Shown in pieces: positions 1 to 64,000 of a DNA stretch of 64,000 nt. The stretch's first letter is position 1. Each line of letters starts with the position of its first letter. The stretch spans positions 248,001-312,000 of the forward strand of contig DATNQD010000064.1 of the NCBI GenBank assembly GCA_036702865.1, in the 5' to 3' direction. The DNA is from Trichocoleus sp. (GTDB lineage: Bacteria; Cyanobacteriota; Cyanobacteriia; Elainellales; Elainellaceae). Both the position numbers and the translations under genes were made by a program. The notes beneath the pieces were generated by a model that saw nothing but the letters and a program-made list of their open reading frames with translations, did not search any database and had not been told where the DNA came from.

Positions 1-2
1 TA

Positions 3-248
3 AAACGTCGCCCCGAATGGATGACCGAGATTCCGGATTTGTCTGGGGTGAGTGATGCCAACACCAGCAAAAATACTCTCTCTGCTTATCCCCCACCGAC
101 TGCTCGCTCTGCTCGTCCCAAACCCAAAGCAGACCCGGAGCCGATCGATCTGAGCCAGGTGGACACAAAAGATAATGGCTTTATCTGGGTCGCACTGGGG
201 GCGATCGGGCTGGTGGTGGGCGCACTCGTTTGGCTCAGCCAACAGTAA
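3..248 (+). CDS. C-terminal part of an unrecognised membrane-anchored protein (5' truncated)
   Basis: The frame is open to the first base of the window, so this is probably the tail of a longer gene; a Met codon at position 21 could also start a 75-residue protein, but no ribosome-binding site precedes it. The visible part is a polar, Pro/Ser/Lys-rich stretch of about 50 residues followed by one hydrophobic segment (IWVALGAIGLVVGALVWL) that ends two or three residues before the stop. This suggests a C-terminal tail anchor with the bulk of the protein on the cytoplasmic side. It is followed 54 bases later by the PmbA-type gene on the same strand. I do not recognise the family. Confidence 0.45.
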   Translation, partial: KRRPEWMTEIPDLSGVSDANTSKNTLSAYPPPTARSARPKPKADPEPIDLSQVDTKDNGFIWVALGAIGLVVGALVWLSQQ

Positions 249-302
249 ACGAGACAGTTAAGCTACGATGAGTTTTGGATTTTCCTCTACCCCCATCTCA
301 CC

Positions 303-1613
303 GTGAACGATTCCATCCTCGAAAAAATCCTTTCGCTTGCTGCCAACCGCACCGATGCAGCAGAGGTTTACTATGTTTCCAGCCAGGATACGCCGATCGA
401 GTTTGAGAATAATCGGCTGAAGTCTTTACAAACAAAGGCAGTCCAGGGGGTTGCGCTACGGGTGATCTGTAAGGGTCGTTTGGGTTTTGCCAGTTCCACA
501 GATCTCTCGCGACTGGAAGATTTGGTCGATGCGGCAGTCCAAACAGCGGAAATTGGCAGCCCGGTGGAATATGAATTTGCCTCGAATTTCCATAGCTGGG
601 ATGGCTCCGATCGCAGCAGCTTTACCCCACCCTCAACCGCAGAACTGGTCGAAGTGGGCGAGTTTTTGATGAGTGAGGTTCATAAATATAATCCTGAGAT
701 CCTGGTCGATGTTGGCTTTCATGTGCGATCGGGCAATGTCAAAATCGCCACGAATCAGGACGTTTATGCTGAACGCGCCAGCCAAGTGGTCAGTGCCAGT
801 ATTTCTGGAAACCTGGTCAGAGGCGAAGATTTTCTTCAAGCCTACAGCTATGATGTCGGGCGTGATCAGCTACCAAGTTACGATCGCATTTTGAGTGAAC
901 TGCTGCAAAAATATCGTCGGGCTGAAGAATCAGCGCAGATTTCCAGTGGCTCCTATCCGGTTCTCTTCTTGCCCAGAGCCGTTGCCAGTACATTAGGCGG
1001 ATTGTTTGATACGGTGCTTTCGGGGCAGGCGATCGTCCAGAAATCCTCGCCATTGGTCGATAAAGTGGGCGAAAAGCTGTTTGATGAGCGATTGACGCTA
1101 TTTGAAGATCCCAGTTTGGGTGTATCTGCCTGCACCTTTGACGACGAAGGGACTCCCACCAGCCGCAAAGCCTTTATTGAACATGGGCGAGTGATGGGCT
1201 TCTACTGGGATCGACGCTGGGCAGCCAGGGCAGGGCGCGAATCAACCGGCAATGGGTTTCGAGGTGGCTTGTCTCGTCCGGCTCCCGATATGGTGAACCT
1301 CTGTATGGCTCCCGGCAATACCTCAGTTGAGTCGCTGATTGCCAGCATGGATGAGGGGCTGATTGTCGATCAAGTGTTGGGGGCAGGGCAGTCGAACCAG
1401 TTAGCCGGAGAGTTCTCGGTTAATTTGGATCTGGGATACAAGGTCGAGAAAGGAAAAATCGTCGGTCGCGTCAAAAACACGATGGTTGCAGGCAGCATCT
1501 TTGAAGCCTTCCAACATCTCGTCGATCTGGGCGATACGCCAGAATGGGTCGGCGGCGGTGCATATTTACCTTGTATTTTGTTTGAGGAATTGGGCGTTGC
1601 AGCCAGGAGCTAA
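303..1613 (+). CDS. pmbA: PmbA/TldE-type modulator, TldD/PmbA metalloprotease family
   Basis: This 436-residue protein fits the PmbA (TldE) half of the TldD/TldE protease. That heterodimer degrades unfolded peptides and trims some ribosomally made peptides in the cytoplasm. The body shows the family pattern: an N-terminal domain with the EFENNRLKS stretch near residue 35, and a C-terminal beta-rich domain ending in LDLGYKVEKGKIVGRVKNT and AGSIFEAF. The HExxxH zinc motif of TldD is absent, which is normal for the TldE subunit; a TldD partner is expected elsewhere and is not in this window. The start is GTG. Family assignment is firm; the physiological substrate in cyanobacteria is unknown. Confidence 0.88.
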   Translation: MNDSILEKILSLAANRTDAAEVYYVSSQDTPIEFENNRLKSLQTKAVQGVALRVICKGRLGFASSTDLSRLEDLVDAAVQTAEIGSPVEYEFASNFHSWDGSDRSSFTPPSTAELVEVGEFLMSEVHKYNPEILVDVGFHVRSGNVKIATNQDVYAERASQVVSASISGNLVRGEDFLQAYSYDVGRDQLPSYDRILSELLQKYRRAEESAQISSGSYPVLFLPRAVASTLGGLFDTVLSGQAIVQKSSPLVDKVGEKLFDERLTLFEDPSLGVSACTFDDEGTPTSRKAFIEHGRVMGFYWDRRWAARAGRESTGNGFRGGLSRPAPDMVNLCMAPGNTSVESLIASMDEGLIVDQVLGAGQSNQLAGEFSVNLDLGYKVEKGKIVGRVKNTMVAGSIFEAFQHLVDLGDTPEWVGGGAYLPCILFEELGVAARS

Positions 1614-1670
1614 GCAGGTGGCAGGTGGTAAGGGTGGGGAGAACGCAGGAATTGTGCTAGTTTTCTTTTG

Positions 1671-1722
1671 ACCCATTGCCATTGCTGACTCATTACCCAT
1701 CACCCATTCCCACTTACCCATG
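1671..1722. repeat. Degenerate CCCATTAC-type short tandem repeats
   Basis: The spacer before the DUF3153 gene is built of imperfect copies of acccatt / cattaccc / catcaccc, about seven units. Related strings lie on the other strand near 6355-6395, and a looser version (repeated ccctta/cctcat) lies at 4195-4235. Such low-complexity CCCAT-type spacers are common between cyanobacterial genes. No function can be read from it. Confidence 0.5.
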
Positions 1723-2622
1723 ACCCGATCGCCCAAAACAATGAAGTACCAGAGCAAGACTTCTCCTTATTCTTCAAGATCTGGAACGCAAAGTTCTTCG
1801 TGGGGTTTGCTGCGATCGACGCTGCGGCTACTCGTCAAACTGCGAGTGCTGTGGATTATTTTAGTGGCGGTGCTGTTTCTTTCGGGTTGCGTCCGCTATG
1901 AAGTGGGAATGAATTTTGCCGATGCAAATCATGGGGAATGGGTGCAGCGAATTCGACTGGAAAAGCAAACAACTAGCCTGGGAGAAACGATCGCTACTGC
2001 CTGGTTTGATAGCCTGGAGCATAAGGCAGAAACGCTGGGGGGGCAGGTGCGCCATCCTTCCGAACACGAATTATTGATCCAAATTCCTTTCTTTAATGCC
2101 AGCGATTTGGAGACAAAATTTAATCAGTTTTTTCAGTCTGAGAATCGGCAACTCGAACAATCAGGCGGCTATTGGAAAAAACGAGATGCAAAGCTGCCCG
2201 AATTGGAGTCTCGTTTGCACATTAAAACAAACAATTTTGTGTTCCGAGAACGCCATTATCTAGAGCTGAATCTCGATCTCCGATCGCTAGAAACACTAAC
2301 CAATGAAGCCGGAATTTCGCTCGATCCAGAACAGCTTTTAGACCTAGAATTCCGACTTACCACTCCGTGGGGAGCGCAAATCATTTCATCTGAAGGGATG
2401 TCTGAAGCGATCGTGTGGCAGCAGGGCAAACAGCTCGTCTGGACGCTCAAACCTGGAGAAGTGAATCATCTTGAGGCAGTTTTTGCCGTCCCAAATCCAC
2501 TCGGTACAGGCTTTGTTGGCATTGCCATTTTTGTACTGCTAGGAATGTTTGTTAAGTTCCTGATGCTGCCTCCCACCGCCGTTCTACCCTTCCCAGAAAC
2601 GCCTGATCTAAAGCCAGAATAG
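1720..2622 (+). CDS. DUF3153 cyanobacterial lipoprotein/membrane protein
   Basis: A 300-residue protein of the cyanobacteria-restricted DUF3153 type. A hydrophobic stretch at residues 43-56 ends in the lipobox LSGC (Cys57), so it is probably lipid-anchored after cleavage. The exported part carries the family-like GMNFADANHGEWVQRIRLE stretch. A second hydrophobic segment near residues 264-282 is followed by a short Pro-rich tail, which would anchor the C-terminus in the membrane as well. The unusually long polar leader before the signal (about 40 residues) suggests that translation may start at an internal Met such as the one at 1741. No enzymatic motif is visible and the function is unknown. 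Confidence 0.75.
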   Translation: MTRSPKTMKYQSKTSPYSSRSGTQSSSWGLLRSTLRLLVKLRVLWIILVAVLFLSGCVRYEVGMNFADANHGEWVQRIRLEKQTTSLGETIATAWFDSLEHKAETLGGQVRHPSEHELLIQIPFFNASDLETKFNQFFQSENRQLEQSGGYWKKRDAKLPELESRLHIKTNNFVFRERHYLELNLDLRSLETLTNEAGISLDPEQLLDLEFRLTTPWGAQIISSEGMSEAIVWQQGKQLVWTLKPGEVNHLEAVFAVPNPLGTGFVGIAIFVLLGMFVKFLMLPPTAVLPFPETPDLKPE

Positions 2623-2715
2623 TCAAATCAGCTTGAGATCATTTAGCGTTTGATTTTGTTCGCTGTTCTAGTCGATCAAACGTCAGGGAAACCATTGGTT
2701 CAAGCACGATCGGCA

Positions 2716-4200
2716 TCAGGAAAACATCGCTTTAATCTGCTCATAATTCACTTTACCCTGAGCATTCCGGGGGATGCACTCGATCGACTTCCATCTCTTA
2801 GGGCATTTAAAGCGGCTCAGTTTAGATTGGAGTAAGGTTTCCAGGTCTGCGATCGAAACTGATTCTGCGATCGGCACAATCATAGCTGCAATGACCTCTC
2901 CCCACTGGCGATCGGGTAATCCAACCACACAAACATCTGAGACAAGCCCGGTTGCTCGAATCGCTGACTCCACTTCTACCGGAAAAACATTTTCGCCGCC
3001 CGTAATAATTTTTTGACTGGTGCGCCCGACAATATGCAGATAGCCTTCTGGATCGAGATAGCCCAGGTCATCAGTGAGGTAATTAAGAATTGGGGACAGC
3101 GGGTCAGAGGTGGGGTAGTAGCCGAGGAAGAGAGAGTGCGACTGAATGGCGATCGTACCAATTTCTCCCGGTTGCAGAGACTCACCCTTTTGTCCCTGAA
3201 CTGTAATTTTGGCGTGGGGAAGTACCTGCCCAGACCCCGATCGTCCTGCTAAAAAGTCTTCTGGTTTGAGGGTAGCGACCTGGGAAGCGGTTTCGCTCAT
3301 GCCATAAGTGGGAGCAAGGCGAAGGTGATGCGATCGAGCCAGATCCAGCAACTCTGTCCAGGCAGGTGCCCCCCCCAGGAGAATCGTGTGAAAGCGAGAA
3401 AGCCAGAGCAGGTTTTCCGAATTTTGCAGAAGCCGTTGTAGCTGCGTTGGAACCAGGGAAAGAAAAAACTCAGCCGGATCAATCTGCTGTACTTGATGTT
3501 CTAGTTCTTTTGTCGAAAAGATCGCCAGTTTTCCGCCTGTGAGAAACGATCGCATAAACTGCATCAGCCCACTGACATGAAACAGCGGCAGAACACAGCA
3601 AGAATGAAGGCGATCGATCTGAAAATAGGCTCGACCTCCCATTACCGAAGCCGTCATCGTTTCCCAGGTGTGCATTGCAAAGCGAATTTGCCCCGATGAT
3701 CCTCCCGTTGGGATCAAGATCAAAGGTTTAGCAAACCCACCCAGTCCAGTCCAGTGTTGTTGGGGTGAGGCAGAAAGGCAGGCAACTTGCTCACGGCATT
3801 GCCCCAAAAATTCCCTCGTTCTGGAGGGCTTTGAAAGCCTAAAGTTGGGGAACTGAGCGCGCAAATCATCTTTATCTTGATATCGAGTCAAAGTTCCCTG
3901 CTGCCCGATCCACTGCGGCTGAACCAAATCAAGGACTTGTTGTTGCTCGGCATCCGACCAAAGTGGATTACCCAAAACCACCGAAAACCCAGCCGCACAA
4001 GCTGCCACAAAATTTGCCAAAAACGCAAGCGGTTCAGCCTCCAACAACAAGACGGTCGATCGCCCCTGCGAACTGCCCCAATCCTGCAAAACGCGAAACC
4101 GCGACTCTGCCAGTTCAGCCAACTTCTGAGCATCAACCCCAATCAGCCAACCTTCACCTGCTCGCTGCCCCAACCCCCCAATCAATGCTTCACCCTTCAT
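2716..4200 (-). CDS. menE: 2-succinylbenzoate-CoA ligase (MenE)
   Basis: MenE activates o-succinylbenzoate to its CoA thioester with ATP, a step of phylloquinone/menaquinone synthesis; phylloquinone is the A1 cofactor of photosystem I. The 494-residue protein has ANL-superfamily signatures: phosphate-binding loop PTGGSSG at about residues 164-170, YGMSETAS at 299-306, the ITGGENVFPVEVE hinge region, and a C-terminal NAQGKVNY with the adenylation Lys. It lies 17 bases downstream of menC on the same strand, so the two are very likely co-transcribed. Identification rests on both motifs and this neighbourhood. Confidence 0.92.
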   Translation of the reverse strand: MKGEALIGGLGQRAGEGWLIGVDAQKLAELAESRFRVLQDWGSSQGRSTVLLLEAEPLAFLANFVAACAAGFSVVLGNPLWSDAEQQQVLDLVQPQWIGQQGTLTRYQDKDDLRAQFPNFRLSKPSRTREFLGQCREQVACLSASPQQHWTGLGGFAKPLILIPTGGSSGQIRFAMHTWETMTASVMGGRAYFQIDRLHSCCVLPLFHVSGLMQFMRSFLTGGKLAIFSTKELEHQVQQIDPAEFFLSLVPTQLQRLLQNSENLLWLSRFHTILLGGAPAWTELLDLARSHHLRLAPTYGMSETASQVATLKPEDFLAGRSGSGQVLPHAKITVQGQKGESLQPGEIGTIAIQSHSLFLGYYPTSDPLSPILNYLTDDLGYLDPEGYLHIVGRTSQKIITGGENVFPVEVESAIRATGLVSDVCVVGLPDRQWGEVIAAMIVPIAESVSIADLETLLQSKLSRFKCPKRWKSIECIPRNAQGKVNYEQIKAMFS

Positions 4201-4217
4201 TCCTCATCCCTTATGCC

Positions 4218-5183
4218 TTATTCCTCGTCCCTTAACCAATCCCCCACCCCAAAGCCGATCGCCCGACTCGCAGGCGGTGAGGAAGGAATAAAGGATTGTT
4301 CGATATAATTCCTGCCGATCGCGGTTTCCAGAGCAGATGACCAAACGACATCGGGCTGATGCTGCCAGCAAAATTTTCGCAGTCGAGCGGGTGAGCCTGC
4401 AATAGCAGGTTTGATCACAAAAATACTACGCCATCCTTTTTGGTAACAGGCTTCTAGGTGGGCGATCGTTGCGACTGACTCATCCAGCGCGATCGGGGTT
4501 TTATAGGATTGGCTTAGAGCGAGGAGACAATCAAACTCACTGGGCAGCAGCGGTTGCTCAACGAATTCGATTTGGGCTGAGCCGGATTGATTCATTCGAT
4601 CGCAATATTGCATCCACTGATTTGCGGTTTCCCAGGTCAAGCCCCCGTTTGCATCTAGACGCAGGTTTGCCGCAACAGGCAGATCACCCAGCAGCAGATC
4701 CAAATATTTCATCTCCTGGGCGATCGGTTCAACTCCAATTTTCCACTTAAAGGTGCGGTTTCCTGCTGTCCAGGCAGATTGCCATGCGTTCAGCGCTGAT
4801 ATGCCAGTGGGCAGAAGATAGCTAGACTGAAGCACTTGATTCTGCTTCGGAGAACTCTGGGTCAGCATCTCCCAGGCAGACTCAAACCCAAACTGACAGA
4901 CAGGCAGGCGATCGGGGATCTGTTGAATTTGAGCGACAGAAATTTTGCCTCCCAAGTTCTGACAGAACGAAAGCACCTGATCCAGCGTTTCTGTGCCGAA
5001 CCAGGGAATCGGAGCCATTTCGCCTCTGCCAACTCGTCCTTCAGCATCCTGCAAACACAACACAAACCCCTCGCGGACAGTCCACCATCCATGAGCGGTT
5101 TGCAGTGGTTTCTTAAACGATCGACGGTAGGGCTGAAGCGCGATCGAAAAAGAGCCGATCACCTGATTCACTCCCAACCCCAA
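4218..5183 (-). CDS. menC: o-Succinylbenzoate synthase (MenC)
   Basis: An enolase-superfamily enzyme that dehydrates SHCHC to o-succinylbenzoate in the phylloquinone pathway. Key residues are visible: the KWK motif at 146-148 (catalytic Lys), metal ligands Asp177 (LRLDANG), Glu209 (FVEQP) and Asp234 (ALDES), and the second Lys258 (FVIKP). The longest frame starts with TTG at 5183, three bases after the stop of the upstream DUF3318 gene; a GTG at 5171 is an alternative start. It is followed by menE. The 321-residue length is typical. Confidence 0.92.
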   Translation of the reverse strand: MGLGVNQVIGSFSIALQPYRRSFKKPLQTAHGWWTVREGFVLCLQDAEGRVGRGEMAPIPWFGTETLDQVLSFCQNLGGKISVAQIQQIPDRLPVCQFGFESAWEMLTQSSPKQNQVLQSSYLLPTGISALNAWQSAWTAGNRTFKWKIGVEPIAQEMKYLDLLLGDLPVAANLRLDANGGLTWETANQWMQYCDRMNQSGSAQIEFVEQPLLPSEFDCLLALSQSYKTPIALDESVATIAHLEACYQKGWRSIFVIKPAIAGSPARLRKFCWQHQPDVVWSSALETAIGRNYIEQSFIPSSPPASRAIGFGVGDWLRDEE

Positions 5184-5186
5184 CTT

Positions 5187-5831
5187 CTAGCTGTATTCTG
5201 GACGAGGACTCTTAGCTTTCTCTTTTGCCTTTGCCGCACTCTTCTTCAGTGCATCTAGCCGAGCCTCATACCGCTTCCGCAGCTTTTTCTTGGGGCTTTG
5301 CTCAATTAAAACTTTCAGCGCACTTCCCAGGCTCTTATAAGCGTTGGGCAGGGTATAGCCAAAGCGAGTTGCCAGAGCAATGGCTTTTTCGTCTGCATCG
5401 ACGGCTTCTTTCAGCGTTTTTTCGCCATTATTGCGAACATAGAGCCGCCAGCCCGACACACCGCACAGCAACAGAGCCAGAACCAGCAGCAAGCCATCCT
5501 GTACCCAGAGTTCTCCGACTGCGCCGCCTAAACCGATCGCCAGAGCCGCCATTTCCCAGCCGTCCCGGGGAATCGTATCATTTTGAACCCGGGCAACTTC
5601 ATGCCAAAACAGCAGGTTTCGCTGATCCAACGCCAACTGATCCCACTTTGCCAGGTCAACCTGAACCTCAACCTGATCCTTCCCAATCTCTTCGGAGGTA
5701 ATCAAGGGAGGATTCACTGCGGTGGAAGCTTCAACCGTTACCCAACTTTTTAACTCAGGCGGAAGTAGGCTTTTCAGCCGCCGAAGTTCGCTCAAATCAG
5801 ATCTTGCGGTGGATGTGGCGTAAGAGGTCAT
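5187..5831 (-). CDS. DUF3318 conserved cyanobacterial membrane protein
   Basis: A 214-residue protein matching the cyanobacterial DUF3318 pattern as I remember it: an N-terminal region with LSELRRLKSLLPPELKSWV, a middle part with NLLFWHEVARVQND, then two adjoining hydrophobic segments at roughly residues 93-127, and a very basic C-terminal tail rich in Lys and Ala. The HEVAR stretch looks like a fragment of a metallopeptidase HExxH but lacks the second His, so no protease activity is claimed. It sits three bases upstream of menC and is probably the first gene of a DUF3318-menC-menE operon. Its role is unknown. Confidence 0.78.
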   Translation of the reverse strand: MTSYATSTARSDLSELRRLKSLLPPELKSWVTVEASTAVNPPLITSEEIGKDQVEVQVDLAKWDQLALDQRNLLFWHEVARVQNDTIPRDGWEMAALAIGLGGAVGELWVQDGLLLVLALLLCGVSGWRLYVRNNGEKTLKEAVDADEKAIALATRFGYTLPNAYKSLGSALKVLIEQSPKKKLRKRYEARLDALKKSAAKAKEKAKSPRPEYS

Positions 5832-5992
5832 GAACTCAGCCCTGCAAACAATAAGGAGTTACTGATGATTGCTTTATATGGAGTATAGCGGTCTTTCACG
5901 CTCTCATGTCCTATCTTAGCGATCGATGCCGCTGCCGGGAGAAATGGACGGGTACCCTAGAACTCTATGGGCTTTTATGGGCTTTAGCAGAC

Positions 5993-6346
5993 TCATAGCC
6001 CTAGTTTTTCTCGAACCGCAGCTTCATCGCGGAAGCCCACCGCAACGGCTGTTTTATCCTTCACAAAAAGGGGTCTTTTGAGCAGCATGGCATCTTGAGC
6101 GAATGCCTCGATCCACTGATCATCTGTCCAGTTATTTTTCTCATCGCCAAGCGATCGATAGGACTGCCCAGACGTATTTCGCATTGGTTTTGAGCCTAAT
6201 TTCTCGACCCAGCTTCGGATCATTTCTCGGCTCGGTGGCTGCTCTTTGGTATTGACAAATTCATACTGAATACCGTTTGCTCCAAGCCACTGAAACGCTT
6301 TTTTGCAAGTGCCACATCCGGGGATGCCGTAAACCTGAATAGACAT
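5993..6346 (-). CDS. Spx/MgsR/ArsC-like thioredoxin-fold protein
   Basis: A 117-residue protein of the ArsC/Spx superfamily. The CxxC motif CGTC at residues 11-14 follows a beta strand (IQVYGIPG), and the body ends with the usual LLKRPLFVKDK and GFRDEA stretches. Family members include glutaredoxin-dependent arsenate reductases and the RNA-polymerase-binding regulators Spx and MgsR. The CxxC with short length and the general Spx-like layout favour a redox-sensing protein, but arsenate reduction cannot be excluded. It appears to be a single gene; its leader contains CCCATTAC-type repeats. Confidence 0.8.
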   Translation of the reverse strand: MSIQVYGIPGCGTCKKAFQWLGANGIQYEFVNTKEQPPSREMIRSWVEKLGSKPMRNTSGQSYRSLGDEKNNWTDDQWIEAFAQDAMLLKRPLFVKDKTAVAVGFRDEAAVREKLGL

Positions 6347-6508
6347 AAGGTGAGATTGTGAATAGGTGATGGGGTAATTAGCAATGGGTAATCGATAACT
6401 CGACTATCAGCGACTCTGAACAGCAGCTCAAAGTCCCCCAGAATTGAGAGATTTAGAAGGCAAGACAAGGCTCAACTTTCTCTTTAAAGGCTGAAAAGAC
6501 TGAGGCTT

Positions 6509-7771
6509 TTAGGGAGTCATGACGGTGAGTCCGCCCGGAATACACTCTACCTCAATTGGCGTTGTGCCAATAATTTCACCATCCACGACAACCTTTTGCG
6601 GCGGATTTGTAGTCACTTTCAGTCGTTTTGCGCCCAGGTGAGCAATATTGGGGCTGTCTATAGGCTTGAGCAGGGCAGAGCCTAAGAGTCGAGCGATCGT
6701 CCGAATTGCCTCTAGTTTGGTGGAAGCACTGGCGATCGTCACGTCTAATAAGCCATCATCAAACACCACTTGTCCGATGCCCTGAGCCAGCACTGACGTA
6801 ATCGGGGCAGCATTGGCGATCGTAATGGCTCCTGCCTGAAACTTTTCGATCTTGCCATCCACTTCAATTTCGGTGTCAAAAAGTTGCTGTTCGTCCAACT
6901 GTTGCCAGCCTGCCATCAGATAGGCTAGCGCCCCCCAGCGGTCTTTAGCAGCGCGATCGGCACGTTCAACCGTTTCGGCTTCCAGCCCAATTCCTGCCAG
7001 CAGAATCATAGGTAATCCATTACAGCGAGCCGCATCCACAATTTTTCGCTGTCCGGTGAGGATGGTTTGGCAGGCATTTTGAATTGGAGACAATCCAGCA
7101 GGAATCCCCAGGGCTGACGCAAAAGCATTGGCTGTGCCTCTGGGAATGATGCCGAGTGGAATTCCTGTGTTGATCAAGCTTCCGGCAACGGCTGAAACGG
7201 TTCCATCTCCCCCGGATGCGATGACTAAATCTGCTTGTGCCTCGATCGCCTTTTGAGCTAGGTCTTCAGCGCAGATATCAGCGGTGGTTTCGTGAACCTC
7301 CAGATGCATCGAGGGTTCTAGCAAATCACGAATCAACTGTAGTTCCTGGTCAGAATTACCCTGACCTGCCACTGGGTTAAAGATCAGATGAGCAATTTGA
7401 GTTTTTGCCAGCGCATTGATCAGGATGTCGGCTGTCGCCAGGTTCGTGGCAAAAGGCACGTTATGGATGTTACAGATACGCGAGATCAGCTCGATTCCAG
7501 GCTCAAAACGCTGAGCATAGAGGGCATCGGTCAGAAAGATGACAGCCCCAACTTTTTTTGAGGCAATTTCTGCCGCAATCTGGCTGTCCCCGCCCACCGC
7601 CCCAGGAAGCATTATATTAACTTCTAGCCCAAGCACTTCCTGAAGCCGTCTCCCAGTGTTTTCAGTGGCAATGACGCGATAGCGAGCAAAAACGGGGAGC
7701 CGATCGCGGACTATGCTGACTAATTCATCCTTACGGCTATCGTGGGCAATCAGAGCGATCGTTGCAGGCAT
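6509..7771 (-). CDS. Methylglyoxal-synthase-like domain fused to a diacylglycerol/lipid kinase
   Basis: A 420-residue two-domain protein. Residues 1-120 align with E. coli methylglyoxal synthase: IALIAHDSRK (His10, Asp11), NTG at 37-39, PGAVGGD with Asp61 at the catalytic Asp71 position, and PFATNLATAD. However, the positions of E. coli His98 and Asp101 are Phe88 and Gly91 here, so methylglyoxal synthesis is doubtful. Residues about 128-420 form a YegS/BmrU-type lipid kinase with NPVAG, the ATP-binding GGDGTV, PRGTANAFA and a GLLDVTIA stretch. The likely activity is ATP-dependent phosphorylation of a lipid or sphingoid-like substrate, with the N-terminal domain perhaps acting as a phosphate-binding sensor (inference). 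No operon partner is evident. Confidence 0.85.
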   Translation of the reverse strand: MPATIALIAHDSRKDELVSIVRDRLPVFARYRVIATENTGRRLQEVLGLEVNIMLPGAVGGDSQIAAEIASKKVGAVIFLTDALYAQRFEPGIELISRICNIHNVPFATNLATADILINALAKTQIAHLIFNPVAGQGNSDQELQLIRDLLEPSMHLEVHETTADICAEDLAQKAIEAQADLVIASGGDGTVSAVAGSLINTGIPLGIIPRGTANAFASALGIPAGLSPIQNACQTILTGQRKIVDAARCNGLPMILLAGIGLEAETVERADRAAKDRWGALAYLMAGWQQLDEQQLFDTEIEVDGKIEKFQAGAITIANAAPITSVLAQGIGQVVFDDGLLDVTIASASTKLEAIRTIARLLGSALLKPIDSPNIAHLGAKRLKVTTNPPQKVVVDGEIIGTTPIEVECIPGGLTVMTP

Positions 7772-8061
7772 AGGTCGTTGCTTATCTTTCGGGAGTTAAG
7801 GACTTTGTGATGAATCTCTCTATGGCAGAGCCAACAGCCTTGAAGAAGGGCTAGATATTGCTACGGATTCTAAATGCAAATTCTTGATTTTAGAAGATTA
7901 CCTGAGAAAAATCCCGTATCTTTAGCAGGATTTTGATCCAGGAAAAATAACTTTTCTGCGGTTGCCTCCAGTTTTGTAGAATGGTTCCAACCTCCTTGTC
8001 TCAGGATTCCTTATCAAAAGTTTAGAAACCGATAAGAATTGATAGCAATTATCCAACTCCT

Positions 8062-9402
8062 ATGCAAGAACTGACTCGCCCGATCGCCGCTTCCCCAACT
8101 CGTGAAGAACTGGAAGCCTTCTGGATGCCGTTTACTGCAAATCGGCAATTTAAGGCAAATCCACGTTTGTTTGTTGCTGCGAAGGATATGCACTATACGA
8201 CAGTTGATGGTCGTCAGGTGCTTGATGGAACCGCAGGCTTATGGTGCGTGAATGCCGGACATTGTCGCCCGCACATTGCCGAAGCCATCTCGAAGCAGGT
8301 TAACACAATGGACTACGCACCTGCCTTTCAGATGGGACACCCGGCAGTATTTCAGCTTGCCGATCGCCTCGTCAAAATGCTTCCTGGCTATGATCACGTT
8401 TTCTTTGTCAACTCTGGCTCTGAGGCAGTGGACACAGCCCTGAAAATGGCGATCGCTTATCACCGGGCACGCGGAGAAGGAACTCGGCAACGGTTGATTG
8501 GACGGGAAAGAGGCTATCACGGAGTTGGCTTTGGTGGCATTTCAGTTGGTGGTATTGGTCCCAATCGCAAATTCTTCGGCAGTCTGCTCACCGGAGTGGA
8601 TCACTTACCTCACACGCACAACCTGGAGCACAACGCCTTCAGCAAAGGACAACCCGAGTGGGGCGCACATCTGGCAGATGAACTGGAACGGCTTGTGGCA
8701 TTGCATGATGCCTCCAATATTGCTGCCGTGATTGTCGAACCGGTGGCAGGCTCAACAGGCGTACTCATTCCGCCTAAAGGTTATCTGGAGCGGCTGCGGG
8801 CAATCTGCGATAAGCACGGGATTTTGCTGATTTTTGATGAGGTGATCACTGGTTTTGGGCGCTTAGGCACTGGCTTTGCCACAGACTATTTCGGCGTCAA
8901 GCCCGACTTGATTACAGTCGCCAAGGGCATTACCAATGGTACGGTGCCGATGGGAGCCGTCTTTGCGCGCGAGGGCATCTATGACACCTTCATGAATGCA
9001 CCGGAAGGCGCGATCGAACTGTTGCATGGTTACACCTATTCTGGGCATCCGGTCGCTTGTGCAGCATCACTGGCAACGCTGGATGTCTATGAGCAAGAAG
9101 GGCTATTCCAGCGGGCACAAGAGCTATCGGGCTACTGGGAAGAGGCAATTCACTCGCTGAAGCACATTCCTGCTGTCATTGACACGCGCAATCTGGGTTT
9201 AGTTGCCGGAATCGAGCTAGAACCAATGCCCGGAAAGCCAACGGCTCGTGCCTTTGAGTGTTTCTTGCGCTGCTATGAACAGGGCTTACTAATTCGCACT
9301 ACGGGCGATATTATTGCCCTCTCGCCGCCGCTGATTGTGGAGAAGCACCATATTGATGAAATGATCGATATCTTGGGCAAGGTGATCAAAGAACTGCCCT
9401 AA
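8062..9402 (+). CDS. Beta-alanine (omega-amino acid):pyruvate-type aminotransferase, class III
   Basis: A 446-residue PLP enzyme of aminotransferase class III. The N-terminus (EAFWMPFTANRQFKANPRLF) closely resembles the omega-amino-acid:pyruvate transaminases that convert beta-alanine plus pyruvate to malonate semialdehyde plus alanine. The PLP site includes FDEVITGFGR and the lysine in VAKGITNG; HGYTYSGHPVACAA is also typical. Substrate is inferred from similarity and from the dihydropyrimidinase and carbamoyl-hydrolase genes 8-12 kb away. The gene stands alone with a 290-base leader in which I see no clear signal. Other omega-amines, such as 4-aminobutyrate or taurine, are possible substrates. 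Confidence 0.82.
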   Translation: MQELTRPIAASPTREELEAFWMPFTANRQFKANPRLFVAAKDMHYTTVDGRQVLDGTAGLWCVNAGHCRPHIAEAISKQVNTMDYAPAFQMGHPAVFQLADRLVKMLPGYDHVFFVNSGSEAVDTALKMAIAYHRARGEGTRQRLIGRERGYHGVGFGGISVGGIGPNRKFFGSLLTGVDHLPHTHNLEHNAFSKGQPEWGAHLADELERLVALHDASNIAAVIVEPVAGSTGVLIPPKGYLERLRAICDKHGILLIFDEVITGFGRLGTGFATDYFGVKPDLITVAKGITNGTVPMGAVFAREGIYDTFMNAPEGAIELLHGYTYSGHPVACAASLATLDVYEQEGLFQRAQELSGYWEEAIHSLKHIPAVIDTRNLGLVAGIELEPMPGKPTARAFECFLRCYEQGLLIRTTGDIIALSPPLIVEKHHIDEMIDILGKVIKELP

Positions 9403-9609
9403 ATGTTGGCGATCGATACCTCTGTGGTTGGGGCAGGGTTTGCTCACATGGAATTGGGTGATCCAGAGAGCAAGATAAAACCCGCCCTGCCAAGAATTTT
9501 GTTTGCTCAAAACATGAGCGAATCCGTGTCCAATCAGTGAAAGAATGGACAGGGGGAAGTTTCTTCTCCTGATGGACTGATTCTTTGTATTGTCACTGAT
9601 TCGATCGCA

Positions 9610-10260
9610 ATGCCTCTTCAACTCCGGATTTATGTCCCACCCCATCCTTTAATCAAGCACTGGCTCGGCGTTTCCCGCGATGCTGGAACTCCTTCAGTTC
9701 TGTTTCGGAGCGCAATGACTGAACTGGGGCGATGGCTTACCTATGAAGCGATTCGGGACTGGCTACCTACTCTGGAAACCGAAGTGGAAACGCCCTTAGC
9801 AACCTGTCCTGCAACCTTCATTAATCCTGAAGTGCCAGTGGCAGTTGTGCCGATTTTGAGAGCCGGGCTTGCCTTACTGGAAGGGGCACAAGCTTTGTTG
9901 CCGCTTGCCTCGGTCTATCACATTGGGGTCGTTCGCAATGAAGAGACGCTGGAACCGAGTATCTACCTCAACAAATTCCCGCAGCAGTTCGATCCGCAAA
10001 CGCGGGTTTTGATCACTGAACCGATGCTGGCAACAGGCGGCACGATGATGACTGTGATGCAGGAACTCACTCAGAGAGGCGTTGATCCAAGCCTGGTTAG
10101 AATTATTTCAGTTGTGACAGCGCCACCCGCCTTACAGCAACTCAGTAATGCCTATCCGGGTCTGGTTATTTATGCTGCCACGATCGACGAAGGGCTGAGT
10201 GAACAGGGTTATATTGTGCCTGGGCTGGGTGATGCAGGCGATCGAACCTTTGGTACATAG
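9610..10260 (+). CDS. upp: Uracil phosphoribosyltransferase
   Basis: Upp joins uracil to PRPP to give UMP, the main salvage step for free uracil. The 216-residue protein has the PRPP-binding loop as LITEPMLATGGT (where many homologues have an Asp in place of the Glu), the VPILRAGL segment, and the uracil-binding C-terminal end GLGDAGDRTFGT. The start is ATG at 9610. It follows the aminotransferase after a 207-base gap, so joint transcription is uncertain, but both could act on pyrimidine breakdown or salvage. Confidence 0.93.
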   Translation: MPLQLRIYVPPHPLIKHWLGVSRDAGTPSVLFRSAMTELGRWLTYEAIRDWLPTLETEVETPLATCPATFINPEVPVAVVPILRAGLALLEGAQALLPLASVYHIGVVRNEETLEPSIYLNKFPQQFDPQTRVLITEPMLATGGTMMTVMQELTQRGVDPSLVRIISVVTAPPALQQLSNAYPGLVIYAATIDEGLSEQGYIVPGLGDAGDRTFGT

Positions 10261-10413
10261 ACCCGCATCAGTCAAGCAGAACACTAAGCAGCGAAGCCAC
10301 AATCGTGATGAGAATCATGCGATCAGAATAGGCAGTTTGCTGATCGAGTGGTTAAGCTGTGAACAATTGATCACGCTACCCTTTAAAGCAAGGGATATCA
10401 GCAGGATAAGCGT

Positions 10414-10761
10414 ATGAGTCAGCAGGGAAACTTTATCAGCGGATTTTTACTGGGTACAGTTGTTGGCGGTATGGTCGGCGGCATTGTTGGGGCGCTGGCA
10501 GCTTCTCGCCTCACTCAGGCAGAACTTCCGGAATCTGAAGCAAACTTTTCTAAGTTAGAAAACAAACCCGAAGGGAAAGTAATAAAACGGCGGCAGCTCA
10601 AAGCCCCGACAGAACAAACGATCGAGACAGCTCGACGGGGACTGGAAGACAAAATCGCTCAGTTGAATGATGCGATTGATGATGTGCGGCAGCAGCTTGG
10701 CGCTGTCAACGGCACAGCCAAAGAACGGAGCGGGGAGCGGGCAATTTCTCCAGATCCCTAA
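10414..10761 (+). CDS. Small glycine-zipper membrane protein, YtxH-like
   Basis: A 115-residue protein. Residues 8-31 form one hydrophobic, Gly-rich segment (FLLGTVVGGMVGGIVGALAA) with GxxxG spacing, which favours helix packing in the membrane. The rest is hydrophilic and includes a C-terminal amphipathic helix (about residues 70-100) with coiled-coil character. This layout is seen in YtxH-like and gas-vesicle-like small proteins. It ends 29 bases from the convergent mscL stop. The function is unknown. Confidence 0.65.
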   Translation: MSQQGNFISGFLLGTVVGGMVGGIVGALAASRLTQAELPESEANFSKLENKPEGKVIKRRQLKAPTEQTIETARRGLEDKIAQLNDAIDDVRQQLGAVNGTAKERSGERAISPDP

Positions 10762-10790
10762 CTCCAAACTCCCGCATATTGAGGCTAGCA

Positions 10791-11228
10791 CTATCGTTGA
10801 TGACGAAGGGTTTGCGTTAGGTCGTCGATCGCGGCTGTCAATTCTTGTTGAGATGTAATCACTGGGTCAAGTGGGGCATCGACTACTTCTTCTTCTCGAA
10901 TGAACTGACGTTTTGCTGCTTCAAAAGCACGAATCAGTAGAAAGAGGACAAGCGCGATGACCAGAAAATTGATAACTGCTGCCAGAAAAACGCCATATTT
11001 AATGCCGTTTGCCGTTAGCTGACTGATGTCATCAATATTGGCGGCTTGGAGCGCAGGGTTAAGAATGACGGGTGTAATAATGTCTTTGACGAATGAATCG
11101 ACGATACCGCTAAAGGCTGTCCCAATCACTACCGCAACTGCAAGGTCAATGACGTTGCCCCGCATGATAAAATCTCGAAAATCTCCCAGAAGCCCTGTTG
11201 CAGCTCTTCTTCCTCTTCTGACTGCCAT
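10791..11228 (-). CDS. mscL: Large-conductance mechanosensitive channel MscL
   Basis: MscL opens under high membrane tension and releases solutes during hypo-osmotic shock. The 145-residue length is typical. The N-terminal amphipathic helix (LLGDFRDFIMRGNVIDLAVAV) leads into pore-lining TM1 (IGTAFSGIVDSFVKDIITP). A periplasmic loop, TM2 (YGVFLAAVINFLVIALVLFLLI) and a charged cytoplasmic helix follow. It is monocistronic and convergent with the small glycine-zipper gene. Confidence 0.95.
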   Translation of the reverse strand: MAVRRGRRAATGLLGDFRDFIMRGNVIDLAVAVVIGTAFSGIVDSFVKDIITPVILNPALQAANIDDISQLTANGIKYGVFLAAVINFLVIALVLFLLIRAFEAAKRQFIREEEVVDAPLDPVITSQQELTAAIDDLTQTLRHQR

Positions 11229-11454
11229 AATTTTTCCTCAATGGTAAGGTTGCTTAAGCTTGCATGAGAGCGATTTGAGAAGCTGACTCAGCTATCACTA
11301 CAAATCCTCACTGCTCAGACATCACTGCCCAGAATAATGATTGATGACCCTGAAACCAGGCTTTATTAAAAAACAGGAAACAGTCGTTAATTTGCAGCTT
11401 TTGGATAAAAATGTCAACCTATTAACCGCAGCACCAGATGAATAGGAGTGTATT

Positions 11455-12303
11455 TTGTCTCTTCAACCAGCCCTCCGATCGCACTTAGAACAACTGGTAC
11501 GCGAACGTGATCCCTATCTCGCTTCACAGGGACATTTTTATGTGCAGCAGTATGTTTACGATCAGCTCTCGCAGTGGGGCAGGGTTGAAACAGATGTGTT
11601 TGAACACCGAGGCAAAACGCACCAAAATTTGATTTTGAATCTACCGGGTGCAAGTTCTAGCTCAGCCGATCGCCCCGCCATTCTCATTGGGGCACATTTT
11701 GATGCTGTTCCTGGTACCCCTGGTGCAGATGATAATGCTTCTGGCGTTGCTGCCTTAATGGAACTGGCGCGATCGTTCGCCGCTCAACCTGCTCGATCGC
11801 CGTTGCGCTTTGTTGCCTTTGACCTGGAAGAATATGGTTTGCTTGGCAGCAAGCACTATGCCGCACAACTCAAGCAGCAGCAAGAGCCATTACGGTTGAT
11901 GATCTCGCTGGAAATGCTGGGCTACTGCACTCGTACACCTGGTTCCCAGAAATACCCTGCTGGACTGCAATCCTTTTATCCCGATCGTGGAGATTTTATT
12001 GCCTTAATTGGTAACTTGCGAACCATTCCCGATCTGCTAAGCCTGAGCAAAATGATGCGGAAAGTTGGCAAAATTGGCTGCGAGTGGCTACCTGCCGGAA
12101 ACCGAGGCATGGTTGTTCCAGCGACACGCCTCAGCGATCATGCGCCCTTCTGGGATGTTGGATATCCCGCCATAATGATCACCGACACTGCCTTTCTCCG
12201 AAACCCTCACTACCATCAGCAGAGCGATCGACTGGAAACCCTGGATCTCGATTTTATGGCAAGCGCTTGTCAGGGTTTGATGGCATGGATACGATCGCTA
12301 TAA
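11455..12303 (+). CDS. M28 family zinc aminopeptidase-like hydrolase
   Basis: A 282-residue member of peptidase family M28. Metal-binding and catalytic residues are visible: His81 and Asp83 in GAHFDAVPG, Asp92 in GADDNASG, the Glu125-Glu126 pair in DLEEYGL, and a C-terminal His in RNPHYHQQSD. No signal peptide is present, suggesting a cytoplasmic enzyme. The frame begins with TTG at 11455 preceded by aggag, and there is no better in-frame start. Such enzymes remove N-terminal residues from peptides or act on related amides; the substrate is unknown. It converges on the ABC transporter operon. Confidence 0.82.
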   Translation: MSLQPALRSHLEQLVRERDPYLASQGHFYVQQYVYDQLSQWGRVETDVFEHRGKTHQNLILNLPGASSSSADRPAILIGAHFDAVPGTPGADDNASGVAALMELARSFAAQPARSPLRFVAFDLEEYGLLGSKHYAAQLKQQQEPLRLMISLEMLGYCTRTPGSQKYPAGLQSFYPDRGDFIALIGNLRTIPDLLSLSKMMRKVGKIGCEWLPAGNRGMVVPATRLSDHAPFWDVGYPAIMITDTAFLRNPHYHQQSDRLETLDLDFMASACQGLMAWIRSL

Positions 12304-12370
12304 ATTACTGGGCATTTTGCTGGGCATTGCTGAATTCAAAGATGATTCGCCTCCCTAGCCGCTGCTTCTG

Positions 12371-13180
12371 CTATTGCTTCTGCTGCTTCGAGAAAAACTG
12401 AAATGCCGTCAGCGCACTGATAATTACTGCAAAAGAAAACGCAGTTGTGAGCGTTCCGAGCGCATAAAGGGCAGGCGAAGTAACGTTTGTGGTCATCCCA
12501 AAAATCTCCAGCGGTAGGGTATTGTCTTGCCCTGAAACGAGTGAGGTGCGCGTAAACTCATCGTAGGATAGCGTGAAGGCAAGCAGTCCAACCCCGATTA
12601 AACTGGGCGCAATTAAAGGCAGCACAATCTCTCGGAATGTGGAAAAGTTTCCTGCTCCCAAATCGCGCGCCGCCTCTTCGTAGGAGGGATTAAAGCGATT
12701 GAAGACGCCAATCATGATCAGGAAAGCAAATGGCACAGTCCAGGTGAGTTGCGCCCCCAGACCCGACGAGAACCAATCTGTTGAAATACCCAACACCTGA
12801 AACATAATCCCAATTCCCAGTGATATCAGCACACTCGGGACAACCAGGCTAGAAATCGTCAAATAAAACAGCAGCGTCGAGCCACGAAACCGATGCCGGA
12901 ACGCTAAACCTGCCATTACACTCACAGCCACGGTGACTGCCAACACCACCACGCTCAGCAGGAGCGATCGCTGAAACGCATCCACAAAACTGCCAACGCG
13001 CTGTTCTCGAAACACCTGACCCAACCAATAGAAACTAAAGCCTTTCATCGGGAAGGTTAGTCCGCCATCAGGCCCCTGAAGCGACAGCGTAAAAATGCCG
13101 ATCATCGGTCCATAAAGGAAGAGGACGAATAAGCCAAAGAAGGCAGCGAGAAGATAGAAGGAGAGTGAGCGTTTTTGCAT
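12371..13180 (-). CDS. PotC-like ABC transporter permease
   Basis: A 269-residue inner-membrane permease of the spermidine/putrescine type, with about six hydrophobic segments and the cytoplasmic EAA loop (EEAARDLGAGNFSTFREIVLPLIAP at about residues 171-195) that contacts the ATPase. It is the last gene of the importer cluster (ATPase, binding protein, two permeases, all on the minus strand). Tandem Gln codons at the very C-terminus (KQQKQ) are unremarkable. The substrate is not readable from the permease; the neighbouring hydantoinase/ureidopropionase-type genes suggest a pyrimidine-derived or ureido compound as readily as a polyamine. Confidence 0.87.
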   Translation of the reverse strand: MQKRSLSFYLLAAFFGLFVLFLYGPMIGIFTLSLQGPDGGLTFPMKGFSFYWLGQVFREQRVGSFVDAFQRSLLLSVVVLAVTVAVSVMAGLAFRHRFRGSTLLFYLTISSLVVPSVLISLGIGIMFQVLGISTDWFSSGLGAQLTWTVPFAFLIMIGVFNRFNPSYEEAARDLGAGNFSTFREIVLPLIAPSLIGVGLLAFTLSYDEFTRTSLVSGQDNTLPLEIFGMTTNVTSPALYALGTLTTAFSFAVIISALTAFQFFSKQQKQ

Positions 13181-13261
13181 AGGAAGAACGGGGAGAACGC
13201 TGGCAAGGAGGAATGCGAGAATGCAGAGAAGAATTGAAAATAGATAGAAAAGATAGAAAGA

Positions 13262-14119
13262 TTAGAGTTCTTTGCGGATATCAACGACGCGGAGGATAGC
13301 GGCAACGAGAATGAGAGTGACGATGAGGAGAATCACAGCATTTGCAGCAGCGAGGGGATACTGAAGACTGCCAATTTGCGTTTGGATCAGTTTGCCGACC
13401 GAGGCAGATTGTCCACCTCCCATTAAGCGAACCGTAATGAATTCACCCATAACGAGGGTAACAACAAAGATTGAGCCGATCGCCATTCCGGATGAAGTTA
13501 AGGGTAAGATCACTTCTTTCAAAACTTGAAAACCAGATGCACCCATATCTAATGCCGCAGCAATCAGATTGCGATCGATCCGCATCATGCTGTTGAAAAT
13601 TGGCGCAATCATGAAAAAAGTATAGAGATGCACCATCGCCAGAACAACTGCAAAATCAGAAAAGAGCAAAAACTCTAGCGGTGACTTGATGACATTCGAG
13701 GTGATTAAAAGTTGATTAACCAGCCCCTCTTTACCCAACAGAGGAATCCAGGAAATCATCCGAATGATATTGGATGTCCAGAAGGGAATCGTACAAACTA
13801 AAAATAAAGCAATTTGCCACTTTTGATTGGTGACGTGAAACGCCAAAAAGTATGCAACGGGAAACGCCAGCAGTAAACAAAAAAACCAGACTAGAATCAC
13901 GTATTTAAACGTGTTGAGATAAGTTGCTAAAGAAACTTTTGAAGTGAAAATTGCGGCGTAATTATCGAGCGTAAATGCTGGCGTCATGGAATAGCCGTTG
14001 AACTGCCAAAAGCTGACCATACAGATCATGATGATCGGAAAGACAAGAAATAGCAGGAACACCAGCGTTTGGGGCGTCACCAACAAATAGGGTTCAACGG
14101 ATCTCCAGAGTTTAGACAT
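13262..14119 (-). CDS. PotB-like ABC transporter permease
   Basis: First permease of the same importer, 285 residues from the ATG at 14119; the open frame extends to a TTG at 14182, but ATG followed by SKLWRSVEPYLLV is the more usual start. It has about six membrane segments and an EAA loop (AALDMGASGFQVLKEVILPL). An 81-base gap separates it from the PotC-like gene, and about 240 bases with a hairpin repeat separate it from the binding-protein gene. It therefore probably depends on read-through or on its own promoter. It belongs to the spermidine/putrescine transporter family. Confidence 0.86.
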   Translation of the reverse strand: MSKLWRSVEPYLLVTPQTLVFLLFLVFPIIMICMVSFWQFNGYSMTPAFTLDNYAAIFTSKVSLATYLNTFKYVILVWFFCLLLAFPVAYFLAFHVTNQKWQIALFLVCTIPFWTSNIIRMISWIPLLGKEGLVNQLLITSNVIKSPLEFLLFSDFAVVLAMVHLYTFFMIAPIFNSMMRIDRNLIAAALDMGASGFQVLKEVILPLTSSGMAIGSIFVVTLVMGEFITVRLMGGGQSASVGKLIQTQIGSLQYPLAAANAVILLIVTLILVAAILRVVDIRKEL

Positions 14120-14299
14120 AGGAATTGCCGGGATTAGGAGGAAAAGGCGATCGAGATTGGTGATTAGAGATGGGTAAGGCAATGTGGGTTCATGACTGCG
14201 ATCGGCTCACTGGGCAACATCACGATCGCTGAAGCTGTTTTGCTAAAACTCGATTGCTGAAACTGAGTTATGTATACCTGAAATTGTGGGAAGCGTTGT

Positions 14300-14340
14300 C
14301 TTGCCCCCTAAATCCCCCAGGGTCGGGGGACTTTGAATCA
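14300..14340. repeat. Dispersed cyanobacterial hairpin repeat (CCCCCTAAATCCCCC type)
   Basis: A sequence of the form cccccta-aatccccc followed by gggggactttgaatc. TCCCCC (14313-14318) and GGGGGA (14325-14330) form a perfect six-pair stem with a six-base loop. I recall near-identical elements scattered in intergenic regions of many filamentous cyanobacteria. Here it lies between the binding-protein and permease genes, where it could attenuate transcription or protect mRNA ends. That role is inference. Confidence 0.55.
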
Positions 14341-14362
14341 CCGATCGATTACTCTCTACAAG

Positions 14363-15682
14363 CTACGACGCAATAAACTCATTCCACTTCTGCACCAGAT
14401 AGGTATTCTCCTTCATCGTTGAGTTCCAGACGACAATGTTGCCAAACCGCTCTTTGAAGGAACCGCCATCGCGTTTCGCGCCCTTCTTCTCCAGGGTTTT
14501 GCCAAACGGATCAACCATGTCAGTTGCGGCAGCTTTGCCTTCATACCAGAAGTCCCATTCTTCAGGCTTCATAAACTTCTTCGCGGTGTCAGGAGCAGCA
14601 CTGTAGTAACCCTGGCGACCAAGGAACGCACCAACCCAGCCATCCAGCATCCAATTCAGATATTCGTAGGCAGCATCCTGCTGAATTCCCGACAGATTCT
14701 TCGATAGCCCAACGCCACCACCCCAACCGCGATAGCCTTCCTTCAAGGGTGCATAAACGCACTGAGTCCCTTTCGACTTCACCGCAGTCACCGCAGGCGA
14801 CCACATCGATTGCAAAACAATTTCTCCTGAAGACATCAGATTCACCGACTCATCAAACGTCTTCCAGAAGGCGCGGAACTGCCCAGCTTTTTTCTGTTGA
14901 ATCAAGATATCGATAATCTTGTCAATTTCATCCCGCGTCATATTGCCTTTGTCGCCGAATGTCATCAGCCCTTTCGCCTCAGCCACCATTGCCGCATCCA
15001 TAATGCCAATTTGCGGAATGTCGATGATGGAGGTTTTGCCTTTGAATTCTGGGTTAAACAGCTCGCCCCAGCTTTCAATTTTGCGTCCGACCAGATCAGG
15101 ACGATAGCCCAGCGTGTCAGCATTGTACTGAAAAGGAATCAGCGTGGCGTACTCGGTTTGTGTGGGGGAAAACTCCTTTGAGTCGGGCCCAGTCAAATAC
15201 ATCACGCGGACAGGAGCCGTTCCCTGAGACTTCTCAACGGGCATCCCGTCAAACTTGCCAGTGGTGAAGAAAGGCACGATTTTGTCGAAGTTAGTAATCT
15301 TCTTCACGTCGATCGGCTGAAGATTTCCAGAAGGAATGACCAGCGGCAAGCTGAAATATTCCCCGTCAAAAATGTCGTACTGTCCGGGCTGAGTAATAGC
15401 AATCTGGTTGTTTTCCTCGGTGCTGAGTGCCCGCATCTCCATCTTGAAGCCCAGGTCTTTTTGCGCCTTATCTCGAATCTCGTTAATCTGAGAAACGCCA
15501 GTCCCAATTAAGCGTAAAGTCACGTCTTTGATCTGGTTGGTGTTGACCTGGGGACCTGTTGCCGGATTGTTAGGTGTTCCAGCCGGAGCCTCAGTCTTGG
15601 GAGCAGCACAGCGAGTAGCAGTGAACATCGCACTAGCAGCCAAGCCAACCCGAAGCATGTGACGACGCGAAAGTTTAGTCAT
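14363..15682 (-). CDS. PotD-like extracellular solute-binding protein (Tat-type signal)
   Basis: Periplasmic substrate-binding protein of the spermidine/putrescine-type importer, 439 residues from ATG 15682. The longer open frame to 15796 would place 38 unlikely residues before the signal peptide. The N-terminus has a twin-arginine pattern (SRRHMLRVG) followed by a hydrophobic stretch ending near ATRCAAP, so export is probably by the Tat route and lipid attachment at the Cys is possible. A Pro/Thr/Asn-rich linker follows, then the two-lobed binding fold (for example YEYLNWMLDGWVGAFLGRQGYY near the C-terminus). Ligand-contact residues cannot be assigned by eye. Confidence 0.87.
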   Translation of the reverse strand: MTKLSRRHMLRVGLAASAMFTATRCAAPKTEAPAGTPNNPATGPQVNTNQIKDVTLRLIGTGVSQINEIRDKAQKDLGFKMEMRALSTEENNQIAITQPGQYDIFDGEYFSLPLVIPSGNLQPIDVKKITNFDKIVPFFTTGKFDGMPVEKSQGTAPVRVMYLTGPDSKEFSPTQTEYATLIPFQYNADTLGYRPDLVGRKIESWGELFNPEFKGKTSIIDIPQIGIMDAAMVAEAKGLMTFGDKGNMTRDEIDKIIDILIQQKKAGQFRAFWKTFDESVNLMSSGEIVLQSMWSPAVTAVKSKGTQCVYAPLKEGYRGWGGGVGLSKNLSGIQQDAAYEYLNWMLDGWVGAFLGRQGYYSAAPDTAKKFMKPEEWDFWYEGKAAATDMVDPFGKTLEKKGAKRDGGSFKERFGNIVVWNSTMKENTYLVQKWNEFIAS

Positions 15683-15770
15683 GGTTCTTTTAATTCTTTG
15701 GAAAGGAGTTGTGTGTTTGCGTGCAGAGTAAATTGTGAGGAGGATGCAGGGATAAGGAGATTTACTTTCC

Positions 15771-16949
15771 CTAATGAGGTAGGAAAATACAGTCATCCGT
15801 TGCCCAGGTTAAGGTTACAAGCTGCCCCTCTTGAGCCGGATGCGCCAGCCAGTCGTGGGTGCGAACCTTGTAAACCATCTCTTCGGCAGTTGATTCCACC
15901 AGCAGAGAAACTCTTGTGACATAACCCGTAAACTCGATCGCCGTAATCCGAGCAACGATTTGGTTGGGGGCAGACACGTCTTGAGGCGGATAGGGGATCA
16001 TGCTCATGCGATCGCTCCGCACACAGCAGGCTGCCGTCATGCCTACATCTGCTGCCTGACCTCGACAAAAGAATGTGCCAATGCGATCGATTTCCATTTG
16101 AATCACTGCTCCTTTGGCATCGGGAACAGCCCCTATCACCTGACCTACAAAAATATTGTTGTCTCCCACAAACCGCGCTACAAAGCGAGAGGCTGGGGTC
16201 GAAAAGATCTGTTCAGGGGTGCCAATCTGATCAATATGTCCGTGATCCATAACGACAATTTGATCGGCGAGGGAGAAAGCTTCATCCTGAGCATGAGTCA
16301 CTTGAATAAAGGTCATGCCAAACTGCTTTTGCAGCTTCCGCAGCTCGCCTCTAGTTTTGACGCGCAAATTCTCGTCCAGGGCGCTCAAGGGTTCATCCAG
16401 TAACAGCACTTGAGGACGAGTAACGAGTGCTCTGGCAAGCGCCACCCGCTGCTGTTGTCCGCCGCTGAGCATCGCAGGCTTACGGTTCGCGAATTTGCCC
16501 AATCCAACAATCTCTAAAATTTCCTCGACTCGCTGCTGCCGTTCGGCTTTAGGGGTATTCCGCATTTTCAGCCCAAAGTCTACGTTCTGCCAGACCGTTT
16601 TGTGAGGAAACAGCGCGTAGTTCTGAAACACCATCGCAGTATTGCGCTTAGCAGGAGGCTGATCATTCACTCGCTGATCGCCAATCAGCAGATCGCCGCT
16701 GGTGATTTCTTCATGTCCGGCAATCATCCGTAAGGTGCTCGTTTTGCCGCAGCCGCTCGGACCCAATAAACAGCAGTAAGAACCCGCTGGAATTTCTAAA
16801 TTCACATTTTCGACCGCTACAAACGACCCATACTTTTTTGTCACCGATCGCAGAGTGACACCAGCCGTACTTGCTGCAATTGGATGCAGGGGTTCATCCA
16901 GGTCAGAAGCCTTCATGTGAGCAGTTGGAGAGACGGGTGAATGAGACAT
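15771..16949 (-). CDS. PotA-like ABC transporter ATP-binding protein
   Basis: ATPase subunit of the importer. Visible motifs are Walker A GPSGCGKTST, the Q-loop VFQNYALFPH, signature LSGGQQQRVALARAL, Walker B VLLLDEPLSALD and the switch His in VTHAQDEAF. A C-terminal TOBE-like domain of about 120 residues follows. ATG at 16949 is preferred over a TTG 15 bases upstream. The protein has an N-terminal extension of about 30 polar residues before the nucleotide-binding domain. It lies 88 bases ahead of the binding-protein gene, an order (ATPase-SBP-permease-permease) common for PotABCD-like systems. Confidence 0.92.
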   Translation of the reverse strand: MSHSPVSPTAHMKASDLDEPLHPIAASTAGVTLRSVTKKYGSFVAVENVNLEIPAGSYCCLLGPSGCGKTSTLRMIAGHEEITSGDLLIGDQRVNDQPPAKRNTAMVFQNYALFPHKTVWQNVDFGLKMRNTPKAERQQRVEEILEIVGLGKFANRKPAMLSGGQQQRVALARALVTRPQVLLLDEPLSALDENLRVKTRGELRKLQKQFGMTFIQVTHAQDEAFSLADQIVVMDHGHIDQIGTPEQIFSTPASRFVARFVGDNNIFVGQVIGAVPDAKGAVIQMEIDRIGTFFCRGQAADVGMTAACCVRSDRMSMIPYPPQDVSAPNQIVARITAIEFTGYVTRVSLLVESTAEEMVYKVRTHDWLAHPAQEGQLVTLTWATDDCIFLPH

Positions 16950-17035
16950 AAAATTAGGAATCAAGATGTATTTAAGAAAATCACGCTAAACCATCGATCG
17001 CTTAAGCTTCAGTACAAGATTTCTTGGGTTTCTAG

Positions 17036-17055
17036 TTTGTATCCTCATTTACAAA
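17036..17055. promoter_or_regulatory. Inverted repeat TTTGTA-N8-TACAAA upstream of the importer operon
   Basis: Six-base arms TTTGTA (17036-17041) and TACAAA (17050-17055) are separated by eight bases in the 199-base gap between the hydrolase gene and the ATPase gene. The half-site resembles the core of the palindrome found near the GntR gene start (CTGTATACAG at 19170). It might therefore be a regulator site for the importer operon, but the spacing differs. This is a weak prediction. Confidence 0.3.
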
Positions 17056-17148
17056 AAACAAGTTTGTTGCCAGAAAGTTGATGAATTTTAGAGTTCTTCT
17101 CAGTTAAACCAAAGCATGAGTTAAAGCATTCATCAGTGATATCCGTGT

Positions 17149-18396
17149 TTATTTGTCATAGAGATTGTCGAGCAAGACCAGGGTATTGAGCAGCACATCA
17201 GCTCCCTGCACACATTGTTCGGGTGACGTATATTCTGCTCCAGAATGGCTAATGCCCGACTGACTCGGCACGAAAATCATCCCCATATCGGTAAATCGTC
17301 CGACCTCCATCGCATCATGCCCCGCCCGACTGGGTAAATGACAATAGCTCAGCCCCAACGTTTGGCAAACCTGCTCGATCGCCTCCTGAATTTGGGGAGC
17401 GGCGGGAGTTGGCTCAACCTTGAGCAAAGGAGAAATCGTAATTTGGGTATTGGTGCTGGCAGCGATCATTTGGAGTTGCTGCTGGAGGCGAGTCAGCATT
17501 GTATTGAGGCAATTCGGCGAGAGATCCCGCATATCAACGCTCAGTTCGACAGTTCCAGGCACGATGTTGACTGCATTGGGAGCAACGGTCAGAAAGCCAA
17601 CGGTGGCAACGGGGCGGCTGGGCATGTCCAGGGCAATCTGCTGCACTGCTAGAACCACCTGCGCGGCGGCAACTAAAGCATCCTGTCGCATGTCCATCGG
17701 GGTCGTACCTGCATGGTTTGGCTGTCCGAGGATCTTCACCTGATAGCGATACATGCCCACTACTCCCTGAACCACGCCGATCGCCTTACCGACCCGCTCC
17801 AGGACTGCCCCTTGCTCTACATGCAGCTCAAGAAATGCGGCAATGTCCGATCGGGTTCGCTGCGCTGTTTTCAAGGTATCCCAATTGCCGCCGACGCTTT
17901 CAAGTGCTTCCTGAATGGAATTCCCCGATTTGGGATGATAGTGATCGGCGATCGGTTCGGCTGTGCCTGCCATGCCTCGGCTACCGATCATGCTGCTCTC
18001 TTCGTCTGTAAAAACAATGACTTCGATCGGATGGCGCAGCTGCACCTCATTTTCATGCAGAACTCGCACAACCTCAATGCCTGCCAAAACGCCCAACGCG
18101 CCGTCATATTTACCGCCGGAGGGAACCGTATCAATATGAGAACCTGTTGCTAGAGCAGGCAGATGCCGATCTTTCCCGGCATAGCGTCCGATCAGGTTTC
18201 CTGCAGCATCGGTTTGAACCAACATTCCAGCTTCAACCATCCATTGCTGCACCAGATAGCGAGCCTGAATGATTTCTGAGGTAAAGGCAAGCCGACAGAT
18301 ATCACCGTTGGGCAGTTTGCCAATTTTTGAGAGTCGATCAACACTGGCGTTTAATCGATCGCCATTGATGGAGAGACGAGAGGCAAGATTCAGCAT
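17149..18396 (-). CDS. Zn-dependent amidohydrolase, N-carbamoyl-amino-acid / beta-ureidopropionase / allantoate type (M20 fold)
   Basis: A 415-residue enzyme of the AllC/HyuC/ureidopropionase family, which removes a carbamoyl group from N-carbamoyl amino acids or allantoate with release of ammonia and CO2. Metal residues are visible: His87 and Asp89 (GSHIDTVPSGG), Asp98 (KYDGALG), Glu132-Glu133 (DEESSM), His192 (ELHVEQG) and a C-terminal His in SRAGHDAMEV. Together with the divergent dihydropyrimidinase it would complete hydrolysis of dihydrouracil, or of a hydantoin, to the amino acid. It is co-directional with and 18 bases downstream of the GntR gene. Which of the three activities applies cannot be decided from motifs alone; the neighbourhood favours N-carbamoyl-beta-alanine. 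Confidence 0.85.
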   Translation of the reverse strand: MLNLASRLSINGDRLNASVDRLSKIGKLPNGDICRLAFTSEIIQARYLVQQWMVEAGMLVQTDAAGNLIGRYAGKDRHLPALATGSHIDTVPSGGKYDGALGVLAGIEVVRVLHENEVQLRHPIEVIVFTDEESSMIGSRGMAGTAEPIADHYHPKSGNSIQEALESVGGNWDTLKTAQRTRSDIAAFLELHVEQGAVLERVGKAIGVVQGVVGMYRYQVKILGQPNHAGTTPMDMRQDALVAAAQVVLAVQQIALDMPSRPVATVGFLTVAPNAVNIVPGTVELSVDMRDLSPNCLNTMLTRLQQQLQMIAASTNTQITISPLLKVEPTPAAPQIQEAIEQVCQTLGLSYCHLPSRAGHDAMEVGRFTDMGMIFVPSQSGISHSGAEYTSPEQCVQGADVLLNTLVLLDNLYDK

Positions 18397-18414
18397 AGGG
18401 AATTCGATTCAGAT

Positions 18415-19149
18415 TCAGAGAGGATCAATAATTGGGGGTTGCGGGGGAACTATCTGGAACGCTTCGATGTTTTTAATGACTCTGGATTTACTGGCAGTGA
18501 GATGTCCTTGAATGGCTTGGGCGGCAAAGGTTGAATCGCGCAGCGCGATCGCTTGATAGATTTGCCGATGTTCTGATCGAATCTCCAAAACACCAGGATC
18601 ATGACGAGTCGTTTGCAGGCGCAGCAGTGCCATTTTGTCGAACACTTGATCCAGCAAAAAGACCAGCCAACTGTTACCCGAACTTTCTGCAATCAGTCGA
18701 TGAAAGCGGTAGTCTAAATCGAGCAGTTGTGCTGCACGCTGAGCCGATTCCTGAAGACTTAACAGGGTTTCTGCTTGAGTAATATACTGTTCTAGCTGAT
18801 CGATTTGAGTCCCATTCGCTTGCTGACAAGCTTCCATGACGGCAAGCTGCTCCAATGCCAAGCGACAATCATAAAGCTGCACTGCATCTCCAACCGAAAT
18901 TGCTGTAACCCGCAGTCCACCACTCCCATCTGCCGTCACAAGCCCCTCGCGTTGCAGTTGGCGGATTGCTTCCCGAATTGGAGTCCGGCTAACCTGAAGT
19001 TGTTGAGCCAGTTGGGTTTCAACTAGCCGATCGCCCGGAGCCAGTTCACCAGACAAAATGCTTGTCCGCAAGGCTTCATAGGTCTGCTGGTGTAGCAGCT
19101 TACTTCGCTGAATCGGTGGTGCAGAAAGATTCAAAGCCTCCCTCCTCAC
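18415..19149 (-). CDS. GntR family transcriptional regulator, FadR/FCD subfamily
   Basis: A 244-residue regulator. Residues about 15-85 form the winged helix with the GntR pattern (LSGELAPGDRLVETQLAQQL, then VSRTPIREAIRQLQREGLV). Residues about 95-225 form an FCD ligand-binding domain with the expected acidic and His residues (YRFHRLIAESS, SEHRQIYQAI). It begins the minus-strand unit with the carbamoyl hydrolase and is divergent from the dihydropyrimidinase gene, so it most likely controls both directions in response to a pathway intermediate. A palindrome lies 21 bases upstream of its start. Confidence 0.88.
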   Translation of the reverse strand: MRREALNLSAPPIQRSKLLHQQTYEALRTSILSGELAPGDRLVETQLAQQLQVSRTPIREAIRQLQREGLVTADGSGGLRVTAISVGDAVQLYDCRLALEQLAVMEACQQANGTQIDQLEQYITQAETLLSLQESAQRAAQLLDLDYRFHRLIAESSGNSWLVFLLDQVFDKMALLRLQTTRHDPGVLEIRSEHRQIYQAIALRDSTFAAQAIQGHLTASKSRVIKNIEAFQIVPPQPPIIDPL

Positions 19150-19169
19150 GCTGCTATTCTGCCTGTCGG

Positions 19170-19179
19170 CTGTATACAG
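19170..19179. promoter_or_regulatory. CTGTATACAG palindrome, candidate GntR operator
   Basis: A perfect ten-base palindrome located 20 bases before the GntR start codon, in the divergent GntR/dihydropyrimidinase intergenic region. FCD-type GntR regulators often bind palindromes with a TGTATACA-like core, so this is a good candidate for autoregulation. Binding by this protein is inferred, not shown. Confidence 0.5.
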
Positions 19180-19265
19180 AGCACAGTATGCAAATCGAGA
19201 GCGTGAAACTGTCTTCTACAATACAGTCTCATCTTCAGATGCCGATCGGCTCACAAAACTTTAGA

Positions 19266-19299
19266 TTCACAGCTCAATTCACAGCTCAATTCACAGCAA
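19266..19299. repeat. 12-bp direct repeat TTCACAGCTCAA, 2.8 copies, in the divergent spacer
   Basis: Two perfect copies (19266-19277, 19278-19289) and a partial third (19290-19299) lie head to tail. They sit inside the 478-base spacer between the GntR gene and the dihydropyrimidinase gene. Twelve-base periodicity would place copies on nearly the same helix face, so a regulator site is possible, but simple repeat slippage explains it equally well. The rest of the spacer (19300-19627) is AT-rich and shows no reading frame or other signal that I can support. Confidence 0.6.
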
Positions 19300-19627
19300 C
19301 GGGATCGCCTTCTGCAAAGCGTTTCAGCTAAGTAGAGATTGACTGCAAAGCTCGTTCTAGCACAGCATTACTGTTATCTTTTGTGCGACTACTACAGCAT
19401 AAGCAGCATTAATTTAGATAAAAATAGATACGCTACGCATCAAGAGAAATTACAAGTTATAAAGAAGTATATGGATAAAATGGATCCTTCTAAAAAAATA
19501 GAGTAGTTTGCAAACTTAGGAGCCGCGTCTGCAAGTTGATCGAATCATGACCGTCTCTGAAACACAGAAATATTCAAAATTTCATAAACGATACCAATCT
19601 CAGCAGAACTGCAAAGGAAGAAACTGA

Positions 19628-21040
19628 ATGACTGAGGTGCTGATTAAAGGTGGGCGGATTGTCACAGCCGTTGATGATTATGTTGCAGATATTTTGGTAA
19701 AAGATGGCAGCATTGAAGCGATCGCCCGTGAACTGACTTCAGACAAGGCAGAAATTCATGATGCAACTAACTTACTCGTGATGCCCGGTGGCGTAGATGT
19801 CCATACCCACATGGATTTTCCATTAGGGGATGCGATAACCTGTGATACTTTTGAAACCGGAACGCGATCGGCTGCCTTTGGCGGCACCACCACAATTATT
19901 GACTTTGCACTACAAAAACAAGGCGAAACCCCCAAACACACGCTCGATCAGCGGCTCGCTGTTGCCGAACCTCAAGCCTGCGTAGACTACAGTTTTCACC
20001 TCATTCTGACCCATGTCACACCCGAAACGTTGGCGGAACTGCCCGATCTGGTCAACCGAGACGGCATCTCCAGCTTCAAAATGTTTATGGCATATCCGGG
20101 TGCGTTGATGGTCGAAGATGCAGATATTTTTCGATCGATGCGAAAAGTGGGCACGCATGGCGGCATGATCAATGTTCATGCAGAAAACGGCAGCGTCATT
20201 CAGGTGTTGATTGAAGAAGCCCTGGCGCAAGGCAATACCTCGCCCAAATATCATGCCCTGACTCGACCACGCATCATGGAAGCAGAAGCCACCCACCGAG
20301 CAATTCGTTTAGCAGAGCTGGCAGAAGTTCCGGTTTATATTGTCCATTTGTCGGCAAAAGAGGCACTAGAAGCAGTAGTCGAAGCCCGCGATCGAGGCAT
20401 TCCTGCCTTTGCTGAAACCTGCCCTCACTATTTGTTTCTCACCATTGAAGAGTACGATCGTCCCGGTTTTGAAGCCGCGAAATATGTCATGACGCCTCCC
20501 TTAAGGGAACACGACTGCCAACAAGCATTATGGCGCGGACTCCGGTTTGATGATCTGCAAGTCGTCTCGACCGATCACTGTCCGTTTTGCTTCAATGAAA
20601 ACCCCTACGGCATCAATCGATCAAAGCAGCTCGGACAGGATAACTTTGAGCGCATTCCCAATGGCGCACCCGGTGTCGAGTTTCGGATACCGCTTTTGTT
20701 TGAGGGAGGTGTGAATGCCGATCGCATTTCGCTCAATCGCTTTGTCCAACTCACGGCAACGGCTCCAGCGAAGATGTTTGGGCTATTTCCTCGCAAAGGC
20801 ACGATCGCAGTTGGGAGTGATGCCGATCTGATTTTGTTTGATCCAAAGCAGCCTCATATTCTCAGCGCCAGCACACATCATTCCAATACCGACTATTCCC
20901 TCTATGAGGGACGGCAGATTACCGGGAAAGTGGAGAAAGTCTTCTTGCGCGGCGATCTGGTTGTGGATGGCGATCGATGGCTGGGAAAACCAGGAAATGG
21001 ACGTTTTTTAAAGCGATCGGCGTCAGGCAGAATTTTGTGA
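19628..21040 (+). CDS. hydA: Dihydropyrimidinase / D-hydantoinase
   Basis: A 470-residue cyclic amidohydrolase that opens dihydrouracil/dihydrothymine (or 5-substituted hydantoins) to the N-carbamoyl amino acid. Binuclear-metal residues are visible: His59 and His61 (DVHTHMDF), the Lys151 expected to be carbamylated (SSFKMFMAYPG), His184 (NVHAENG), a His in YIVHLSAKEA, and the Asp in VSTDHCPF. Retention of the YPG and full-length C-terminal beta domain fits dihydropyrimidinase better than dihydroorotase or allantoinase. An aggaag ribosome-binding site precedes the ATG. It is divergent from the GntR-hydrolase unit, and its last 18 bases overlap the end of the convergent histidine kinase gene. 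Confidence 0.9.
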   Translation: MTEVLIKGGRIVTAVDDYVADILVKDGSIEAIARELTSDKAEIHDATNLLVMPGGVDVHTHMDFPLGDAITCDTFETGTRSAAFGGTTTIIDFALQKQGETPKHTLDQRLAVAEPQACVDYSFHLILTHVTPETLAELPDLVNRDGISSFKMFMAYPGALMVEDADIFRSMRKVGTHGGMINVHAENGSVIQVLIEEALAQGNTSPKYHALTRPRIMEAEATHRAIRLAELAEVPVYIVHLSAKEALEAVVEARDRGIPAFAETCPHYLFLTIEEYDRPGFEAAKYVMTPPLREHDCQQALWRGLRFDDLQVVSTDHCPFCFNENPYGINRSKQLGQDNFERIPNGAPGVEFRIPLLFEGGVNADRISLNRFVQLTATAPAKMFGLFPRKGTIAVGSDADLILFDPKQPHILSASTHHSNTDYSLYEGRQITGKVEKVFLRGDLVVDGDRWLGKPGNGRFLKRSASGRIL

Positions 21041-23695
21041 TGATTGGAGCGGAATCCGCACCACAAAGGTAACCAGGTGATCCCCACTTTCCACTGCGAT
21101 CGTGCCTTCTAGCCGCTCAACCAGTTTTTTGACAAGTGCCAACCCTAACCCAGTCCCTTCGTGTTTCCAGGGATCATGGGTGGGGATGCGGTAAAACTTA
21201 TCAAAGATGCGATCGTGCTCCTCGGGTGGAATATCAACCCCCGAATTGCTGATTCGTAAACAAAGGATTGGGCTGTGAGTTTCGGGGGCAATCACCTCAA
21301 CCAGCAGCATAATTGTTTCGTTGGGCGGCGTATACTTACAGGCATTATTCAGCAGCTCTGTCAGAATACGCTCTAGATTCGTCAGGTCAGTTGTCAACAG
21401 CGGCAGATCTGCCGGAATGTGAAGCCGAAGCTGTTGCTGTCTTGACTGAGCACGTTGCATAAATGGTTCGCTAACATGCCTGATCCAAACTGCCGGATCG
21501 ATCGTCGTTAGCATTAGCGGCTCACTATTGGCATCTAAACGAGACAGATCTAGCAGATCGTTAATTAAACAAATTTCTCGCTGACTCTCCTCTTTTAGAA
21601 TGCGGAAATAGCGTGTAATTGTCTGCTCTTCGGTTAATAAATTGAGTTGACTCAGGCAAAGCTCAATCATTTGAGTTGCCATTTTGATATTTGAGATGGG
21701 TGTTCTCAGTTCATGTGAGATTGAACTTAAAAAATTATCTTTTAGGCGATTGAGCCGCTCCAGTTCTATCACCTGGGTTTGAGCAGCATGAAACAGCCGT
21801 GCCTGCCGGATCGCAATTGCACATTGATTCGCAACCTGCTGAATTAAGCGAACCTCTTGCTCTCCATATACTTGTGCTGCTGCCTTATAGAGCCAAAGAT
21901 CGCCTAATACCTGATGCTCCTTCATATGGGGACAAATCAGCGGACAGACAAGAACCGAAAAATGTTCAGCGATCGGGCGAACAGGAGTTCCAGCAATATA
22001 CAATGCACTGTGCCAGCAGAACTGGAGGCATTCCCCTAACATCAACGGCTGATAAATTTCTGGAAAATTTGAAATCGGTACAACGTTACAAGTAGCTGGC
22101 GGCACTTTTTCAACAGTGTATTCATAAGCAATGGTTGAAGTTTGCCGCTGTTCATCATAAATTCCGGTATCGCAGCTATAAATATTGAGTGCAAGCGTAA
22201 GTTCTTGGACTGCGGTTTGCAAAATTTGGGCTTCATCCAAACTATCGCGCACTTTATCTGTAACTCGCTTCAGCGTTGCTTCAAAATCAAATGCTTGTTG
22301 CAGTTGAGCTGTTCTTTGCTGTACCTGAACTTCTAGCGTTGTATTTAGTGTTCGCACCTGTTGATAAAGCTCTGATTGCTGAATTGCAATTCCCACCTGG
22401 GCAGCAATCTGGCTCAACAAACTAATTTCACTATCCTGCCAATGCCGTGGCGTTTCGCAACTGTGCGCCCCCAGCAAACCCCACAACCGATCGTCCTGCA
22501 AAATCGGCACAATTAGATTTGCCCGAACCGTTATAGACGTCAGCAATTCGCGGTAGCAAGATTGAATATTATCTGTTTCAGCATCCTCCACAATCCCAAT
22601 TCGTCCCTGACGATAGAGTTCATGCCAACCATTTCCAAAACAGGGATCATCAATGACCTGATCGAGCAACGGTGGACAGCCAGGACGCACCGACTCCACC
22701 ACAATCTTGCCACTCCAATCTGGATAGAACTGAAAAATCACCACGCGATCGACTGCAAGAAAATGTCGGACTTCAGCGGCGGTTGTTGTCAAAATTTCAG
22801 TCGGCTCAAGCGATTGCCGAATCCGCTGCACAATCATTCCCACTAACCGTTCTCGATCGGCTTGCTGCCGTAACGCTTCACTTGCCTGCTTAAATTCGGT
22901 GATATCTCTGGCAACCACCAGTACAGTTTCAACTCCGGTTGCTCCAAACTCAGGCACAATGCGCGAAGACCAGTACTTTTCTCCCTGGGATGTTACGAAT
23001 GAATAGTCATGATGCCATTCCTCGCCCGTAGCAAAAACATGAGCCATCGCCTGATGCCAAAACGCCACCAGATTAGCTGGAAACCCTAATTCATCATTGC
23101 TTTTACCAATAAAATCAGCCGGAGCAATTCCCACTTCTTGTTCAATGCGAGGATTGATATAGACATAGCGAAACTGCTGATCGAGCCGCATAATGACATC
23201 AGGCGAGTTTTCGACCAGGGCACGAAATTCTTCTTCTCGCTGTCGTGTCAGTTCAGAAAGCTGGCGATCGTCGGTTGTTTGTTGTGTAGGATATGTGACA
23301 GACAGTTCTACCCTTGCAACCCCATAGAGCCAGCCTGCTCTGCCTCGCTTCATCTGCCAGGACAGATACCGATCGCTGCCATCTTGATGCCGCATCCGCG
23401 CCGTAAAACTGCACCGAGATTGACCAATTTTCTTTGCAAGCGTCCGCAGAATGGCTCGAACCGAGGCTCGATCGTCAGGATAAACCCAGTCGAACCAGTT
23501 TTGCAATTGCGCTGATTCAACCTCCCAACCCATCACTGCTTGCCAATTGGGGCTGAGCAACTGTAATCGCCCATCCTCCTCCATAACGCAAAAGAGAGTA
23601 GGAGCAACCTCAAATGCATCCTGCAAAGCTGCCTGTAGCTGTGTAAATTGATGAAGTTGCCCTTCCAGTTGCCGCAAGTAATCTTCGCTTGCCAT
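21023..23695 (-). CDS. Hybrid-free sensor histidine kinase, PAS-PAS-GAF-GAF-HisKA-HATPase; first GAF is cyanobacteriochrome-like
   Basis: About 890 residues from ATG 23695 (a GTG at 23719 would add eight). Order: PAS (about 30-130), PAS (157-272), GAF1 (283-445), GAF2 (473-635), HisKA with phospho-His661 (SISHELRTP), and HATPase with N box (NNACKYTPP) and G boxes. No membrane segment or receiver domain is seen, so it is a cytosolic kinase with an unlinked partner. GAF1 contains DPCF at 350-353 and SCYRELL with Cys380 in the place where phytochromes and cyanobacteriochromes attach bilin. The usual Cys-His is Cys-Tyr here. Light sensing is therefore possible but unproven. GAF2 to the C-terminus is paralogous to the kinase at 34.5-36.8 kb. 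Confidence 0.85.
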   Translation of the reverse strand: MASEDYLRQLEGQLHQFTQLQAALQDAFEVAPTLFCVMEEDGRLQLLSPNWQAVMGWEVESAQLQNWFDWVYPDDRASVRAILRTLAKKIGQSRCSFTARMRHQDGSDRYLSWQMKRGRAGWLYGVARVELSVTYPTQQTTDDRQLSELTRQREEEFRALVENSPDVIMRLDQQFRYVYINPRIEQEVGIAPADFIGKSNDELGFPANLVAFWHQAMAHVFATGEEWHHDYSFVTSQGEKYWSSRIVPEFGATGVETVLVVARDITEFKQASEALRQQADRERLVGMIVQRIRQSLEPTEILTTTAAEVRHFLAVDRVVIFQFYPDWSGKIVVESVRPGCPPLLDQVIDDPCFGNGWHELYRQGRIGIVEDAETDNIQSCYRELLTSITVRANLIVPILQDDRLWGLLGAHSCETPRHWQDSEISLLSQIAAQVGIAIQQSELYQQVRTLNTTLEVQVQQRTAQLQQAFDFEATLKRVTDKVRDSLDEAQILQTAVQELTLALNIYSCDTGIYDEQRQTSTIAYEYTVEKVPPATCNVVPISNFPEIYQPLMLGECLQFCWHSALYIAGTPVRPIAEHFSVLVCPLICPHMKEHQVLGDLWLYKAAAQVYGEQEVRLIQQVANQCAIAIRQARLFHAAQTQVIELERLNRLKDNFLSSISHELRTPISNIKMATQMIELCLSQLNLLTEEQTITRYFRILKEESQREICLINDLLDLSRLDANSEPLMLTTIDPAVWIRHVSEPFMQRAQSRQQQLRLHIPADLPLLTTDLTNLERILTELLNNACKYTPPNETIMLLVEVIAPETHSPILCLRISNSGVDIPPEEHDRIFDKFYRIPTHDPWKHEGTGLGLALVKKLVERLEGTIAVESGDHLVTFVVRIPLQSSQNSA

Positions 23696-24013
23696 TGATT
23701 CTCGATCGATGCGCTCCACAGAAGTATTTTATTTCGAGCGAATGAAATGTAACCCGGGATCGCGAATTCGGCAGATTGATAGCTAAAATTCAAGGGGGCA
23801 GGGGGCAGGGGCTAAAAAGTATCAATAAAGCTGCTGAATGTTCTGCTAGGTCAAATTTTCTCGATTTTTGGGATAACTCCTTGTTTCTAAAATTATGATG
23901 TTTGAAATCTGTTGCCTCATAAATTAAATTTTATGACTCTATTTTGCCAATTTCCCAGTTTTTTGCCTTTGATTTTTTGCCTTTAATCGAACGATCGGCG
24001 GATGAGCGGCAGT
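23696..24013. other. Non-coding spacer with a G-rich short repeat
   Basis: This spacer lies between two minus-strand genes and has no convincing reading frame. It contains a GGGGGCA tandem (three units, about 23794-23812) of the low-complexity type common between cyanobacterial genes. An AT-rich part follows (23880-23990), in which ttttttgcc is repeated (at 23949 and 23967). The spacer holds the promoter of the kinase gene on its left side, but I cannot place a start site. Confidence 0.35.
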
Positions 24014-24652
24014 TTATTGAGGCGGCTGTAGCCACCGCTGCACCACGCTAAAAGATATCTCAGCCAGCAATGCCAGCAGCGCCACAGGAATGGCTCCGAC
24101 TAAAAGAATGGCATTATCGTAAAGAGCAAACCCTCTCACAATAAAGGTTCCCAACCCTCCTGCGCCAATGAAGGCTGCCAGCGTTGCACTCGCAATCACT
24201 TCTACTGTAGCCGTTTTGACCCCTGACAGAACAACGGGTAAAGCAAGCGGCACTTCAATCCATTGCAGAACTTGCTTTGCACTCATGCCCATACCAGAGG
24301 CGGCTTCTCGGATCGTTGGATCAATATTACGGAAAGCAACATCCGTACTGATCAAGATGGGCGGCATTGCCAGCAGGGTCAGGGCGATCGCTGCTGACTG
24401 AAAACTTAAACCAAAATAAGGGATTGCCAAAAACAAAATTGCCAGACTGGGAATCACGCGCAGAGCCGTAAAGCCATTGATCAGAGCCGTTGCCGCCAAG
24501 CGCGATCGAGCACTCCACAACCCCAGAGGCAACCCCGCAACCAAACCGATCGCCATTGGGATCGCGACCAGCAGCAGGTGTTCTTGGAGCGCACGAAGTA
24601 ATTCACTGCTATGGGCTGCTGCATACTCATACGCTTGAGAAAAAACTGCCAT
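24014..24652 (-). CDS. Osmoprotectant (OpuBB/ProW-type) ABC transporter permease, stand-alone
   Basis: A 212-residue permease from ATG 24652, preceded by gaggaa; the longer frame to 24700 would run into the upstream regulator gene. It has five to six hydrophobic segments and the EAA loop typical of glycine betaine/choline importers (EAASGMGMSAKQVLQWIEVPLALP), followed by SGVKTATVEVIASATLAAFIGAGGLG (described here in two halves: the ATVEVIAS part and the GAGGLG end). It begins ten bases after the response-regulator stop, so the two are one transcription unit. No matching ATPase or binding protein is next to it, which is unusual. Confidence 0.83.
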   Translation of the reverse strand: MAVFSQAYEYAAAHSSELLRALQEHLLLVAIPMAIGLVAGLPLGLWSARSRLAATALINGFTALRVIPSLAILFLAIPYFGLSFQSAAIALTLLAMPPILISTDVAFRNIDPTIREAASGMGMSAKQVLQWIEVPLALPVVLSGVKTATVEVIASATLAAFIGAGGLGTFIVRGFALYDNAILLVGAIPVALLALLAEISFSVVQRWLQPPQ

Positions 24653-24662
24653 TTCCTCACCC

Positions 24663-25370
24663 CTAACCTGTTGCGTCTTCAAACTTGTAGCCCACCCCAA
24701 TCACCGTCTTCAGAAAGATTGGATTGGCTGGGTCAGGCTCAATCTTTTTACGAAGTCGCGCTACATGCGTATCAACCACCCGTTCATCCCCATAAAAATC
24801 GCTGCCCCACAGCCGCTCAATCAGTTGGGCGCGGTTCCAAACCCGTCCCGGATAGCTCATAAACGTGGTGAGCAGATCAAATTCGAGCGTGGTGAGGTCG
24901 AGGGTTTCAGGGTCTTGTCCTTCGATCTGGCGCTGAGCAACGCGCTGATCAACATCGGCAGCAAAATGAGGCGTTTGGAACGATCGGCTCTGTCCACCTT
25001 GGCGAAGCGTCCGCCGCAACAGTGCCCGAACTCTGGCAACCAATTCTCTGGGGCTAAAAGGCTTCACCATGTAGTCATCTGCCCCTGTTGACAGCCCAAT
25101 GATGCGATCGATCTCCTCTCCTTTTGCCGTCAGCATCAAAATATAGGGGTCTTTGTTGCCTGGTTTTTGCCGAATCCGCGTACAGATTTCTAGCCCATCC
25201 ATCCCTGGAACCATCAAATCGAGAATGATCAGATCAGGCTGCTGCTCTTGAAACACCTGTAAAGCCGTCAACCCATCGCGACAAGTCCGACAGGAGAAGC
25301 CTTCTTTCTCCAGGTAAAGCTGGATCAGTTGGGCAATTTCCGCTTCGTCTTCAACAATCAAAATTTCCAT
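24663..25370 (-). CDS. OmpR/PhoB-family response regulator
   Basis: A 235-residue two-domain regulator. The receiver domain (1-120) has the acidic pair Glu7-Asp8, phospho-acceptor Asp51 (IILDLMVPGMDG), Thr in LTAKG and Lys in VKPF. The winged-helix DNA-binding domain (about 135-232) shows LTTLEFDLLTTFMSYPGRVW and DERVVDTHVARLRKKI. No kinase gene is adjacent; three kinases lie elsewhere in the window. Its downstream neighbour is the osmoprotectant permease, so control of that permease in response to salt or osmotic change is a reasonable inference. Confidence 0.92.
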   Translation of the reverse strand: MEILIVEDEAEIAQLIQLYLEKEGFSCRTCRDGLTALQVFQEQQPDLIILDLMVPGMDGLEICTRIRQKPGNKDPYILMLTAKGEEIDRIIGLSTGADDYMVKPFSPRELVARVRALLRRTLRQGGQSRSFQTPHFAADVDQRVAQRQIEGQDPETLDLTTLEFDLLTTFMSYPGRVWNRAQLIERLWGSDFYGDERVVDTHVARLRKKIEPDPANPIFLKTVIGVGYKFEDATG

Positions 25371-25764
25371 ATCAAGCTACTGGGGCAAATCAATCTCAAG
25401 ATGACCTTTGCATGTTAAACGCTGCGAATCACCATCTCGGTCACAGCCCTGCTTACAGCACAAGAACCTGAAACCGTTTGTAGAGTCAGCAGCCGTTTCT
25501 TCTATCCTAGTCGCTGCCAGAAGAGAAACGAGAGAGGACAAGATTAAAGCCTTGTTGACTAGCGGCTGTAAGCCTGATTCTGATGATTCGATCGCTCCAT
25601 CTTCATAAACTTTTTTAGACTGTTTTTAGACGATCGATCAACCCAACCCTTATCTACCCCCATGCCCTCTATTTCCGGCTCTCGTTTACCGAAGCGATCG
25701 GCTCAATGCAAGCACTTTGACAAAACTACTCCCCATTTCCTGTCACCTACCCGCTAACCCCTGT
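25371..25764. other. Divergent intergenic region between regulator and deacetylase genes
   Basis: This spacer must hold the promoters of the response-regulator gene (leftward) and the deacetylase gene (rightward). A 66-codon frame on the plus strand (25408-25608) has no ribosome-binding site or protein-like composition and is not called. I see no repeat, hairpin or recognised operator. Confidence 0.35.
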
Positions 25765-26682
25765 ATGGATCTCCCGATCGTTTATCACCCCCACTATGTC
25801 GCCCCACTCCCCCCCGAACACCGCTTTCCGATGGCAAAGTTTCGCTTACTCTCGGAAGCCCTTTTAGCAGATGGAGTTGTTCATCCGTCTCAGTTTCATA
25901 CCCCAGAAAAGCCAGACTTGGAAATGATTCAGTTGGTGCATACGCCTGATTATGTGCGCGGCTACTGTGAGGGCACGCTCGACCCAAAAGCGCAGCGACG
26001 GATTGGGCTACCCTGGAGCCCTGCTTTAGTCAATCGAACCTGTATTGCAGTGGGTGGAACGATTTTGACGGCAAAATTGGCACTGGCGCAGGGATTAGCT
26101 TGCAACACGGCAGGTGGAACGCATCATGCTTTTCCAGACTACGGTTCTGGGTTTTGCATTTTTAATGATTTGGCAATTGCCGCTGCTGTTCTTTTGCAGT
26201 TGGGATCTGTCAAAAAAATCCTGATTGTGGATTTAGATGTGCATCAAGGAGACGGCACTGCCTTTATTTTTCGGCATGATCCGCGTGTGTTTACTTTTTC
26301 AATGCACTGTGAAATCAACTTTCCGGGAACCAAACAGACCAGCGATCTCGATGTGCCTTTACGAGAGGGCATGGAAGATGACGAGTATCTGCAAACGCTG
26401 GCTGCATATTTGCCAGATTTACTCTCACAAGTTAAGCCAGATTTAGTTTTTTATGATGCGGGTGTGGATGTTCACTTGGGCGATCGGCTTGGCAAGTTAG
26501 CCTTGAGCGATCGGGGCTTATTCTGTCGGGAAATGCAGGTTTTGACGACCTGTATCTCTCAGGGCTATCCGGTCGCTTGTGTCATCGGGGGCGGCTATGC
26601 CGAAGATATGAATGCGCTGGTTTATCGCCACTCTCTGCTGCCTCGCGTCGCGGCTGACCTGTACCGCCAATATCGCTTGTGA
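25765..26682 (+). CDS. Histone-deacetylase-family (AcuC/HdaH-like) amidohydrolase
   Basis: A 305-residue zinc amidohydrolase of the HDAC superfamily from ATG 25765 (MDLPIVYHP); a TTG at 25717 would add 16 unlikely residues. Catalytic features are present: GGTHHAFPDYGSGFC with the tandem His, the zinc-binding IVDLDVHQGDGTA, and the C-terminal VIGGGYAED. Bacterial members remove acetyl groups from protein lysines, acetyl-CoA synthetase or acetylated polyamines. The substrate here is not apparent. A 12-base tandem repeat begins at its stop codon. Confidence 0.88.
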   Translation: MDLPIVYHPHYVAPLPPEHRFPMAKFRLLSEALLADGVVHPSQFHTPEKPDLEMIQLVHTPDYVRGYCEGTLDPKAQRRIGLPWSPALVNRTCIAVGGTILTAKLALAQGLACNTAGGTHHAFPDYGSGFCIFNDLAIAAAVLLQLGSVKKILIVDLDVHQGDGTAFIFRHDPRVFTFSMHCEINFPGTKQTSDLDVPLREGMEDDEYLQTLAAYLPDLLSQVKPDLVFYDAGVDVHLGDRLGKLALSDRGLFCREMQVLTTCISQGYPVACVIGGGYAEDMNALVYRHSLLPRVAADLYRQYRL

Positions 26683-26727
26683 GCCTTAGTATGAGCCTTA
26701 GTATGAGCCTTAGTATGAGCCTTAGAT
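26680..26727. repeat. 12-bp tandem repeat TGAGCCTTAGTA, four copies
   Basis: Three perfect units and a fourth with two changed bases run head to tail (26680, 26692, 26704, 26716). The first TGA is the stop codon of the deacetylase gene, and each copy repeats an in-frame TGA. The array ends 21 bases before the exporter ATG. It probably arose by slippage; it lengthens the spacer without adding coding sequence. Confidence 0.85.
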
Positions 26728-26748
26728 TAAGTCATGAATTAAGTAAGC

Positions 26749-28719
26749 ATGACTCTATCCAGTGCCTACGCTACAGTGAGAGACGTGCGTTTCGTTCACC
26801 CCCGCATGACTTCTGCCTCTCCGATCGCTGACAATACACCGCGCCGACAACCCCGACCCACTGACCTGCGGCTGTTTCGCATCCTGCTACCGTACGTGAA
26901 GCAGAACTGGCGGTTGTTGACCGTTTCCCTCATTTTGATCATTCCCCTCGCGCTGGCAAGTTCCGCCCAGCCAGTGATCATTGGGCAGGCAGTCGCACTG
27001 GCGAAGCAAGAACCTGTGATGTGGTTTTTGCAGGGTCAATCGCTCTTGGGCGGTGCACAACTGCTGATTGGGCTACTGATCGTCACGCTCGTTATCCAGC
27101 TTTCTCTCAGCGGTGTCCAGGGCTATTTGATTCAAAAAGTGGGGCAACGCATCACCGCTACCATTCGGGATGATTTGTTTAAGCATGTCACTTCCCTTGC
27201 CACTCGCTTTTTCGATCGCACTCCCGTTGGACGATTGATTACTCGCCTCACTAGTGATGTAGATGCTCTAGGAGATGTGTTCTCGACTGGTGCGATCGGC
27301 ATTGTCAGTGACTTCATGACGATGGTGGTGCTGCTAGTCGTCATGTTTTCGTTGCAGTGGCAGCTTGCCTTGATGTTGCTCGTTTTGCTCCTGCCTATTA
27401 CCGGAGTTATTGTCTATTTTCAGCAGCAGTATCGCCAGTCAAACTATCGCGCTCGCGAAGAGCTTTCTGCCCTCAATTCAACGCTGCAAGAAAACATTGT
27501 TGGCATTAATGTCGTACAGCTCTTTCGCCGCGAACGGTTTAATAGTGAACTTTTTCGTAAGATCAATCAGCGATACATTAATGAAGTCGATCGCACCATC
27601 TTTTTTGACTCAGCCGTCTCCGCTACGCTGGAATGGGTCGCACTCGCCGCAATTGCTGCTGTTCTCTGGCTGGGCAGTCTTCTCGTTCTGAACAAAACCC
27701 TCGACTTTGGTATTCTCACTTCCTTTGTTTTGTTTGCCCAACGCTTGTTTGATCCGCTGCGCCAGTTTGCTGAACGGTTTACCGCGATTCAAGCTGGACT
27801 GACTGCCCTGGAACGGGTAAGCGATATTTTAAGCGAGCCGATCGAAATCCGTGACCCAGAGATCATTACTGCCTCTGATCTAAGGGCAGAGCGAGAGCGA
27901 AAGATACGAAACATGGAGCTTCAGGCAGCAGGGGTTGTTTCACCGCTTGTTCTTGGCGATGGGAAGCAGGCTGTGAGCCATACACCGACGCCGAGCGAGA
28001 TTCGCTTTGATCACGTCTGGTTTGGCTATAAACCGAATGAGTTTGTCCTGCGCGATCTAGACTTCACCATTCGTCCGGGTGAAAAGGTGGCTTTAGTAGG
28101 CCCAACAGGAGCTGGGAAAAGCTCAATTATTCGGTTGCTCTGCCGTCTCTATGAAGTAAGCCAGGGGCGGATTCTGCTTGATGGTGAAGATGTGCGCGAT
28201 CTCCCCCAGGCAGAACTGCGGCGACGGATGGCGGTTATTTTACAGGATGGATTTCTGTTTGCCGGAGATGTGAAGAGTAACATTACCCTCGGTGAATCTT
28301 ACTCGATCGAACAAGTCCGCGAAGCAGCATCACAGGTGAACGTTGATTCCTTCATCGAACGCCTGCCCCAAGGCTACAACACGCAACTGCGGCAAAGAGG
28401 CACAAACCTATCGGGTGGTGAAAAACAACTCTTAGCTTTTGCCCGTGCGGCGATTCGCAATCCCAGTATTCTGATTCTGGATGAAGCCACTGCCAATCTT
28501 GATGTCAGAACAGAAGCGCTGATCCAGCAAGCCCTCGAAACGCTGCTGATTGGACGGACAGCCATCATCATTGCCCATCGCCTATCCACCATTCGGAGCG
28601 TCGATCGCATTCTTGTGCTTAAGCAAGGTCATTTAGTTGAATCGGGCAGCCATGATGAGCTTCTCGATCAAAATGGACTCTATGCCAGTCTGTACAAGCT
28701 ACAAATGCTGGGTCAATAA
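26749..28719 (+). CDS. ABC exporter, fused transmembrane and ATPase domains (MsbA/MdlB-like)
   Basis: A 656-residue half-transporter. Residues about 45-345 form the six-helix membrane domain (including DLFKHVTSLATRFFDRTPVG and the coupling stretch LITRLTSDVDAL). Residues about 410-655 form the nucleotide-binding domain with Walker A GPTGAGKSS, signature LSGGEKQLLAFARA, Walker B ILILDEATANLD and H-loop AHRLSTI. It would act as a dimer exporting a lipid, peptide or drug-like compound. The insert at about 375-410 between the domains is longer than usual. The substrate is not deducible. It stands alone and converges on phoX. Confidence 0.9.
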   Translation: MTLSSAYATVRDVRFVHPRMTSASPIADNTPRRQPRPTDLRLFRILLPYVKQNWRLLTVSLILIIPLALASSAQPVIIGQAVALAKQEPVMWFLQGQSLLGGAQLLIGLLIVTLVIQLSLSGVQGYLIQKVGQRITATIRDDLFKHVTSLATRFFDRTPVGRLITRLTSDVDALGDVFSTGAIGIVSDFMTMVVLLVVMFSLQWQLALMLLVLLLPITGVIVYFQQQYRQSNYRAREELSALNSTLQENIVGINVVQLFRRERFNSELFRKINQRYINEVDRTIFFDSAVSATLEWVALAAIAAVLWLGSLLVLNKTLDFGILTSFVLFAQRLFDPLRQFAERFTAIQAGLTALERVSDILSEPIEIRDPEIITASDLRAERERKIRNMELQAAGVVSPLVLGDGKQAVSHTPTPSEIRFDHVWFGYKPNEFVLRDLDFTIRPGEKVALVGPTGAGKSSIIRLLCRLYEVSQGRILLDGEDVRDLPQAELRRRMAVILQDGFLFAGDVKSNITLGESYSIEQVREAASQVNVDSFIERLPQGYNTQLRQRGTNLSGGEKQLLAFARAAIRNPSILILDEATANLDVRTEALIQQALETLLIGRTAIIIAHRLSTIRSVDRILVLKQGHLVESGSHDELLDQNGLYASLYKLQMLGQ

Positions 28720-28866
28720 CTTAGTCAATCAGACGCCGATCAACGCCGATCGCTGTATTACTGTTTCAGTTTGGGTTGCGGAACTAAAGACTTGAGGCGA
28801 TCGTTTGGTTTTGGCTGTAGGTTTGCTGCCTGGGTTCGCGCGATCGGCAGTTTCCACGTTTTCAGC

Positions 28867-28893
28867 AAAAAATCCCGCTTTCGAGAAACGGGA
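28867..28893 (-). terminator. Rho-independent terminator of phoX
   Basis: Read on the minus strand, TCCCG/CGGGA arms (28873-28877 and 28889-28893), extended by a TTT/AAA pairing, form a hairpin followed at once by six T residues (28867-28872). It lies about 105 bases beyond the phoX stop codon and 150 bases past the exporter stop. Only the minus strand has the U-tract. Confidence 0.7.
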
Positions 28894-28998
28894 ATATCAG
28901 ACTCAAATCATCAGTTGTTTGGATTAACAGCCCTCAAAAGTTTAGGAATTTGGTTGCCACCAGCTCCACAGTTCAACAGAAGTTAATGACCCATCTTG

Positions 28999-31227
28999 CT
29001 AACTGAGGCTTTGCCCATCCAAACGACGAATTGCCACTACCGCAGGCTTCGGCGGATCGTTCGCTTGCTTACCAGGCCAATTTGAACCGATCGGCACTTC
29101 TCTTGCCTGGATAAACTCCTGCCCATCTGTGGTTTTCATCGCATATTGACGAGTTTCGGCTGCCATATTGGCGCGGACACCACCTATTTCACCGGGATGC
29201 TGTGCTGCAATAAACAGGGTTTTATTGTCACGAGTAAAGAAAGGACCCGTCATTTCACTGTCCATTGGTCCAAAGCCAAACAGATGGGCTTCTCCAGCAT
29301 TTGCGCCAGCAGTCGGCATCATCCAAATAGAGTTATTGCCAAACAATCCGCGCAAGTCTGACTGGCTCACTGCTTTCCCTTCAGCATCCGTGCGGCTGGG
29401 AATTGCTTTGTTGTGCTTGTCGCTGGACATATCCGTGACCATCCAAAGATTTCCCTTTGCGTCAAATTCCAGGTTGTCTGGGTTCGCAAAGCCCAAGCCC
29501 CCCTCGATCGGTTCGCCCCCGGCAGCAAAAGTTGACCACTGAAAGGTCATGGCAGCGGGATCGTTGCTATCTTCATCCAGACGCATAATCCAGCCATATT
29601 CATAGTCTTTCTCACCATTTGGACCCTTGAAGATCTCGGCATTTGGACTGCCATCACTGCTGCTAGGCGCACCTGACGTAAAGGTAATAAACAGTGCCCC
29701 ATCTGCTCGCACATCTGTATCTTCAGGACGAGCCGTACAGGTTGCTCCTGCTGCGTTTGCGGCAAAATGCGCGTCGATCAAAATTGCGCCTTGCTTTTCC
29801 TCAGCGTTGCCCTGATAGAGATCGCCGATCGTCTGAAACTGCTGCTTGAATGCCTGGATCGCTCCATCTTCGGTCACTTTGACAATGCTGCCTGCTGTGC
29901 GATCGGGGTTGGGCAGTGTAATCATGCCGCCAACATGGGTGCTGGGCAAATCAGGATTAACGGTTGTATCGGCTTTTAGCGCAATCCACCGTCCTGTACC
30001 ATCCGCGTTAAACTTCGCAGCATAAAGCATCCCATCCGAGAGCAGGCTAGAGTTTGCCTTGTCCTGGGGATTCCGCACAATGCTGTTGCTCACAAACTTA
30101 TAGAGATGTCCGCCCCGTCGATCGCACCCGGAATAGAATGCCAGTTTCTTCCCAGCCACGGCCCGAACGCCAACTGCCTCATGCCGGAAGCGACCAAGCC
30201 AGGTATGCTTCGTGCCATAGTCATCCGGGTTCGCTGGATCAACTTCCACCATCCAGCCATACTTATTGCCTGCCAACCCTAGGGCATTACCAAGACCTGT
30301 AATTTCTTCCGCGTCCATATTAAAGGGCTTTTTGCTGGGGTTCAGAGAAGTTCCATCAGCATAAACAGCTTCAGGGACATAGCTCTGGTAGTTTTCTTCA
30401 GCGCTGAAAACCGTACCCCAGGGTGTTGTGCCACCCGCACAGTTGCTAAAGCTGCCAATAATCCGATCGCCCAATCCATCTACATACCCCTGACCGCTGG
30501 TCTTCTGGAAGACTGCAACTGCTGGCCCCGTTGATTTCAAATACTTCCCATCCTCCAAGCCCGAAATTCCCATAATGCGGCGATCGGCGCTGGAGTTGGT
30601 TCGCAGCCACTTCCCATCTGCTGCTTTGCGAATTGAAATCACAGAAAGACCTAAATCAGTTAGAGCGGTTTTGCTGAGGGTAAGGATTGCTGCTTTCGTC
30701 GCATCACTGTCGGGTAGCGCAAACGCATCGATCCCCGCTTCCCCGGCAGCTTTCACGGCAGCTTGTACAACATCTAAAGGCAAAGCCTGACCGATCACCT
30801 GCTGATAGGTTTGCATCCAGGGCTTGGCGCTGATGTACTCATGGTTGACCGTGAGCCACCCTTCATCAGAAGCAGTTTCCACAAAAGAAAGATAGTCGTT
30901 GTTGTAGCCAAAATGCGAGTCACCCACTCGATCGCCCCAGGCAGCAACCACATCATAGGTATAGCCTTCTGGCAACACCAGGTCATCAACCACTGTAAAT
31001 TTGCTATAGTCGCTCAGTTGTTTGTCCCGGTTCATGCTGTCTGTCAGGAGCGGCATTGGACCTTGGATTGGTTTAAAGCTGAGCCGAGATGCCGAAACGC
31101 CTTGTGCTGATGCAGCTTCCCCTTGCTGTAACAAGGACGATTGTTTCCCGCTCACCAGCGGCTGAAGGGCGATCGAACCTGCACCCATCCCCAGAAACAT
31201 CAAGAAGTGCCTACGCTTGAGTGACAT
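28999..31227 (-). CDS. phoX: PhoX-family alkaline phosphatase, Tat-exported
   Basis: A 742-residue secreted phosphatase of the DUF839/PhoX family, which releases phosphate from organic phosphoesters using calcium and iron. ATG 31227 begins a twin-arginine signal (SLKRRHFLMFLG then a hydrophobic stretch to about residue 25); a TTG at 31242 would add five residues. Characteristic stretches include FNNCAGGTTPWGTVFSAEEN-like sequence near residue 260 (seen as SNCAGGTTPWGT), GRFRHEA, and GCDRRGGHLYKF. It is a single gene with its own terminator, and its promoter region carries several CTTAA-type half sites that may be Pho boxes. Confidence 0.9.
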   Translation of the reverse strand: MSLKRRHFLMFLGMGAGSIALQPLVSGKQSSLLQQGEAASAQGVSASRLSFKPIQGPMPLLTDSMNRDKQLSDYSKFTVVDDLVLPEGYTYDVVAAWGDRVGDSHFGYNNDYLSFVETASDEGWLTVNHEYISAKPWMQTYQQVIGQALPLDVVQAAVKAAGEAGIDAFALPDSDATKAAILTLSKTALTDLGLSVISIRKAADGKWLRTNSSADRRIMGISGLEDGKYLKSTGPAVAVFQKTSGQGYVDGLGDRIIGSFSNCAGGTTPWGTVFSAEENYQSYVPEAVYADGTSLNPSKKPFNMDAEEITGLGNALGLAGNKYGWMVEVDPANPDDYGTKHTWLGRFRHEAVGVRAVAGKKLAFYSGCDRRGGHLYKFVSNSIVRNPQDKANSSLLSDGMLYAAKFNADGTGRWIALKADTTVNPDLPSTHVGGMITLPNPDRTAGSIVKVTEDGAIQAFKQQFQTIGDLYQGNAEEKQGAILIDAHFAANAAGATCTARPEDTDVRADGALFITFTSGAPSSSDGSPNAEIFKGPNGEKDYEYGWIMRLDEDSNDPAAMTFQWSTFAAGGEPIEGGLGFANPDNLEFDAKGNLWMVTDMSSDKHNKAIPSRTDAEGKAVSQSDLRGLFGNNSIWMMPTAGANAGEAHLFGFGPMDSEMTGPFFTRDNKTLFIAAQHPGEIGGVRANMAAETRQYAMKTTDGQEFIQAREVPIGSNWPGKQANDPPKPAVVAIRRLDGQSLS

Positions 31228-31334
31228 AGCAGAGTTTCCCAAAGTTATTCTTATCTAGCTTGTCTGTCGAATCACTGGACAATGAGGCGGCGCGAAATGC
31301 AGCAGTACCCCATAGGGCAGACTCTAGCAATGTT

Positions 31335-31400
31335 GGTTTAAGTGCTGATGATCATTCTGTTAAGGACACATCCCTGTTCAGAGATTAAGCAAACTTAAGC
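31335..31400 (-). promoter_or_regulatory. Cluster of CTTAA-type half sites upstream of phoX, candidate Pho-box region
   Basis: On the phoX coding strand four motifs occur: CTTAAGTT (31399-31392), CTTAATCT (31389-31382), CTTAACAG (31364-31357) and CTTAAACC (31342-31335). Cyanobacterial SphR/PhoB boxes are tandem YTTAAYYW-like octamers with about 11-base periodicity. The first two here are 10 bases apart and the last two 22 apart, so the match is imperfect. The remainder of the 560-base divergent phoX/ABC1-kinase spacer is AT-rich, with a CTTAAG at 31467; I see nothing else I can support in it. Confidence 0.35.
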
Positions 31401-31787
31401 AAAAGGACCGATCGGCAACTCCTGAATCGGGAGAACAATAGACTTCTCTATCTTTCGCAACATTTCTTAAGCTTGAATCGATCGCTAGATTCAGACTAAG
31501 GCTAGGCACATTTGCTTATTTTTATGAGATCATGGCAGAAGTGGACAATGTTAAAAGCTGTTCAGCTTGATGCAAAAATTAACCTTTGCAGCAGGTCTGC
31601 ATCAATTAGTTGTAGTTTCTTATACAAGAGTTAAACTTTAAATAACAAACAATTTGATTTTTCTTTACCCTATCGTCTGCCCCGGTATTTCTCTATTGCT
31701 GCTGTAGTTTGTCGGTAAGACCTTTATTCGACTCATAAAAAAATTTCTATTTAAACTTCAACTGAATTCAAAGAGGCACAGCGAAGC

Positions 31788-33509
31788 GTGAATTACTCTC
31801 CCTTTAGCCAGATGCGACGTTACGACTCACAAGCCATTGCTCGGTACTACCGCTATCGTCCTTGGCGAGCAATTTGGCGAATGTTCGTCGTTATTTGGCT
31901 ATTCTCCCGATTTATATTGGGGTTGCGGTGGGATAAATGGACGAACCAGGAAGAAGCCCAGAAAACGAAGCGGGCAGTTCAACTCCGGCAACTGCTGACG
32001 CGCCTCGGTCCCACTTATATCAAAGTTGGACAAGCCCTTTCCACTCGTCCAGATTTAGTACGCAAAGACTTTTTAGATGAACTGACAAAGCTGCAAGACC
32101 GGCTCCCGCCATTCCCGACACCGCTTGCCTTTGACATTATTGAACGAGAACTCGATCGATCGGTCGAGGAGATGTTTGATCCAATCTCTGCTGAGCCGAT
32201 CGCAGCGGCAAGTTTGGGGCAGGTCTATCATGCTTACTTGCAAACTGGGGAAGAGGTTGCCGTTAAGGTGCAACGTCCAAATCTGCTGCCCGTTCTAACC
32301 CTTGACCTCTATTTGATGCGTTGGGCAGCAAGCTGGCTGGGTCCACTACTACCGCTGAATCTGGGCCACAACTTGACTTTGATTGTGGATGAGTTTGGCA
32401 CAAAGCTGTTTGAGGAAGTTGACTACCTCAACGAAGGGCGCAATGCCGAGAAGTTTGCTGCCAACTTTTCAGATGATCCAACGGTGAAGGTGCCATCTAT
32501 CTATTGGCGATACAGCAGCCAACGGGTTTTGGTGCTGGAGTGGATTAACGGCTTCAAACTCACTGACATCAACAAAATTCAGGAGTCGAATCTCAATGCA
32601 GATAGGCTGATTGAAATTGGTGTCACCTCTGGTCTAAGGCAATTGCTGGAGTATGGCTTCTTCCACGCTGACCCCCACCCTGGCAACCTTTTTGCAACGC
32701 CGAACGGTCAGATGGCATATATCGACTTTGGCATGATGGATCAGCTGAGCGAGATAACGAAGGAAACGCTCGTTGATTCTATTGTGCATCTGATCAACAA
32801 GGATTACGAAGACCTGGCAAAGGATTTCGTGAAGCTAGGCTTCCTGACCCCTGACACTGATATTCAGCCGATCGTGCCTGCGCTAGAAATCGTTTTGGGG
32901 AGTGCTTTAGGTGAAAGTGTCCGAGACTTTAACTTCAAGACCATCACCGATCAGTTTGCTTCCTTGATGTATGAGTATCCGTTCCGCCTCCCAGCCCAGT
33001 TTGCGCTGATTATTCGATCGCTCGTCACGCAAGAAGGACTGGCACTGAGCCTCAACCCCGACTTCAAAATTGTGGATGTTGCCTTTCCCTATATTGCGAA
33101 GCGGCTCTTAACTGGAGAATCTCCGCAATTGCGACGACGGTTAATCGATGTTTTGTTCAAAGATGGCAAATTTCAGTGGCATCGCCTGGAGAACCTGCTT
33201 TCGATCGCCCGCTCCGACAACAATTTTGACATTCTGCCCACGGCACAACTCGGTTTACAATACCTCTTATCGGAAGAAGGACAGTATCTGCGGCGACAGT
33301 TGATCCTGGCTTTGGTTGAAAACGATCGGCTCCACACCGAAGAAGTACAGCGGCTGTGGAATCTGATTAAAGACGACATCAAGCCCGATCGTCTGTTTAG
33401 TGCGGCTTTGGGGGCGCTAACGGGCTTATCGACTGCTGGAGCCACTGCCCTTTTACCCTCCATGGTTGCCTTCATCAATTCCCCGAAACTTGAGAACCCC
33501 AAACCCTAG
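31788..33509 (+). CDS. ABC1/UbiB (AarF)-family atypical kinase
   Basis: A 573-residue protein of the ABC1K family. Diagnostic motifs are visible: the KxGQ stretch (YIKVGQALSTRPDL), the Ala-rich nucleotide loop (PIAAASLGQVYHA), VAVKVQRP with the invariant Lys, the catalytic HADPHPGNL, and YIDFGMM with the metal-binding Asp. A hydrophobic segment lies near the N-terminus, and another at the C-terminus may anchor it to thylakoid or plasma membrane. Family members support quinone and prenyl-lipid metabolism; cyanobacteria carry several paralogues. The start is GTG 31788; ATG at 31812 is possible. Confidence 0.92.
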   Translation: MNYSPFSQMRRYDSQAIARYYRYRPWRAIWRMFVVIWLFSRFILGLRWDKWTNQEEAQKTKRAVQLRQLLTRLGPTYIKVGQALSTRPDLVRKDFLDELTKLQDRLPPFPTPLAFDIIERELDRSVEEMFDPISAEPIAAASLGQVYHAYLQTGEEVAVKVQRPNLLPVLTLDLYLMRWAASWLGPLLPLNLGHNLTLIVDEFGTKLFEEVDYLNEGRNAEKFAANFSDDPTVKVPSIYWRYSSQRVLVLEWINGFKLTDINKIQESNLNADRLIEIGVTSGLRQLLEYGFFHADPHPGNLFATPNGQMAYIDFGMMDQLSEITKETLVDSIVHLINKDYEDLAKDFVKLGFLTPDTDIQPIVPALEIVLGSALGESVRDFNFKTITDQFASLMYEYPFRLPAQFALIIRSLVTQEGLALSLNPDFKIVDVAFPYIAKRLLTGESPQLRRRLIDVLFKDGKFQWHRLENLLSIARSDNNFDILPTAQLGLQYLLSEEGQYLRRQLILALVENDRLHTEEVQRLWNLIKDDIKPDRLFSAALGALTGLSTAGATALLPSMVAFINSPKLENPKP

Positions 33510-33553
33510 AAGGCGATCGATTATTCAGTTCATAATCCCTTATCCCCAATCTC

Positions 33554-33931
33554 ATGGAGCAATACATTCCTTACTACGAACCGCCGTATTTTCTGCTGGT
33601 TGCTGGGTTACTGGCTGGTATCACCTCTGGGGCTGCATTTGAAGCGACGTTAAAGCAGTCTGTTCATGCCTGGGCAAAAAGCCGCTCCACGCGCAACCTG
33701 GCAAATTTACAAGGATTACCGCTCCTGATTCCATTTCTGGGCATGTGCGGCGGCATCTGTATTTTTCTGGCGTCGGGTCTCTCGATCTTTGGGTTTCCGA
33801 ACTCGCTTTCCTATGGCATCGCTTTTCCCCTAACGCTATTTATTGGCTTTTTGGTTTGGTCGCAATTGGGCAAAATTTTGGTGCAGCTAGAGCAGGGCGG
33901 CTCAAAAGCACTCGACCTTGACATTTACTAA
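33554..33931 (+). CDS. Small conserved-looking membrane protein
   Basis: A 125-residue protein starting at ATG 33554 with three hydrophobic segments at about residues 13-32, 56-79 and 84-108, and a short acidic C-terminal tail. The N-terminus YIPYYEPPYF is Tyr/Pro-rich. It lies 44 bases after the ABC1 kinase gene and is followed by a strong terminator, so the two genes probably form one unit and the small protein may work with the kinase at the membrane (inference). I do not recognise a named domain. Confidence 0.7.
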   Translation: MEQYIPYYEPPYFLLVAGLLAGITSGAAFEATLKQSVHAWAKSRSTRNLANLQGLPLLIPFLGMCGGICIFLASGLSIFGFPNSLSYGIAFPLTLFIGFLVWSQLGKILVQLEQGGSKALDLDIY

Positions 33932-33986
33932 AAGCAAAACTCTAAATGCGGTGATGTGAGTTCGATCGCATTGAAGTACCCCTGCG

Positions 33987-34009
33987 GGGCGGATTTTCCG
34001 CCCTTTTTT
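33987..34009 (+). terminator. Rho-independent terminator after the ABC1-kinase/membrane-protein unit
   Basis: GGGCGGA (33987-33993), a three-base loop and TCCGCCC (33997-34003) form a seven-pair GC-rich stem followed by six T residues (34004-34009). It lies 56 bases past the stop of the membrane-protein gene. This is the clearest terminator in the window. Confidence 0.85.
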
Positions 34010-34203
34010 GCTGGCACTCGACCCGACCCCGATGAATTTCTGCGCTCTCCGGATCGCCTGCAATGATGTCGCTATACTAAACCAACAAAGATTGCAAGAA
34101 AAAAACAGTTTTTGGGTTTACTCAGCTTAGGCATTTTTGCCTCTGGTTCGACCAGTCATCACCATACGCAATCTCACCATATACAACTCTACGATCGCAG
34201 CCC

Positions 34204-34539
34204 GTGTTACCTCCAATTGTGCATGAGGGGAGTTTCAATCCCTTTAAGTTTTGGTTCAACAACAGCGTGCAGGACGGCATGTACTATCAGAGTGAACTGT
34301 TTTGCCGTCTACAGTCTGTACCTGCTCGCTATCGTGCTCAGCTCTATCACTATGCCTGTCGGTTAGCCCAGAAAGAGAGCATTATTGTCAGTGCTGGTCC
34401 AGAGTCCTACAGTATTTGGATTGGTCTTCGTAGTCCTGATGCGATCGAACACATTACCGGAAATTGCCCTCTGCCCGCCTTCTTACAGTTTGCTCACCAA
34501 CAACCTATGCCACCTGTGCCCCCGCCTCAGGAAGCCTAG
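34204..34539 (+). CDS. Small conserved-looking hypothetical protein (Pro-rich tail)
   Basis: A 111-residue soluble protein starting at GTG 34204. It is rich in aromatic residues (FNPFKFWFN, YYQSELFCRL) and has an alpha-helical-looking middle (ARYRAQLYHYACRLA). A compact end follows with ESYSIWIGLRSP, and the tail PMPPVPPPQEA is proline-rich. The residue composition and codon use look like a real protein, and I recall similar uncharacterised cyanobacterial proteins, but no function is known. Its last four bases overlap the end of the convergent kinase gene. A 64-base overlapping plus-strand frame upstream (34112-34366) is in another phase and not called. Confidence 0.62.
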   Translation: MLPPIVHEGSFNPFKFWFNNSVQDGMYYQSELFCRLQSVPARYRAQLYHYACRLAQKESIIVSAGPESYSIWIGLRSPDAIEHITGNCPLPAFLQFAHQQPMPPVPPPQEA

Positions 34540-36755
34540 AGCTTTGAAAGAGTTGCTGTAGATTTCATGGGAAAAGGACAAAAGGAGAGAACCGGAAACT
34601 GCATGATAAAACGGGTTTGCATCGCTGCACTATCCACCTGAATTGTGCCATTAAGATGCTCAACCAAGCGTTTAACTAACGCTAATCCTAAACCCGTTCC
34701 CCCTTGCTTCCAGGGATCGGCATTTGGCACGCGATAGAACTTTTCAAAAATGCGACTCAGTTCTTTCTCCGGAATTTCGGAGCCGCTATTAATCACCTGA
34801 ATCGTAATTTGATCCTGGTTGAGATTGGCAACAACGAAAATTTTCTCGCGAGGGGGCGTATATTTGCAGGCATTGTGGAGCAGTTCTGCCATAATTCGCT
34901 TCAGTGCTGCCTCATCTGTCTGAAATAAGGGGAACTGTGATTCCATTTCCAGCGTTAGCTGCTGCTCTCTCGCATGTGCCCGGTCTTTAAAGGACTGGAT
35001 CAGTTCAGGCAACCAATCTTTCAAATTCACTAAGTCCATCATGCTAGGTTCCATGCCTGCGTCAAGTCGCTGCAGATCGAGCAGGTCATTGATCAGGCTA
35101 ATTTCTCGCTCACATTCGCTGTCCAACACTTGCAGATATTGTGACAGTCTGCTGCGGTAGGGGGAGTCCACCGTTACGCCAATGCTGGTCACTTTGTTTA
35201 AGTTGACTCCCAGCATTTGGATCGCCATTTTCATATTTGCAACGGGCGATCGAAGCTCATGAGAAACCGTACTGAGAAAGTCATCTTTGAGCAAACTCAG
35301 CGTTTCCATCTCCACTAGACGCTCCTGCGCCGCTTGATAGAGACGAGCTTGCCGGATGGCAATGGCACAATGGTTAGCAACCTGCTGTGCTAATCGCACC
35401 TCTCGCTCCTCAAACCAAGTTTCACTCTCTCTAAACAGCCAGATATCGCCTAAAATTTCGTGGCTGTCTCCAATGGGACAAGCAAGAATTGTATAGCTTT
35501 GCTGAGGAACCAACTCTGGAGCAAGAACAGGATGAACGCAAAATTGAACCGTCTCGCCCTTGAGCAGTTGGGCATGAACCCCAGGAAATTCTTCTACTCC
35601 GTCTATCCCATAGCTTTGGCCTGAGTTCACTGGAGATTCAGTCAGGAAAAACTGGGTCTGAATGATTGTCTTTCTGGCTTGTAGATCAAAAATTGCTGTA
35701 TTGCAGCCAATAATTTGCAATTCAGTTGTCAATTCTTGCACAGTGGCTTGCAAAATATGGTTCTCGTCCAGGCTATCTCGAACGCGATCGGTGATGCGTT
35801 GCAGGAGATCTGCAAAGTTGAGCGACTGTTTCAGTTGATAGGTTCGTTCTTGAACCTGCTGCTCCAGATAAATTTCTGAGTCTTTCAGCAACTGCTCCCG
35901 AACCCGGATGCGATCGATCATGCTTTGAAAAACTCGCGCAAGCAGGTCAAATTCATCGGGTAACCACCTGCGGTCGATGAAAAAAAAGTTGTGATTGTAA
36001 TCTCCCGTTCCTGTTTTTTCGGCTGCGGCAGAAAGTTGATTTAACTGTTTCGTGAGTAGCCCCGACAGAAAATAAATCAGAACAAACAGAACGCTATAAG
36101 TTGTGATGAAAGCAATCAAAAGTCGATCGCGAATCCCTTGTTGAATCGCAAGAATATAGCCTGCTTGATAGTCAATTCCAAGTGCTCCAACAGGATCGCC
36201 TTTTGAGTTAAGAATCGGCGTTACTCCAGTTGCCCAAACGCCCCATTTATCGGCTGCAATTGATAAATCAACTGTTTGTACTTTGAGCCCTTTCAGTAAA
36301 ATATCGTCTTCTTTAAGAGCGATTTTATAATACTCTAAAAACTTTGCGCCTTTAATGCGATGGTTCACCGCAGTATCGCTGCCAATAAAGATAATCGCTT
36401 TAGGTTCAGAAGCTGGAACGTAAGTATAAATAAAGGCTTGGGGATTAATTGAAGAAACGGCTGCTAACCACTGCACATGCTGCCAATAGCGAGGATCATC
36501 AGAGTAACCATCAGAACGTGGCTTTGCCTGCCTTAAAGCAACAAACGAATCACCATCAATTCCTTTTACTGCTCCATTCAGCGTTTGAACTAAGTCCTCC
36601 TGAACGTGCTCCATCGATTTTTGAGTAGAGAACTGATAGAACCAGTAATAAACGCCAGAGAAAACAGCGACAAACAGAACTGTAAAACTTGATAAAAGTT
36701 TGAGGCGAAGGCTTACCAACTTTAGGGATCGTTCGGTAGATGGTGGTCTTGTCAT
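34536..36755 (-). CDS. Membrane sensor histidine kinase: TM-sensor-TM-HAMP-GAF-HisKA-HATPase
   Basis: 739 residues from ATG 36755 (the frame extends to TTG 36788). TM1 is at about 18-40, an exported sensor region at 43-208, TM2 at 211-233, HAMP at 234-290, a linker with coiled-coil character, GAF at 320-470, HisKA with His499 (TVSHELRSP), then HATPase with N box HNACKYTPP. The sensor region resembles a Cache-type ligand-binding fold (IYTYVPASEPKAIIFIG, then VTPILNSKGDPVGALGIDY), which points to a small extracellular ligand. The GAF-to-end portion is clearly paralogous to the PAS-GAF kinase at 21.0-23.7 kb. No regulator gene is adjacent. Confidence 0.87.
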   Translation of the reverse strand: MTRPPSTERSLKLVSLRLKLLSSFTVLFVAVFSGVYYWFYQFSTQKSMEHVQEDLVQTLNGAVKGIDGDSFVALRQAKPRSDGYSDDPRYWQHVQWLAAVSSINPQAFIYTYVPASEPKAIIFIGSDTAVNHRIKGAKFLEYYKIALKEDDILLKGLKVQTVDLSIAADKWGVWATGVTPILNSKGDPVGALGIDYQAGYILAIQQGIRDRLLIAFITTYSVLFVLIYFLSGLLTKQLNQLSAAAEKTGTGDYNHNFFFIDRRWLPDEFDLLARVFQSMIDRIRVREQLLKDSEIYLEQQVQERTYQLKQSLNFADLLQRITDRVRDSLDENHILQATVQELTTELQIIGCNTAIFDLQARKTIIQTQFFLTESPVNSGQSYGIDGVEEFPGVHAQLLKGETVQFCVHPVLAPELVPQQSYTILACPIGDSHEILGDIWLFRESETWFEEREVRLAQQVANHCAIAIRQARLYQAAQERLVEMETLSLLKDDFLSTVSHELRSPVANMKMAIQMLGVNLNKVTSIGVTVDSPYRSRLSQYLQVLDSECEREISLINDLLDLQRLDAGMEPSMMDLVNLKDWLPELIQSFKDRAHAREQQLTLEMESQFPLFQTDEAALKRIMAELLHNACKYTPPREKIFVVANLNQDQITIQVINSGSEIPEKELSRIFEKFYRVPNADPWKQGGTGLGLALVKRLVEHLNGTIQVDSAAMQTRFIMQFPVLSFCPFPMKSTATLSKL

Positions 36756-36764
36756 TCGTTGCAA

Positions 36765-36789
36765 AAGTTGCACAAAGAAGTTGCACAAA
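36765..36789. repeat. Direct repeat AAGTTGCACAAA x2 in the kinase leader
   Basis: Two perfect 12-base copies (36765-36776 and 36778-36789) with 13-base periodicity lie within 35 bases upstream of the kinase ATG at 36755. A third partial copy (gttgcaaaa) abuts on the gene side. The position would suit a regulator binding site in the 5' leader, or be coding if the TTG start at 36788 were used. This is a weak inference. Confidence 0.4.
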
Positions 36790-36890
36790 ACAGGATAGGG
36801 CAGCCAGCTTTAGAGTGCCCAGAAACCCAAACGTCCTCTCGTCAGAATTAAGAAGATTTCACAAACGCTAAGCGCGGTAAGCAACAAAAG

Positions 36891-37892
36891 TTACTGGTCA
36901 GATTGCGGCGTTAGCCGATCGCGCCAGACCCGCACTGCTATTTGAAGGCGATCGGAGAGCCAGCTATCGTATTGGGGGTAAATCGGCAAACGCGGCTGGA
37001 GCTGCCAACCCAAGTGATTCAGCGTCATCGTTAAAGCTGCATCGTGGGGATGAGGATAATCGGGGTTGACTTCATCTTTGGGGCCAATTCCCCCCAGGTC
37101 TGTTGCGCCTGCCTCTAGGCAAGCCGATAAATGCTCAGGAGCGGGAACCAGATTAGGAGGAATTTGGATTGTAATGTCGTGGGGCAACAGTTTACGAGCC
37201 ATCTGCACGACTCTTACCAAGGTTTCAGGAGAGAATGCTTCCCCTTCCCAGGCTTGACTGTGACCTGGACAATGAGGCTGCAAAATGACTTCCTGAATAT
37301 GTTTGTAGCGGTGATGTACCTGGGCGATCGTCTCTAGCGTGGTAAGCCTGTCTGCCTCCGTTTCTCCAATGCCCAGTAGCAATCCGGTGGTGAAAGGGAT
37401 TTGCAGCTCGCCTGCCCATTCCAACTGCTGTAGCCGCACCGCAGGAACTTTGCTCGGCGCATGACGATGGACAGATTCCAGCAAAGTGGAGGTCATTTGC
37501 TCCAGCATCAACCCCATTGACACATTCACTGCTTTTAGCTGCGCCATTTCCTCAAACTGGAGAATTCCGGCATTGGTATGAGGTAAAAACCCTAAATCGA
37601 GGGCTAACTCACACAGATCATAAATTCGCTGAAACCAGATCGATCGATTTGGGCTGTGCGGATGCACTTCTCCACTCAAAACCAAAATTTCGATCACGCC
37701 CTGAGACTGAAGTTCTCGTAGCCGAGCTTCTGCCACTGCTAGACTGAGCCATTCATCCTGTCCCGGATCAACTCGAAAGTTGCAGTAAGTACAACGATTA
37801 AAGCATTCGTAAGTTGGAACCAGTGTATAGGCAGGGCTATAGGTTGCGCGTTTGGTCTGGGCTTTTGGAGTGGCGGCGATCGAGGAAACCAT
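36891..37892 (-). CDS. cofG: 7,8-didemethyl-8-hydroxy-5-deazariboflavin synthase subunit CofG
   Basis: A radical SAM enzyme that, with CofH, makes the deazaflavin chromophore F0, used in cyanobacteria as an antenna pigment of DNA photolyase and as precursor of F420. The 333-residue protein has the iron-sulfur cysteines Cys30, Cys34 and Cys37 (CFNRCTYC) at the N-terminus. It also shows the family stretches ILVLSGEVHP, LPHTNAGIL and GIGETEADR, and the C-terminal GGIGPKDEVNPDYP. CofH is not in the window. The gene seems monocistronic. Confidence 0.92.
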   Translation of the reverse strand: MVSSIAATPKAQTKRATYSPAYTLVPTYECFNRCTYCNFRVDPGQDEWLSLAVAEARLRELQSQGVIEILVLSGEVHPHSPNRSIWFQRIYDLCELALDLGFLPHTNAGILQFEEMAQLKAVNVSMGLMLEQMTSTLLESVHRHAPSKVPAVRLQQLEWAGELQIPFTTGLLLGIGETEADRLTTLETIAQVHHRYKHIQEVILQPHCPGHSQAWEGEAFSPETLVRVVQMARKLLPHDITIQIPPNLVPAPEHLSACLEAGATDLGGIGPKDEVNPDYPHPHDAALTMTLNHLGWQLQPRLPIYPQYDSWLSDRLQIAVRVWRDRLTPQSDQ

Positions 37893-38031
37893 GGGGAAAT
37901 CGAGATCAGGGAAGAGGGTGGGGCTGGGGGGCAGGGAACCAATGATTTGAAGCGGCTCTCATGGGTGGGTCAATCAGCCAGAACGACCGCCAATCATGCT
38001 GTTGTTCTACACCCCTCACCCCTACCTCGAA

Positions 38032-38781
38032 TTACACTGCTACCTTAACGCGATTGACAGTTGCCAGTGCTTCAACCAGGCTTCTGACTGCCGCGATCAT
38101 GGCAATCTCACTGTTGAGTTGATTGATTGCAGAGCCAACCCCAATCCCTGATGCACCCGCTGCGATCGCCATTGGAGCCGTCACATTCGACAAGCCAGAC
38201 GCACAGAGAACAGGCACATTGACCGCAGCCGAAATCTCACGGGCAGCAGCAAGCGTAGGAGCTGCCTTTTCAATCAGACCCAGCGTGCCAGCATGGACGG
38301 GCTGACTGCTAGTGCCGCCTTCGGTTTGAATGATATCTGCGCCTGCTTTGACCAGGGCTTCCGCTAAGTGAACCTGCTGATCGAGTTCTAGAATGTGAGG
38401 AACAGTGACAGAGAGGGTGATATGGGGCAACAGGGCACGGGTGCGCTGCGTCAGCTCCAGCACTTCTGCGGCTTCAAACCGGATACCCTGAGCATAGAAA
38501 GCGTCAAAGTTACCGATCTCAATTAGATCTGCACCTGCGGCAACGGCAGTCACAAACTGCTTTGGGTCAACAGCAGAAACACAAATGGGCAGCGAGGTCA
38601 GTTGCTTTGCCAGGCGTACCAGATTTGCATCTGCGGCAATATCAACAAAGGTTGCCCCTCCTCGATCGGCTGCTTTGACAACGGCAGCAACGCGATCGGC
38701 ATCAAAATTGGTTAAGCCGCTAATGACTTTTAGCGCGTTCCCCTGTTGAAATGCCTGATGAAGCGTGGGATGAATTGACAT
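38032..38781 (-). CDS. ycf23: Ycf23/DUF561 protein
   Basis: A 249-residue TIM-barrel-like protein of the DUF561 family, known as Ycf23 in red-algal plastids and present throughout cyanobacteria; its biochemical role is not established. Typical stretches are KVISGLTNFD, GATFVDIAAD, AGADLIEIGNFDAFY, and the C-terminal GIGVGSAINQL. ATG 38781 is chosen because ggagag stands at the right distance upstream; the longer frames (38793, 38835) lack this. The overall fold resembles phosphate-binding barrels, which fits the AGADIIQTEGG loop. Confidence 0.85.
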   Translation of the reverse strand: MSIHPTLHQAFQQGNALKVISGLTNFDADRVAAVVKAADRGGATFVDIAADANLVRLAKQLTSLPICVSAVDPKQFVTAVAAGADLIEIGNFDAFYAQGIRFEAAEVLELTQRTRALLPHITLSVTVPHILELDQQVHLAEALVKAGADIIQTEGGTSSQPVHAGTLGLIEKAAPTLAAAREISAAVNVPVLCASGLSNVTAPMAIAAGASGIGVGSAINQLNSEIAMIAAVRSLVEALATVNRVKVAV

Positions 38782-38975
38782 GAATCTCTCCATTGAATAG
38801 CTGGACTGAATCACTGGACTTGAATCGTTTTGCACTCAACAAATCCTATCGGTCATTGGCATTATTGTGCCAGTTCCGGGAGACTCATACCAGAGACAGA
38901 GAAGATGTGATTGTGATCACGTTTGCCAGCGACAGGAGCAAGTAAGCTGCTGAAGTTTGCATCAGGGTATCTTAA

Positions 38976-39884
38976 ATGAAAATAAATGTACTAGGAAAAG
39001 CCAAGCCGATCGCCGCTCCCAGTACGATTGAGGGGAATGTCTTGGCAGGCAAGCCTACCCTGTTTAAGTTTGATTTGCTTAAACGAAGTGCGTTAAGTGT
39101 TGGGCTATCTACAAAACGTCCTGCGGTGCTGGAGTTATTCAATGGATTGGGAAAGCGAATCAGTCAGGCTCCGCGCATCCGAACAAGCAATGCAGCAATC
39201 CGTTTAAGTGAAGCAACAGGGACTTATTACCTGAAGCTGTCAGTCAGGCAAGGCAGGACAAAATTCAGGCTCTCTTTAGACAGCGTCGATTTGGAAAATG
39301 CTCCGGTTACTTCGGCTGCTCCTGTCTCCCCTGCATCGCCACCTGGCACTTCCCCGATCGCCCCCGCTCAGCCTCCATCTCCCCCTGTTGTTACACCCGT
39401 CTCACTGCCATCTGATCCAAACACTGTTATTTATGCGGCAAATACCCCGCGTGATGCTCAACCTCAGCAAACTCCGACCTTTGCACCGATCGGCACAAAT
39501 CCAGCTTCACAATATGCGTTGGGCATCATCAACGAATACCGCAGGCTCTCAGGACTGCAACCCCTGTCTCTGAACATCAAGCTCTCCTACGCGGCTGAAG
39601 CCCATAGCCAGGACATGGCAATTAATAACTATGTGGGCAAAACAGGGTCTCTCGGCTCATCGATCGCCAGTCGAGTTGCCGCTGCTGGATATGCTGCCGC
39701 CCAGTCTGGTGAAATTGCTTATGTCGGACAGGTCACTGCCATGAATGCCTTCACCGATTGGACCAATGATCCAGAAGCGCGGGCAAATTTGCTTAATCCA
39801 GTGTTCAAAGATGTGGGGATTAGTACATTCCGATTGGGTTCTACCAACGCATGGACGATCGATTTTGCCAACCCGATGCGTTAA
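38976..39884 (+). CDS. CAP (SCP/PR1)-domain protein with N-terminal PPC-like domain
   Basis: A 302-residue protein. Residues 1-108 look like a bacterial pre-peptidase/calcium-binding-type beta domain (LFKFDLLKRSALSVGLST, then TGTYYLKLSV). Residues 109-175 form a Pro/Ser/Thr-rich linker, and residues 178-302 form a CAP domain (IINEYRRLSGLQPL, AEAHSQDMAINN, RANLLNPVFKDVGIS). The usual second CAP histidine in xPGHRANILNP is Ala here (DPEARANLLNP) and the SHTG histidine is replaced by Lys, so the metal-binding cleft is degenerate. No N-terminal signal peptide is visible, yet the linker is typical of exported proteins; a non-classical route is possible. Confidence 0.8.
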   Translation: MKINVLGKAKPIAAPSTIEGNVLAGKPTLFKFDLLKRSALSVGLSTKRPAVLELFNGLGKRISQAPRIRTSNAAIRLSEATGTYYLKLSVRQGRTKFRLSLDSVDLENAPVTSAAPVSPASPPGTSPIAPAQPPSPPVVTPVSLPSDPNTVIYAANTPRDAQPQQTPTFAPIGTNPASQYALGIINEYRRLSGLQPLSLNIKLSYAAEAHSQDMAINNYVGKTGSLGSSIASRVAAAGYAAAQSGEIAYVGQVTAMNAFTDWTNDPEARANLLNPVFKDVGISTFRLGSTNAWTIDFANPMR

Positions 39885-40031
39885 GACCTCTTTGTGAAGG
39901 CATCTGCAAATCACCCATGCTCTGATCCAACCTGATCCATCTGCCTCCCTCGCTTCTCTCTCGCTTTTCTACCTCTCATCTTTACCAGTTCGCCTAAGAT
40001 CAGAACCAGAGTGTGTGATAGGGAGTGAGCT

Positions 40032-40607
40032 GTGGAAGTTGGACGGCGGCGTTTTTTGAACTGGAGTTGGGCAGGAATTGGATGGGTTGGGCTATCGCTC
40101 TGGGGCTGTGCTGCCAAAAACCAGACTCCAGCGAAGGTAGAAGCTCCTCAGACGCTCAAGTTGAGCAGTTCTGCTTTTGATCCGGATGGACTCATTCCAG
40201 CAAAATATACCTGTGACGGTGAAAATCGATCGCCTGCTCTCAGTTGGGATGCGCCGCCTGCTGCAACCCGCAGTTTGGTGCTGCTTGTCAGTGACCCAGA
40301 TGCACCCGGAAAAACCTTTATTCATTGGGTGCTGTATGACCTACCACCCGAAACCCGTCAGTTGCCAGAAGGCATGAAAGCAGATCCAATCCTCGTTCAG
40401 GGAGGGGTGCAGGGAAAAAGTGATTTTGGCAAATATGGCTATGGGGGTCCCTGTCCACCTCAGGGAACGCATCGCTATGTCTTCACGCTCTATGCTTTAG
40501 ATACAGTGCTCGATTTGCCGCCCGGTGCGAAACAAGCAGATGTTTTAAAAGCGATCGAAGGGCATATCCTGGCACAAGCAGAACTCGTCGGTCGTTATGG
40601 GCGCTAA
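40032..40607 (+). CDS. YbhB/YbcL (PEBP)-family lipoprotein
   Basis: A 191-residue member of the phosphatidylethanolamine-binding / Raf-kinase-inhibitor-like family, starting at GTG 40032 after gggagtgag. The N-terminus combines a twin-arginine motif (RRRFLNW), a hydrophobic stretch and a lipobox ending at Cys26 (LWGC), so it is a Tat-exported lipoprotein. The PEBP ligand pocket residues are visible: SDPDAP, HWVLYDLP and YGGPCPPQGTHRY. Bacterial members have no firmly assigned function. The kinase gene begins 16 bases downstream and is likely co-transcribed. Confidence 0.88.
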   Translation: MEVGRRRFLNWSWAGIGWVGLSLWGCAAKNQTPAKVEAPQTLKLSSSAFDPDGLIPAKYTCDGENRSPALSWDAPPAATRSLVLLVSDPDAPGKTFIHWVLYDLPPETRQLPEGMKADPILVQGGVQGKSDFGKYGYGGPCPPQGTHRYVFTLYALDTVLDLPPGAKQADVLKAIEGHILAQAELVGRYGR

Positions 40608-40623
40608 CCGCAGGAGGACGCAA

Positions 40624-41730
40624 ATGCCGAAATTGGGACTGCGGGCGCGATTGTTCTTCTCGCATATTATTGTGATGATTGTCGGGCTGTTGACGCTGTT
40701 AGCGATCGGCAAAATTTCTTCTCCCCGATTTTTTGTGTTTTATCTGCGGCAAATTGAAGTCGGTGGTTTTAGTGTGCGGCAGGTGCGGACGCAGTTAATT
40801 CAGAGCTTTGAGGATGCCTGGAGCCAGGGGGCTTTCTGGTCGATGGTGGTGGGAGCAACAACGGCAGGTGGTTTGAGCTACTGGGTGACAAAGCGAGTGG
40901 TGCAGCCGCTGATTCAAATGGAGGAAATCACCAAAAAGTTTGCTGCTGGACAGCTAGAAGAACGAGTTCCATCCAGCGAAATTCCAGAAGTCGATCAACT
41001 AGCAGATAGCTTTAACCGCATGGCAGCCACGCTGGAGGGCGTCGAGCAGCGCCGCAGAGAATTGGTGAGTGACCTATCTCACGAATTACGAACGCCATTA
41101 ACGGTTTTACGGGGCTATCTAGAAGGCTTGGCTGACGGTACGATCGACCCCTCTCCTGACATTTATCTGCGGCTTTCTAGAGAAACAACGCGAATGCAGC
41201 GACTAGTCAACGATCTGCAAGAGCTATCCAAAATGGAAGCAGGCTATTTGCCGATCGATGCTCGTTCGCTAGATCTACAGCCACTTTTAACGGCAATTGT
41301 GCAGCGATTTTCAGATCAGCTTTTGGCAGAGAATAGTCCGCTGATGCTGCTCGACTATCCACCTGATACACCCATGGTGCTGGCGGATCCCTTTCGGGTT
41401 GAGCAAATTCTCGTCAATTTGATTGGCAACGCGCTACGCTACACCCCCACAGGCTCCGTTACGGTACAAGTGCGCTCAGAAGCCGATCGCGTTTGGGTTG
41501 CTGTCGTCGATACAGGTCAGGGAATGGCAGGGGAAGATCTGCCCCATGTATTTGAGCGCTTCTGGCGGGCAGATCGATCGCGCGATCGACATTCTGGGGG
41601 AACTGGCATTGGGCTGGCAATCTGTCGCCGTTTAGTTGAACTGCAAGGGGGAGCGATCGAGGTACAGAGTCAGCTTGGCAGAGGGAGTACATTCAGGTTT
41701 TCGCTGCCCTTAGCCGGAAAGAAGAGTTAA
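40624..41730 (+). CDS. HAMP-containing sensor histidine kinase
   Basis: 368 residues from ATG 40624, chosen for the gcaggagg ribosome-binding site seven bases upstream; the frame extends to 40597 but that region overlaps the PEBP gene. TM1 lies at about 11-30 and TM2 at 69-89 with only a short (about 38-residue) exported loop. HAMP (90-142), HisKA with His153 (LSHELRTPLT) and HATPase (about 250-362, with ANALRYTP-like N box IGNALRYTP and the G boxes) follow. The short loop suggests sensing within the membrane, as in BaeS- or ManS-like kinases. No regulator gene is adjacent. Confidence 0.9.
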   Translation: MPKLGLRARLFFSHIIVMIVGLLTLLAIGKISSPRFFVFYLRQIEVGGFSVRQVRTQLIQSFEDAWSQGAFWSMVVGATTAGGLSYWVTKRVVQPLIQMEEITKKFAAGQLEERVPSSEIPEVDQLADSFNRMAATLEGVEQRRRELVSDLSHELRTPLTVLRGYLEGLADGTIDPSPDIYLRLSRETTRMQRLVNDLQELSKMEAGYLPIDARSLDLQPLLTAIVQRFSDQLLAENSPLMLLDYPPDTPMVLADPFRVEQILVNLIGNALRYTPTGSVTVQVRSEADRVWVAVVDTGQGMAGEDLPHVFERFWRADRSRDRHSGGTGIGLAICRRLVELQGGAIEVQSQLGRGSTFRFSLPLAGKKS

Positions 41731-41882
41731 GAATGCGATTCCTCTCCCTGATCCTCTCCCGCGATATACCTCATTGAAATAGCAAAAAGATGGCAAATTC
41801 CTCCAGCAGTAGGACGACTCCCCATGACAAAAGCAATAGATTGAATAGGCAGGCTTAAATTTGCGGATAGTGGATGCCGATC

Positions 41883-42053
41883 ATGAATGAGCAGGAGCGT
41901 AAACAGCAGGTAATGAACATCGATCGAGAGGTTGAAGCACTCATTGAAGAAACCAAAGCAATTGATAAAGAAATGGAAGTAGAGGAGCGAGAAAGGATTT
42001 CTGAGGAGGGTAAGAAAAACGCAAAAGAGATGAATGATAGTTCTCTCTCTTGA
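41883..42053 (+). CDS. Small highly charged helical protein (56 aa)
   Basis: An open frame from ATG 41883 to the TGA at 42051-42053; an in-frame ATG at 41874 would add three residues. The product has about 20 acidic and 12 basic residues, almost no aromatic or proline residues, and a heptad-like spacing in EALIEETKAIDKEMEVEERE, so it is likely one long helix or coiled coil. It lies alone in the spacer between the kinase and the DUF4112 gene. No clear ribosome-binding site is present. It is called on composition only. Confidence 0.4.
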   Translation: MNEQERKQQVMNIDREVEALIEETKAIDKEMEVEERERISEEGKKNAKEMNDSSLS

Positions 42054-42202
42054 GGATTTTGTGAATGGGAGGTAACAGATAATCAGGAAGATTGCTTAGT
42101 TTTTGCTGGCTAAACAGTCGCTACCCCCATTAACCCTCGATCGAAATAATTATCAACTGTCTTTCTAACCGATCTTTCTAACCAATTGCTGACACTAAAA
42201 CA

Positions 42203-42619
42203 ATGGACACTCAAACTCGTCTTGCTACGCTTGCTCGCATCCGGAAATGGAGCCGTTTAATGGATACTGCCTTTCGGATTCCCGGAACGCCCTTTCGCGT
42301 GGGTTGGGACCCGATTATTGGCTTAATTCCTGGCGCAGGGGATTTGGTTGACACGATCGTTTCCGCCTATTTGCTTTTTCTGGCGGCTCGGTTTAAGCTC
42401 CCGGCGGGAGTCATGGGCTGGATGGTGTTCAACATTGGGCTAGAAGCGACACTTGGCATGGTTCCCCTCATTGGGGATTTGTTTGATGCTTTTTTCAAGT
42501 CCAATATTCGGAATTTAGCGCTGCTAGAAAAGCATTTGCAAGACAGTGAGCCAGGGTTGATTGAGATGGAATCTTCACCAGAACTGCATCCTCAGCCTGA
42601 ACCAACCACTGTTGCGTAA
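42203..42619 (+). CDS. DUF4112 membrane protein
   Basis: A 138-residue protein with the DUF4112 pattern: RIRKWSRLMDTAFRIPGT at the start, GWDPIIGLIPGAGDLVDTIVS-like sequence around residues 34-53, and a repeat of the same theme, LEATLGMVPLIGDLFDAFFKSN, around residues 81-102. The two PGAGD/LIGD hairpins flank a hydrophobic segment (SAYLLFLAARF), which suggests re-entrant membrane loops. The function is unknown. It ends six bases from the convergent xylulokinase stop. Confidence 0.85.
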   Translation: MDTQTRLATLARIRKWSRLMDTAFRIPGTPFRVGWDPIIGLIPGAGDLVDTIVSAYLLFLAARFKLPAGVMGWMVFNIGLEATLGMVPLIGDLFDAFFKSNIRNLALLEKHLQDSEPGLIEMESSPELHPQPEPTTVA

Positions 42620-42625
42620 CCGGAA

Positions 42626-44092
42626 TTAACGAACTGGTTTGAGGGCTTCATATAAAAGTTGATATCGCTCAAACGCAGCTTCATAAGCTGGATTCGTCTC
42701 AGGTTGAACAATATTGCTGCCCTGCGGCAGAATCTGGAATGCAGCTTCTAAAGTTGGATAGGCACCCACTCCCACCATTGCCAGAATTGCGGCTCCATAG
42801 GCAGCCCCTTCTTCCGCTTTAGGAGCAATCAATTCCATTGCCAAAATATCTGCCAATATTTTTAGCCAGAGACTCGATCGCGCTCCTCCACCGGTTGCTA
42901 ATAGTTGCTGCACCGGAGTCATTCCGTGAATTACGTCTAATGCTTGCCGCAGGCTAAAGGCAACACCTTCTAGAACAGCGCGAGTCAAGTCTGCCTGAGT
43001 ATGTGCCAGTGACAGGTTAACCCAGGCTCCGCGTGTATCTGGATCAAGATAAGGGCTGCGCTCTCCGGCAAGATGAGGTAAAAACAGAACGCCACGCGCA
43101 CCCGGCTGTGAACTTGCTGCGAATGCCATCAGGTCAGTGAAAGCAATGCCTGGAGCAACCGTATCGCGATGCCAGCGCAATGCCCCACCCGCCGCTAACG
43201 TAACGCCCAACAAGTGATAGCCGCCATCTGCGTGACAGAATGTATGCACTCGTCCGACAGGGTCAGAAATGGGACGATCGCAGGGAGCAAAGATCACGCC
43301 AGATGTGCCAATACTCAAGCTGCCCCGATCGAGGTTATTGGCTGAAATCCCCAGCCCGATCGCCGCTGCTGCATTGTCTCCGGCTCCCGCAATCACGGGT
43401 AATCCAGCGGGTAATCCAATTTGAGTCGCCAGGTCTGGCTTTAAGCGTCCGATGATTGCAGTCGATTCGATCACCGGGGGAAACAGAGTTGGACGAATAT
43501 CGATCGCCTGGAGAACTGCCTCATCCCACTGTCGGCTTGCCAAATTCAAACAGCCTGTCCCTGATGCGTCCGATGGTTCTGTCGCCGCTACTCCAGTTAG
43601 TACATAACCCAAATAATCCTTTGGCAGCAAAATCTGTTGCACCTGAGCATAAGCTTCGGGTTCTTCCATGCGTAGCCAAACTAATTTTGGTAGTTGAAAG
43701 CCAGTAATTGCCGGATTACCAGTTCGCTGGATTAATGTTTCCCGAGAAATTGCAGCTTCGATCGCATCAACCGCTTTGCCTGTTCGCTGATCGTTCCATA
43801 AAATTGCAGGTCGGATCACAGCTCCGGCTGCATTCAGCGCCACCATGCCATGCATCTGCCCAGACAAGCCCAGCGCAATCACCCGGTTGCCATTTAGTTG
43901 CTGCGCTACCTCCAAGAGCGCTTTGAAACTGGCTTCAACCCAATCCGCTGGGTTTTGTTCTGTCCAACCCGGTTGCGGAGTTAACAAAGGATAGCTCTTC
44001 GTCGTCTGGGCAATTAATTCCCCCTGTAGATCAACGACGATCGCTCGCACGCCTCCTGTCCCTAAATCTAAGCCAATGACAACGTCAGCCAA
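42626..44092 (-). CDS. xylB: Xylulokinase, FGGY carbohydrate kinase
   Basis: A 488-residue FGGY-family kinase that phosphorylates D-xylulose to xylulose 5-phosphate, which enters the Calvin and pentose phosphate cycles. Visible motifs are the N-terminal phosphate loop GLDLGTGGVRA, the sugar-site SGQMHG, WNDQRT, the catalytic Asp in AGAGDNAAAAIG, and the ATP-site TGGGARSSLW. No xylose isomerase or sugar transporter is nearby. It has the same orientation as the XRE-cupin regulator gene 143 bases upstream, but the two are probably separate units. Confidence 0.88.
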   Translation of the reverse strand: MADVVIGLDLGTGGVRAIVVDLQGELIAQTTKSYPLLTPQPGWTEQNPADWVEASFKALLEVAQQLNGNRVIALGLSGQMHGMVALNAAGAVIRPAILWNDQRTGKAVDAIEAAISRETLIQRTGNPAITGFQLPKLVWLRMEEPEAYAQVQQILLPKDYLGYVLTGVAATEPSDASGTGCLNLASRQWDEAVLQAIDIRPTLFPPVIESTAIIGRLKPDLATQIGLPAGLPVIAGAGDNAAAAIGLGISANNLDRGSLSIGTSGVIFAPCDRPISDPVGRVHTFCHADGGYHLLGVTLAAGGALRWHRDTVAPGIAFTDLMAFAASSQPGARGVLFLPHLAGERSPYLDPDTRGAWVNLSLAHTQADLTRAVLEGVAFSLRQALDVIHGMTPVQQLLATGGGARSSLWLKILADILAMELIAPKAEEGAAYGAAILAMVGVGAYPTLEAAFQILPQGSNIVQPETNPAYEAAFERYQLLYEALKPVR

Positions 44093-44235
44093 TTTAACCT
44101 CCCCCGATCGCAGAGCAATTCAACAAGGCTTTAAGCAGAATTTGACAATGCTCGATCACACGTTAAAGTGCAGCTTTCTTCTAGTCTAGGAGATGACATT
44201 TTTAATATCGAATAATATCGACAAATCTAAACTAA

Positions 44236-44871
44236 TTACGATTCTGGGAACGATGTGGAGTAGTGAATAATTGCCAGAAAGCGAATCGGTAGCTCAATCA
44301 ATTTTTCAGGCCCGTGAGGAATATCACCACGAAAGGTGAGTGAATCACCCGGTTCTAGTAAATAAGTTGACTGCCCATGCCGATACTCAAGTTGACCTTC
44401 CAGCATATAGATAAACTCGGTGCCCGGATGCTCAAACGTCGGAAAGACTTCTGATGCATCATCCATGGTGATGAGAAATGGCTCAAACCGCTTTGTGGGA
44501 CCCTGATCATACGCCAGCAGGTGATAGGTATGCCCTCGTTTTGTACCCCGCCGCACAACTTCCATCCCTTGACCGTTTTTGACAATCTGAGCACTGCCAC
44601 CCGGTACATCATAATTGCGGAAAAGCGCCGAAAGCGAGATTCCTAAGGCACTTGCAAGTTTTGCTAACGTCTCTAGACTGGTTGCCGTTTGAGCATTTTC
44701 AATTTTGGACAACATGCCACGGGAAATCCCAGTTTGGTCAGAGATTTCGGCAATGGTCAGTCCTAATTTCTGGCGCATCTCTCGAATCGTGCTGCCAATG
44801 TAGCGTTCTAGCGGATCAACAGCCCGCTGCTCGGGCAAAGGCTCAACGGGGTTGGCTGTGGCGTCTGTCAT
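44236..44871 (-). CDS. XRE-type regulator with C-terminal cupin domain, divergent from the methylamine cluster
   Basis: A 211-residue regulator. Residues about 25-88 form a helix-turn-helix (IREMRQKLGLTIAEISDQTG, then ISRGMLSKIENAQTATS), and residues about 125-205 form a cupin barrel (PTFEHPGTEFIYMLEGQLEY, LEPGDSLTFRGDIPHGPE). The cupin keeps His and Glu residues that can bind metal or a small ligand. Such XRE-cupin proteins often sit beside and control amine and amino-acid catabolic genes. It is divergent from, and 199 bases away from, the first N-methylglutamate dehydrogenase gene, so it is the prime candidate regulator of that cluster. Confidence 0.88.
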   Translation of the reverse strand: MTDATANPVEPLPEQRAVDPLERYIGSTIREMRQKLGLTIAEISDQTGISRGMLSKIENAQTATSLETLAKLASALGISLSALFRNYDVPGGSAQIVKNGQGMEVVRRGTKRGHTYHLLAYDQGPTKRFEPFLITMDDASEVFPTFEHPGTEFIYMLEGQLEYRHGQSTYLLEPGDSLTFRGDIPHGPEKLIELPIRFLAIIHYSTSFPES

Positions 44872-44975
44872 GCGCTTACCTCATGGTCTGTCAAGAGATA
44901 GCAGGGAATAGGGCATGACAATAACCGCTATTGCTTCTCTCAACAAAATCAATACTTTCGTTGTTTTGAATCATA

Positions 44976-45017
44976 GCAGGAAACGTTGTTGACAGGCAGG
45001 AATAAAAGCTGCATGAT
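44976..45017 (+). promoter_or_regulatory. Candidate sigma70-type promoter and 20-bp-spaced direct repeats before mgdA
   Basis: TTGACA (44989-44994) is a perfect -35 hexamer; CATGAT (45012-45017), 17 bases later, matches four of six -10 positions. GCAGGAAACG (44976-44985) and GCAGGAATAA (44996-45005) flank the -35 as direct repeats exactly 20 bases apart, two helical turns. A third relative, GCAGGGAATA, lies at 44901-44910. They are good candidates for binding by the divergent XRE-cupin regulator. A short hairpin (CTGGC/GCCAG, 45045-45058) lies 12 bases before the mgdA ATG. All of this is prediction by eye. Confidence 0.4.
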
Positions 45018-45070
45018 ATTCATCTAAGTTTCCCCACAAGAATCCTGGCATAAGCCAGTAAAACCGATCG

Positions 45071-46312
45071 ATGCCTTTTAATCTGCTGAAATTTGCACTC
45101 GCGAAACAGCACCCGGAACCCGCAATGTTCCGCCAGCCCGATCGCCTGAAACCAAGCTATGATGCGGTGATCATTGGGGGCGGTGGTCATGGGTTAGCAG
45201 CCGCTTATTATCTGGCGCGAGATTACGGCATGACAAACGTTGCTGTTCTCGAAAAAGGCTATCTGGGCGGCGGCAATACGGGACGAAACACCACTATTAT
45301 TCGATCGAACTATCTCACTCCAGAAGGCGTGAAGTTTTACGATGAATCCGTGCGACTGTGGCAAGATTTATCGCAAGATTTTGACCTCAATTTGTTTTAT
45401 TCCACGCGGGGGCATTTCACGCTTGCTCACACCGATGCTTCCATGCGAACAATGCGCTGGCGAGCGGAAGTCAACAAACATTTTGGGATTAAGAGCGAAT
45501 GCGTTGACCCCCCTGAAATCCAAAAAGCCTGCCCTCATATGGATCTTTCCTGCGGCGGTAAAGCTCCCGTGATGGGGGCGCTCTATCACGCTCCAGGTAG
45601 CATTGCTCGCCATGATGCGGTGGCATGGGGTTATGGTCGTGGCGCAGATCAACGAGGCGTAGAGATTCATCAGCAAACGGAAGTGCTCGGCATTCAGGTC
45701 GAGTCGGGCAGAGTCACTGGAGTTGAGACTTGCAAAGGCAATATTTCTACACCACGAGTGCTTTGTGCGGTCGCTGGCTTTACGCCTCGCCTGCTGCAAA
45801 TGGTTGGATTACAATCACCGCTTTACATTCATCCCCTACAGGCAATGGTGAGCGAACCGATGAAGCCCTGGCTTGACCCAATCATTGTCTCAGGCAGCCT
45901 GCACGTGTATGTGAGCCAAACCGCACGCGGTGAATTGGTGATGGGCGCATCGCTTGATCCCTACGAACTCCACTCCACCCGATCGACGCTTGCGTTTGTG
46001 GAAGAGCTGGCTGCCCAAATGCTCGAACTGTTTCCGTTTCTTTCTCACGTTAAAATTGTGCGCCAATGGGCAGGGATGGCAGATATGACGCCTGATTTCG
46101 CGCCAATTATGGGGAAAACGGCGATCGATGGCTTTTATCTGGATGCAGGCTGGGGCACCTGGGGCTTTAAGGCAACCCCTGTTTGTGGCAAAACGATGGC
46201 ATATACCGTAGCGAACGATCGCAATCACGAATTAATCGAGGAATTTTCGCTCGATCGATTCCAAAACTATGCGCTATTGGGCGAAAAAGGTGCTGCTTCA
46301 GTCGGGCATTAG
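45071..46312 (+). CDS. mgdA: N-methylglutamate dehydrogenase subunit A (sarcosine oxidase beta-like)
   Basis: A 413-residue FAD-dependent amine oxidoreductase of the SoxB type. The dinucleotide-binding motif IIGGGGHGLAAAYYLA is at 34-49, and GNTGRNTTIIRSNYL follows. ARHDAVAWGY carries His181, at the place where heterotetrameric sarcosine oxidase links FMN covalently. The C-terminus has WAGMADMTPDFAPIMG and DAGWGTWGFKATP. In the N-methylglutamate pathway this subunit oxidises N-methylglutamate back to glutamate. Four genes in B-D-A-G order followed by gmaS and mgsABC identify it as mgdA rather than a sarcosine oxidase gene. The start is ATG 45071; the first 18 residues are poorly conserved-looking. 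Confidence 0.88.
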   Translation: MPFNLLKFALAKQHPEPAMFRQPDRLKPSYDAVIIGGGGHGLAAAYYLARDYGMTNVAVLEKGYLGGGNTGRNTTIIRSNYLTPEGVKFYDESVRLWQDLSQDFDLNLFYSTRGHFTLAHTDASMRTMRWRAEVNKHFGIKSECVDPPEIQKACPHMDLSCGGKAPVMGALYHAPGSIARHDAVAWGYGRGADQRGVEIHQQTEVLGIQVESGRVTGVETCKGNISTPRVLCAVAGFTPRLLQMVGLQSPLYIHPLQAMVSEPMKPWLDPIIVSGSLHVYVSQTARGELVMGASLDPYELHSTRSTLAFVEELAAQMLELFPFLSHVKIVRQWAGMADMTPDFAPIMGKTAIDGFYLDAGWGTWGFKATPVCGKTMAYTVANDRNHELIEEFSLDRFQNYALLGEKGAASVGH

Positions 46313-46322
46313 AAGCAGAAAT

Positions 46323-46357
46323 CCAAAATCCAAAATCCAAAATCTAAAATCTAAAAT
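46323..46357. repeat. Heptanucleotide tandem repeat CCAAAAT/CTAAAAT, five copies
   Basis: Three CCAAAAT and two CTAAAAT units run head to tail in the 60-base gap between mgdA and mgdB. Heptamer arrays of this kind (short tandemly repeated repetitive sequences) are a recognised feature of filamentous cyanobacterial genomes. Their presence inside this operon indicates that it has been resident in a cyanobacterial chromosome. The array sits just ahead of the mgdB ribosome-binding site (agggga). Confidence 0.85.
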
Positions 46358-46372
46358 TTCAGGGGACAAAGA

Positions 46373-46645
46373 ATGAAAATAATGACCTGCCCAATCAATG
46401 GGGCAAGACCGATAACAGAGTTTGTGTACGGTGGAGAAGTTCGTTCAATGCCAGATCCACAAACCGTCGATGATGCAACCTGGGCAGCTTATTTGTATCA
46501 CCGCAATAGCGTTCCTGGAATTAAACAAGAATGGTGGTGTCATACAGCCAGCAATACCTGGTTTATTGCCGAGCGAAATACGCTGACAGATGAGATATTA
46601 CAGACCTACTTGTATGGTGATTTACAAGGTGAGGCAATTGCATGA
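46373..46645 (+). CDS. mgdB: N-methylglutamate dehydrogenase subunit B (sarcosine oxidase delta-like)
   Basis: A 90-residue SoxD-type small subunit. The family pattern is CPxCG...EFxYGGE...W.xYLYxR...EWWxHxxGC..WF...R.T. Here Cys6, EFVYGGE and WAAYLYHRNS are kept, but the second N-terminal Cys is Asn9 (CPINGARP). The later Cys region reads WWCHTASNTWF with Cys56-His57 and no downstream Cys. The zinc site of sarcosine oxidase delta is therefore altered. RBS agggga precedes the ATG at 46373, and the stop overlaps the mgdC start by four bases, so translation is probably coupled. Confidence 0.85.
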   Translation: MKIMTCPINGARPITEFVYGGEVRSMPDPQTVDDATWAAYLYHRNSVPGIKQEWWCHTASNTWFIAERNTLTDEILQTYLYGDLQGEAIA

Positions 46646-49600
46646 GTTACCGACTGCCACCCATTCCGGGCGAATGGATCGATCGCAACCAACCGATTGA
46701 ATTCTTCTTTGAGGGCGATCGGGTTTGGGGCTACGCTGGAGATACGATTACCAGTGCACTCTGGGCTGCTGAAAAACGAGTATTGGGACGCAGTTTTAAA
46801 TACCATCGTCCACGCGGAATCTTGAGTTTTGCCAACCATGATGTGAATGTGCTGATGCAGCAGGGGCAAACGCTCAATGTCCGGGCTGATGTCACTAAGC
46901 TGGAAGCTGGAATGTCGCTTGCGGCAGTGAATACGAATGGCGGCGTCATGGGCGATCGTAACAGCATTTTGAACTTGTTCTCCTCGTTTCTTCCAGTTGG
47001 GTTTTACTACAAAGCCTTTCACAATCGACGACTGTTTCCCTTCTGGGAGCGGATTATTCGCAACATCAGTGGGTTAGGCAAGCTGGATACTGCAACCCCC
47101 CAGATTCGCACTGCCAAACAATATGATTTCTGTGATGTTTTAGTCATTGGCGCAGGCGTCGCCGGACTGTCAGCTGCAATTGCTGCCGCAGAAGCTGGAG
47201 CAGATGTCGTGATTGTGGATGAAAACGCCAGAGCAGGAGGTTCAGGTAGCTATCAACTCGGTGGTGAATGGTCAAGAGCAGAGAAAACCAACGGCTTTGT
47301 GAATGCAGTTAAGATGCACGATCGCATTCAGCTTTACCCTGAGACGATCGCTGCCGGATATTATGCAGATCACTGGATTCCATTAGTGGATGCAAACCGT
47401 TTGACCAAAATGCGGACAAAAGCAGTGATAATGGCGAACGGAGCTTATGAACAGCCTGCGGTATTTCGCAACAACGATCTGCCGGGAATCATGCTGGCAT
47501 CAGCAGCCCAACGCTTGATCTATCGCTACGCCGTTAAGCCCATGAATCAGGCGGTCATGCTGATTGCGAATTGGGATGGCTATCAGGCTGCTTTAGATTT
47601 GATCCAGCAGGGAATTGAGGTGAAGGCGATCGTCGATCTACGTCCTGCTGCAAGGATTTCTTCTATCTCGCCAGCCTTGCAGCGCCAGGGCATTCCGATT
47701 TATACCAGTCATTGTATTTATGAAGCGAGAGGAAATCCGGCAAGGGATGGCGTTGTCAGCGCGGTCATTTGTCCGATCGACGCTTATGGTAATCCGCAAA
47801 CTGAGTCCAAGCAGACGATCGCCTGTGATGGCATTGTGATGAGTGTTGGTTGGGCACCCGCTGCGAACTTGCTGTATCAGGCTGGAGCAAAGATGCGCTT
47901 TGATGATCACTTGCAGCAGTTTGTTCCAGAGCAATTGCCAGAAGGTGTATTTGCCTGTGGACGGGTGAATGGGGTGTATGAGTTTGAGCAGAAAGTGCGA
48001 GATGGTCAGCGGGCTGGATTGGAGGCTGTTGCATTCTTAGATAAATCAAGAGACAGATCAAGAGACGGATCAAGAGACAGATTAAGAGATAGATCAGGAA
48101 AGACAGATTCAGCCCCAAAAATTACCCCTTCCCCAACAGTCGATCGCACCTTATCAGAATCTCCTTCACACCCCTGGGCGATCGTGCCTCATCCAGACGG
48201 CAAAAACTTTGTTGATTTTGATGAGGATCTTCAGTTTAAGGATTTTCCGAATGCGGTTCAGGAAGGATTTGACAACATTGAATTGCTAAAACGATTTACG
48301 ACAGTGGGAATGGGTTCAAGTCAGGGTAAACATTCTAATATGAATGCGCTGAGGATTCTAGCGCGAATCACAGGTAAATCACCAGGTGAAGTTGGGACAA
48401 CCACTGCACGACCTTTCTTTCATCCCGTGCCGTTATCCCATTTAGCAGGACGAGGATTCACACCCGAGCGACAAACGCCTCTCCATTCTCGTCATACTGC
48501 GCTGAATGCAAAGTGGATGCTGGCGGGAACGTGGCGACGACCAGAATATTACCAGCAGCCCGGAAAAAGCCGCGAAGACTGCATTCGATCGGAAGTTGAG
48601 GCAGTTCGTCAGCGGGTCGGCATGATTGATGTGGGCACGTTAGGCAAAATCGAAATTCGGGGGAGTGATGCGGCTGCATTTTTAGAACGAATTTACACCG
48701 GACGCTACAGCAGTTTGAAAGTCGGGATGTCGCGCTATGCCTTGATGCTGGATGAAGCAGGCGTCGTGAGAGATGATGGTGTGGTTGCCCGCTTAGGAAC
48801 TGAGCATTTCTATTTCACAACAACAACTTCTGGTGCAGCGACAATCTACCGGGAGCTTTCTCGCTGGAATACGCTATGGCAGATGGATTGTGGGCTGGTG
48901 AACCTGACCGGAGCCCGATCGGCAATCAACCTGGCTGGACCCAATGCCCGCGCGCTCTTAGCGAAACTAACCGATTGTGATCTTTCCGGTGTTGCTTTTC
49001 CTTATCTCGCAGTACGGGAGACACAAGTTGCCGGAATTTCTGCCTTGTTAACGCGAGTTGGGTTTGTGGGTGAGTGGGGCTACGAAATTCACGTTGCGGC
49101 TGAATCGGCTCCGCTGCTCTGGGATGCAATCTGGGAAGCGGGTCAAGCATGGAATATTGCTCCGTTTGGTGTGGAAGCACAGCGACTTTTGCGGCTGGAG
49201 AAAGGGCATCTCCTTGTTGGGCAGGATACAGATGGATTAACAACACCGGGAGAAGCGGGTTTAGCCTGGGCAGTCAAATTAGATAAGCCATTTTTTATTG
49301 GTCAACGCAGCCTCCAAGCGATCGCCAAACGACCTGTCAAACAAACCCAAGTCGGTTTCATGCTTGCTCCCAATTTTCAGCAAAGACCGCCGCAAGAGTG
49401 CCACTTAATCATTGACGATGGTGAAATTGTTGGTCGGGTGACCAGTATTGCTTTTAGCCCCACCTTGCAGCGCTACATCGGGCTTGCTTTTGTTAAACCA
49501 GAACTGGCAGCAGTCGGTACGCCCCTCTCCATTCGCCTCTCCGATCGCTCGATCGTCATTGCTACGGTTAGCCCAACCCCTTTCTACGACCCAGACAACC

Positions 49601-49647
49601 AGCGCCAGCAGGAAACTGTAATCCAGCGTCAGGAGGTTACAGCATGA
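46642..49647 (+). CDS. mgdC: N-methylglutamate dehydrogenase subunit C (sarcosine oxidase alpha-like)
   Basis: A 1001-residue SoxA-type large subunit. In order: an N-terminal ferredoxin-like domain (GRSFKYHRPRGILSFA at about 50-65), an NAD/FAD-binding domain (VLVIGAGVAGLSAAIAAAEAGA near 166), and a middle region with KNFVDFDED and ELLKRFTTVGMGSSQGKHSN typical of the N-methylglutamate enzyme. A C-terminal aminomethyltransferase (GCV_T-like) domain of about 380 residues then binds tetrahydrofolate (VGMIDVGTLGKIEIRG, GFVGEWGYEIH). The last domain could capture the methyl carbon as methylene-tetrahydrofolate. An Arg/Asp/Ser-rich insert at about 469-486 is encoded by a 12-base repeat. It overlaps both neighbours by four bases. 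Confidence 0.88.
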   Translation: MSYRLPPIPGEWIDRNQPIEFFFEGDRVWGYAGDTITSALWAAEKRVLGRSFKYHRPRGILSFANHDVNVLMQQGQTLNVRADVTKLEAGMSLAAVNTNGGVMGDRNSILNLFSSFLPVGFYYKAFHNRRLFPFWERIIRNISGLGKLDTATPQIRTAKQYDFCDVLVIGAGVAGLSAAIAAAEAGADVVIVDENARAGGSGSYQLGGEWSRAEKTNGFVNAVKMHDRIQLYPETIAAGYYADHWIPLVDANRLTKMRTKAVIMANGAYEQPAVFRNNDLPGIMLASAAQRLIYRYAVKPMNQAVMLIANWDGYQAALDLIQQGIEVKAIVDLRPAARISSISPALQRQGIPIYTSHCIYEARGNPARDGVVSAVICPIDAYGNPQTESKQTIACDGIVMSVGWAPAANLLYQAGAKMRFDDHLQQFVPEQLPEGVFACGRVNGVYEFEQKVRDGQRAGLEAVAFLDKSRDRSRDGSRDRLRDRSGKTDSAPKITPSPTVDRTLSESPSHPWAIVPHPDGKNFVDFDEDLQFKDFPNAVQEGFDNIELLKRFTTVGMGSSQGKHSNMNALRILARITGKSPGEVGTTTARPFFHPVPLSHLAGRGFTPERQTPLHSRHTALNAKWMLAGTWRRPEYYQQPGKSREDCIRSEVEAVRQRVGMIDVGTLGKIEIRGSDAAAFLERIYTGRYSSLKVGMSRYALMLDEAGVVRDDGVVARLGTEHFYFTTTTSGAATIYRELSRWNTLWQMDCGLVNLTGARSAINLAGPNARALLAKLTDCDLSGVAFPYLAVRETQVAGISALLTRVGFVGEWGYEIHVAAESAPLLWDAIWEAGQAWNIAPFGVEAQRLLRLEKGHLLVGQDTDGLTTPGEAGLAWAVKLDKPFFIGQRSLQAIAKRPVKQTQVGFMLAPNFQQRPPQECHLIIDDGEIVGRVTSIAFSPTLQRYIGLAFVKPELAAVGTPLSIRLSDRSIVIATVSPTPFYDPDNQRQQETVIQRQEVTA
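48045..48098 (+). repeat. 12-bp tandem repeat inside mgdC encoding a Ser-Arg-Asp-rich linker
   Basis: Units atcaagagac(a/g)g occur at 48045, 48057, 48069 and 48081 (the last with two changes), with a partial fifth. Because 12 is a multiple of three the array stays in frame and encodes S-R-D-R/G tetrapeptides. It lies at the junction between the flavin/NAD-binding half and the folate-binding half of the protein, a place where extra length is probably tolerated. Confidence 0.85.
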
Positions 49648-50360
49648 ATAGCCCTGCGCGTCTCAGCCCAATTTACGATTCGCTTCAGTCGTTAAGCGAG
49701 TCATTAAGCGGTACATGGTGCAGCATCAATGGAATGCCAACGTTCGCCAGTTCACCGAATGATCTGCTTTATGCCTCTCATCTGGGAATTGCCGATCTCT
49801 CGTTTCTCACTCGTTTTGGTGTCAAAGGAGCAAATGCTGCCGAATGGTTAACCCAGCAGGGACTTCCGATTCCGGCTCGCCCAAATACCTGGAATTGGTT
49901 GCCTGATGGAGGCATCATTGCCCGATTAGGGCTGACAGAATTTTTGCTTGAGGATGGTGTCAATTGCGCCATTGCGCCTCGGTTAGCAACGATCGCTCAG
50001 TCGCCTCCAGCAAGAGTCTATCCAGTGTTGCGGCAAGATCTCGCTTTGGGTCTGGTTGGCGATCGACTCCATGATCTGCTGCGTCAGACCTGTAGCTTTA
50101 ACTTTTCGGCATGTTTACTGGGCGATCGTCCGGTGATTCTCACGACGATGATTGGGGTTGCAGTAACAGTGATTCCGGGTGAACGCAATGGACAGCCCTT
50201 TTACCGCATCTGGTGTGACGGGACATTTGGCAACTATTTTTGGCAAACGCTGATCGAGATTGCAAATTCGCTAGAGGGAGGGGCGATCGGCGCAGAACTG
50301 CTGTGGGATGAGGGATTCACTGATTTTCAGAATGGGGAGATGGGGGAGCAAATGGAGTAA
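49644..50360 (+). CDS. mgdD: N-methylglutamate dehydrogenase subunit D (sarcosine oxidase gamma-like)
   Basis: A 238-residue SoxG-type subunit, distantly related to the folate-binding aminomethyltransferase fold. Typical features are the early [20 protein letters not shown]-like stretch (residues about 50-69) and the middle LTEFLLEDG. The C-terminal [28 protein letters not shown] theme follows (about residues 174-201). It overlaps the end of mgdC by four bases. Gamma is the most variable subunit of these complexes, so assignment relies partly on its position as fourth gene after B, D and A. Confidence 0.82.
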
Positions 50361-50452
50361 GTTTTTTCCTGCTCAAGCAGCCCTTAAGGAAGAGAAAGTT
50401 CAAGCGATCGCAAGCCAAAAGCATCACGTTAACCAACGCTGGAGTAAACCAA

Positions 50453-51781
50453 ATGAACTTAGCAGAAGCAAAAACCTTTCTCGAAGCGCATCAAGTTAAA
50501 TTCGTGCTGGCGCAATTTGTCGATATTCATGGCGTTGCAAAAACCAAAGCTGTCCCCGCTTCTCACTTTGAAGACATCCTCAATCCAGGTGCGGGGTTTG
50601 CTGGATTTGCAGTCTGGGGATTGGGCATGGATCCACATAGCCCGGACTATATGGCAGTTGGTGATCTCTCAACCTTATCGCTAGTCCCCTGGATGCCCGG
50701 ATTTGCGCGAATTGTCTGCGTTGGGCATGTGAAAGGCGAACCCTATGCGTATGATGCTCGCTTTGTTCTGATGCAGCAGATTGAGCGACTCAAACAGCGA
50801 GGCTGGATGCTGAATACTGGCGTCGAACCTGAATTTGTCTTACTTCGTAAAGATGAACAGGGACAAATTTATCCGTTTGATGCAACTGACACGTTAGACA
50901 AACCCTGCTATGACTTTCGCGGATTATCTCGTAGCGCCGTATTTCTCGAAAAACTGGTGACCAATCTGCAAACCGTTGGATTTGATGTTTATCAGATTGA
51001 CCATGAGGATGCCAATGGACAGTTTGAAATCAATTACACCTACACCGATTGCCTCACCACTGCCGATCGCTATATCTTCTTCAAAATGGCAGCCTCCGAA
51101 ATTGCCAAGGAATTAGGGCTGATTTGCTCTTTCATGCCAAAACCCTTTGCCAACCGCACTGGAACCGGGATGCACATTCATTTATCAATTTCTGACGGCA
51201 GTTCCAACCTTTTTGCTGATGAGGCTGATCCCCGTCAGTTGGGGCTTTCCCCGCTGGCATATCACTTCCTAGGTGGCTTGCTTGCCCATGCAGATGCTTT
51301 GACCGCCATTTGTGCCCCAACGATTAATTCCTATAAACGATTAGTAGTTGGACGATCGCTGAGTGGCGCAACTTGGGCACCTGCTTACATCACCTACGGC
51401 GACAATAACCGATCGAGCATGGTGCGGGTTCCGGGCGGACGATTAGAACTGCGGCTGGCAGATGGTTCCTGTAATCCCTATTTAGCAACGGCTGCGGCAA
51501 TTGCTGCGGGGTTAGACGGCATTGAAAAAGCCATTGATCCTGGAGAACCTTACAACTTAAACCTGTACAACCTTTCTGAAGCCGATCTGAAAGACAAGGG
51601 CATCCGTACCTTACCTCAGAGTTTGCACGAAGCGATCGAGGCATTAGAGTCTGATGAAGTCATTAAAGGCGCATTAGGAATTCTGGCAGATGAATTTATT
51701 AATCTAAAGCGAATGGAATGGGTGGAATATATGCGCCACGTTTCGGAATGGGAAGTGGAACGCTATTTGGAGTTTTTCTAA
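50453..51781 (+). CDS. gmaS: Gamma-glutamylmethylamide synthetase (GlnT/type III glutamine synthetase family)
   Basis: A 442-residue glutamine-synthetase-fold enzyme. In the N-methylglutamate pathway GmaS ligates methylamine to glutamate with ATP, giving gamma-glutamylmethylamide. Visible features are [13 protein letters not shown] at the start, EPEFVLL (metal Glu), [30 protein letters not shown] (catalytic beta-grasp region, with the His), [20 protein letters not shown] (cited here as the VPGGRLELR core), and the short C-terminus of the GlnT group. It starts with ATG 92 bases after mgdD and one base before mgsA. An ordinary glutamine synthetase cannot be excluded by motif alone; the flanking mgd and mgs genes decide the call. 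Confidence 0.88.
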
Positions 51782-51782
51782 G

Positions 51783-52679
51783 ATGTGTGGAATTATCGGA
51801 CTGTTGATCAAAAAACCAGAATGGCGTGAATCTTTAGGTGAATTGCTTGTGCCAATGTTGATTGGAATGAGCGATCGAGGACCTGACTCTGCCGGACTCG
51901 CTATCTTCACGGCTACCCTGCCAGATCCCCATCGCAAATACAGCCTCTACTGGAGCGGTAAAGACTGCAATTGGGCAAGTCTGGCACAATCATTCCAGAC
52001 CGCTTTTGAGACAACGCCTGATCTACAAATCAATCAAAATCAAGCAGTATTGACCTCAGAGCAGCCACCCAATCGAATTAAGCAATGGCTCAAAACGAAC
52101 CAGCCGCACCTGCATTTGCTTTCAACAGGTCGCACGATCGATCTCTACAAAGACACGGGTAAACCAGAAACGGTTGCAGAACGCTATCACTTCAAAACGC
52201 TGAAAGGCTCTCATGCGATCGGGCATACCCGCATGGCAACAGAATCGGCAGTGACGCCTGCCCATGCTCACCCTTTTACAGCAGGAGAAGATTTTTGTTT
52301 GGTGCATAATGGTTCACTGTCCAATCCCTATTCCATTCGTCGTCAACTGGAACCCCTGGGAATTCACTTTGAAACCGACAACGACACAGAAGCTGCCTGC
52401 CGCTTTTTAGAATGGCGAATGCGAGAAGGGGACGACCTGGAAACTGCCGTTCAGCATGGATTTGCGGCGTTAGACGGCTTTTACACTTTCCTCATGGGAA
52501 CTGCCGATAAACTGGCACTGGTGCGAGATGCCTTTGCCTGTAAGCCAGCAGTGGTGGCAGAAACCGCAGATTATGTGGCAATCGCTTCAGAATTTCGATC
52601 GCTGGCTCACCTGCCAGATGTCAAAAATGCTCACCTCTATGAGCCAGAGCCAGAGGAGTTATATGTATGGACAGTGTGA
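51783..52679 (+). CDS. mgsA: N-methylglutamate synthase subunit A (class II glutamine amidotransferase-like)
   Basis: A 298-residue Ntn-type amidotransferase corresponding to the N-terminal domain of glutamate synthase. The nucleophile is Cys2 (MCGIIG). Also present are SDRGPDSAG, the substrate-site HTRMATES (GHTRMAT), the NGSLSN oxyanion motif and DTEAACRFLE. In MgsABC it would hydrolyse gamma-glutamylmethylamide and pass methylamine to 2-oxoglutarate to form N-methylglutamate. Start ATG is one base after gmaS. It overlaps mgsB by 13 bases. Confidence 0.88.
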   Translation: MCGIIGLLIKKPEWRESLGELLVPMLIGMSDRGPDSAGLAIFTATLPDPHRKYSLYWSGKDCNWASLAQSFQTAFETTPDLQINQNQAVLTSEQPPNRIKQWLKTNQPHLHLLSTGRTIDLYKDTGKPETVAERYHFKTLKGSHAIGHTRMATESAVTPAHAHPFTAGEDFCLVHNGSLSNPYSIRRQLEPLGIHFETDNDTEAACRFLEWRMREGDDLETAVQHGFAALDGFYTFLMGTADKLALVRDAFACKPAVVAETADYVAIASEFRSLAHLPDVKNAHLYEPEPEELYVWTV

Positions 52680-53368
52680 TTCAGAAGACGATCGTTTTTG
52701 ATCTGGCTCAAACCTCCCTGCGCGAAGTCAACTACGCTCTGCACCAACTGGACGCAGACAGCAGACAAGCAATCAAAATTCTCAATCCTGATGGCGCACA
52801 TAATGTAGCAGTTGGGCTGAATGCACCCGTGGCGATCGGAATTGCAGGTCATGCAGGCTACTATGCGGCAAGCATGAATCAGCAGGCAACAGTGACGATC
52901 GATGGCAATGTCGGCACAGGAGTTGCTGAAAATATGATGTCGGGTCGGGTGCATGTGAAGGGCTTTGCATCGGTTTCTGCGGGTGCTTCCGCGCATGGAG
53001 GGCTGCTGATTATCGATGGTAATGCCAGTCTGCGCTGCGGGATTTCGCTCAAAGGGGCAGATATTGTTGTCGGGGGCAGCGTTGGTAGCTTTGCTGCATT
53101 CATGGCACAGGCAGGACGGCTGGTGATCTGTGGCGATGCAGGTGAGGCATTAGGAGATTCATTGTATGAAGCCGTGATTTATGTACGAGGCAACATCCGA
53201 TCGCTCGGTGCAGATGCCCAACAAGAACCGATGTCTGACACTGATCATCAAACGGTTGCTGAGTTGTTGGAGCAAGCAGGTTTCTCATACAGCCCTCAAG
53301 AATTTAAACGAGTCGCTTCCGCCAAGCAGCTCTACCACTGGAATGCGGATGCTAATCAGGAGTATTAA
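52667..53368 (+). CDS. mgsB: N-methylglutamate synthase subunit B (GltB C-terminal beta-helix-like)
   Basis: A 233-residue protein matching the GXGXG beta-helix domain of glutamate synthase large subunit as a separate polypeptide. The repeating pattern of beta-strand turns is clear: IDGNVGTGVAENM, VHVKGFASVSAGASA, IIDGNASLRCG, IVVGGSVGSFAAFMA, VICGDAGEALGDS and VYVRGN-like (IYVRGN) turns. It ends three bases before mgsC. In split systems this subunit scaffolds the synthase. The regular turns make the fold assignment secure. Confidence 0.88.
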   Translation: MDSVIQKTIVFDLAQTSLREVNYALHQLDADSRQAIKILNPDGAHNVAVGLNAPVAIGIAGHAGYYAASMNQQATVTIDGNVGTGVAENMMSGRVHVKGFASVSAGASAHGGLLIIDGNASLRCGISLKGADIVVGGSVGSFAAFMAQAGRLVICGDAGEALGDSLYEAVIYVRGNIRSLGADAQQEPMSDTDHQTVAELLEQAGFSYSPQEFKRVASAKQLYHWNADANQEY

Positions 53369-53370
53369 CA

Positions 53371-54735
53371 ATGACGCCATCTCAATCCAATCAATCCATT
53401 TCCCAAGAAGAATCCTGGGGGTACGATCGCCGCACACTGAACTACATTCAAAATGCAGCGGCACATGGTCTGTATGAAATTCGCGGTTTAGGTGCAAAAC
53501 GACGGCTGCCTCATTTTGATGATCTGGTATTTTTGGGTGCTTCCATGTCTCGCTATCCGCTGGAAGGCTATCGGGAAAAATGCACGACTCAAACCATTCT
53601 CGGCACTCGCTATGCAAAGCAACCGATCGAGCTGGCAATCCCCATTACGATCGCTGGCATGAGTTTTGGGTCGCTCTCTGCCAATGTCAAAGAATCACTG
53701 GGACGGGCAGCAACCGCAGTCGGTACTTCCACCACAACAGGTGATGGGGGCATGACGCCAGAAGAGCGGCTCTCTTCTAAAACGCTGATCTACCAGTGTC
53801 TACCCTCCCGCTACGGATTCAACCCCGACGATGTCCGAAAAGCAGATGCGATCGAGATTGTCATTGGTCAGGGGGCAAAGCCCGGTGGTGGCGGAATGCT
53901 GCTTGGACAAAAAATTAATCCGCGAGTTGCTCAAATGCGAACCCTGCCCGAAGGTGTGGATCAACGCTCTGCCTGTCGCCATCCTGACTGGACTGGTCCC
54001 GATGATCTGGCAATCAAAATCCAGCAGCTACGAGAATTAACGGACTGGGAAAAGCCAATTTACGTCAAAGTGGGAGCGACCCGCACCTTCAACGATGTCA
54101 AACTAGCGGTTCATGCGGGTGCTGATGTTGTTGTTGTGGATGGAATGCAGGGAGGAACTGCCGCAACCCAAACGGTATTTATTGAACATGTGGGTATCCC
54201 TACGCTAGCAGCCGTCCGACAAGCAGTGGATGCGCTGGAAGAGATGAACATGAAGGGGCAAGTCCAGCTCATTGTGTCCGGTGGCATTCGCACGGGAGCC
54301 GATGTTGCGAAAGCGATCGCCATGGGGGCTGATGCCGTTTCGATCGGTCAGGGCATTCTCGTTGCTTTGGGCTGCAACAGTGAAACCTATGTGCAAAAGG
54401 GAGAGCATTTCTCAGCCGTTGAAGATTATGCGGCGATCGGCACAGCCCCCGGATATTGCCACCATTGCCATACAGGAAAATGTCCTGTAGGAGTAACAAC
54501 CCAGGATGAGCATCTGGAAAAGCGCCTCGAACCAGAAGTCGGTGCCCGACGGGTCAAAAACTATCTGCAAACGCTGAATATGGAACTGACAACGATCGCC
54601 CGTGCTTGCGGAAAGCAAAATGTCCATCACCTGGAACGAGAAGATCTGGCAGCATTGACGATCGAAGCGGCTGCAATGTCGCGGTTGCCTCTCGCAGGAA
54701 CGAATTGGATTCCTGGCGTTCAGTCCAGTATTTGA
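53371..54735 (+). CDS. mgsC: N-methylglutamate synthase subunit C (FMN/Fe-S glutamate synthase-like)
   Basis: A 454-residue FMN-binding synthase domain protein, equivalent to the central TIM barrel of glutamate synthase. Seen are PITIAGMSFGSLSANVKESLG, TTTGDGGM, the substrate and flavin stretch GQGAKPGGGGML and IYVKVGATR. VVDGMQGGTAATQTVF, IVSGGIRTGADVAKAIAMGA and iron-sulfur cysteines Cys363, Cys366 and Cys371 (CHHCHTGKCPVG) follow. It would reduce the imine formed from methylamine and 2-oxoglutarate. It is the last gene of the cluster; the downstream GST gene converges on it. Confidence 0.9.
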   Translation: MTPSQSNQSISQEESWGYDRRTLNYIQNAAAHGLYEIRGLGAKRRLPHFDDLVFLGASMSRYPLEGYREKCTTQTILGTRYAKQPIELAIPITIAGMSFGSLSANVKESLGRAATAVGTSTTTGDGGMTPEERLSSKTLIYQCLPSRYGFNPDDVRKADAIEIVIGQGAKPGGGGMLLGQKINPRVAQMRTLPEGVDQRSACRHPDWTGPDDLAIKIQQLRELTDWEKPIYVKVGATRTFNDVKLAVHAGADVVVVDGMQGGTAATQTVFIEHVGIPTLAAVRQAVDALEEMNMKGQVQLIVSGGIRTGADVAKAIAMGADAVSIGQGILVALGCNSETYVQKGEHFSAVEDYAAIGTAPGYCHHCHTGKCPVGVTTQDEHLEKRLEPEVGARRVKNYLQTLNMELTTIARACGKQNVHHLEREDLAALTIEAAAMSRLPLAGTNWIPGVQSSI

Positions 54736-54799
54736 TCCAGGGGAGTCGCAGTTGATGAATAATCCAATCACTGCATCAAGGAAACAGAAACCTCTTGGG

Positions 54800-55420
54800 T
54801 TAGAGCGTAATGCTCTGTGCTTGCATGGCTCGTTGGACGCCCTCATCATCTGCCATCTGCAACAAAAAGCGGTGCAGATTAGGATAATCGGTGAAGGGTT
54901 TTGGTAGAGACTTACCCCAACGGCAGAAAACGAATAGATAGGGATCGAGAACAGTGCGGCGGTTTTCTACCATGTAAGTGCGATCGCTCATGTGACGATC
55001 GAGCAATTGAAAACAGGCATCAATTTGTTTGTACGCCGCTTCTCGAATAGCCTGATGCTGATGCTCATCGGCAATGTAGCGTTGAGGCAGAAAATAGGGA
55101 TAGAACGCAGGATGCACATCACCCGTCAGGTAAGACATCCACTTGTGCATTTCGTACTGTGCTTCAGATGTTGAACTGGCACCCAACTGCTGCTCTGGAA
55201 ACTTCGCGGCAAGGTAAAGCAAGATTGCTTCTGCCTCCGTCAGTACCCGACCATCTTCTTCAATCAATGCTGGAACTTTTCCAACCGGGTTCACTGCTAA
55301 GAATTCGGGTTCGCGAGTTTTTCCCCGTTCCACGCGACCAAGTTCAAACGGTTTACCAATCCATTCCAAAACAATATGAGGAGCAAGGGAACAGGCTCCG
55401 GGCATATAGAACAGCTTCAT
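54800..55420 (-). CDS. Glutathione S-transferase, beta-class-like
   Basis: A 206-residue cytosolic GST. The N-terminal thioredoxin fold starts MKLFYMPGACSLAPHI, with the Cys10 typical of bacterial beta-class enzymes, then NPVGKVPAL (cis-Pro) and LTEAEAILLYLA (glutathione-binding Glu/Ala). The C-terminal helical domain follows. The layout is of proteobacterial type. It is co-directional with the pirin gene 86 bases upstream. The function is probably detoxification of electrophiles; a link to formaldehyde from the neighbouring pathway is only a guess. Confidence 0.88.
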   Translation of the reverse strand: MKLFYMPGACSLAPHIVLEWIGKPFELGRVERGKTREPEFLAVNPVGKVPALIEEDGRVLTEAEAILLYLAAKFPEQQLGASSTSEAQYEMHKWMSYLTGDVHPAFYPYFLPQRYIADEHQHQAIREAAYKQIDACFQLLDRHMSDRTYMVENRRTVLDPYLFVFCRWGKSLPKPFTDYPNLHRFLLQMADDEGVQRAMQAQSITL

Positions 55421-55506
55421 GGCATTTCCTGAAAGTGATTAAAGGGAACTGCTATCGCTTTAATGGGGTGTGCAATCGATCGGGTGGGCAGTGCCCACCT
55501 CAGATC

Positions 55507-56211
55507 CTATGCTGCCATGTCAAACAACAGCACTTCAGCATTGTCAGCCGTACCCTGTAGCGTAATCTGCGCTTCTTGCGTAATGGCAGCGCCATCTCCA
55601 GCAGCAAGCGATCGATCGTTTAGCTGCACCGCACCTCGTACGACCTGTAACCAAGCCACTCGTCCCTCCACTAAGGGATGATTCACAGTTTCACCATTTT
55701 GCAAAACACTGGCATATAGGTTCACATTCTGGTGAATCGTAATCGAGCCGTCGCGTCCATCCTGAGAACCAACCAGGCAGAACGTGCCGCGCTTTTCGTC
55801 TTCAGTAAATGTTTTTTGCTCATAGCCTGGGGCAATCCCTTCCTGTTCTGGCAGAATCCAGATTTGCAGGAAATGAACTGGCTCAGTTTTTGAGGCGTTG
55901 TATTCACTGTGCTGAATGCCCGTTCCAGCAGACATGCGCTGTACATCACCAGGACGAATCACAGACCCAGTGCCAATGCTGTCTTTATGTTCTAACGCAC
56001 CTTCCAGGACGTAGGAAATGATTTCCATGTCGCGGTGTCCGTGGGTGCCAAAGCCTTTACCAGGAGTGACTTTATCTTCGTTGATTACACGCAAGTCGGC
56101 AAAGCCCATGTGATTAGGGTCGTAATAGTTGCCAAAGGAAAAGGTATGACGACTGTCAAGCCAACCAAAATTCGCAGCGCCACGGTCTTGAGCAGGTCGA
56201 ATCGTAATCAT
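55507..56211 (-). CDS. Pirin family protein (YhhW-like bicupin)
   Basis: A 234-residue bicupin from ATG 56211, which has ggagg upstream; the longer frame to 56241 lacks this. Metal ligands of the N-terminal cupin are His57, His59 (GTHGHRDME), His101 and Glu103 (QHSEYN). Bacterial pirins of this group include quercetin 2,3-dioxygenase (E. coli YhhW) and proteins without defined activity. It is divergent from a LysR gene with a perfect T-N11-A palindrome between them, so it is probably part of that regulon together with the downstream GST gene. Confidence 0.9.
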
Positions 56212-56264
56212 GTGTTGTGCCTCCGAATGGGTGAAAGCCATTTGTTTTAGTCACATTGCTATTA

Positions 56265-56277
56265 TGGATTGAATCCA
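56265..56277. promoter_or_regulatory. TGGATTGAATCCA palindrome, candidate LysR binding site
   Basis: A perfect 13-base palindrome with a one-base centre, fitting the T-N11-A rule of LysR-type regulators. It lies 54 bases upstream of the pirin start and 63 bases upstream of the LysR start in the 128-base divergent region. This is a typical place for a recognition site that both represses the regulator gene and activates the target. Confidence 0.6.
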
Positions 56278-56339
56278 AATAAAAAACAATATGCTATTTT
56301 AACTACAGATTGCCTCTAAATTTTCTACAATCTTTGACA

Positions 56340-57260
56340 ATGGATAAGTTTGACAGTATGCGTGCCTTTACTCAGGTAGTGGCTTCGGGTGGCTTTGCAG
56401 CAGCAGCAAGGGAAATGGGATTGTCGCGATCGACAGTCAACAAACTCGTAATCGGCTTAGAGAACGAACTGGGTGTACAACTGCTGCACCGCAGTACGCG
56501 AGTGGTGACTCCCACTGAGATGGGGTTGGCATTTTATGAGCGTTGCTTGGAAATTTTGGCAAGTTTGGAAGAGGCAGAACGATCGATTACCCAACTTCAT
56601 GAAGAGCCGAGAGGACGGTTGCGCGTGAATGCTCCAATGTCCTTTGGCACAATCCATTTGGCTCCTGCTATAGCGGATTTTCTGGTGCAATATCCCGAAC
56701 TCCAGGTTCAACTCACCTTGAACGATCGCTTCATTGACCCGATCGAAGAAGGCTTTGATATCACAGTGCGAATTGCGAAACCCCAGGAGGCTGCAAGTTT
56801 GATTGTGCATCCGTTAACATTGGCTCCGCAGGTGCTCTGTGCTGCTCCAAGCTATCTGGCAACCCATGGAACTCCCACTCACCCCAAGGAGCTGCGCCAC
56901 CATTCTTGCTTGCACTATGGTCAACTTATGATTGAGGATCGGTGGACGTTAATGGGACCAGACGGAGAACAAACGATCGCGATCAATGGGGTGCTGTGTT
57001 CTAACAATGGGGAAGTCCTCAAAGATGCAGCCGTTCGCGGATTGGGGATTACCCTGCTGCCGACGTTTATTGTGGGGCAAGAATTGCAACAGGGAAAGCT
57101 GCAAGTTGTTTTGGCTGCTTATCGTCCACCCGAACTGGTAATTTCTGTCATTTATCCAGTCAATCGTCATCTATCAACAAAGGTGCGGCTACTGGTTGAT
57201 TTCCTGCAACAACGGTTTGGTCATGAGCAAGGCATTCTTGACAGCAAACGTTTCTTGTAA
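56340..57260 (+). CDS. LysR-type transcriptional regulator (CrgA/PecT-like subgroup)
   Basis: A 306-residue LysR regulator from ATG 56340 ([19 protein letters not shown]); a TTG 30 bases earlier is less likely. The helix-turn-helix spans about residues 1-60 ([35 protein letters not shown]), and the rest is the two-lobed effector domain ([12 protein letters not shown]). It is divergent from the pirin-GST pair and most likely their regulator. Its last 72 bases overlap the 3' end of the convergent amidase gene, an unusually long convergent overlap. Confidence 0.9.
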
Positions 57261-58622
57261 CCCATAAGCAAACTGAAGCATTGCTGCCTCACCTCGCGGT
57301 TTACCAATGAGTTGCATCCCAATGGGCAAACCAGAAGATGTCCAACCACAAGGAATAGAAACGCTGGGTAGACCTGTTAAGGAGATGGTATAGGTGATCG
57401 CTAAATAATCAATCATATTTCGCAGCGGCGTTTGATTAATCTCCAAAATTTCACCTTGAGTGTGTAAGTAAGGAGGAATACTGGCGCTTACCGTTGCAAG
57501 AATGTCATAGTCTTCAAAGAACTTCAAAAAATTGAGATAAAGGCGATCGCGCTCTGCTTCAGCTTGAAGAAGCTCTGTGGCTGAAATATTCGCTCCCCGT
57601 TCCACATTCCAGCGAACGCTTTCGGATAATAAATCACGATGCTGCTCATAATGCTGTTTTTGTTTGTGATGTAAGGTAGCAGCTCGGATCGTTTCAAAAG
57701 CAAATTGCGCCATTGAACAGTCAGGATGAGTTTCGGTGATCTGTGCACAAACAGGGGAGATTTGGGCGATCGATTGACGAAACACAGCTTCCACTTCTCG
57801 ATCGATCACAGCAATGCCCAGATTGGGACTAAAACCAACTCGAAGGGAATTGCCCGATGCCATCGAGAAATTAGGTATCTTCCAAGATTCGCTGCCGATG
57901 GAAATGGGGTCGCGCCAATCTTCTCCTGCCATCACAGACAGCATGAGTGCCGCATCTTCAACGTTACGCGCCAGAATTCCATCGGTTTCCAGAGAATCCC
58001 GCAGTAAGGGTTTGCGTCGTCGAGGAATGCGTCCGGCAGAAGGGCGGAGTCCCACAATGCCACAGAAGCTCGCCGGAGTGCGAACAGAGCCACCCATATC
58101 GGTTCCCTGCGCTAGATGCCCCATTCCCATTGCGACAGCAACGGCTGCTCCTCCACTGGAACCTCCAGAACTGCGATCGGGGTCGTAAGGGTTTGCGGTA
58201 GGCCCGTATAAAGCATTGGTGCAGTGCGCTCCCATCCCAAACTCTGGCGTGTTAGTTTTGCCGATCAAAATCCCTCCCGCTGCCCGTAGACGAGCCACAC
58301 AGAGTTCATCTTGCTGCGGTACATTGTCTTTGTAGATCAGCGAACCAAAGGTCGTTCGGACATCGGCAGTCGGCGTTAAATCCTTCACCGTGAATGGTAC
58401 GCCATGCAGCACGCCAACAGCTTCTCCCCGATCGATCGCTGCATCAGCACGGATTGCTTCTGCTTCAGCCCGTTTGCGACAGAGCGTGATCATGGCTTTG
58501 AGGCGATCGTTGTGTCGATCAATTTGATCAAAGCAGGCAGCAACAGCATCAATTGATCGAATTTGTTGGCTATGAATCGCACGGGCGAGTTCTGTGGCAG
58601 ATAGCTGATGAATTGCCGTCAT
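57189..58622 (-). CDS. Amidase-signature family amidohydrolase (first of two)
   Basis: A 477-residue amidase-signature enzyme that would hydrolyse a carboxamide, ureido or carbamoyl bond. The catalytic triad is readable: Lys80 (PFTVKD), cis-Ser155 (SSGGSSGG) and nucleophile Ser179 ([11 protein letters not shown]). It is the last gene of a minus-strand unit after the decarboxylase/racemase-like gene, whose stop overlaps its start by four bases. The second amidase upstream is clearly divergent in sequence, so the two probably act at different steps. The C-terminus overlaps the LysR gene by 72 bases. Confidence 0.9.
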
Positions 58623-59368
58623 ACTTGCGTCAACACAGGCTGCTGGGATTCAGTAAACAACCGTCCCCACCCCTTTACAACCATCGGATCAACCCCCGCT
58701 ATTTTCAGGGATTTCCAGACGGCTGCTGCAATCGTGTCATAAATCGGAATGCCCAATTCCTGTTCAAGCTCATCCACGAGCGGTGCGGCTTGTAAGTTGG
58801 TACAGAAGGTCACGATCGCTTCAGGTTGTTTTTGAGCAACTGCTCGAATCATCGAAGTAATTTGATCGGCTGTGACTTCTGAGAAGGAAAAGTTTACTGA
58901 TAGATTGAGATGCTGTTCTGCAACACAATGAAAGCCTTCTGTAGCAAAGTTAGCAATGGTGCGTTCCTGCACGTCATCCAGGTAAGGCGTGACTAAAGCA
59001 AAATTATGGATCTGACGATCGCGCAAAATTTCTGCAATTGCCAGAACTGAGGTCGTTGCTGGAATTCCGGTGGTGTTGGTAATTTCCCGGCAAAGCTGAA
59101 CATCTGCATCAAATCCTAACCAACCCGCAGAAGTTCCGTTCCAGGCAATTACGTCTACTTTTGCATCGGCTAAAAGCTGAGCGGCATTGATCAAAGGCGC
59201 ATTGTCAAACTGTTCTAACGCCTGCTGGCGCAGCGAAATTTCGGTCACGCGAAACCGTCCAAAATGGGCAGATACATTTGGTAATTGGGCAACCATTGCA
59301 CTGGTAACAGGTTCCAGGACGGTATTCGAAGAAGGGGTTAACATTCCTAAAAGGGTACGCTTCGTCAT
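58619..59368 (-). CDS. Arylmalonate decarboxylase / maleate isomerase-like protein (Asp/Glu racemase superfamily)
   Basis: A 249-residue member of the Asp/Glu racemase superfamily; the start LLGMLTPSSNTVLEPV is typical of the maleate cis-trans isomerase group. The superfamily uses two Cys residues in racemases. Here the first site is Gly78-Thr79-Ser80 and only the second, Cys189 (VTFCTNL), is present. This is the same single-Cys arrangement as arylmalonate decarboxylase (Gly74-Thr75-Ser76, Cys188). It is therefore more likely a malonate-type decarboxylase or isomerase than a racemase. It sits between two amidase genes, so its substrate probably comes from one of them. Confidence 0.75.
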   Translation of the reverse strand: MTKRTLLGMLTPSSNTVLEPVTSAMVAQLPNVSAHFGRFRVTEISLRQQALEQFDNAPLINAAQLLADAKVDVIAWNGTSAGWLGFDADVQLCREITNTTGIPATTSVLAIAEILRDRQIHNFALVTPYLDDVQERTIANFATEGFHCVAEQHLNLSVNFSFSEVTADQITSMIRAVAQKQPEAIVTFCTNLQAAPLVDELEQELGIPIYDTIAAAVWKSLKIAGVDPMVVKGWGRLFTESQQPVLTQV

Positions 59369-59400
59369 TCACAAACCTCCATGTAATTGGTTGATTGCTA

Positions 59401-60765
59401 TCATCTTGGGTTCAAAACTTGTTGATTTTGGGGAACATGAGTAAGACTTTGCAGCGACAGACATTTCATTGCCCAATCTGCGATCGCCAGTAAATTCCAG
59501 TCGCCTAACCGTTGCCCTACTAATTGAATTCCCAGCGGTAAGCCGTTCGCTGCGGTTCCAGCAGGAATGCTGATGGCAGGTAGCCCACAGAGCGTCCAGA
59601 GGGCACAAAAGATCGGAGAACCCGTATTCTCTAATCCTTGGGGAGCAGTTCCAGTCGTGACGGGTGTGAGGATGGCATCATAGTCCGCCCAGAGCTGGTC
59701 TAGGATCACGTTATAGCGGATTGCAGCTTGACGAGCCTTAGCATGGGCGATCGCAGGCATCGTTCGTCCCTGTTCAATGATTTGGCGGAGTTTATCAGAC
59801 ATTTGATCAGCATGGCGATCGTAATCTGCACCATGATGGGTTGCCATGCCAACAGCAGATAGCACACTGATATGCTCAAAGCAGGCATCAAATTCAGACG
59901 GTAAATTGACTTCTGTAATCATCGCGCCTGCCTTCATGAGCGCTGAAATACTGTGCAACAACGCTCGTTCTGCCTCCGGTTCAATTTGCGACCAGTAGGG
60001 GGATAGAACCAGCGCAAATTTGGGAGGACGTTGAGATCCTGAAGCTGGAACCAGAACCTCATGACAGTCTGGATCACGATGATCAACAATCGCTAAAACA
60101 TTCAACACTCGCGAAATATCGGCAACACTGCGAGCAAAAAATCCAACGTGATCGAGTTCTTGGCTGCCAAGCATAACGCCATAGCGTGAAATCACACCAA
60201 AACTGGGCTTAAAGCCGACGATTCCACAGTAAGCAGCAGGACGCAGAATCGACCCCACCATTTGAGTCCCGATCGCCACAGGCACCATATTATCTGCAAC
60301 CGCAGCAGCAGATCCGCTGGAACTTGCACCCGGCGTGTGTTCTAAATGATGAGGATTACGGGTCTTACCAGGACGGGCGATCGCATATTCGCTTGTCACT
60401 GTTTTCCCTAAAATAATCGCACCTGCTGAACGTAACCGCTCAACAACGGCTGCCTCATAATTAAACTGCTGATCCGCATAAATGGGAGTTCCCCACCGCG
60501 TTGGCATATCGATGGTTGCAACTGTATCTTTGATGCCGATTGGAATACCATGCAAGGGCTTTAAATGCTTCCCTCTGGCTTGCGCGACATTCAGCCTTTT
60601 AGCGATTTGAAAGGCATCATTGAGATTGAGATATTCCCAAGCCTCCACATCTGCTTGTCGTTCAGCAATCCGTTCTAAGCACGATTGCAGTAATTCAACC
60701 GCTGATAGTTTTCTTTGTTGAATAAACTTTAGAGCTTGCGTAGCTGTGAGGTGATGGCTCAGCAT
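59401..60765 (-). CDS. Amidase-signature family amidohydrolase (second of two)
   Basis: A 454-residue amidase-signature protein. Triad residues are Lys79 (IGIKD), cis-Ser148 within GASSSGSAA (where the usual form is GGSSGG) and nucleophile Ser172 (GTQMVGSILRPAAYCG). It lies 32 bases before the decarboxylase-like gene and 46 bases after the transthyretin-like gene, within the same unit. Similarity to allophanate/AtzF-, urea-amide- or aryl-acylamidases cannot be resolved by eye. The altered Ser/Gly loop may reflect a substrate different from that of the other amidase. Confidence 0.88.
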   Translation of the reverse strand: MLSHHLTATQALKFIQQRKLSAVELLQSCLERIAERQADVEAWEYLNLNDAFQIAKRLNVAQARGKHLKPLHGIPIGIKDTVATIDMPTRWGTPIYADQQFNYEAAVVERLRSAGAIILGKTVTSEYAIARPGKTRNPHHLEHTPGASSSGSAAAVADNMVPVAIGTQMVGSILRPAAYCGIVGFKPSFGVISRYGVMLGSQELDHVGFFARSVADISRVLNVLAIVDHRDPDCHEVLVPASGSQRPPKFALVLSPYWSQIEPEAERALLHSISALMKAGAMITEVNLPSEFDACFEHISVLSAVGMATHHGADYDRHADQMSDKLRQIIEQGRTMPAIAHAKARQAAIRYNVILDQLWADYDAILTPVTTGTAPQGLENTGSPIFCALWTLCGLPAISIPAGTAANGLPLGIQLVGQRLGDWNLLAIADWAMKCLSLQSLTHVPQNQQVLNPR

Positions 60766-60811
60766 AGGATATCAAGCCATATTTAGTTAACTTGAATGCT
60801 GTAACCTGACA

Positions 60812-61165
60812 TCATCCACCTCGGAACAATGAGAACCCCCACGGGGATACTTTCAACGGCAAGTGGTAATGTTGCTCCACATCGCCAATGCCAAACCGAA
60901 AAGGAACAACATCGAGAAATGGGGTATCAGGGAAGGAATAGCCAAGCTGGCGGTAGAAATCACCGATGTAGAACACTACTTCATAAACGCCACGATCGCA
61001 CCCCTTTCCTTCCACAATGGGATGATCGAGAAGCCCTTTGCCAGACAGGACTCCAGCAGCGATCGGTTGAGCAGGTTCGCTGATGCTGAAGATTTCTACC
61101 TTCATTCCTACAGCAGGTAATCCGCGCGTTACATCCACAACATGAACTGAAATTCCACCCGCCAT
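60812..61165 (-). CDS. Transthyretin-like protein of the 5-hydroxyisourate hydrolase family, catalytic residues altered
   Basis: A 117-residue protein with the HIUase/transthyretin fold: N-terminal ISVHVVDVTRGLPA with His8, GVYEVVFYIGDFYRQLG in the middle, PFLDVVPFRFGI, and HYHLPLKVSPWGFSLFRGG at the end. HIUases need an Arg in the DGR motif (Leu45 here) and end in YRGS (FRGG here, residues 114-117). The catalytic Arg and Ser are therefore missing, while the histidines remain. It probably acts on something other than hydroxyisourate. Genes for urate oxidase or OHCU decarboxylase are absent from the window. It is located between the permease and amidase genes. Confidence 0.78.
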   Translation of the reverse strand: MAGGISVHVVDVTRGLPAVGMKVEIFSISEPAQPIAAGVLSGKGLLDHPIVEGKGCDRGVYEVVFYIGDFYRQLGYSFPDTPFLDVVPFRFGIGDVEQHYHLPLKVSPWGFSLFRGG

Positions 61166-61317
61166 GACAGCTGTTTACCTCGATAAACTGATCATTGAAC
61201 TGATCATTCGTAAGGGCGAAGCGTTTGCAGCAGAAATTTAGGTCTCAATTAAAATCTAAGTTTCAATTAACATCGCGCAAATACTTGGCTCCTACGAGTA
61301 TTCGTTGCGATCGCCCC

Positions 61318-62172
61318 TTACTCAGCTTTAACCAAAAACTTAGATAAGCCCGAAACCCGTTCCATCAAGATCATGAGAATCGCTGTAAATAAAATCAGAA
61401 TCCCCGAAACTGCTGCTGCCCGGACATCTAAATCATTTTCAATCATTGACCACATCCGAATTGGCAAAACCTCAGTTCTCGCATCAGACAAAAACAGAGA
61501 TACCGTAATATTGTCGAATGAACTCAAGAATGCCATAAACGAGCCAGTGATCACGCCCTGTTTAATCAGCGGTAACGTGACATGAAAAAACGTGTAGACA
61601 GGAGTTGCTCCCAAAACGGTTGACGCTTCTCGGAGAACATTTCCAAGCTGGGTGAGGCTGGCGAGCGTGGTTCTGACAATATAGGGAATACAAATCACGA
61701 TATGGCTGATCACCAACGTCGTAATCGATAGCCGAATACCAATCAGGTTAAAGAAGGATAGCATTCCTAACCCCACCGCAATTCCCGGTAAAGCAAGCGG
61801 AGACATCACCAGAGCATCCATGGCTGCAACCCAACGCGCTCGACTGCCTGCCATTGCCAACGATGCACAAACACCCAGCACAACACAGCCGATCGTGGTC
61901 AATAAGGCGACCTGAAAGCTAGTGGCTGCCGCTGTCCATAACTCTGGATAGTCCAGCAACGCCGAATACCACTGCAACGAAAAACCAGGTGGTGGAAATC
62001 GTAGCGTTCGGGCAGAACTGAAGGAAGAAATCAATACAATAACAGTGGGAAGGGTAAGCACTGCCAGACTGAAAAAGGCAATTCCCCAAATGACCCATTG
62101 AAAAGAGAGGCGATCGAGCTTCGTTAAGTTACGAGAATTGGATCGAACAACCGTTGATGAAGTGACTGACAT
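61318..62172 (-). CDS. PotC-like ABC transporter permease (second importer)
   Basis: A 284-residue permease with six hydrophobic segments and an EAA-type loop (LREASTVLGATPVYTFFHVTLP). It belongs to the polyamine/spermidine-type importer family. It starts ten bases after the PotB-like gene and lies 152 bases ahead of the transthyretin-like gene. It shares only family-level similarity with the importer at 12.4-17 kb, so the two transporters are not a recent duplication. Confidence 0.88.
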   Translation of the reverse strand: MSVTSSTVVRSNSRNLTKLDRLSFQWVIWGIAFFSLAVLTLPTVIVLISSFSSARTLRFPPPGFSLQWYSALLDYPELWTAAATSFQVALLTTIGCVVLGVCASLAMAGSRARWVAAMDALVMSPLALPGIAVGLGMLSFFNLIGIRLSITTLVISHIVICIPYIVRTTLASLTQLGNVLREASTVLGATPVYTFFHVTLPLIKQGVITGSFMAFLSSFDNITVSLFLSDARTEVLPIRMWSMIENDLDVRAAAVSGILILFTAILMILMERVSGLSKFLVKAE

Positions 62173-62182
62173 AGGTAAACTC

Positions 62183-63028
62183 CTAGCGAATGTAGGTTTG
62201 GCTTCTCTGCCCTAAAGCACTCAGTCCAAACACAATAATCAAAACCATTGCTAATAGAATGGCTGACACTGCAGCAGCAAATGGACCGTTCAGCAACACA
62301 ACACCTTGCTGATAAATCAACGTTGGCATATACATAATTTGCCCACCCCCGATGATAGAAGGAGTGACAAAAGAACTCACGGTCAGCGCAAACACCAGCA
62401 AACAACCGGAGATAATACCGGGTAGAGTCAGCGGAAAGATAATCTTCCAGAAGGTGCGCCATGCACCACCGCCCAAACTCTCGGAAGCTGCTGCCAAGCG
62501 AGGATCAATTTGGGAAATTGAGGCAATAATCGGCAGAATCATCAGCGGCAGTTGAATCTGGGTCATGGCGATCGCCACACCATGATGGGTAAACAGCAGC
62601 TTGACTGGTTCTTGAATGATGCCCAGGTTTTGCAGGAGGGAGTTGACCAATCCTTGCTTACCCAAAATCACTACCCATCCAAAAGTACGCACGACTGCGC
62701 TAGTTAGCAGAGGCAGCAGAATCAAAAACGTTAAAATGCCTTTCCACTTTGCCGGAGCATTGACATAGAAATAGGCAACGGGATACCCAAAAATCAAACA
62801 GCCCAGCGTTACCTGTATCCCTAGCCCAAAGGTATCAGTCAAGACTTTAACGTTGACCGACTCACGAAAAAACTCCCAATATTGGGCGAGAGAAAAACCA
62901 CCCGATGCAGATTGCACACTGGTTGCCAGCAGAATGGCTAACGGTGCAACATAAAACAGATGTAAAAAGAGGGCTAACGGCAACGCCAATTGCCATTCAC
63001 GCGGTGAAAATAACTGTGCAGCCTTCAT
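62183..63028 (-). CDS. PotB-like ABC transporter permease (second importer)
   Basis: A 281-residue permease with about six membrane segments and the EAA loop AASESLGGGAWRTFWKIIFPLTLP (core ASESLGGGAWRTF at about residues 180-192). It precedes the PotC-like gene and follows the binding-protein gene by 15 bases, so the three form one operon. The ATPase gene is expected upstream, beyond the window. Confidence 0.88.
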   Translation of the reverse strand: MKAAQLFSPREWQLALPLALFLHLFYVAPLAILLATSVQSASGGFSLAQYWEFFRESVNVKVLTDTFGLGIQVTLGCLIFGYPVAYFYVNAPAKWKGILTFLILLPLLTSAVVRTFGWVVILGKQGLVNSLLQNLGIIQEPVKLLFTHHGVAIAMTQIQLPLMILPIIASISQIDPRLAAASESLGGGAWRTFWKIIFPLTLPGIISGCLLVFALTVSSFVTPSIIGGGQIMYMPTLIYQQGVVLLNGPFAAAVSAILLAMVLIIVFGLSALGQRSQTYIR

Positions 63029-63043
63029 TTCAAATTCCCCTCA

Positions 63044-64000
63044 TTAGGCTTGAACGGTCTTATCAAATTGCTCAACCCACTCCGTTCGATGCTTATTAAT
63101 CGTTGCCCAATCGAGGAATTCTAGTCTGGCGAAGATCTCATCCAGGTTTTTGCCTAGCTTTTGGGCGATCGCTTCTGGAATTGCCACATTTTTGTTTGTG
63201 GGCAAAACCGCATTCATCTCAACCATCTTGGTTTGCACATCTGTACTGATAGCAGTGTCGATGTAAGCTGCCACTAAGTCCAAACTGGCTGATGGGCTTT
63301 TCACAATACTCATCATCGGAGTCAGGGCAAATCCACCTTCTTTCGGCATCACCCAATCGATATCCACTCCTTTTGATTGGAGCAACTTGACGCTATTCAA
63401 ATCATGAGGCGCAATATCGACTTCCCCCTGTTGAAATAGCGTGATTAATGCTCCTGCGTTGGCAACCACCCCCGCCAAATTAGGGGCTAACTCTTTGACA
63501 GCCTTAAAGGCAGGTTCCAGGTTCTCAACGCTGCCGCCTCGCATCTGGGCAATCTTCTGCATGAACCCGATCGTGTGATTGTTCTTCATCGCCATCAGAG
63601 CAACCCGCCCTTTGTACTTCGCATCCCAGAGGTCTGCCCAGGAAGTGGGTGGAGTTGTAATCACCTTCGGGTTATAGGCAATCCCGACTGCCTGCACTCC
63701 AATTAAAGGACCCCAGGTATCCTGGCTCTGAAACCGCTCCGCGAGTTCACCGTAGTTCTTCAAACGATCGACTGGCAGCTTTTGAAACAGTTCCTCTTTC
63801 GGTGCGCCTTCAAATACGCCCGAATCTAAAGAGACGACATCAAAAGGAGGGCTGTTCGGAGAGGCTTTCAGCTTCGCCACCTGATCCGCAGAAACCAGTG
63901 GCACCAGCGCCGCCTCAGCACTAGCAGATGTACTAAATGCAGGGATTAGAACATTCCGGTTAAACTGCTCCCATGAACCAGGCAGGGTAGTAGCAATCAA
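63044..64000 (-). CDS. PotD/PotF-like solute-binding protein, 5' part outside the window
   Basis: The last 318 residues of a periplasmic binding protein; the reading frame is open to the window edge, so the signal peptide and start lie beyond it. The two-lobed fold pattern is clear: YNPKVITTPPTSWADLWDAKYKGRVALM, then PHDLNSVKLLQSKGVDIDWV, and the C-terminal AVLPTNKNVAIPEAIAQK (given as separate stretches). It resembles polyamine/iron/thiamine-type binding proteins. The ligand is unknown; co-transcription with two amidase genes suggests an amide- or ureido-containing compound. Confidence 0.88.
   Translation of the reverse strand: MIATTLPGSWEQFNRNVLIPAFSTSASAEAALVPLVSADQVAKLKASPNSPPFDVVSLDSGVFEGAPKEELFQKLPVDRLKNYGELAERFQSQDTWGPLIGVQAVGIAYNPKVITTPPTSWADLWDAKYKGRVALMAMKNNHTIGFMQKIAQMRGGSVENLEPAFKAVKELAPNLAGVVANAGALITLFQQGEVDIAPHDLNSVKLLQSKGVDIDWVMPKEGGFALTPMMSIVKSPSASLDLVAAYIDTAISTDVQTKMVEMNAVLPTNKNVAIPEAIAQKLGKNLDEIFARLEFLDWATINKHRTEWVEQFDKTVQA

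What the first reader, a model, noticed from the sequence alone, without database searches (positions are those of the whole stretch)
44236..54735. A complete N-methylglutamate pathway for methylamine use in a cyanobacterial genome
Eight plus-strand genes in the order mgdA, mgdB, mgdC, mgdD, gmaS, mgsA, mgsB, mgsC encode every enzyme of the pathway: methylamine + glutamate to gamma-glutamylmethylamide (GmaS), to N-methylglutamate (MgsABC), and back to glutamate plus a one-carbon unit (MgdABCD). Established knowledge places this pathway mainly in methylotrophs and other proteobacteria. In cyanobacteria methylammonium is known mostly as a toxic ammonium analogue that glutamine synthetase converts to gamma-N-methylglutamine, a near dead end. 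Here that product would become an intermediate. The cluster has its own divergent XRE-cupin regulator. I infer use of methylamine as a nitrogen source for a phototroph; I cannot say whether this has been described.
Basis: partly seen in the sequence, partly recalled or inferred. Interest (0 to 1): 0.88.

Follow-up and report, generated by a model that had tools for sequence, protein, structure and literature searches.

The report
Methylamine-using operon in a cyanobacterium
This photosynthetic bacterium carries a complete gene set, with its own regulator, that is predicted to take the nitrogen out of methylamine, and a number of other cyanobacteria carry it too; growth on methylamine has not been tested.

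Summary
Observation confirmed: eight + strand genes (45071-54735) encode MgdABCD, GmaS and MgsABC, with a divergent XRE-cupin gene (44236-44871). GmaS has the GmaS active site and is closest to the solved Methylovorus enzyme 9QUR; MgdA, B and C score below sarcosine-oxidase cut-offs; and the cluster is at home in cyanobacteria (mgdA orthologue in 32 of 388 sampled genomes, window included), with proteobacterial clusters (Zoogloea, Paraburkholderia, Acidithiobacillus caldus) nearest. Most likely it moves methylamine nitrogen into glutamate and the carbon to tetrahydrofolate; purU joins the operon in 16 of 30 cyanobacterial loci. New here: nine genomes have clusters without gmaS; all nine carry an unlinked Rhodovulum-type GmaS, which none of 23 gmaS-bearing genomes has. 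So the pathway seems to need a true GmaS rather than glutamine synthetase; independent losses are still few. A shared sigma-70-like promoter with AGGAAA/TTTCCT half-sites and no NtcA site suggests local control. GmaS of Cyanophyceae was already in a published alignment; I found no paper on the whole pathway there. Activity, inducer and role are inferred.

The parts
44236..44871 (-). XRE-cupin regulator gene, divergent from the operon
   Evidence: HTH_3 + Cupin_2; a homologue (71% or more) divergent from the operon in the 29 other cyanobacterial loci; none found in the fetched stretch of G042 (L061)
44978..45033 (+). promoter/operator region: AGGAAAC 44978, TTGACA 44989-44994, AGGAA 44998, CATGAT 45012-45017 (17-nt spacer), AAGTTTCC 45026
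   Evidence: for the places; compared in the window and 29 cyanobacterial loci (18 of 30 rows meet all four simple criteria, 8 three, 4 two); one occurrence in own genome at up to 3 mismatches
45071..46312 (+). mgdA (N-methylglutamate dehydrogenase, SoxB-type FAD subunit)
46373..46645 (+). mgdB (SoxD-type subunit)
   Evidence: PF04267 E 1e-28
46642..49647 (+). mgdC (SoxA-type subunit with C-terminal GCV_T folate domain; no cysteine in residues 1-110)
49644..50360 (+). mgdD (SoxG/GcvT-fold subunit)
50453..51781 (+). gmaS, type 1 gamma-glutamylmethylamide synthetase
   Evidence: 714.8 bits to 9QUR; active-site residues
51783..52679 (+). mgsA (class II amidotransferase subunit)
52667..53368 (+). 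mgsB (GXGXG subunit)
   Evidence: PF01493 E 3.1e-9
53371..54735 (+). mgsC (FMN glutamate-synthase-like subunit; CHHCHTGKC from residue 363)
   Evidence: PF01645 E 4.3e-96; tree

Best explanation
A complete N-methylglutamate pathway that assimilates methylamine nitrogen in an oxygenic phototroph. GmaS joins methylamine to glutamate using ATP. MgsABC splits off the methylamine and reductively adds it to 2-oxoglutarate, giving N-methylglutamate and returning one glutamate. MgdABCD oxidises N-methylglutamate to glutamate and passes the methyl carbon to tetrahydrofolate. Net: methylamine + 2-oxoglutarate + ATP + THF gives glutamate + methylene-THF; two electrons in, two out, no free ammonium. Excess C1 probably leaves as formate through FolD and PurU. 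The XRE-cupin protein probably represses a sigma-70-like promoter through the AGGAAA/TTTCCT half-sites until methylamine or an intermediate releases it. Shown here: genes, active-site residues, family placement, conserved order and promoter sequence, GmaS substitution pattern. From established knowledge of the pathway: the reactions. Inferred: activity in this host, repression, inducer, physiological role.
For: GmaS: best solved relative 9QUR (714.8 bits; 370.7 for 7CQL; 280.4 for the best ordinary glutamine synthetase); ten RhGmaS residues checked are all kept, among them the catalytic three, with Ala50 and Trp308 where glutamine synthetases have the ammonium-binding Asp and the loop Glu. MgdA: in a tree of 90 rows it lies on a side of 59 rows, 47 mgs-linked (window counted), 1 not, 11 not classifiable. 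Order regulator, purU, mgdABCD, gmaS, mgsABC, folD in A. caldus (mgdD in the gap) and Paraburkholderia, there with the regulator gene in the same direction. purU between regulator and mgdA in 16 of 30 cyanobacterial rows; the own genome keeps a cluster-type purU elsewhere, 82.5% to that of L051. gmaS-less clusters: type-2 GmaS in 9 of 9 genomes, in 0 of 23 gmaS-bearing ones. Host holds psaA/psaB-family genes.
Against: No enzyme or growth data. No GTAN8TAC (NtcA-type, recalled) in the upstream region of the window or of 32 loci scanned. No transporter in the cluster and none shared by the flanks. purU is not specific: cluster-less G007 and G046 have one too, and G355, which has the cluster, has only a match below the cut-off with a stop inside. 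MmGMAS, the nearest solved enzyme, has a broader amine scope than RhGMAS (PMC12588301, passages), so another amine could be the main substrate. GmaS is not identical at every site discussed for RhGmaS: Trp189 is Tyr here, as in 9QUR. The GmaS substitution rests on few independent events: 4 pairs on well-supported branches (sign test p 0.125), 7 on the best tree.
Confidence: 0.85

Rival explanations
1. Detoxification or overflow: the operon removes methylammonium, and the methylglutamine that glutamine synthetase makes from it, rather than feeding nitrogen metabolism.
For: No NtcA-type site and a promoter sequence that occurs once in the genome, fitting a purely local response; a LysE-type exporter gene sits between mgsB and mgsC in two genomes of one genus (Pfam run on one of the two).
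Against: The cluster carries, or its genome carries, an ATP-using GmaS that makes that very compound; the end product is glutamate.
Confidence: 0.12
2. Photomethylotrophy: the methylene-THF is a meaningful carbon supply as well as the nitrogen.
For: MgdC keeps the folate-binding GCV_T domain; MgdA kin include Methylophaga and Novimethylophilus.
Against: purU in the operon of 16 of 30 cyanobacterial rows points to C1 leaving as formate; the host has photosystem I genes and so presumably fixes CO2.
Confidence: 0.15
3. The MgdABCD-like enzyme is a sarcosine oxidase and the cluster serves sarcosine or glycine betaine breakdown.
For: SoxBDAG homology; the Lys of the GFK motif and the His of IA-R/K-HD (recalled as the covalent FMN site) are kept.
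Against: MgdA, B and C below the curated cut-offs (I ran no known sarcosine oxidase as a control); MgdA lies apart from the annotated Neorhizobium soxB; the operon is joined to gmaS-mgsABC.
Confidence: 0.03
4. The contig is proteobacterial contamination.
For: The nearest relatives outside cyanobacteria are proteobacterial.
Against: Orthologous clusters in many cyanobacterial genomes, among them ones of 1, 4 and 3 contigs (G002, G355, G592); the 31 cyanobacterial rows part from 5 proteobacterial rows at 100/100.
Confidence: 0.01

Closest known systems
N-methylglutamate pathway of methylotrophic and other proteobacteria (gmaS, mgsABC, mgdABCD)
   Same: All eight genes, GmaS active-site residues, placement of MgdA and MgsC
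   Different: Host is an oxygenic phototroph; in nine of the cyanobacterial genomes gmaS is missing from the cluster and an unlinked GmaS of another type is present
Acidithiobacillus caldus ATCC 51756 megaplasmid mpAca1.1 cluster (L089)
   Same: Divergent XRE gene, mgdABCD, gmaS, mgsABC in the same order
   Different: purU and folD in the cluster; on a plasmid of a proteobacterium; the window's purU lies elsewhere in its genome
Methylovorus mays GMAS (PDB 9QUR)
   Same: Full-length match to the window GmaS, 714.8 bits
   Different: From a methylotroph
Rhodovulum GmaS (PDB 7CQL)
   Same: Closest solved relative of the unlinked type-2 GmaS (L182), 516.4 bits
   Different: Only 370.7 bits to the window GmaS
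Heterotetrameric sarcosine oxidase (2GAG, 1VRQ)
   Same: Four subunits, GCV_T domain, gamma-chain fold
   Different: Window subunits below the family cut-offs; linked to gmaS-mgsABC

Membership tests
N-methylglutamate pathway | A GmaS with GmaS-type active site (RhGmaS Asp177, Glu186, Arg312; Ala and Trp where GS has Asp50' and Glu304) | tested here: met
   Window D183, E192, R320, A50, W308 (residues from PMC7948447); positions assigned by me from the alignments
N-methylglutamate pathway | MgsA amidotransferase with N-terminal Cys, MgsB GXGXG, MgsC FMN glutamate-synthase domain | tested here: met
   MgsC tree with Methylophaga and Methylobacterium rows
N-methylglutamate pathway | Four-subunit Mgd related to but distinct from sarcosine oxidase | tested here: met
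N-methylglutamate pathway | Enzyme activities and N-methylglutamate formed from methylamine | not testable with these tools
   needs assays
Bona fide sarcosine oxidase (SoxBDAG) | Scores above the curated NCBIfam subunit cut-offs | tested here: not met
   484.2/529.45, 67.8/116.5, 813.4/1164; no positive control run
Ordinary glutamine synthetase (GlnA) | Ammonium-binding Asp50' and loop Glu304 | tested here: not met
   Ala and Trp in the window; the own-genome GlnA-like L185 has D at the first position and a gap at the second in that alignment
NtcA-activated nitrogen operon | GTAN8TAC upstream of the operon (recalled motif) | tested here: not met
   upstream region only; weaker NtcA sites were not modelled

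The most novel reading that the evidence does not exclude
A set of cyanobacteria are light-powered methylamine users with a dedicated regulator. They swap between two distant GmaS types (cluster-borne 9QUR-type or unlinked 7CQL-type) and in none of the 32 genomes examined run the pathway on glutamine synthetase alone; the C1 unit may be partly assimilated, which would make them partial photomethylotrophs.
Probability: 0.3. Interest if true: 0.75.

Novelty: new member of a known kind. Interest (0 to 1): 0.62.

Why it matters
If this operon works, part of the phylum can use it as nitrogen, which would bear on methylamine turnover, on methylammonium as a transport probe in such strains, and on engineering phototrophs to take methylated amines. 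The GmaS swap gives a direct test of whether glutamine synthetase can feed the pathway, with named strains on both sides: Chlorogloea sp. CCALA 695 has gmaS in the cluster; Kovacikia minuta and Vasconcelosia minhoensis do not.

Tried and rejected
NtcA control was looked for and not found. Shared flanks: among 30 cyanobacterial loci and the window, with ORFs of 85 residues or more and a strict length rule, no family outside the cluster occurs in three or more; several loci have little or no flank, so this is a weak negative. Two families occur inside some clusters (ABM monooxygenase domain in 7; another in 5). A regulon: one hit only, at up to 3 mismatches of one pattern; type-2 gmaS upstream regions showed no such site by eye in six loci. 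The NCBIfam name 'type III glutamate--ammonia ligase' (TIGR03105) was rejected as evidence for GmaS: three ligase types pass its cut-off. A type-3 ligase (signature YSDEEDTWRR) was considered as the substitute for gmaS and rejected: it is present in gmaS-bearing G005 and G041 and no such second ligase was seen in gmaS-less G017 and G050.

Weak spots of the GmaS count. Set aside: G029 and G595 (cluster cut by a contig end; G029 showed no MgsC) and G492 (no such cluster). G035 (77% complete) and G028 (82%) are among the 23, so absence there is weaker. In G598 the type-2 gene reads in two frames and the fetched stretch shows no mgsC; in G592 the search flagged one TGA in the matched stretch, though the 442-residue ORF L240:6709-8037 is open. 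G042 (L061) shows neither mgsC nor the regulator in its stretch. In the tree test the second trait was entered equal to the first, as searches gave it, so agreement of the pairs is automatic and only their number informs; 22 of the 23 gmaS-bearing genomes are in that tree (G014 is not).

Misfires: one search used a wrong family accession and only told where the window lies; one search was a script that failed on a file name and was rerun; one search used a truncated word with whole-word matching, repeated. Notebook entry 1 miscounted; entry 5 corrects it.
Full report
OBSERVATION. Library scans support the assignments: regulator HTH + cupin; MgdA, MgdB and MgdC as SoxB-, SoxD- and SoxA-type subunits, all three below the curated cut-offs for sarcosine oxidase subunits; GmaS above the cut-off of TIGR03105; MgsA, MgsB and MgsC as amidotransferase, GXGXG and FMN glutamate-synthase-like subunits. 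MgdD, the weakest assignment, has no hit on its own. A profile of 20 homologues finds the gamma chain of sarcosine oxidase (3ad7_C, E 7.4e-13), and an AlphaFold model of mean pLDDT 92.3 matches first GcvT-fold proteins and, at ranks 21 and 25, the gamma chains 1vrq_C and 2gag_C.

GmaS OR GLUTAMINE SYNTHETASE. The best solved relative is 9QUR, glutamate--methylamine ligase (714.8 bits; 7CQL 370.7; the best chain called plainly glutamine synthetase 280.4). The 9QUR paper (PMC12588301; passages seen) names it as the Methylovorus mays enzyme. The RhGmaS paper (PMC7948447; passages and section 10 seen) gives Asp177, Glu186 and Arg312 as catalytic, and Ala48 and Trp300 where glutamine synthetases have Asp50' and Glu304. 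The window has D183, E192, R320, A50 and W308, and keeps the ten positions I checked (positions assigned by me from the alignments). Not every residue discussed in the paper was checked, and Trp189 of RhGmaS is Tyr here, as in 9QUR. In a GmaS tree the own-genome GlnA-like proteins stand far away on long branches (quick method).

Mgd OR SARCOSINE OXIDASE. In a tree of 90 MgdA/SoxB rows (quick method, midpoint root) the window lies on a side of 59 rows: 47 have mgsC in the locus (window counted), 1 does not, 11 could not be classified because the stretch is short. That side holds Methylophaga and Novimethylophilus. The other side, 31 rows with the Neorhizobium soxB, is mixed: 17 rows without mgs in the locus, 8 mgs-linked, 6 not classifiable. 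So linkage to mgs is not exclusive to the window's side.

DISTRIBUTION. MgdC (best segment 66% or more) occurs in 18 of 60 genomes of the first sample, own included: 14 of 36 in the window's family and 4 of 24 others. In a class-wide sample 33 of 388 genomes have an MgdA match at E up to 1e-100; 32 are close orthologues (82% or more; two of them matched only in part), and G492 has 52%. TIGR03105 exceeds its cut-off in 24 of 386 phylum genomes, but that counts other ligase types too. Named cyanobacteria with the cluster: Kovacikia minuta (plasmid pA), Chlorogloea sp. CCALA 695 and Vasconcelosia minhoensis LEGE 07310. Own genome: psaA/psaB-family genes, completeness 100, contamination 0.94. In a tree of five joined proteins the 31 cyanobacterial rows part from 5 proteobacterial rows at 100/100; in wider trees the cyanobacterial rows are one group in MgdA (12 rows, SH-aLRT 99) and, with weaker support, in MgsC (18 rows, 71/95).

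GENE ORDER AND C1 FATE. All eight genes in order are seen in 19 cyanobacterial loci, window counted; nine genomes lack gmaS in the cluster; others are cut by contig ends; G042 lacks mgsC in its stretch. purU stands between regulator and mgdA in 16 of 30 rows. A. caldus has the divergent XRE gene, purU, the eight genes and folD. PMC7574528 (passages) states that methyl groups may be bound to THF and processed by folD and purU. The window's genome has its PurU elsewhere (G000:C36:5307-6140), 82.5% identical to that of L051, against 47-51% for the unlinked PurU of G017, G050 and G002. Its leader resembles the downstream part of the cluster promoter (by eye), which suggests it moved out of such an operon (inference). 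PurU as such is widespread: 15 of 15 genomes searched match, 14 over the cut-off, among them cluster-less G007 and G046. The reactions in the best explanation are established knowledge of the pathway.

GmaS SUBSTITUTION. Some clusters lack gmaS between mgdD and mgsA. In the nine genomes concerned the best match to the window GmaS is 43-45%: G008, G017, G037, G050, G434, G435, G447, G592, G598. All nine carry a second GmaS, type 2: 70-100% to the query L182, in G598 as two pieces of 82% and 68%. L182 is closest to 7CQL (516.4 bits; 365.9 for 9QUR), and the four rows examined (L182, L177, L086, L179) keep the ten-residue signature. None of 23 genomes with a gmaS-bearing cluster has type 2; their matches to L182 stay at 47% or less. 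Fisher one-sided p 3.6e-8 ignores kinship. On the cluster tree gmaS absence needs 7 changes; independent pairs number 7 on the best tree and 4 on well-supported branches, too few for significance on the latter (p 0.125). In the GmaS tree the type-2 genes of all nine form one group (SH-aLRT 100) with those of G063 and G492. Both of these have an MgsC, of a more distant type (67%), whereas 9 of the 15 cyanobacteria with other type-2-like GmaS were tested and none of the 9 has MgsC at E up to 1e-30 (G007, G046, G393, G184, G108, G172, G047, G318, G287). An Amt-family gene lies next to type-2 gmaS in L179, with its like in L241 and L242, and near mgsABC in G063, one ORF between; it is under the NCBIfam ammonium-transporter cut-off.

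PROMOTER. Upstream of the first operon gene the window and 29 cyanobacterial loci share TTGACA (TTGACT in L230) with AGGAAA-like half-sites and mostly a TTTCCT-like site. By four simple criteria 18 rows meet all, 8 three, 4 two. The TTGAC copy was chosen by those criteria, so the count is partly selected; the background is 0.057 TTGACA per 200 bases per strand. No GTAN8TAC in the window or in 32 loci scanned. The site occurs once in the own genome at up to 3 mismatches. Repression by the XRE-cupin protein is inference.

LITERATURE. Searches of the held open-access library (one search was faulty) listed no paper that, from listings or the passages I read, describes the full pathway in cyanobacteria. 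PMC7948447 colours GmaS proteins from Cyanophyceae in its figure 10 legend, so gmaS there was known. PMC5023228 (passages) says the pathway lets non-methylotrophic proteobacteria use methylamine as a nitrogen source; PMC5023230 (passages) proposes it in Mycobacterium; PMC10753782 (passages) found its genes in no nitrifier genome of its collection. The library itself says that most subscription papers are missing.

VERDICT. A real, complete, conserved pathway cluster in a phylum where it seems little noticed; the mechanism is known from elsewhere; the GmaS swap and the shared promoter are the new points.

Noticed in passing
L178 3736-12027; in part also L084, L087, L088, L176, L180, L181: A third GmaS-like ligase (signature YSDEEDTWRR) sits with an arginase-family hydrolase, HypA and HypB/UreG-type proteins, an ABC-transporter binding protein and a Rieske oxygenase (Pfam on L178 only; not every part in every locus). 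It resembles a guanidine-use locus (recalled); role of the ligase unknown.
   Followed up: partly
L249 8613-14440 (G063); L250 7889-10994 (G492): A second, more distant MgsABC type in cyanobacteria, without mgdABCD of the window's kind beside it; in G063 an Amt-family gene is close by.
   Followed up: partly
L054 7973-11614; L064 8129-11755: mgdC and mgdD read as one ORF of about 1210 residues.
   Followed up: no
window 8062-21040: Omega-aminotransferase AptA, carbamoylase/hydantoinase-family amidase and dihydropyrimidinase (all over their cut-offs), with polyamine-like ABC transporter genes and a regulator below theirs: probable pyrimidine or hydantoin nitrogen use.
   Followed up: partly
window 57189-63028: Two amidase genes and a polyamine-type ABC permease gene on the minus strand, none over a curated cut-off.
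   Followed up: partly
L091 / L235 (Kovacikia minuta plasmid pA): The cluster lies on a 1.2 Mb plasmid; its mgdA matches in two overlapping pieces, so it may be broken or misread.
   Followed up: no
L057 5577-6212; L067 6297-6869: A LysE-type exporter gene is inserted between mgsB and mgsC in two genomes of one genus.
   Followed up: partly
L069, L071, L072, L075, L078 upstream of the GmaS-like gene: Type-2-like GmaS genes in cluster-less cyanobacteria follow two shared genes, by look an acyltransferase/hydrolase-like and a desaturase-like protein (names recalled, not tested).
   Followed up: no
L183 6162-6330: The leader of the lone purU of the window's genome resembles the -10 and TTTCCT part of the cluster promoter but lacks TTGACA (by eye).
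   Followed up: partly

Follow-up and report, generated by a model that had tools for sequence, protein, structure and literature searches.

The locus described here raises the question of what is done by a protein that has kept the fold of 5-hydroxyisourate hydrolase (HIUase) and has lost its catalytic arginine. The protein has 117 amino acids and is encoded, from an ATG start, on the minus strand at positions 60812 to 61165 of a 64,000-nucleotide stretch of a Trichocoleus sp. contig (here called the window). We followed up a first-pass annotation, made from the sequence of the window, by comparing this HIUase paralog with canonical HIUases at the levels of residues, phylogeny, genome content, and gene neighborhood.

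HIUase fold and residue switch

The fold is intact, as the first-pass annotation had stated. The paralog matches PF00576 (Pfam; E 4.7e-24, 85.5 bits against a cut-off of 25.3), and its AlphaFold2 model (mean pLDDT 89.6) has its best structural matches in the HIUases of Brucella and Herbaspirillum (4q14 and 8uw4; Z 18.2, rmsd 1.5 to 1.6 Å), with concordant results from Foldseek. It nevertheless falls below the cut-off of the curated HIUase equivalog model TIGR02962 (82.4 versus 87.45 bits), whereas the canonical copy of the same genome scores 120.2 bits.

Alignment to solved HIUases places K43-G44-L45 (Leu45 codon, 61031 to 61033) where canonical enzymes have D-G-R and F114-R115-G116-G117 (60815 to 60826) where they have YRGS. 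His8 (61142 to 61144) and the His99-Tyr100-His101 motif (60863 to 60871) are kept, so that the paralog shares with known HIUases (UraH, PucM, and kpHIUH) the fold, the histidine pair His8 and His101, the HYH motif, and the Arg-Gly preceding the C terminus. The Leu at the DGR arginine, the FRGG end, and the retained histidines had all been read in the first pass, and the alignment confirmed each of them.

We then compared 26 members of the paralog clade (the relatives from a genome scan plus plasmid and further genome loci, all of them cyanobacterial or alphaproteobacterial) with 78 canonical HIUases, 73 from loci and 5 from solved structures. The alignment with verified HIUases, which the first-pass annotation had named as the check, returned Arg at position 45 and Tyr at position 114 in all 78 canonical sequences; in the clade, position 45 is T, A, L, Q, or S and never Arg (0/26), and position 114 is Phe in 23 of 26 members. 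A new Lys at position 105 (60851 to 60853) is invariant in the clade (26/26) and absent from the canonical set (0/78). Alignment to vertebrate transthyretin (TTR), with TTR numbering that agrees with the end points of the structural alignment (model residue 117 = TTR 122), equates this Lys with Leu110 and would place it in the central cavity, and equates His101 with Thr106. The catalytic His8 (PMC8272043) and the second catalytic His, His101, are invariant in the clade (26/26) and in the canonical set (78/78 for His8). Positions 45 and 105 thus split the paralog clade from canonical HIUases without exception in the sampled set, and further near-complete switches at positions 5, 7, 10, 40, 41, 63, 89, 102, and 113 show, at the level of the alignment, a coordinated change.

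Residue roles in kpHIUH suggest how these positions may matter. In that enzyme, His7 and His92 form the catalytic pair that deprotonates water, and two Arg41 residues polarize the C6 carbonyl; the ring nitrogens are held by Tyr105, and the C terminus contributes contacts of its backbone; R41K is about five-fold slower, and S108A has little effect (PMC8272043). Because of these roles, we read the clade as keeping the water-activating part of the site and replacing the substrate-holding part: the Arg at the pocket mouth and the Tyr hydroxyl are lost, and an invariant Lys would be placed in the pocket. The first-pass annotation had instead stressed loss of the C-terminal Ser, which carries little weight given the mild S108A phenotype and the fact that the last residue varies across the clade (A, G, V, I, or S), with 3 of 26 members ending in FRGS. 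Judged by the alignment, this Ser is not diagnostic of paralog versus canonical enzyme, and we rejected its loss as the key change. The Tyr-to-Phe change at position 114 and the Leu-to-Lys change at position 105, both missed in the first pass, are stronger changes than Ser to Gly.

A monophyletic clade in genomes that retain canonical HIUase

When 84,980 species genomes were searched with the window protein, 14 relatives with 48 to 73% identity were found, in Cyanobacteria and Alphaproteobacteria, the search being non-exhaustive in other phyla. In the tree, the clade is monophyletic: a single long stem branch with a support of 100/100 separates it from the other sequences. More distant plasmid matches in Sinorhizobium (L025), Vibrio (L197), Deinococcus (L198), and Ruegeria (L199) were rejected as members, being canonical HIUases with DGR and YRGS. 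The paralog is rare in the phylum of the window, where only the window's own genome carries it among 291 evenly drawn genomes, and transfer from Alphaproteobacteria into cyanobacteria is plausible.

Measured against its nearest relative with unsaturated dS (L004; dS is saturated in the other pairs), the paralog is under purifying selection (dN 0.197, dS 1.85, dN/dS 0.106). A decaying duplicate without function might have been suspected, since a nearby canonical HIUase gene is broken by a TAG codon and decay thus occurs in the region. However, the low dN/dS ratio speaks against it, as does the conservation of the paralog in two phyla with its new Lys unchanged, and we set this reading aside as extremely improbable. 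Because of the dN/dS value and a residue change common to the whole clade, the paralog is, as far as sequence comparison can tell, a product of neither chance nor decay.

A canonical HIUase is also encoded in every paralog-bearing genome examined (49 genomes, with overlaps between samples removed). This was the case in 11 of 11 genomes of the first paralog-bearing set, in 7 of 7 paralog-bearing Alphaproteobacteria (from a 387-genome sample in which 118 genomes had any family member), in 5 of 5 paralog-bearing genomes of the window's own family, and in all 32 paralog-bearing Azospirillales (any family member, 71/82). Three genes of the family occur in the genome of the window: the paralog, a canonical copy that is intact and adjoins an HpxO-type FAD urate hydroxylase gene on a different contig (79), and a canonical copy with DGR and YRGS that is interrupted by one in-frame TAG. 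The last lies outside the window on the minus strand of its contig (contig 64, 314606 to 314965; L018:9607-9966), separated by about 80 bp from the downstream ABC ATPase gene, with which the operon of the paralog begins; a sequencing error is possible.

Constant company of this kind would be expected if the paralog were an accessory subunit in mixed tetramers with canonical HIUase, the more so as the HIUase active site sits between subunits (PMC8272043) and as the two genes are sometimes adjacent (loci L005, L010, and L014, and, with a broken copy, the window operon). Most genomes, however, have the two genes apart and with different partners, and the proteins differ at many positions on and near the inner strands, so that we regard mixed tetramers as quite improbable.

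Gene neighborhoods of the paralog

The paralog belongs to a minus-strand operon with the order ABC ATPase, two solute-binding proteins, two permeases, paralog, amidase A, arylmalonate decarboxylase (AMDase)-like protein, and amidase B. Profile matches identify the solute-binding protein at 63044 to 64000 (cut by the window edge), the PotB-like permease (62183 to 63028), the PotC-like permease (61318 to 62172), amidase-signature protein A (59401 to 60765, 46 bp downstream of the paralog), and, with alignment, a protein of the arylmalonate decarboxylase/Asp-Glu racemase family with the Gly-Thr-Ser and single Cys of AMDase (58619 to 59368). Amidase-signature protein B follows at 57189 to 58622, overlapping the AMDase-like gene by 4 bp. 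The remaining importer genes, for the second binding protein and for the ATPase, lie beyond the window on the full contig (L018:7234-9526). Upstream of the operon and past the broken HIUase are an unrelated gene, an OHCU decarboxylase gene about 3 kb further, a flavin-reductase-like gene, and an amidohydrolase gene. The earlier statement that the operon is without other uricolytic genes therefore holds inside the window but not for the full contig, which has the TAG-broken HIUase and the OHCU decarboxylase.

Two other regions of the window can be described from translations. Positions 8062 to 21040 resemble a separate pyrimidine/beta-alanine catabolic region, with an omega-aminotransferase, a uracil phosphoribosyltransferase-like protein, an ABC transporter, an N-carbamoyl amidohydrolase, a GntR regulator, and a dihydropyrimidinase (19628 to 21040). 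Positions 45071 to 54735 encode sarcosine-oxidase/N-methylglutamate-dehydrogenase-like subunits together with glutamine-synthetase-like and glutamate-synthase-like proteins (the gene at 53371 to 54735 matches Glu_synthase by profile) and resemble the N-methylglutamate (methylamine) pathway, which is unusual in a cyanobacterium.

A tblastn comparison with fixed queries of 21 paralog loci and 16 canonical loci, mostly from the same genomes, revealed a distinct and conserved gene cluster around the paralog. ABC permeases occur at 16/21 paralog versus 1/16 canonical loci, amidases at 15/21 versus 1/16, AMDase-like proteins at 12/21 versus 0/16, dihydropyrimidinase HydA at 8/21 versus 0/16, and hydantoin-racemase-like proteins at 7/21 versus 0/16; the canonical counts are slightly depressed because some of those loci span less than 20 kb, and related genomes do not count as independent. 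The full partner set is seldom complete within one locus, and HydA and hydantoin racemase are absent from the operon of the window. Annotated plasmid loci have the same partner sets, except that in Rhodobacterales TRAP or tripartite tricarboxylate transporters replace the ABC importer. In FACHB-502 (L005), the neighboring canonical HIUase gene is intact and comes after the operon; Bradyrhizobium has canonical HIUase and PuuE genes within about 5 kb of the paralog.

Several smaller features were noted at individual loci. Between the AMDase-like and amidase B genes of L004, a short segment (8685 to 8837) matches the C terminus of the L006 dihydropyrimidinase at 65% identity and is probably a HydA remnant. 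In a related cyanobacterium, a short canonical-HIUase-like remnant immediately follows amidase B (L125:3304-3387) and represents a second decayed copy beside the operon. L006 also encodes a cytidine/guanine-deaminase-type protein (PF00383; 9382 to 9834), divergent from the paralog gene and possibly a further member of the module. At one locus (L130), an FAD monooxygenase gene and an Asp/Glu-racemase family gene 7 to 9 kb away hinted at nicotinate degradation; we read them as an unrelated neighboring cluster.

The neighborhoods bear on whether the paralog still hydrolyzes 5-hydroxyisourate, as a tolerated variant, or a methylated form of it. The same fold and His pair, the tolerance of kpHIUH to R41K and S108A, and the public annotation of the paralogs as hydroxyisourate hydrolase all favor such activity. 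A methylated substrate has a precedent in the caffeine C-8 oxidation genes tmuH and tmuD, which encode a putative TM-HIU hydrolase and a TM-OHCU decarboxylase (PMC4408171) and thus form an additional pair of the HIUase/UraD type, directed at a urate analogue. Against both versions stand the strict Arg difference at position 45 and the unfailing presence of a canonical HIUase in the genomes examined, and the urate oxidases HpxO or PuuD are seldom near the paralog (2/21 loci, versus 10/16 canonical loci). None of cdhABC, tmuM, and tmuD was recognized among the neighbors at the loci read, and on this ground we set aside a caffeine or methylurate cluster at these loci. The decarboxylase partner is mostly AMDase-like. 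On balance, we consider retained activity on 5-hydroxyisourate or its methylated forms unlikely.

The same loci bear on a noncatalytic, ligand-binding or regulatory role like that of the hormone carrier transthyretin. Transthyretin has the same fold, descends from HIUase through loss of substrate-holding residues, and so offers a precedent for lost chemistry; position 45 is variable in the clade, and the paralog can stand between transporter and enzyme genes. However, transthyretin has Lys15 and Thr106 in place of the HIUase histidines, whereas the bacterial paralog keeps His8 and His101, which like the new Lys are invariant (26/26), and it sits in catabolic operons among enzymes. A binding role of this kind is, in our view, rather improbable.

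Decarboxylase partners

The AMDase-like protein keeps the Gly74-Thr75-Ser76, Tyr126, and single-Cys188 pattern among the published criteria for AMDase (PMC4996985), having one Cys where racemases and isomerases have two. It lacks Pro14-Pro15 and Gly189 (PSS and CTN instead) and falls below the NCBIfam arylmal_decarb cut-off. Because the Pro pair and Gly189 are missing, we are unsure of the reaction that this sequence would predict. AMDase homologues of this kind are unlikely to act on arylmalonates, and the natural role of the family is obscure (PMC4996985).

Three Rhodobacterales loci instead have, beside or near the paralog, relatives of UraD that form a divergent OHCU decarboxylase subfamily (L124:10672-11166, L024:9471-9998, and L021:9107-9607). 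They keep the HP and EQ motifs, and the genome of L124 carries a second UraD gene, a canonical one that adjoins its canonical HIUase gene. This subfamily is probably also misannotated as UraD. Two decarboxylase families therefore adjoin the same ring-opening homologue, which is why we read the loci in terms of a parallel pathway. The reuse of successive homologous steps has general precedent in purine and pyrimidine routes (PMC4016543).

A putative route parallel to urate degradation

Clade-wide residues, coexistence with canonical HIUase, and a distinct neighborhood support a changed role for the paralog. To this extent the first-pass proposal, of either a new substrate or a binding role, stood. 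With modest confidence, we favor a neofunctionalized HIUase paralog, a putative hydrolase of another cyclic ureide in a pathway parallel to that from urate to allantoin. The variable position 45 would also fit relaxed use of the site.

According to this proposal, the paralog would hydrolyze a ring C-N bond of a cyclic ureide other than 5-hydroxyisourate, imported or made locally, with Lys105 as a possible new contact to a carbonyl or carboxylate. A carboxylated product would be decarboxylated by the AMDase-like protein, or by the UraD paralog at the three Rhodobacterales loci; the resulting hydantoin-type compound would be racemized by the hydantoin-racemase-like protein where present and opened by dihydropyrimidinase, and amidases would cleave the product. 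These steps would parallel those of HIUase, UraD, allantoin racemase, allantoinase, and allantoate amidohydrolase. The later steps also recall hydantoin utilization (hydantoin racemase, D-hydantoinase, and N-carbamoyl hydrolase): the HydA and racemase families occur at paralog loci, but amidase-signature enzymes stand in for the carbamoylase. Hydantoin utilization is not known to have a transthyretin-fold or AMDase-like component, and a literature search on HIUase together with the partner enzymes brought up no account of the paralog cluster.

More tentatively, as a possibility that we would not yet call probable, the clade may represent a third functional class of the transthyretin superfamily, next to HIUase and transthyretin. 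It would be a Lys-containing cyclic-ureide hydrolase heading an undescribed route in which a different nitrogen heterocycle, taken up from outside, is degraded by the logic of urate-to-allantoin conversion: ring opening, then decarboxylation through an AMDase-like protein or UraD paralog, hydantoin racemization, hydantoinase, and amidase.

For all members of the clade, which occur in Azospirillum, Bradyrhizobium, and some cyanobacteria, automatic annotation as hydroxyisourate hydrolase is probably wrong. In plant-associated and photosynthetic bacteria, the clade points to a module that would import a cyclic ureide and degrade it, and it may offer the AMDase-like family a candidate pathway.
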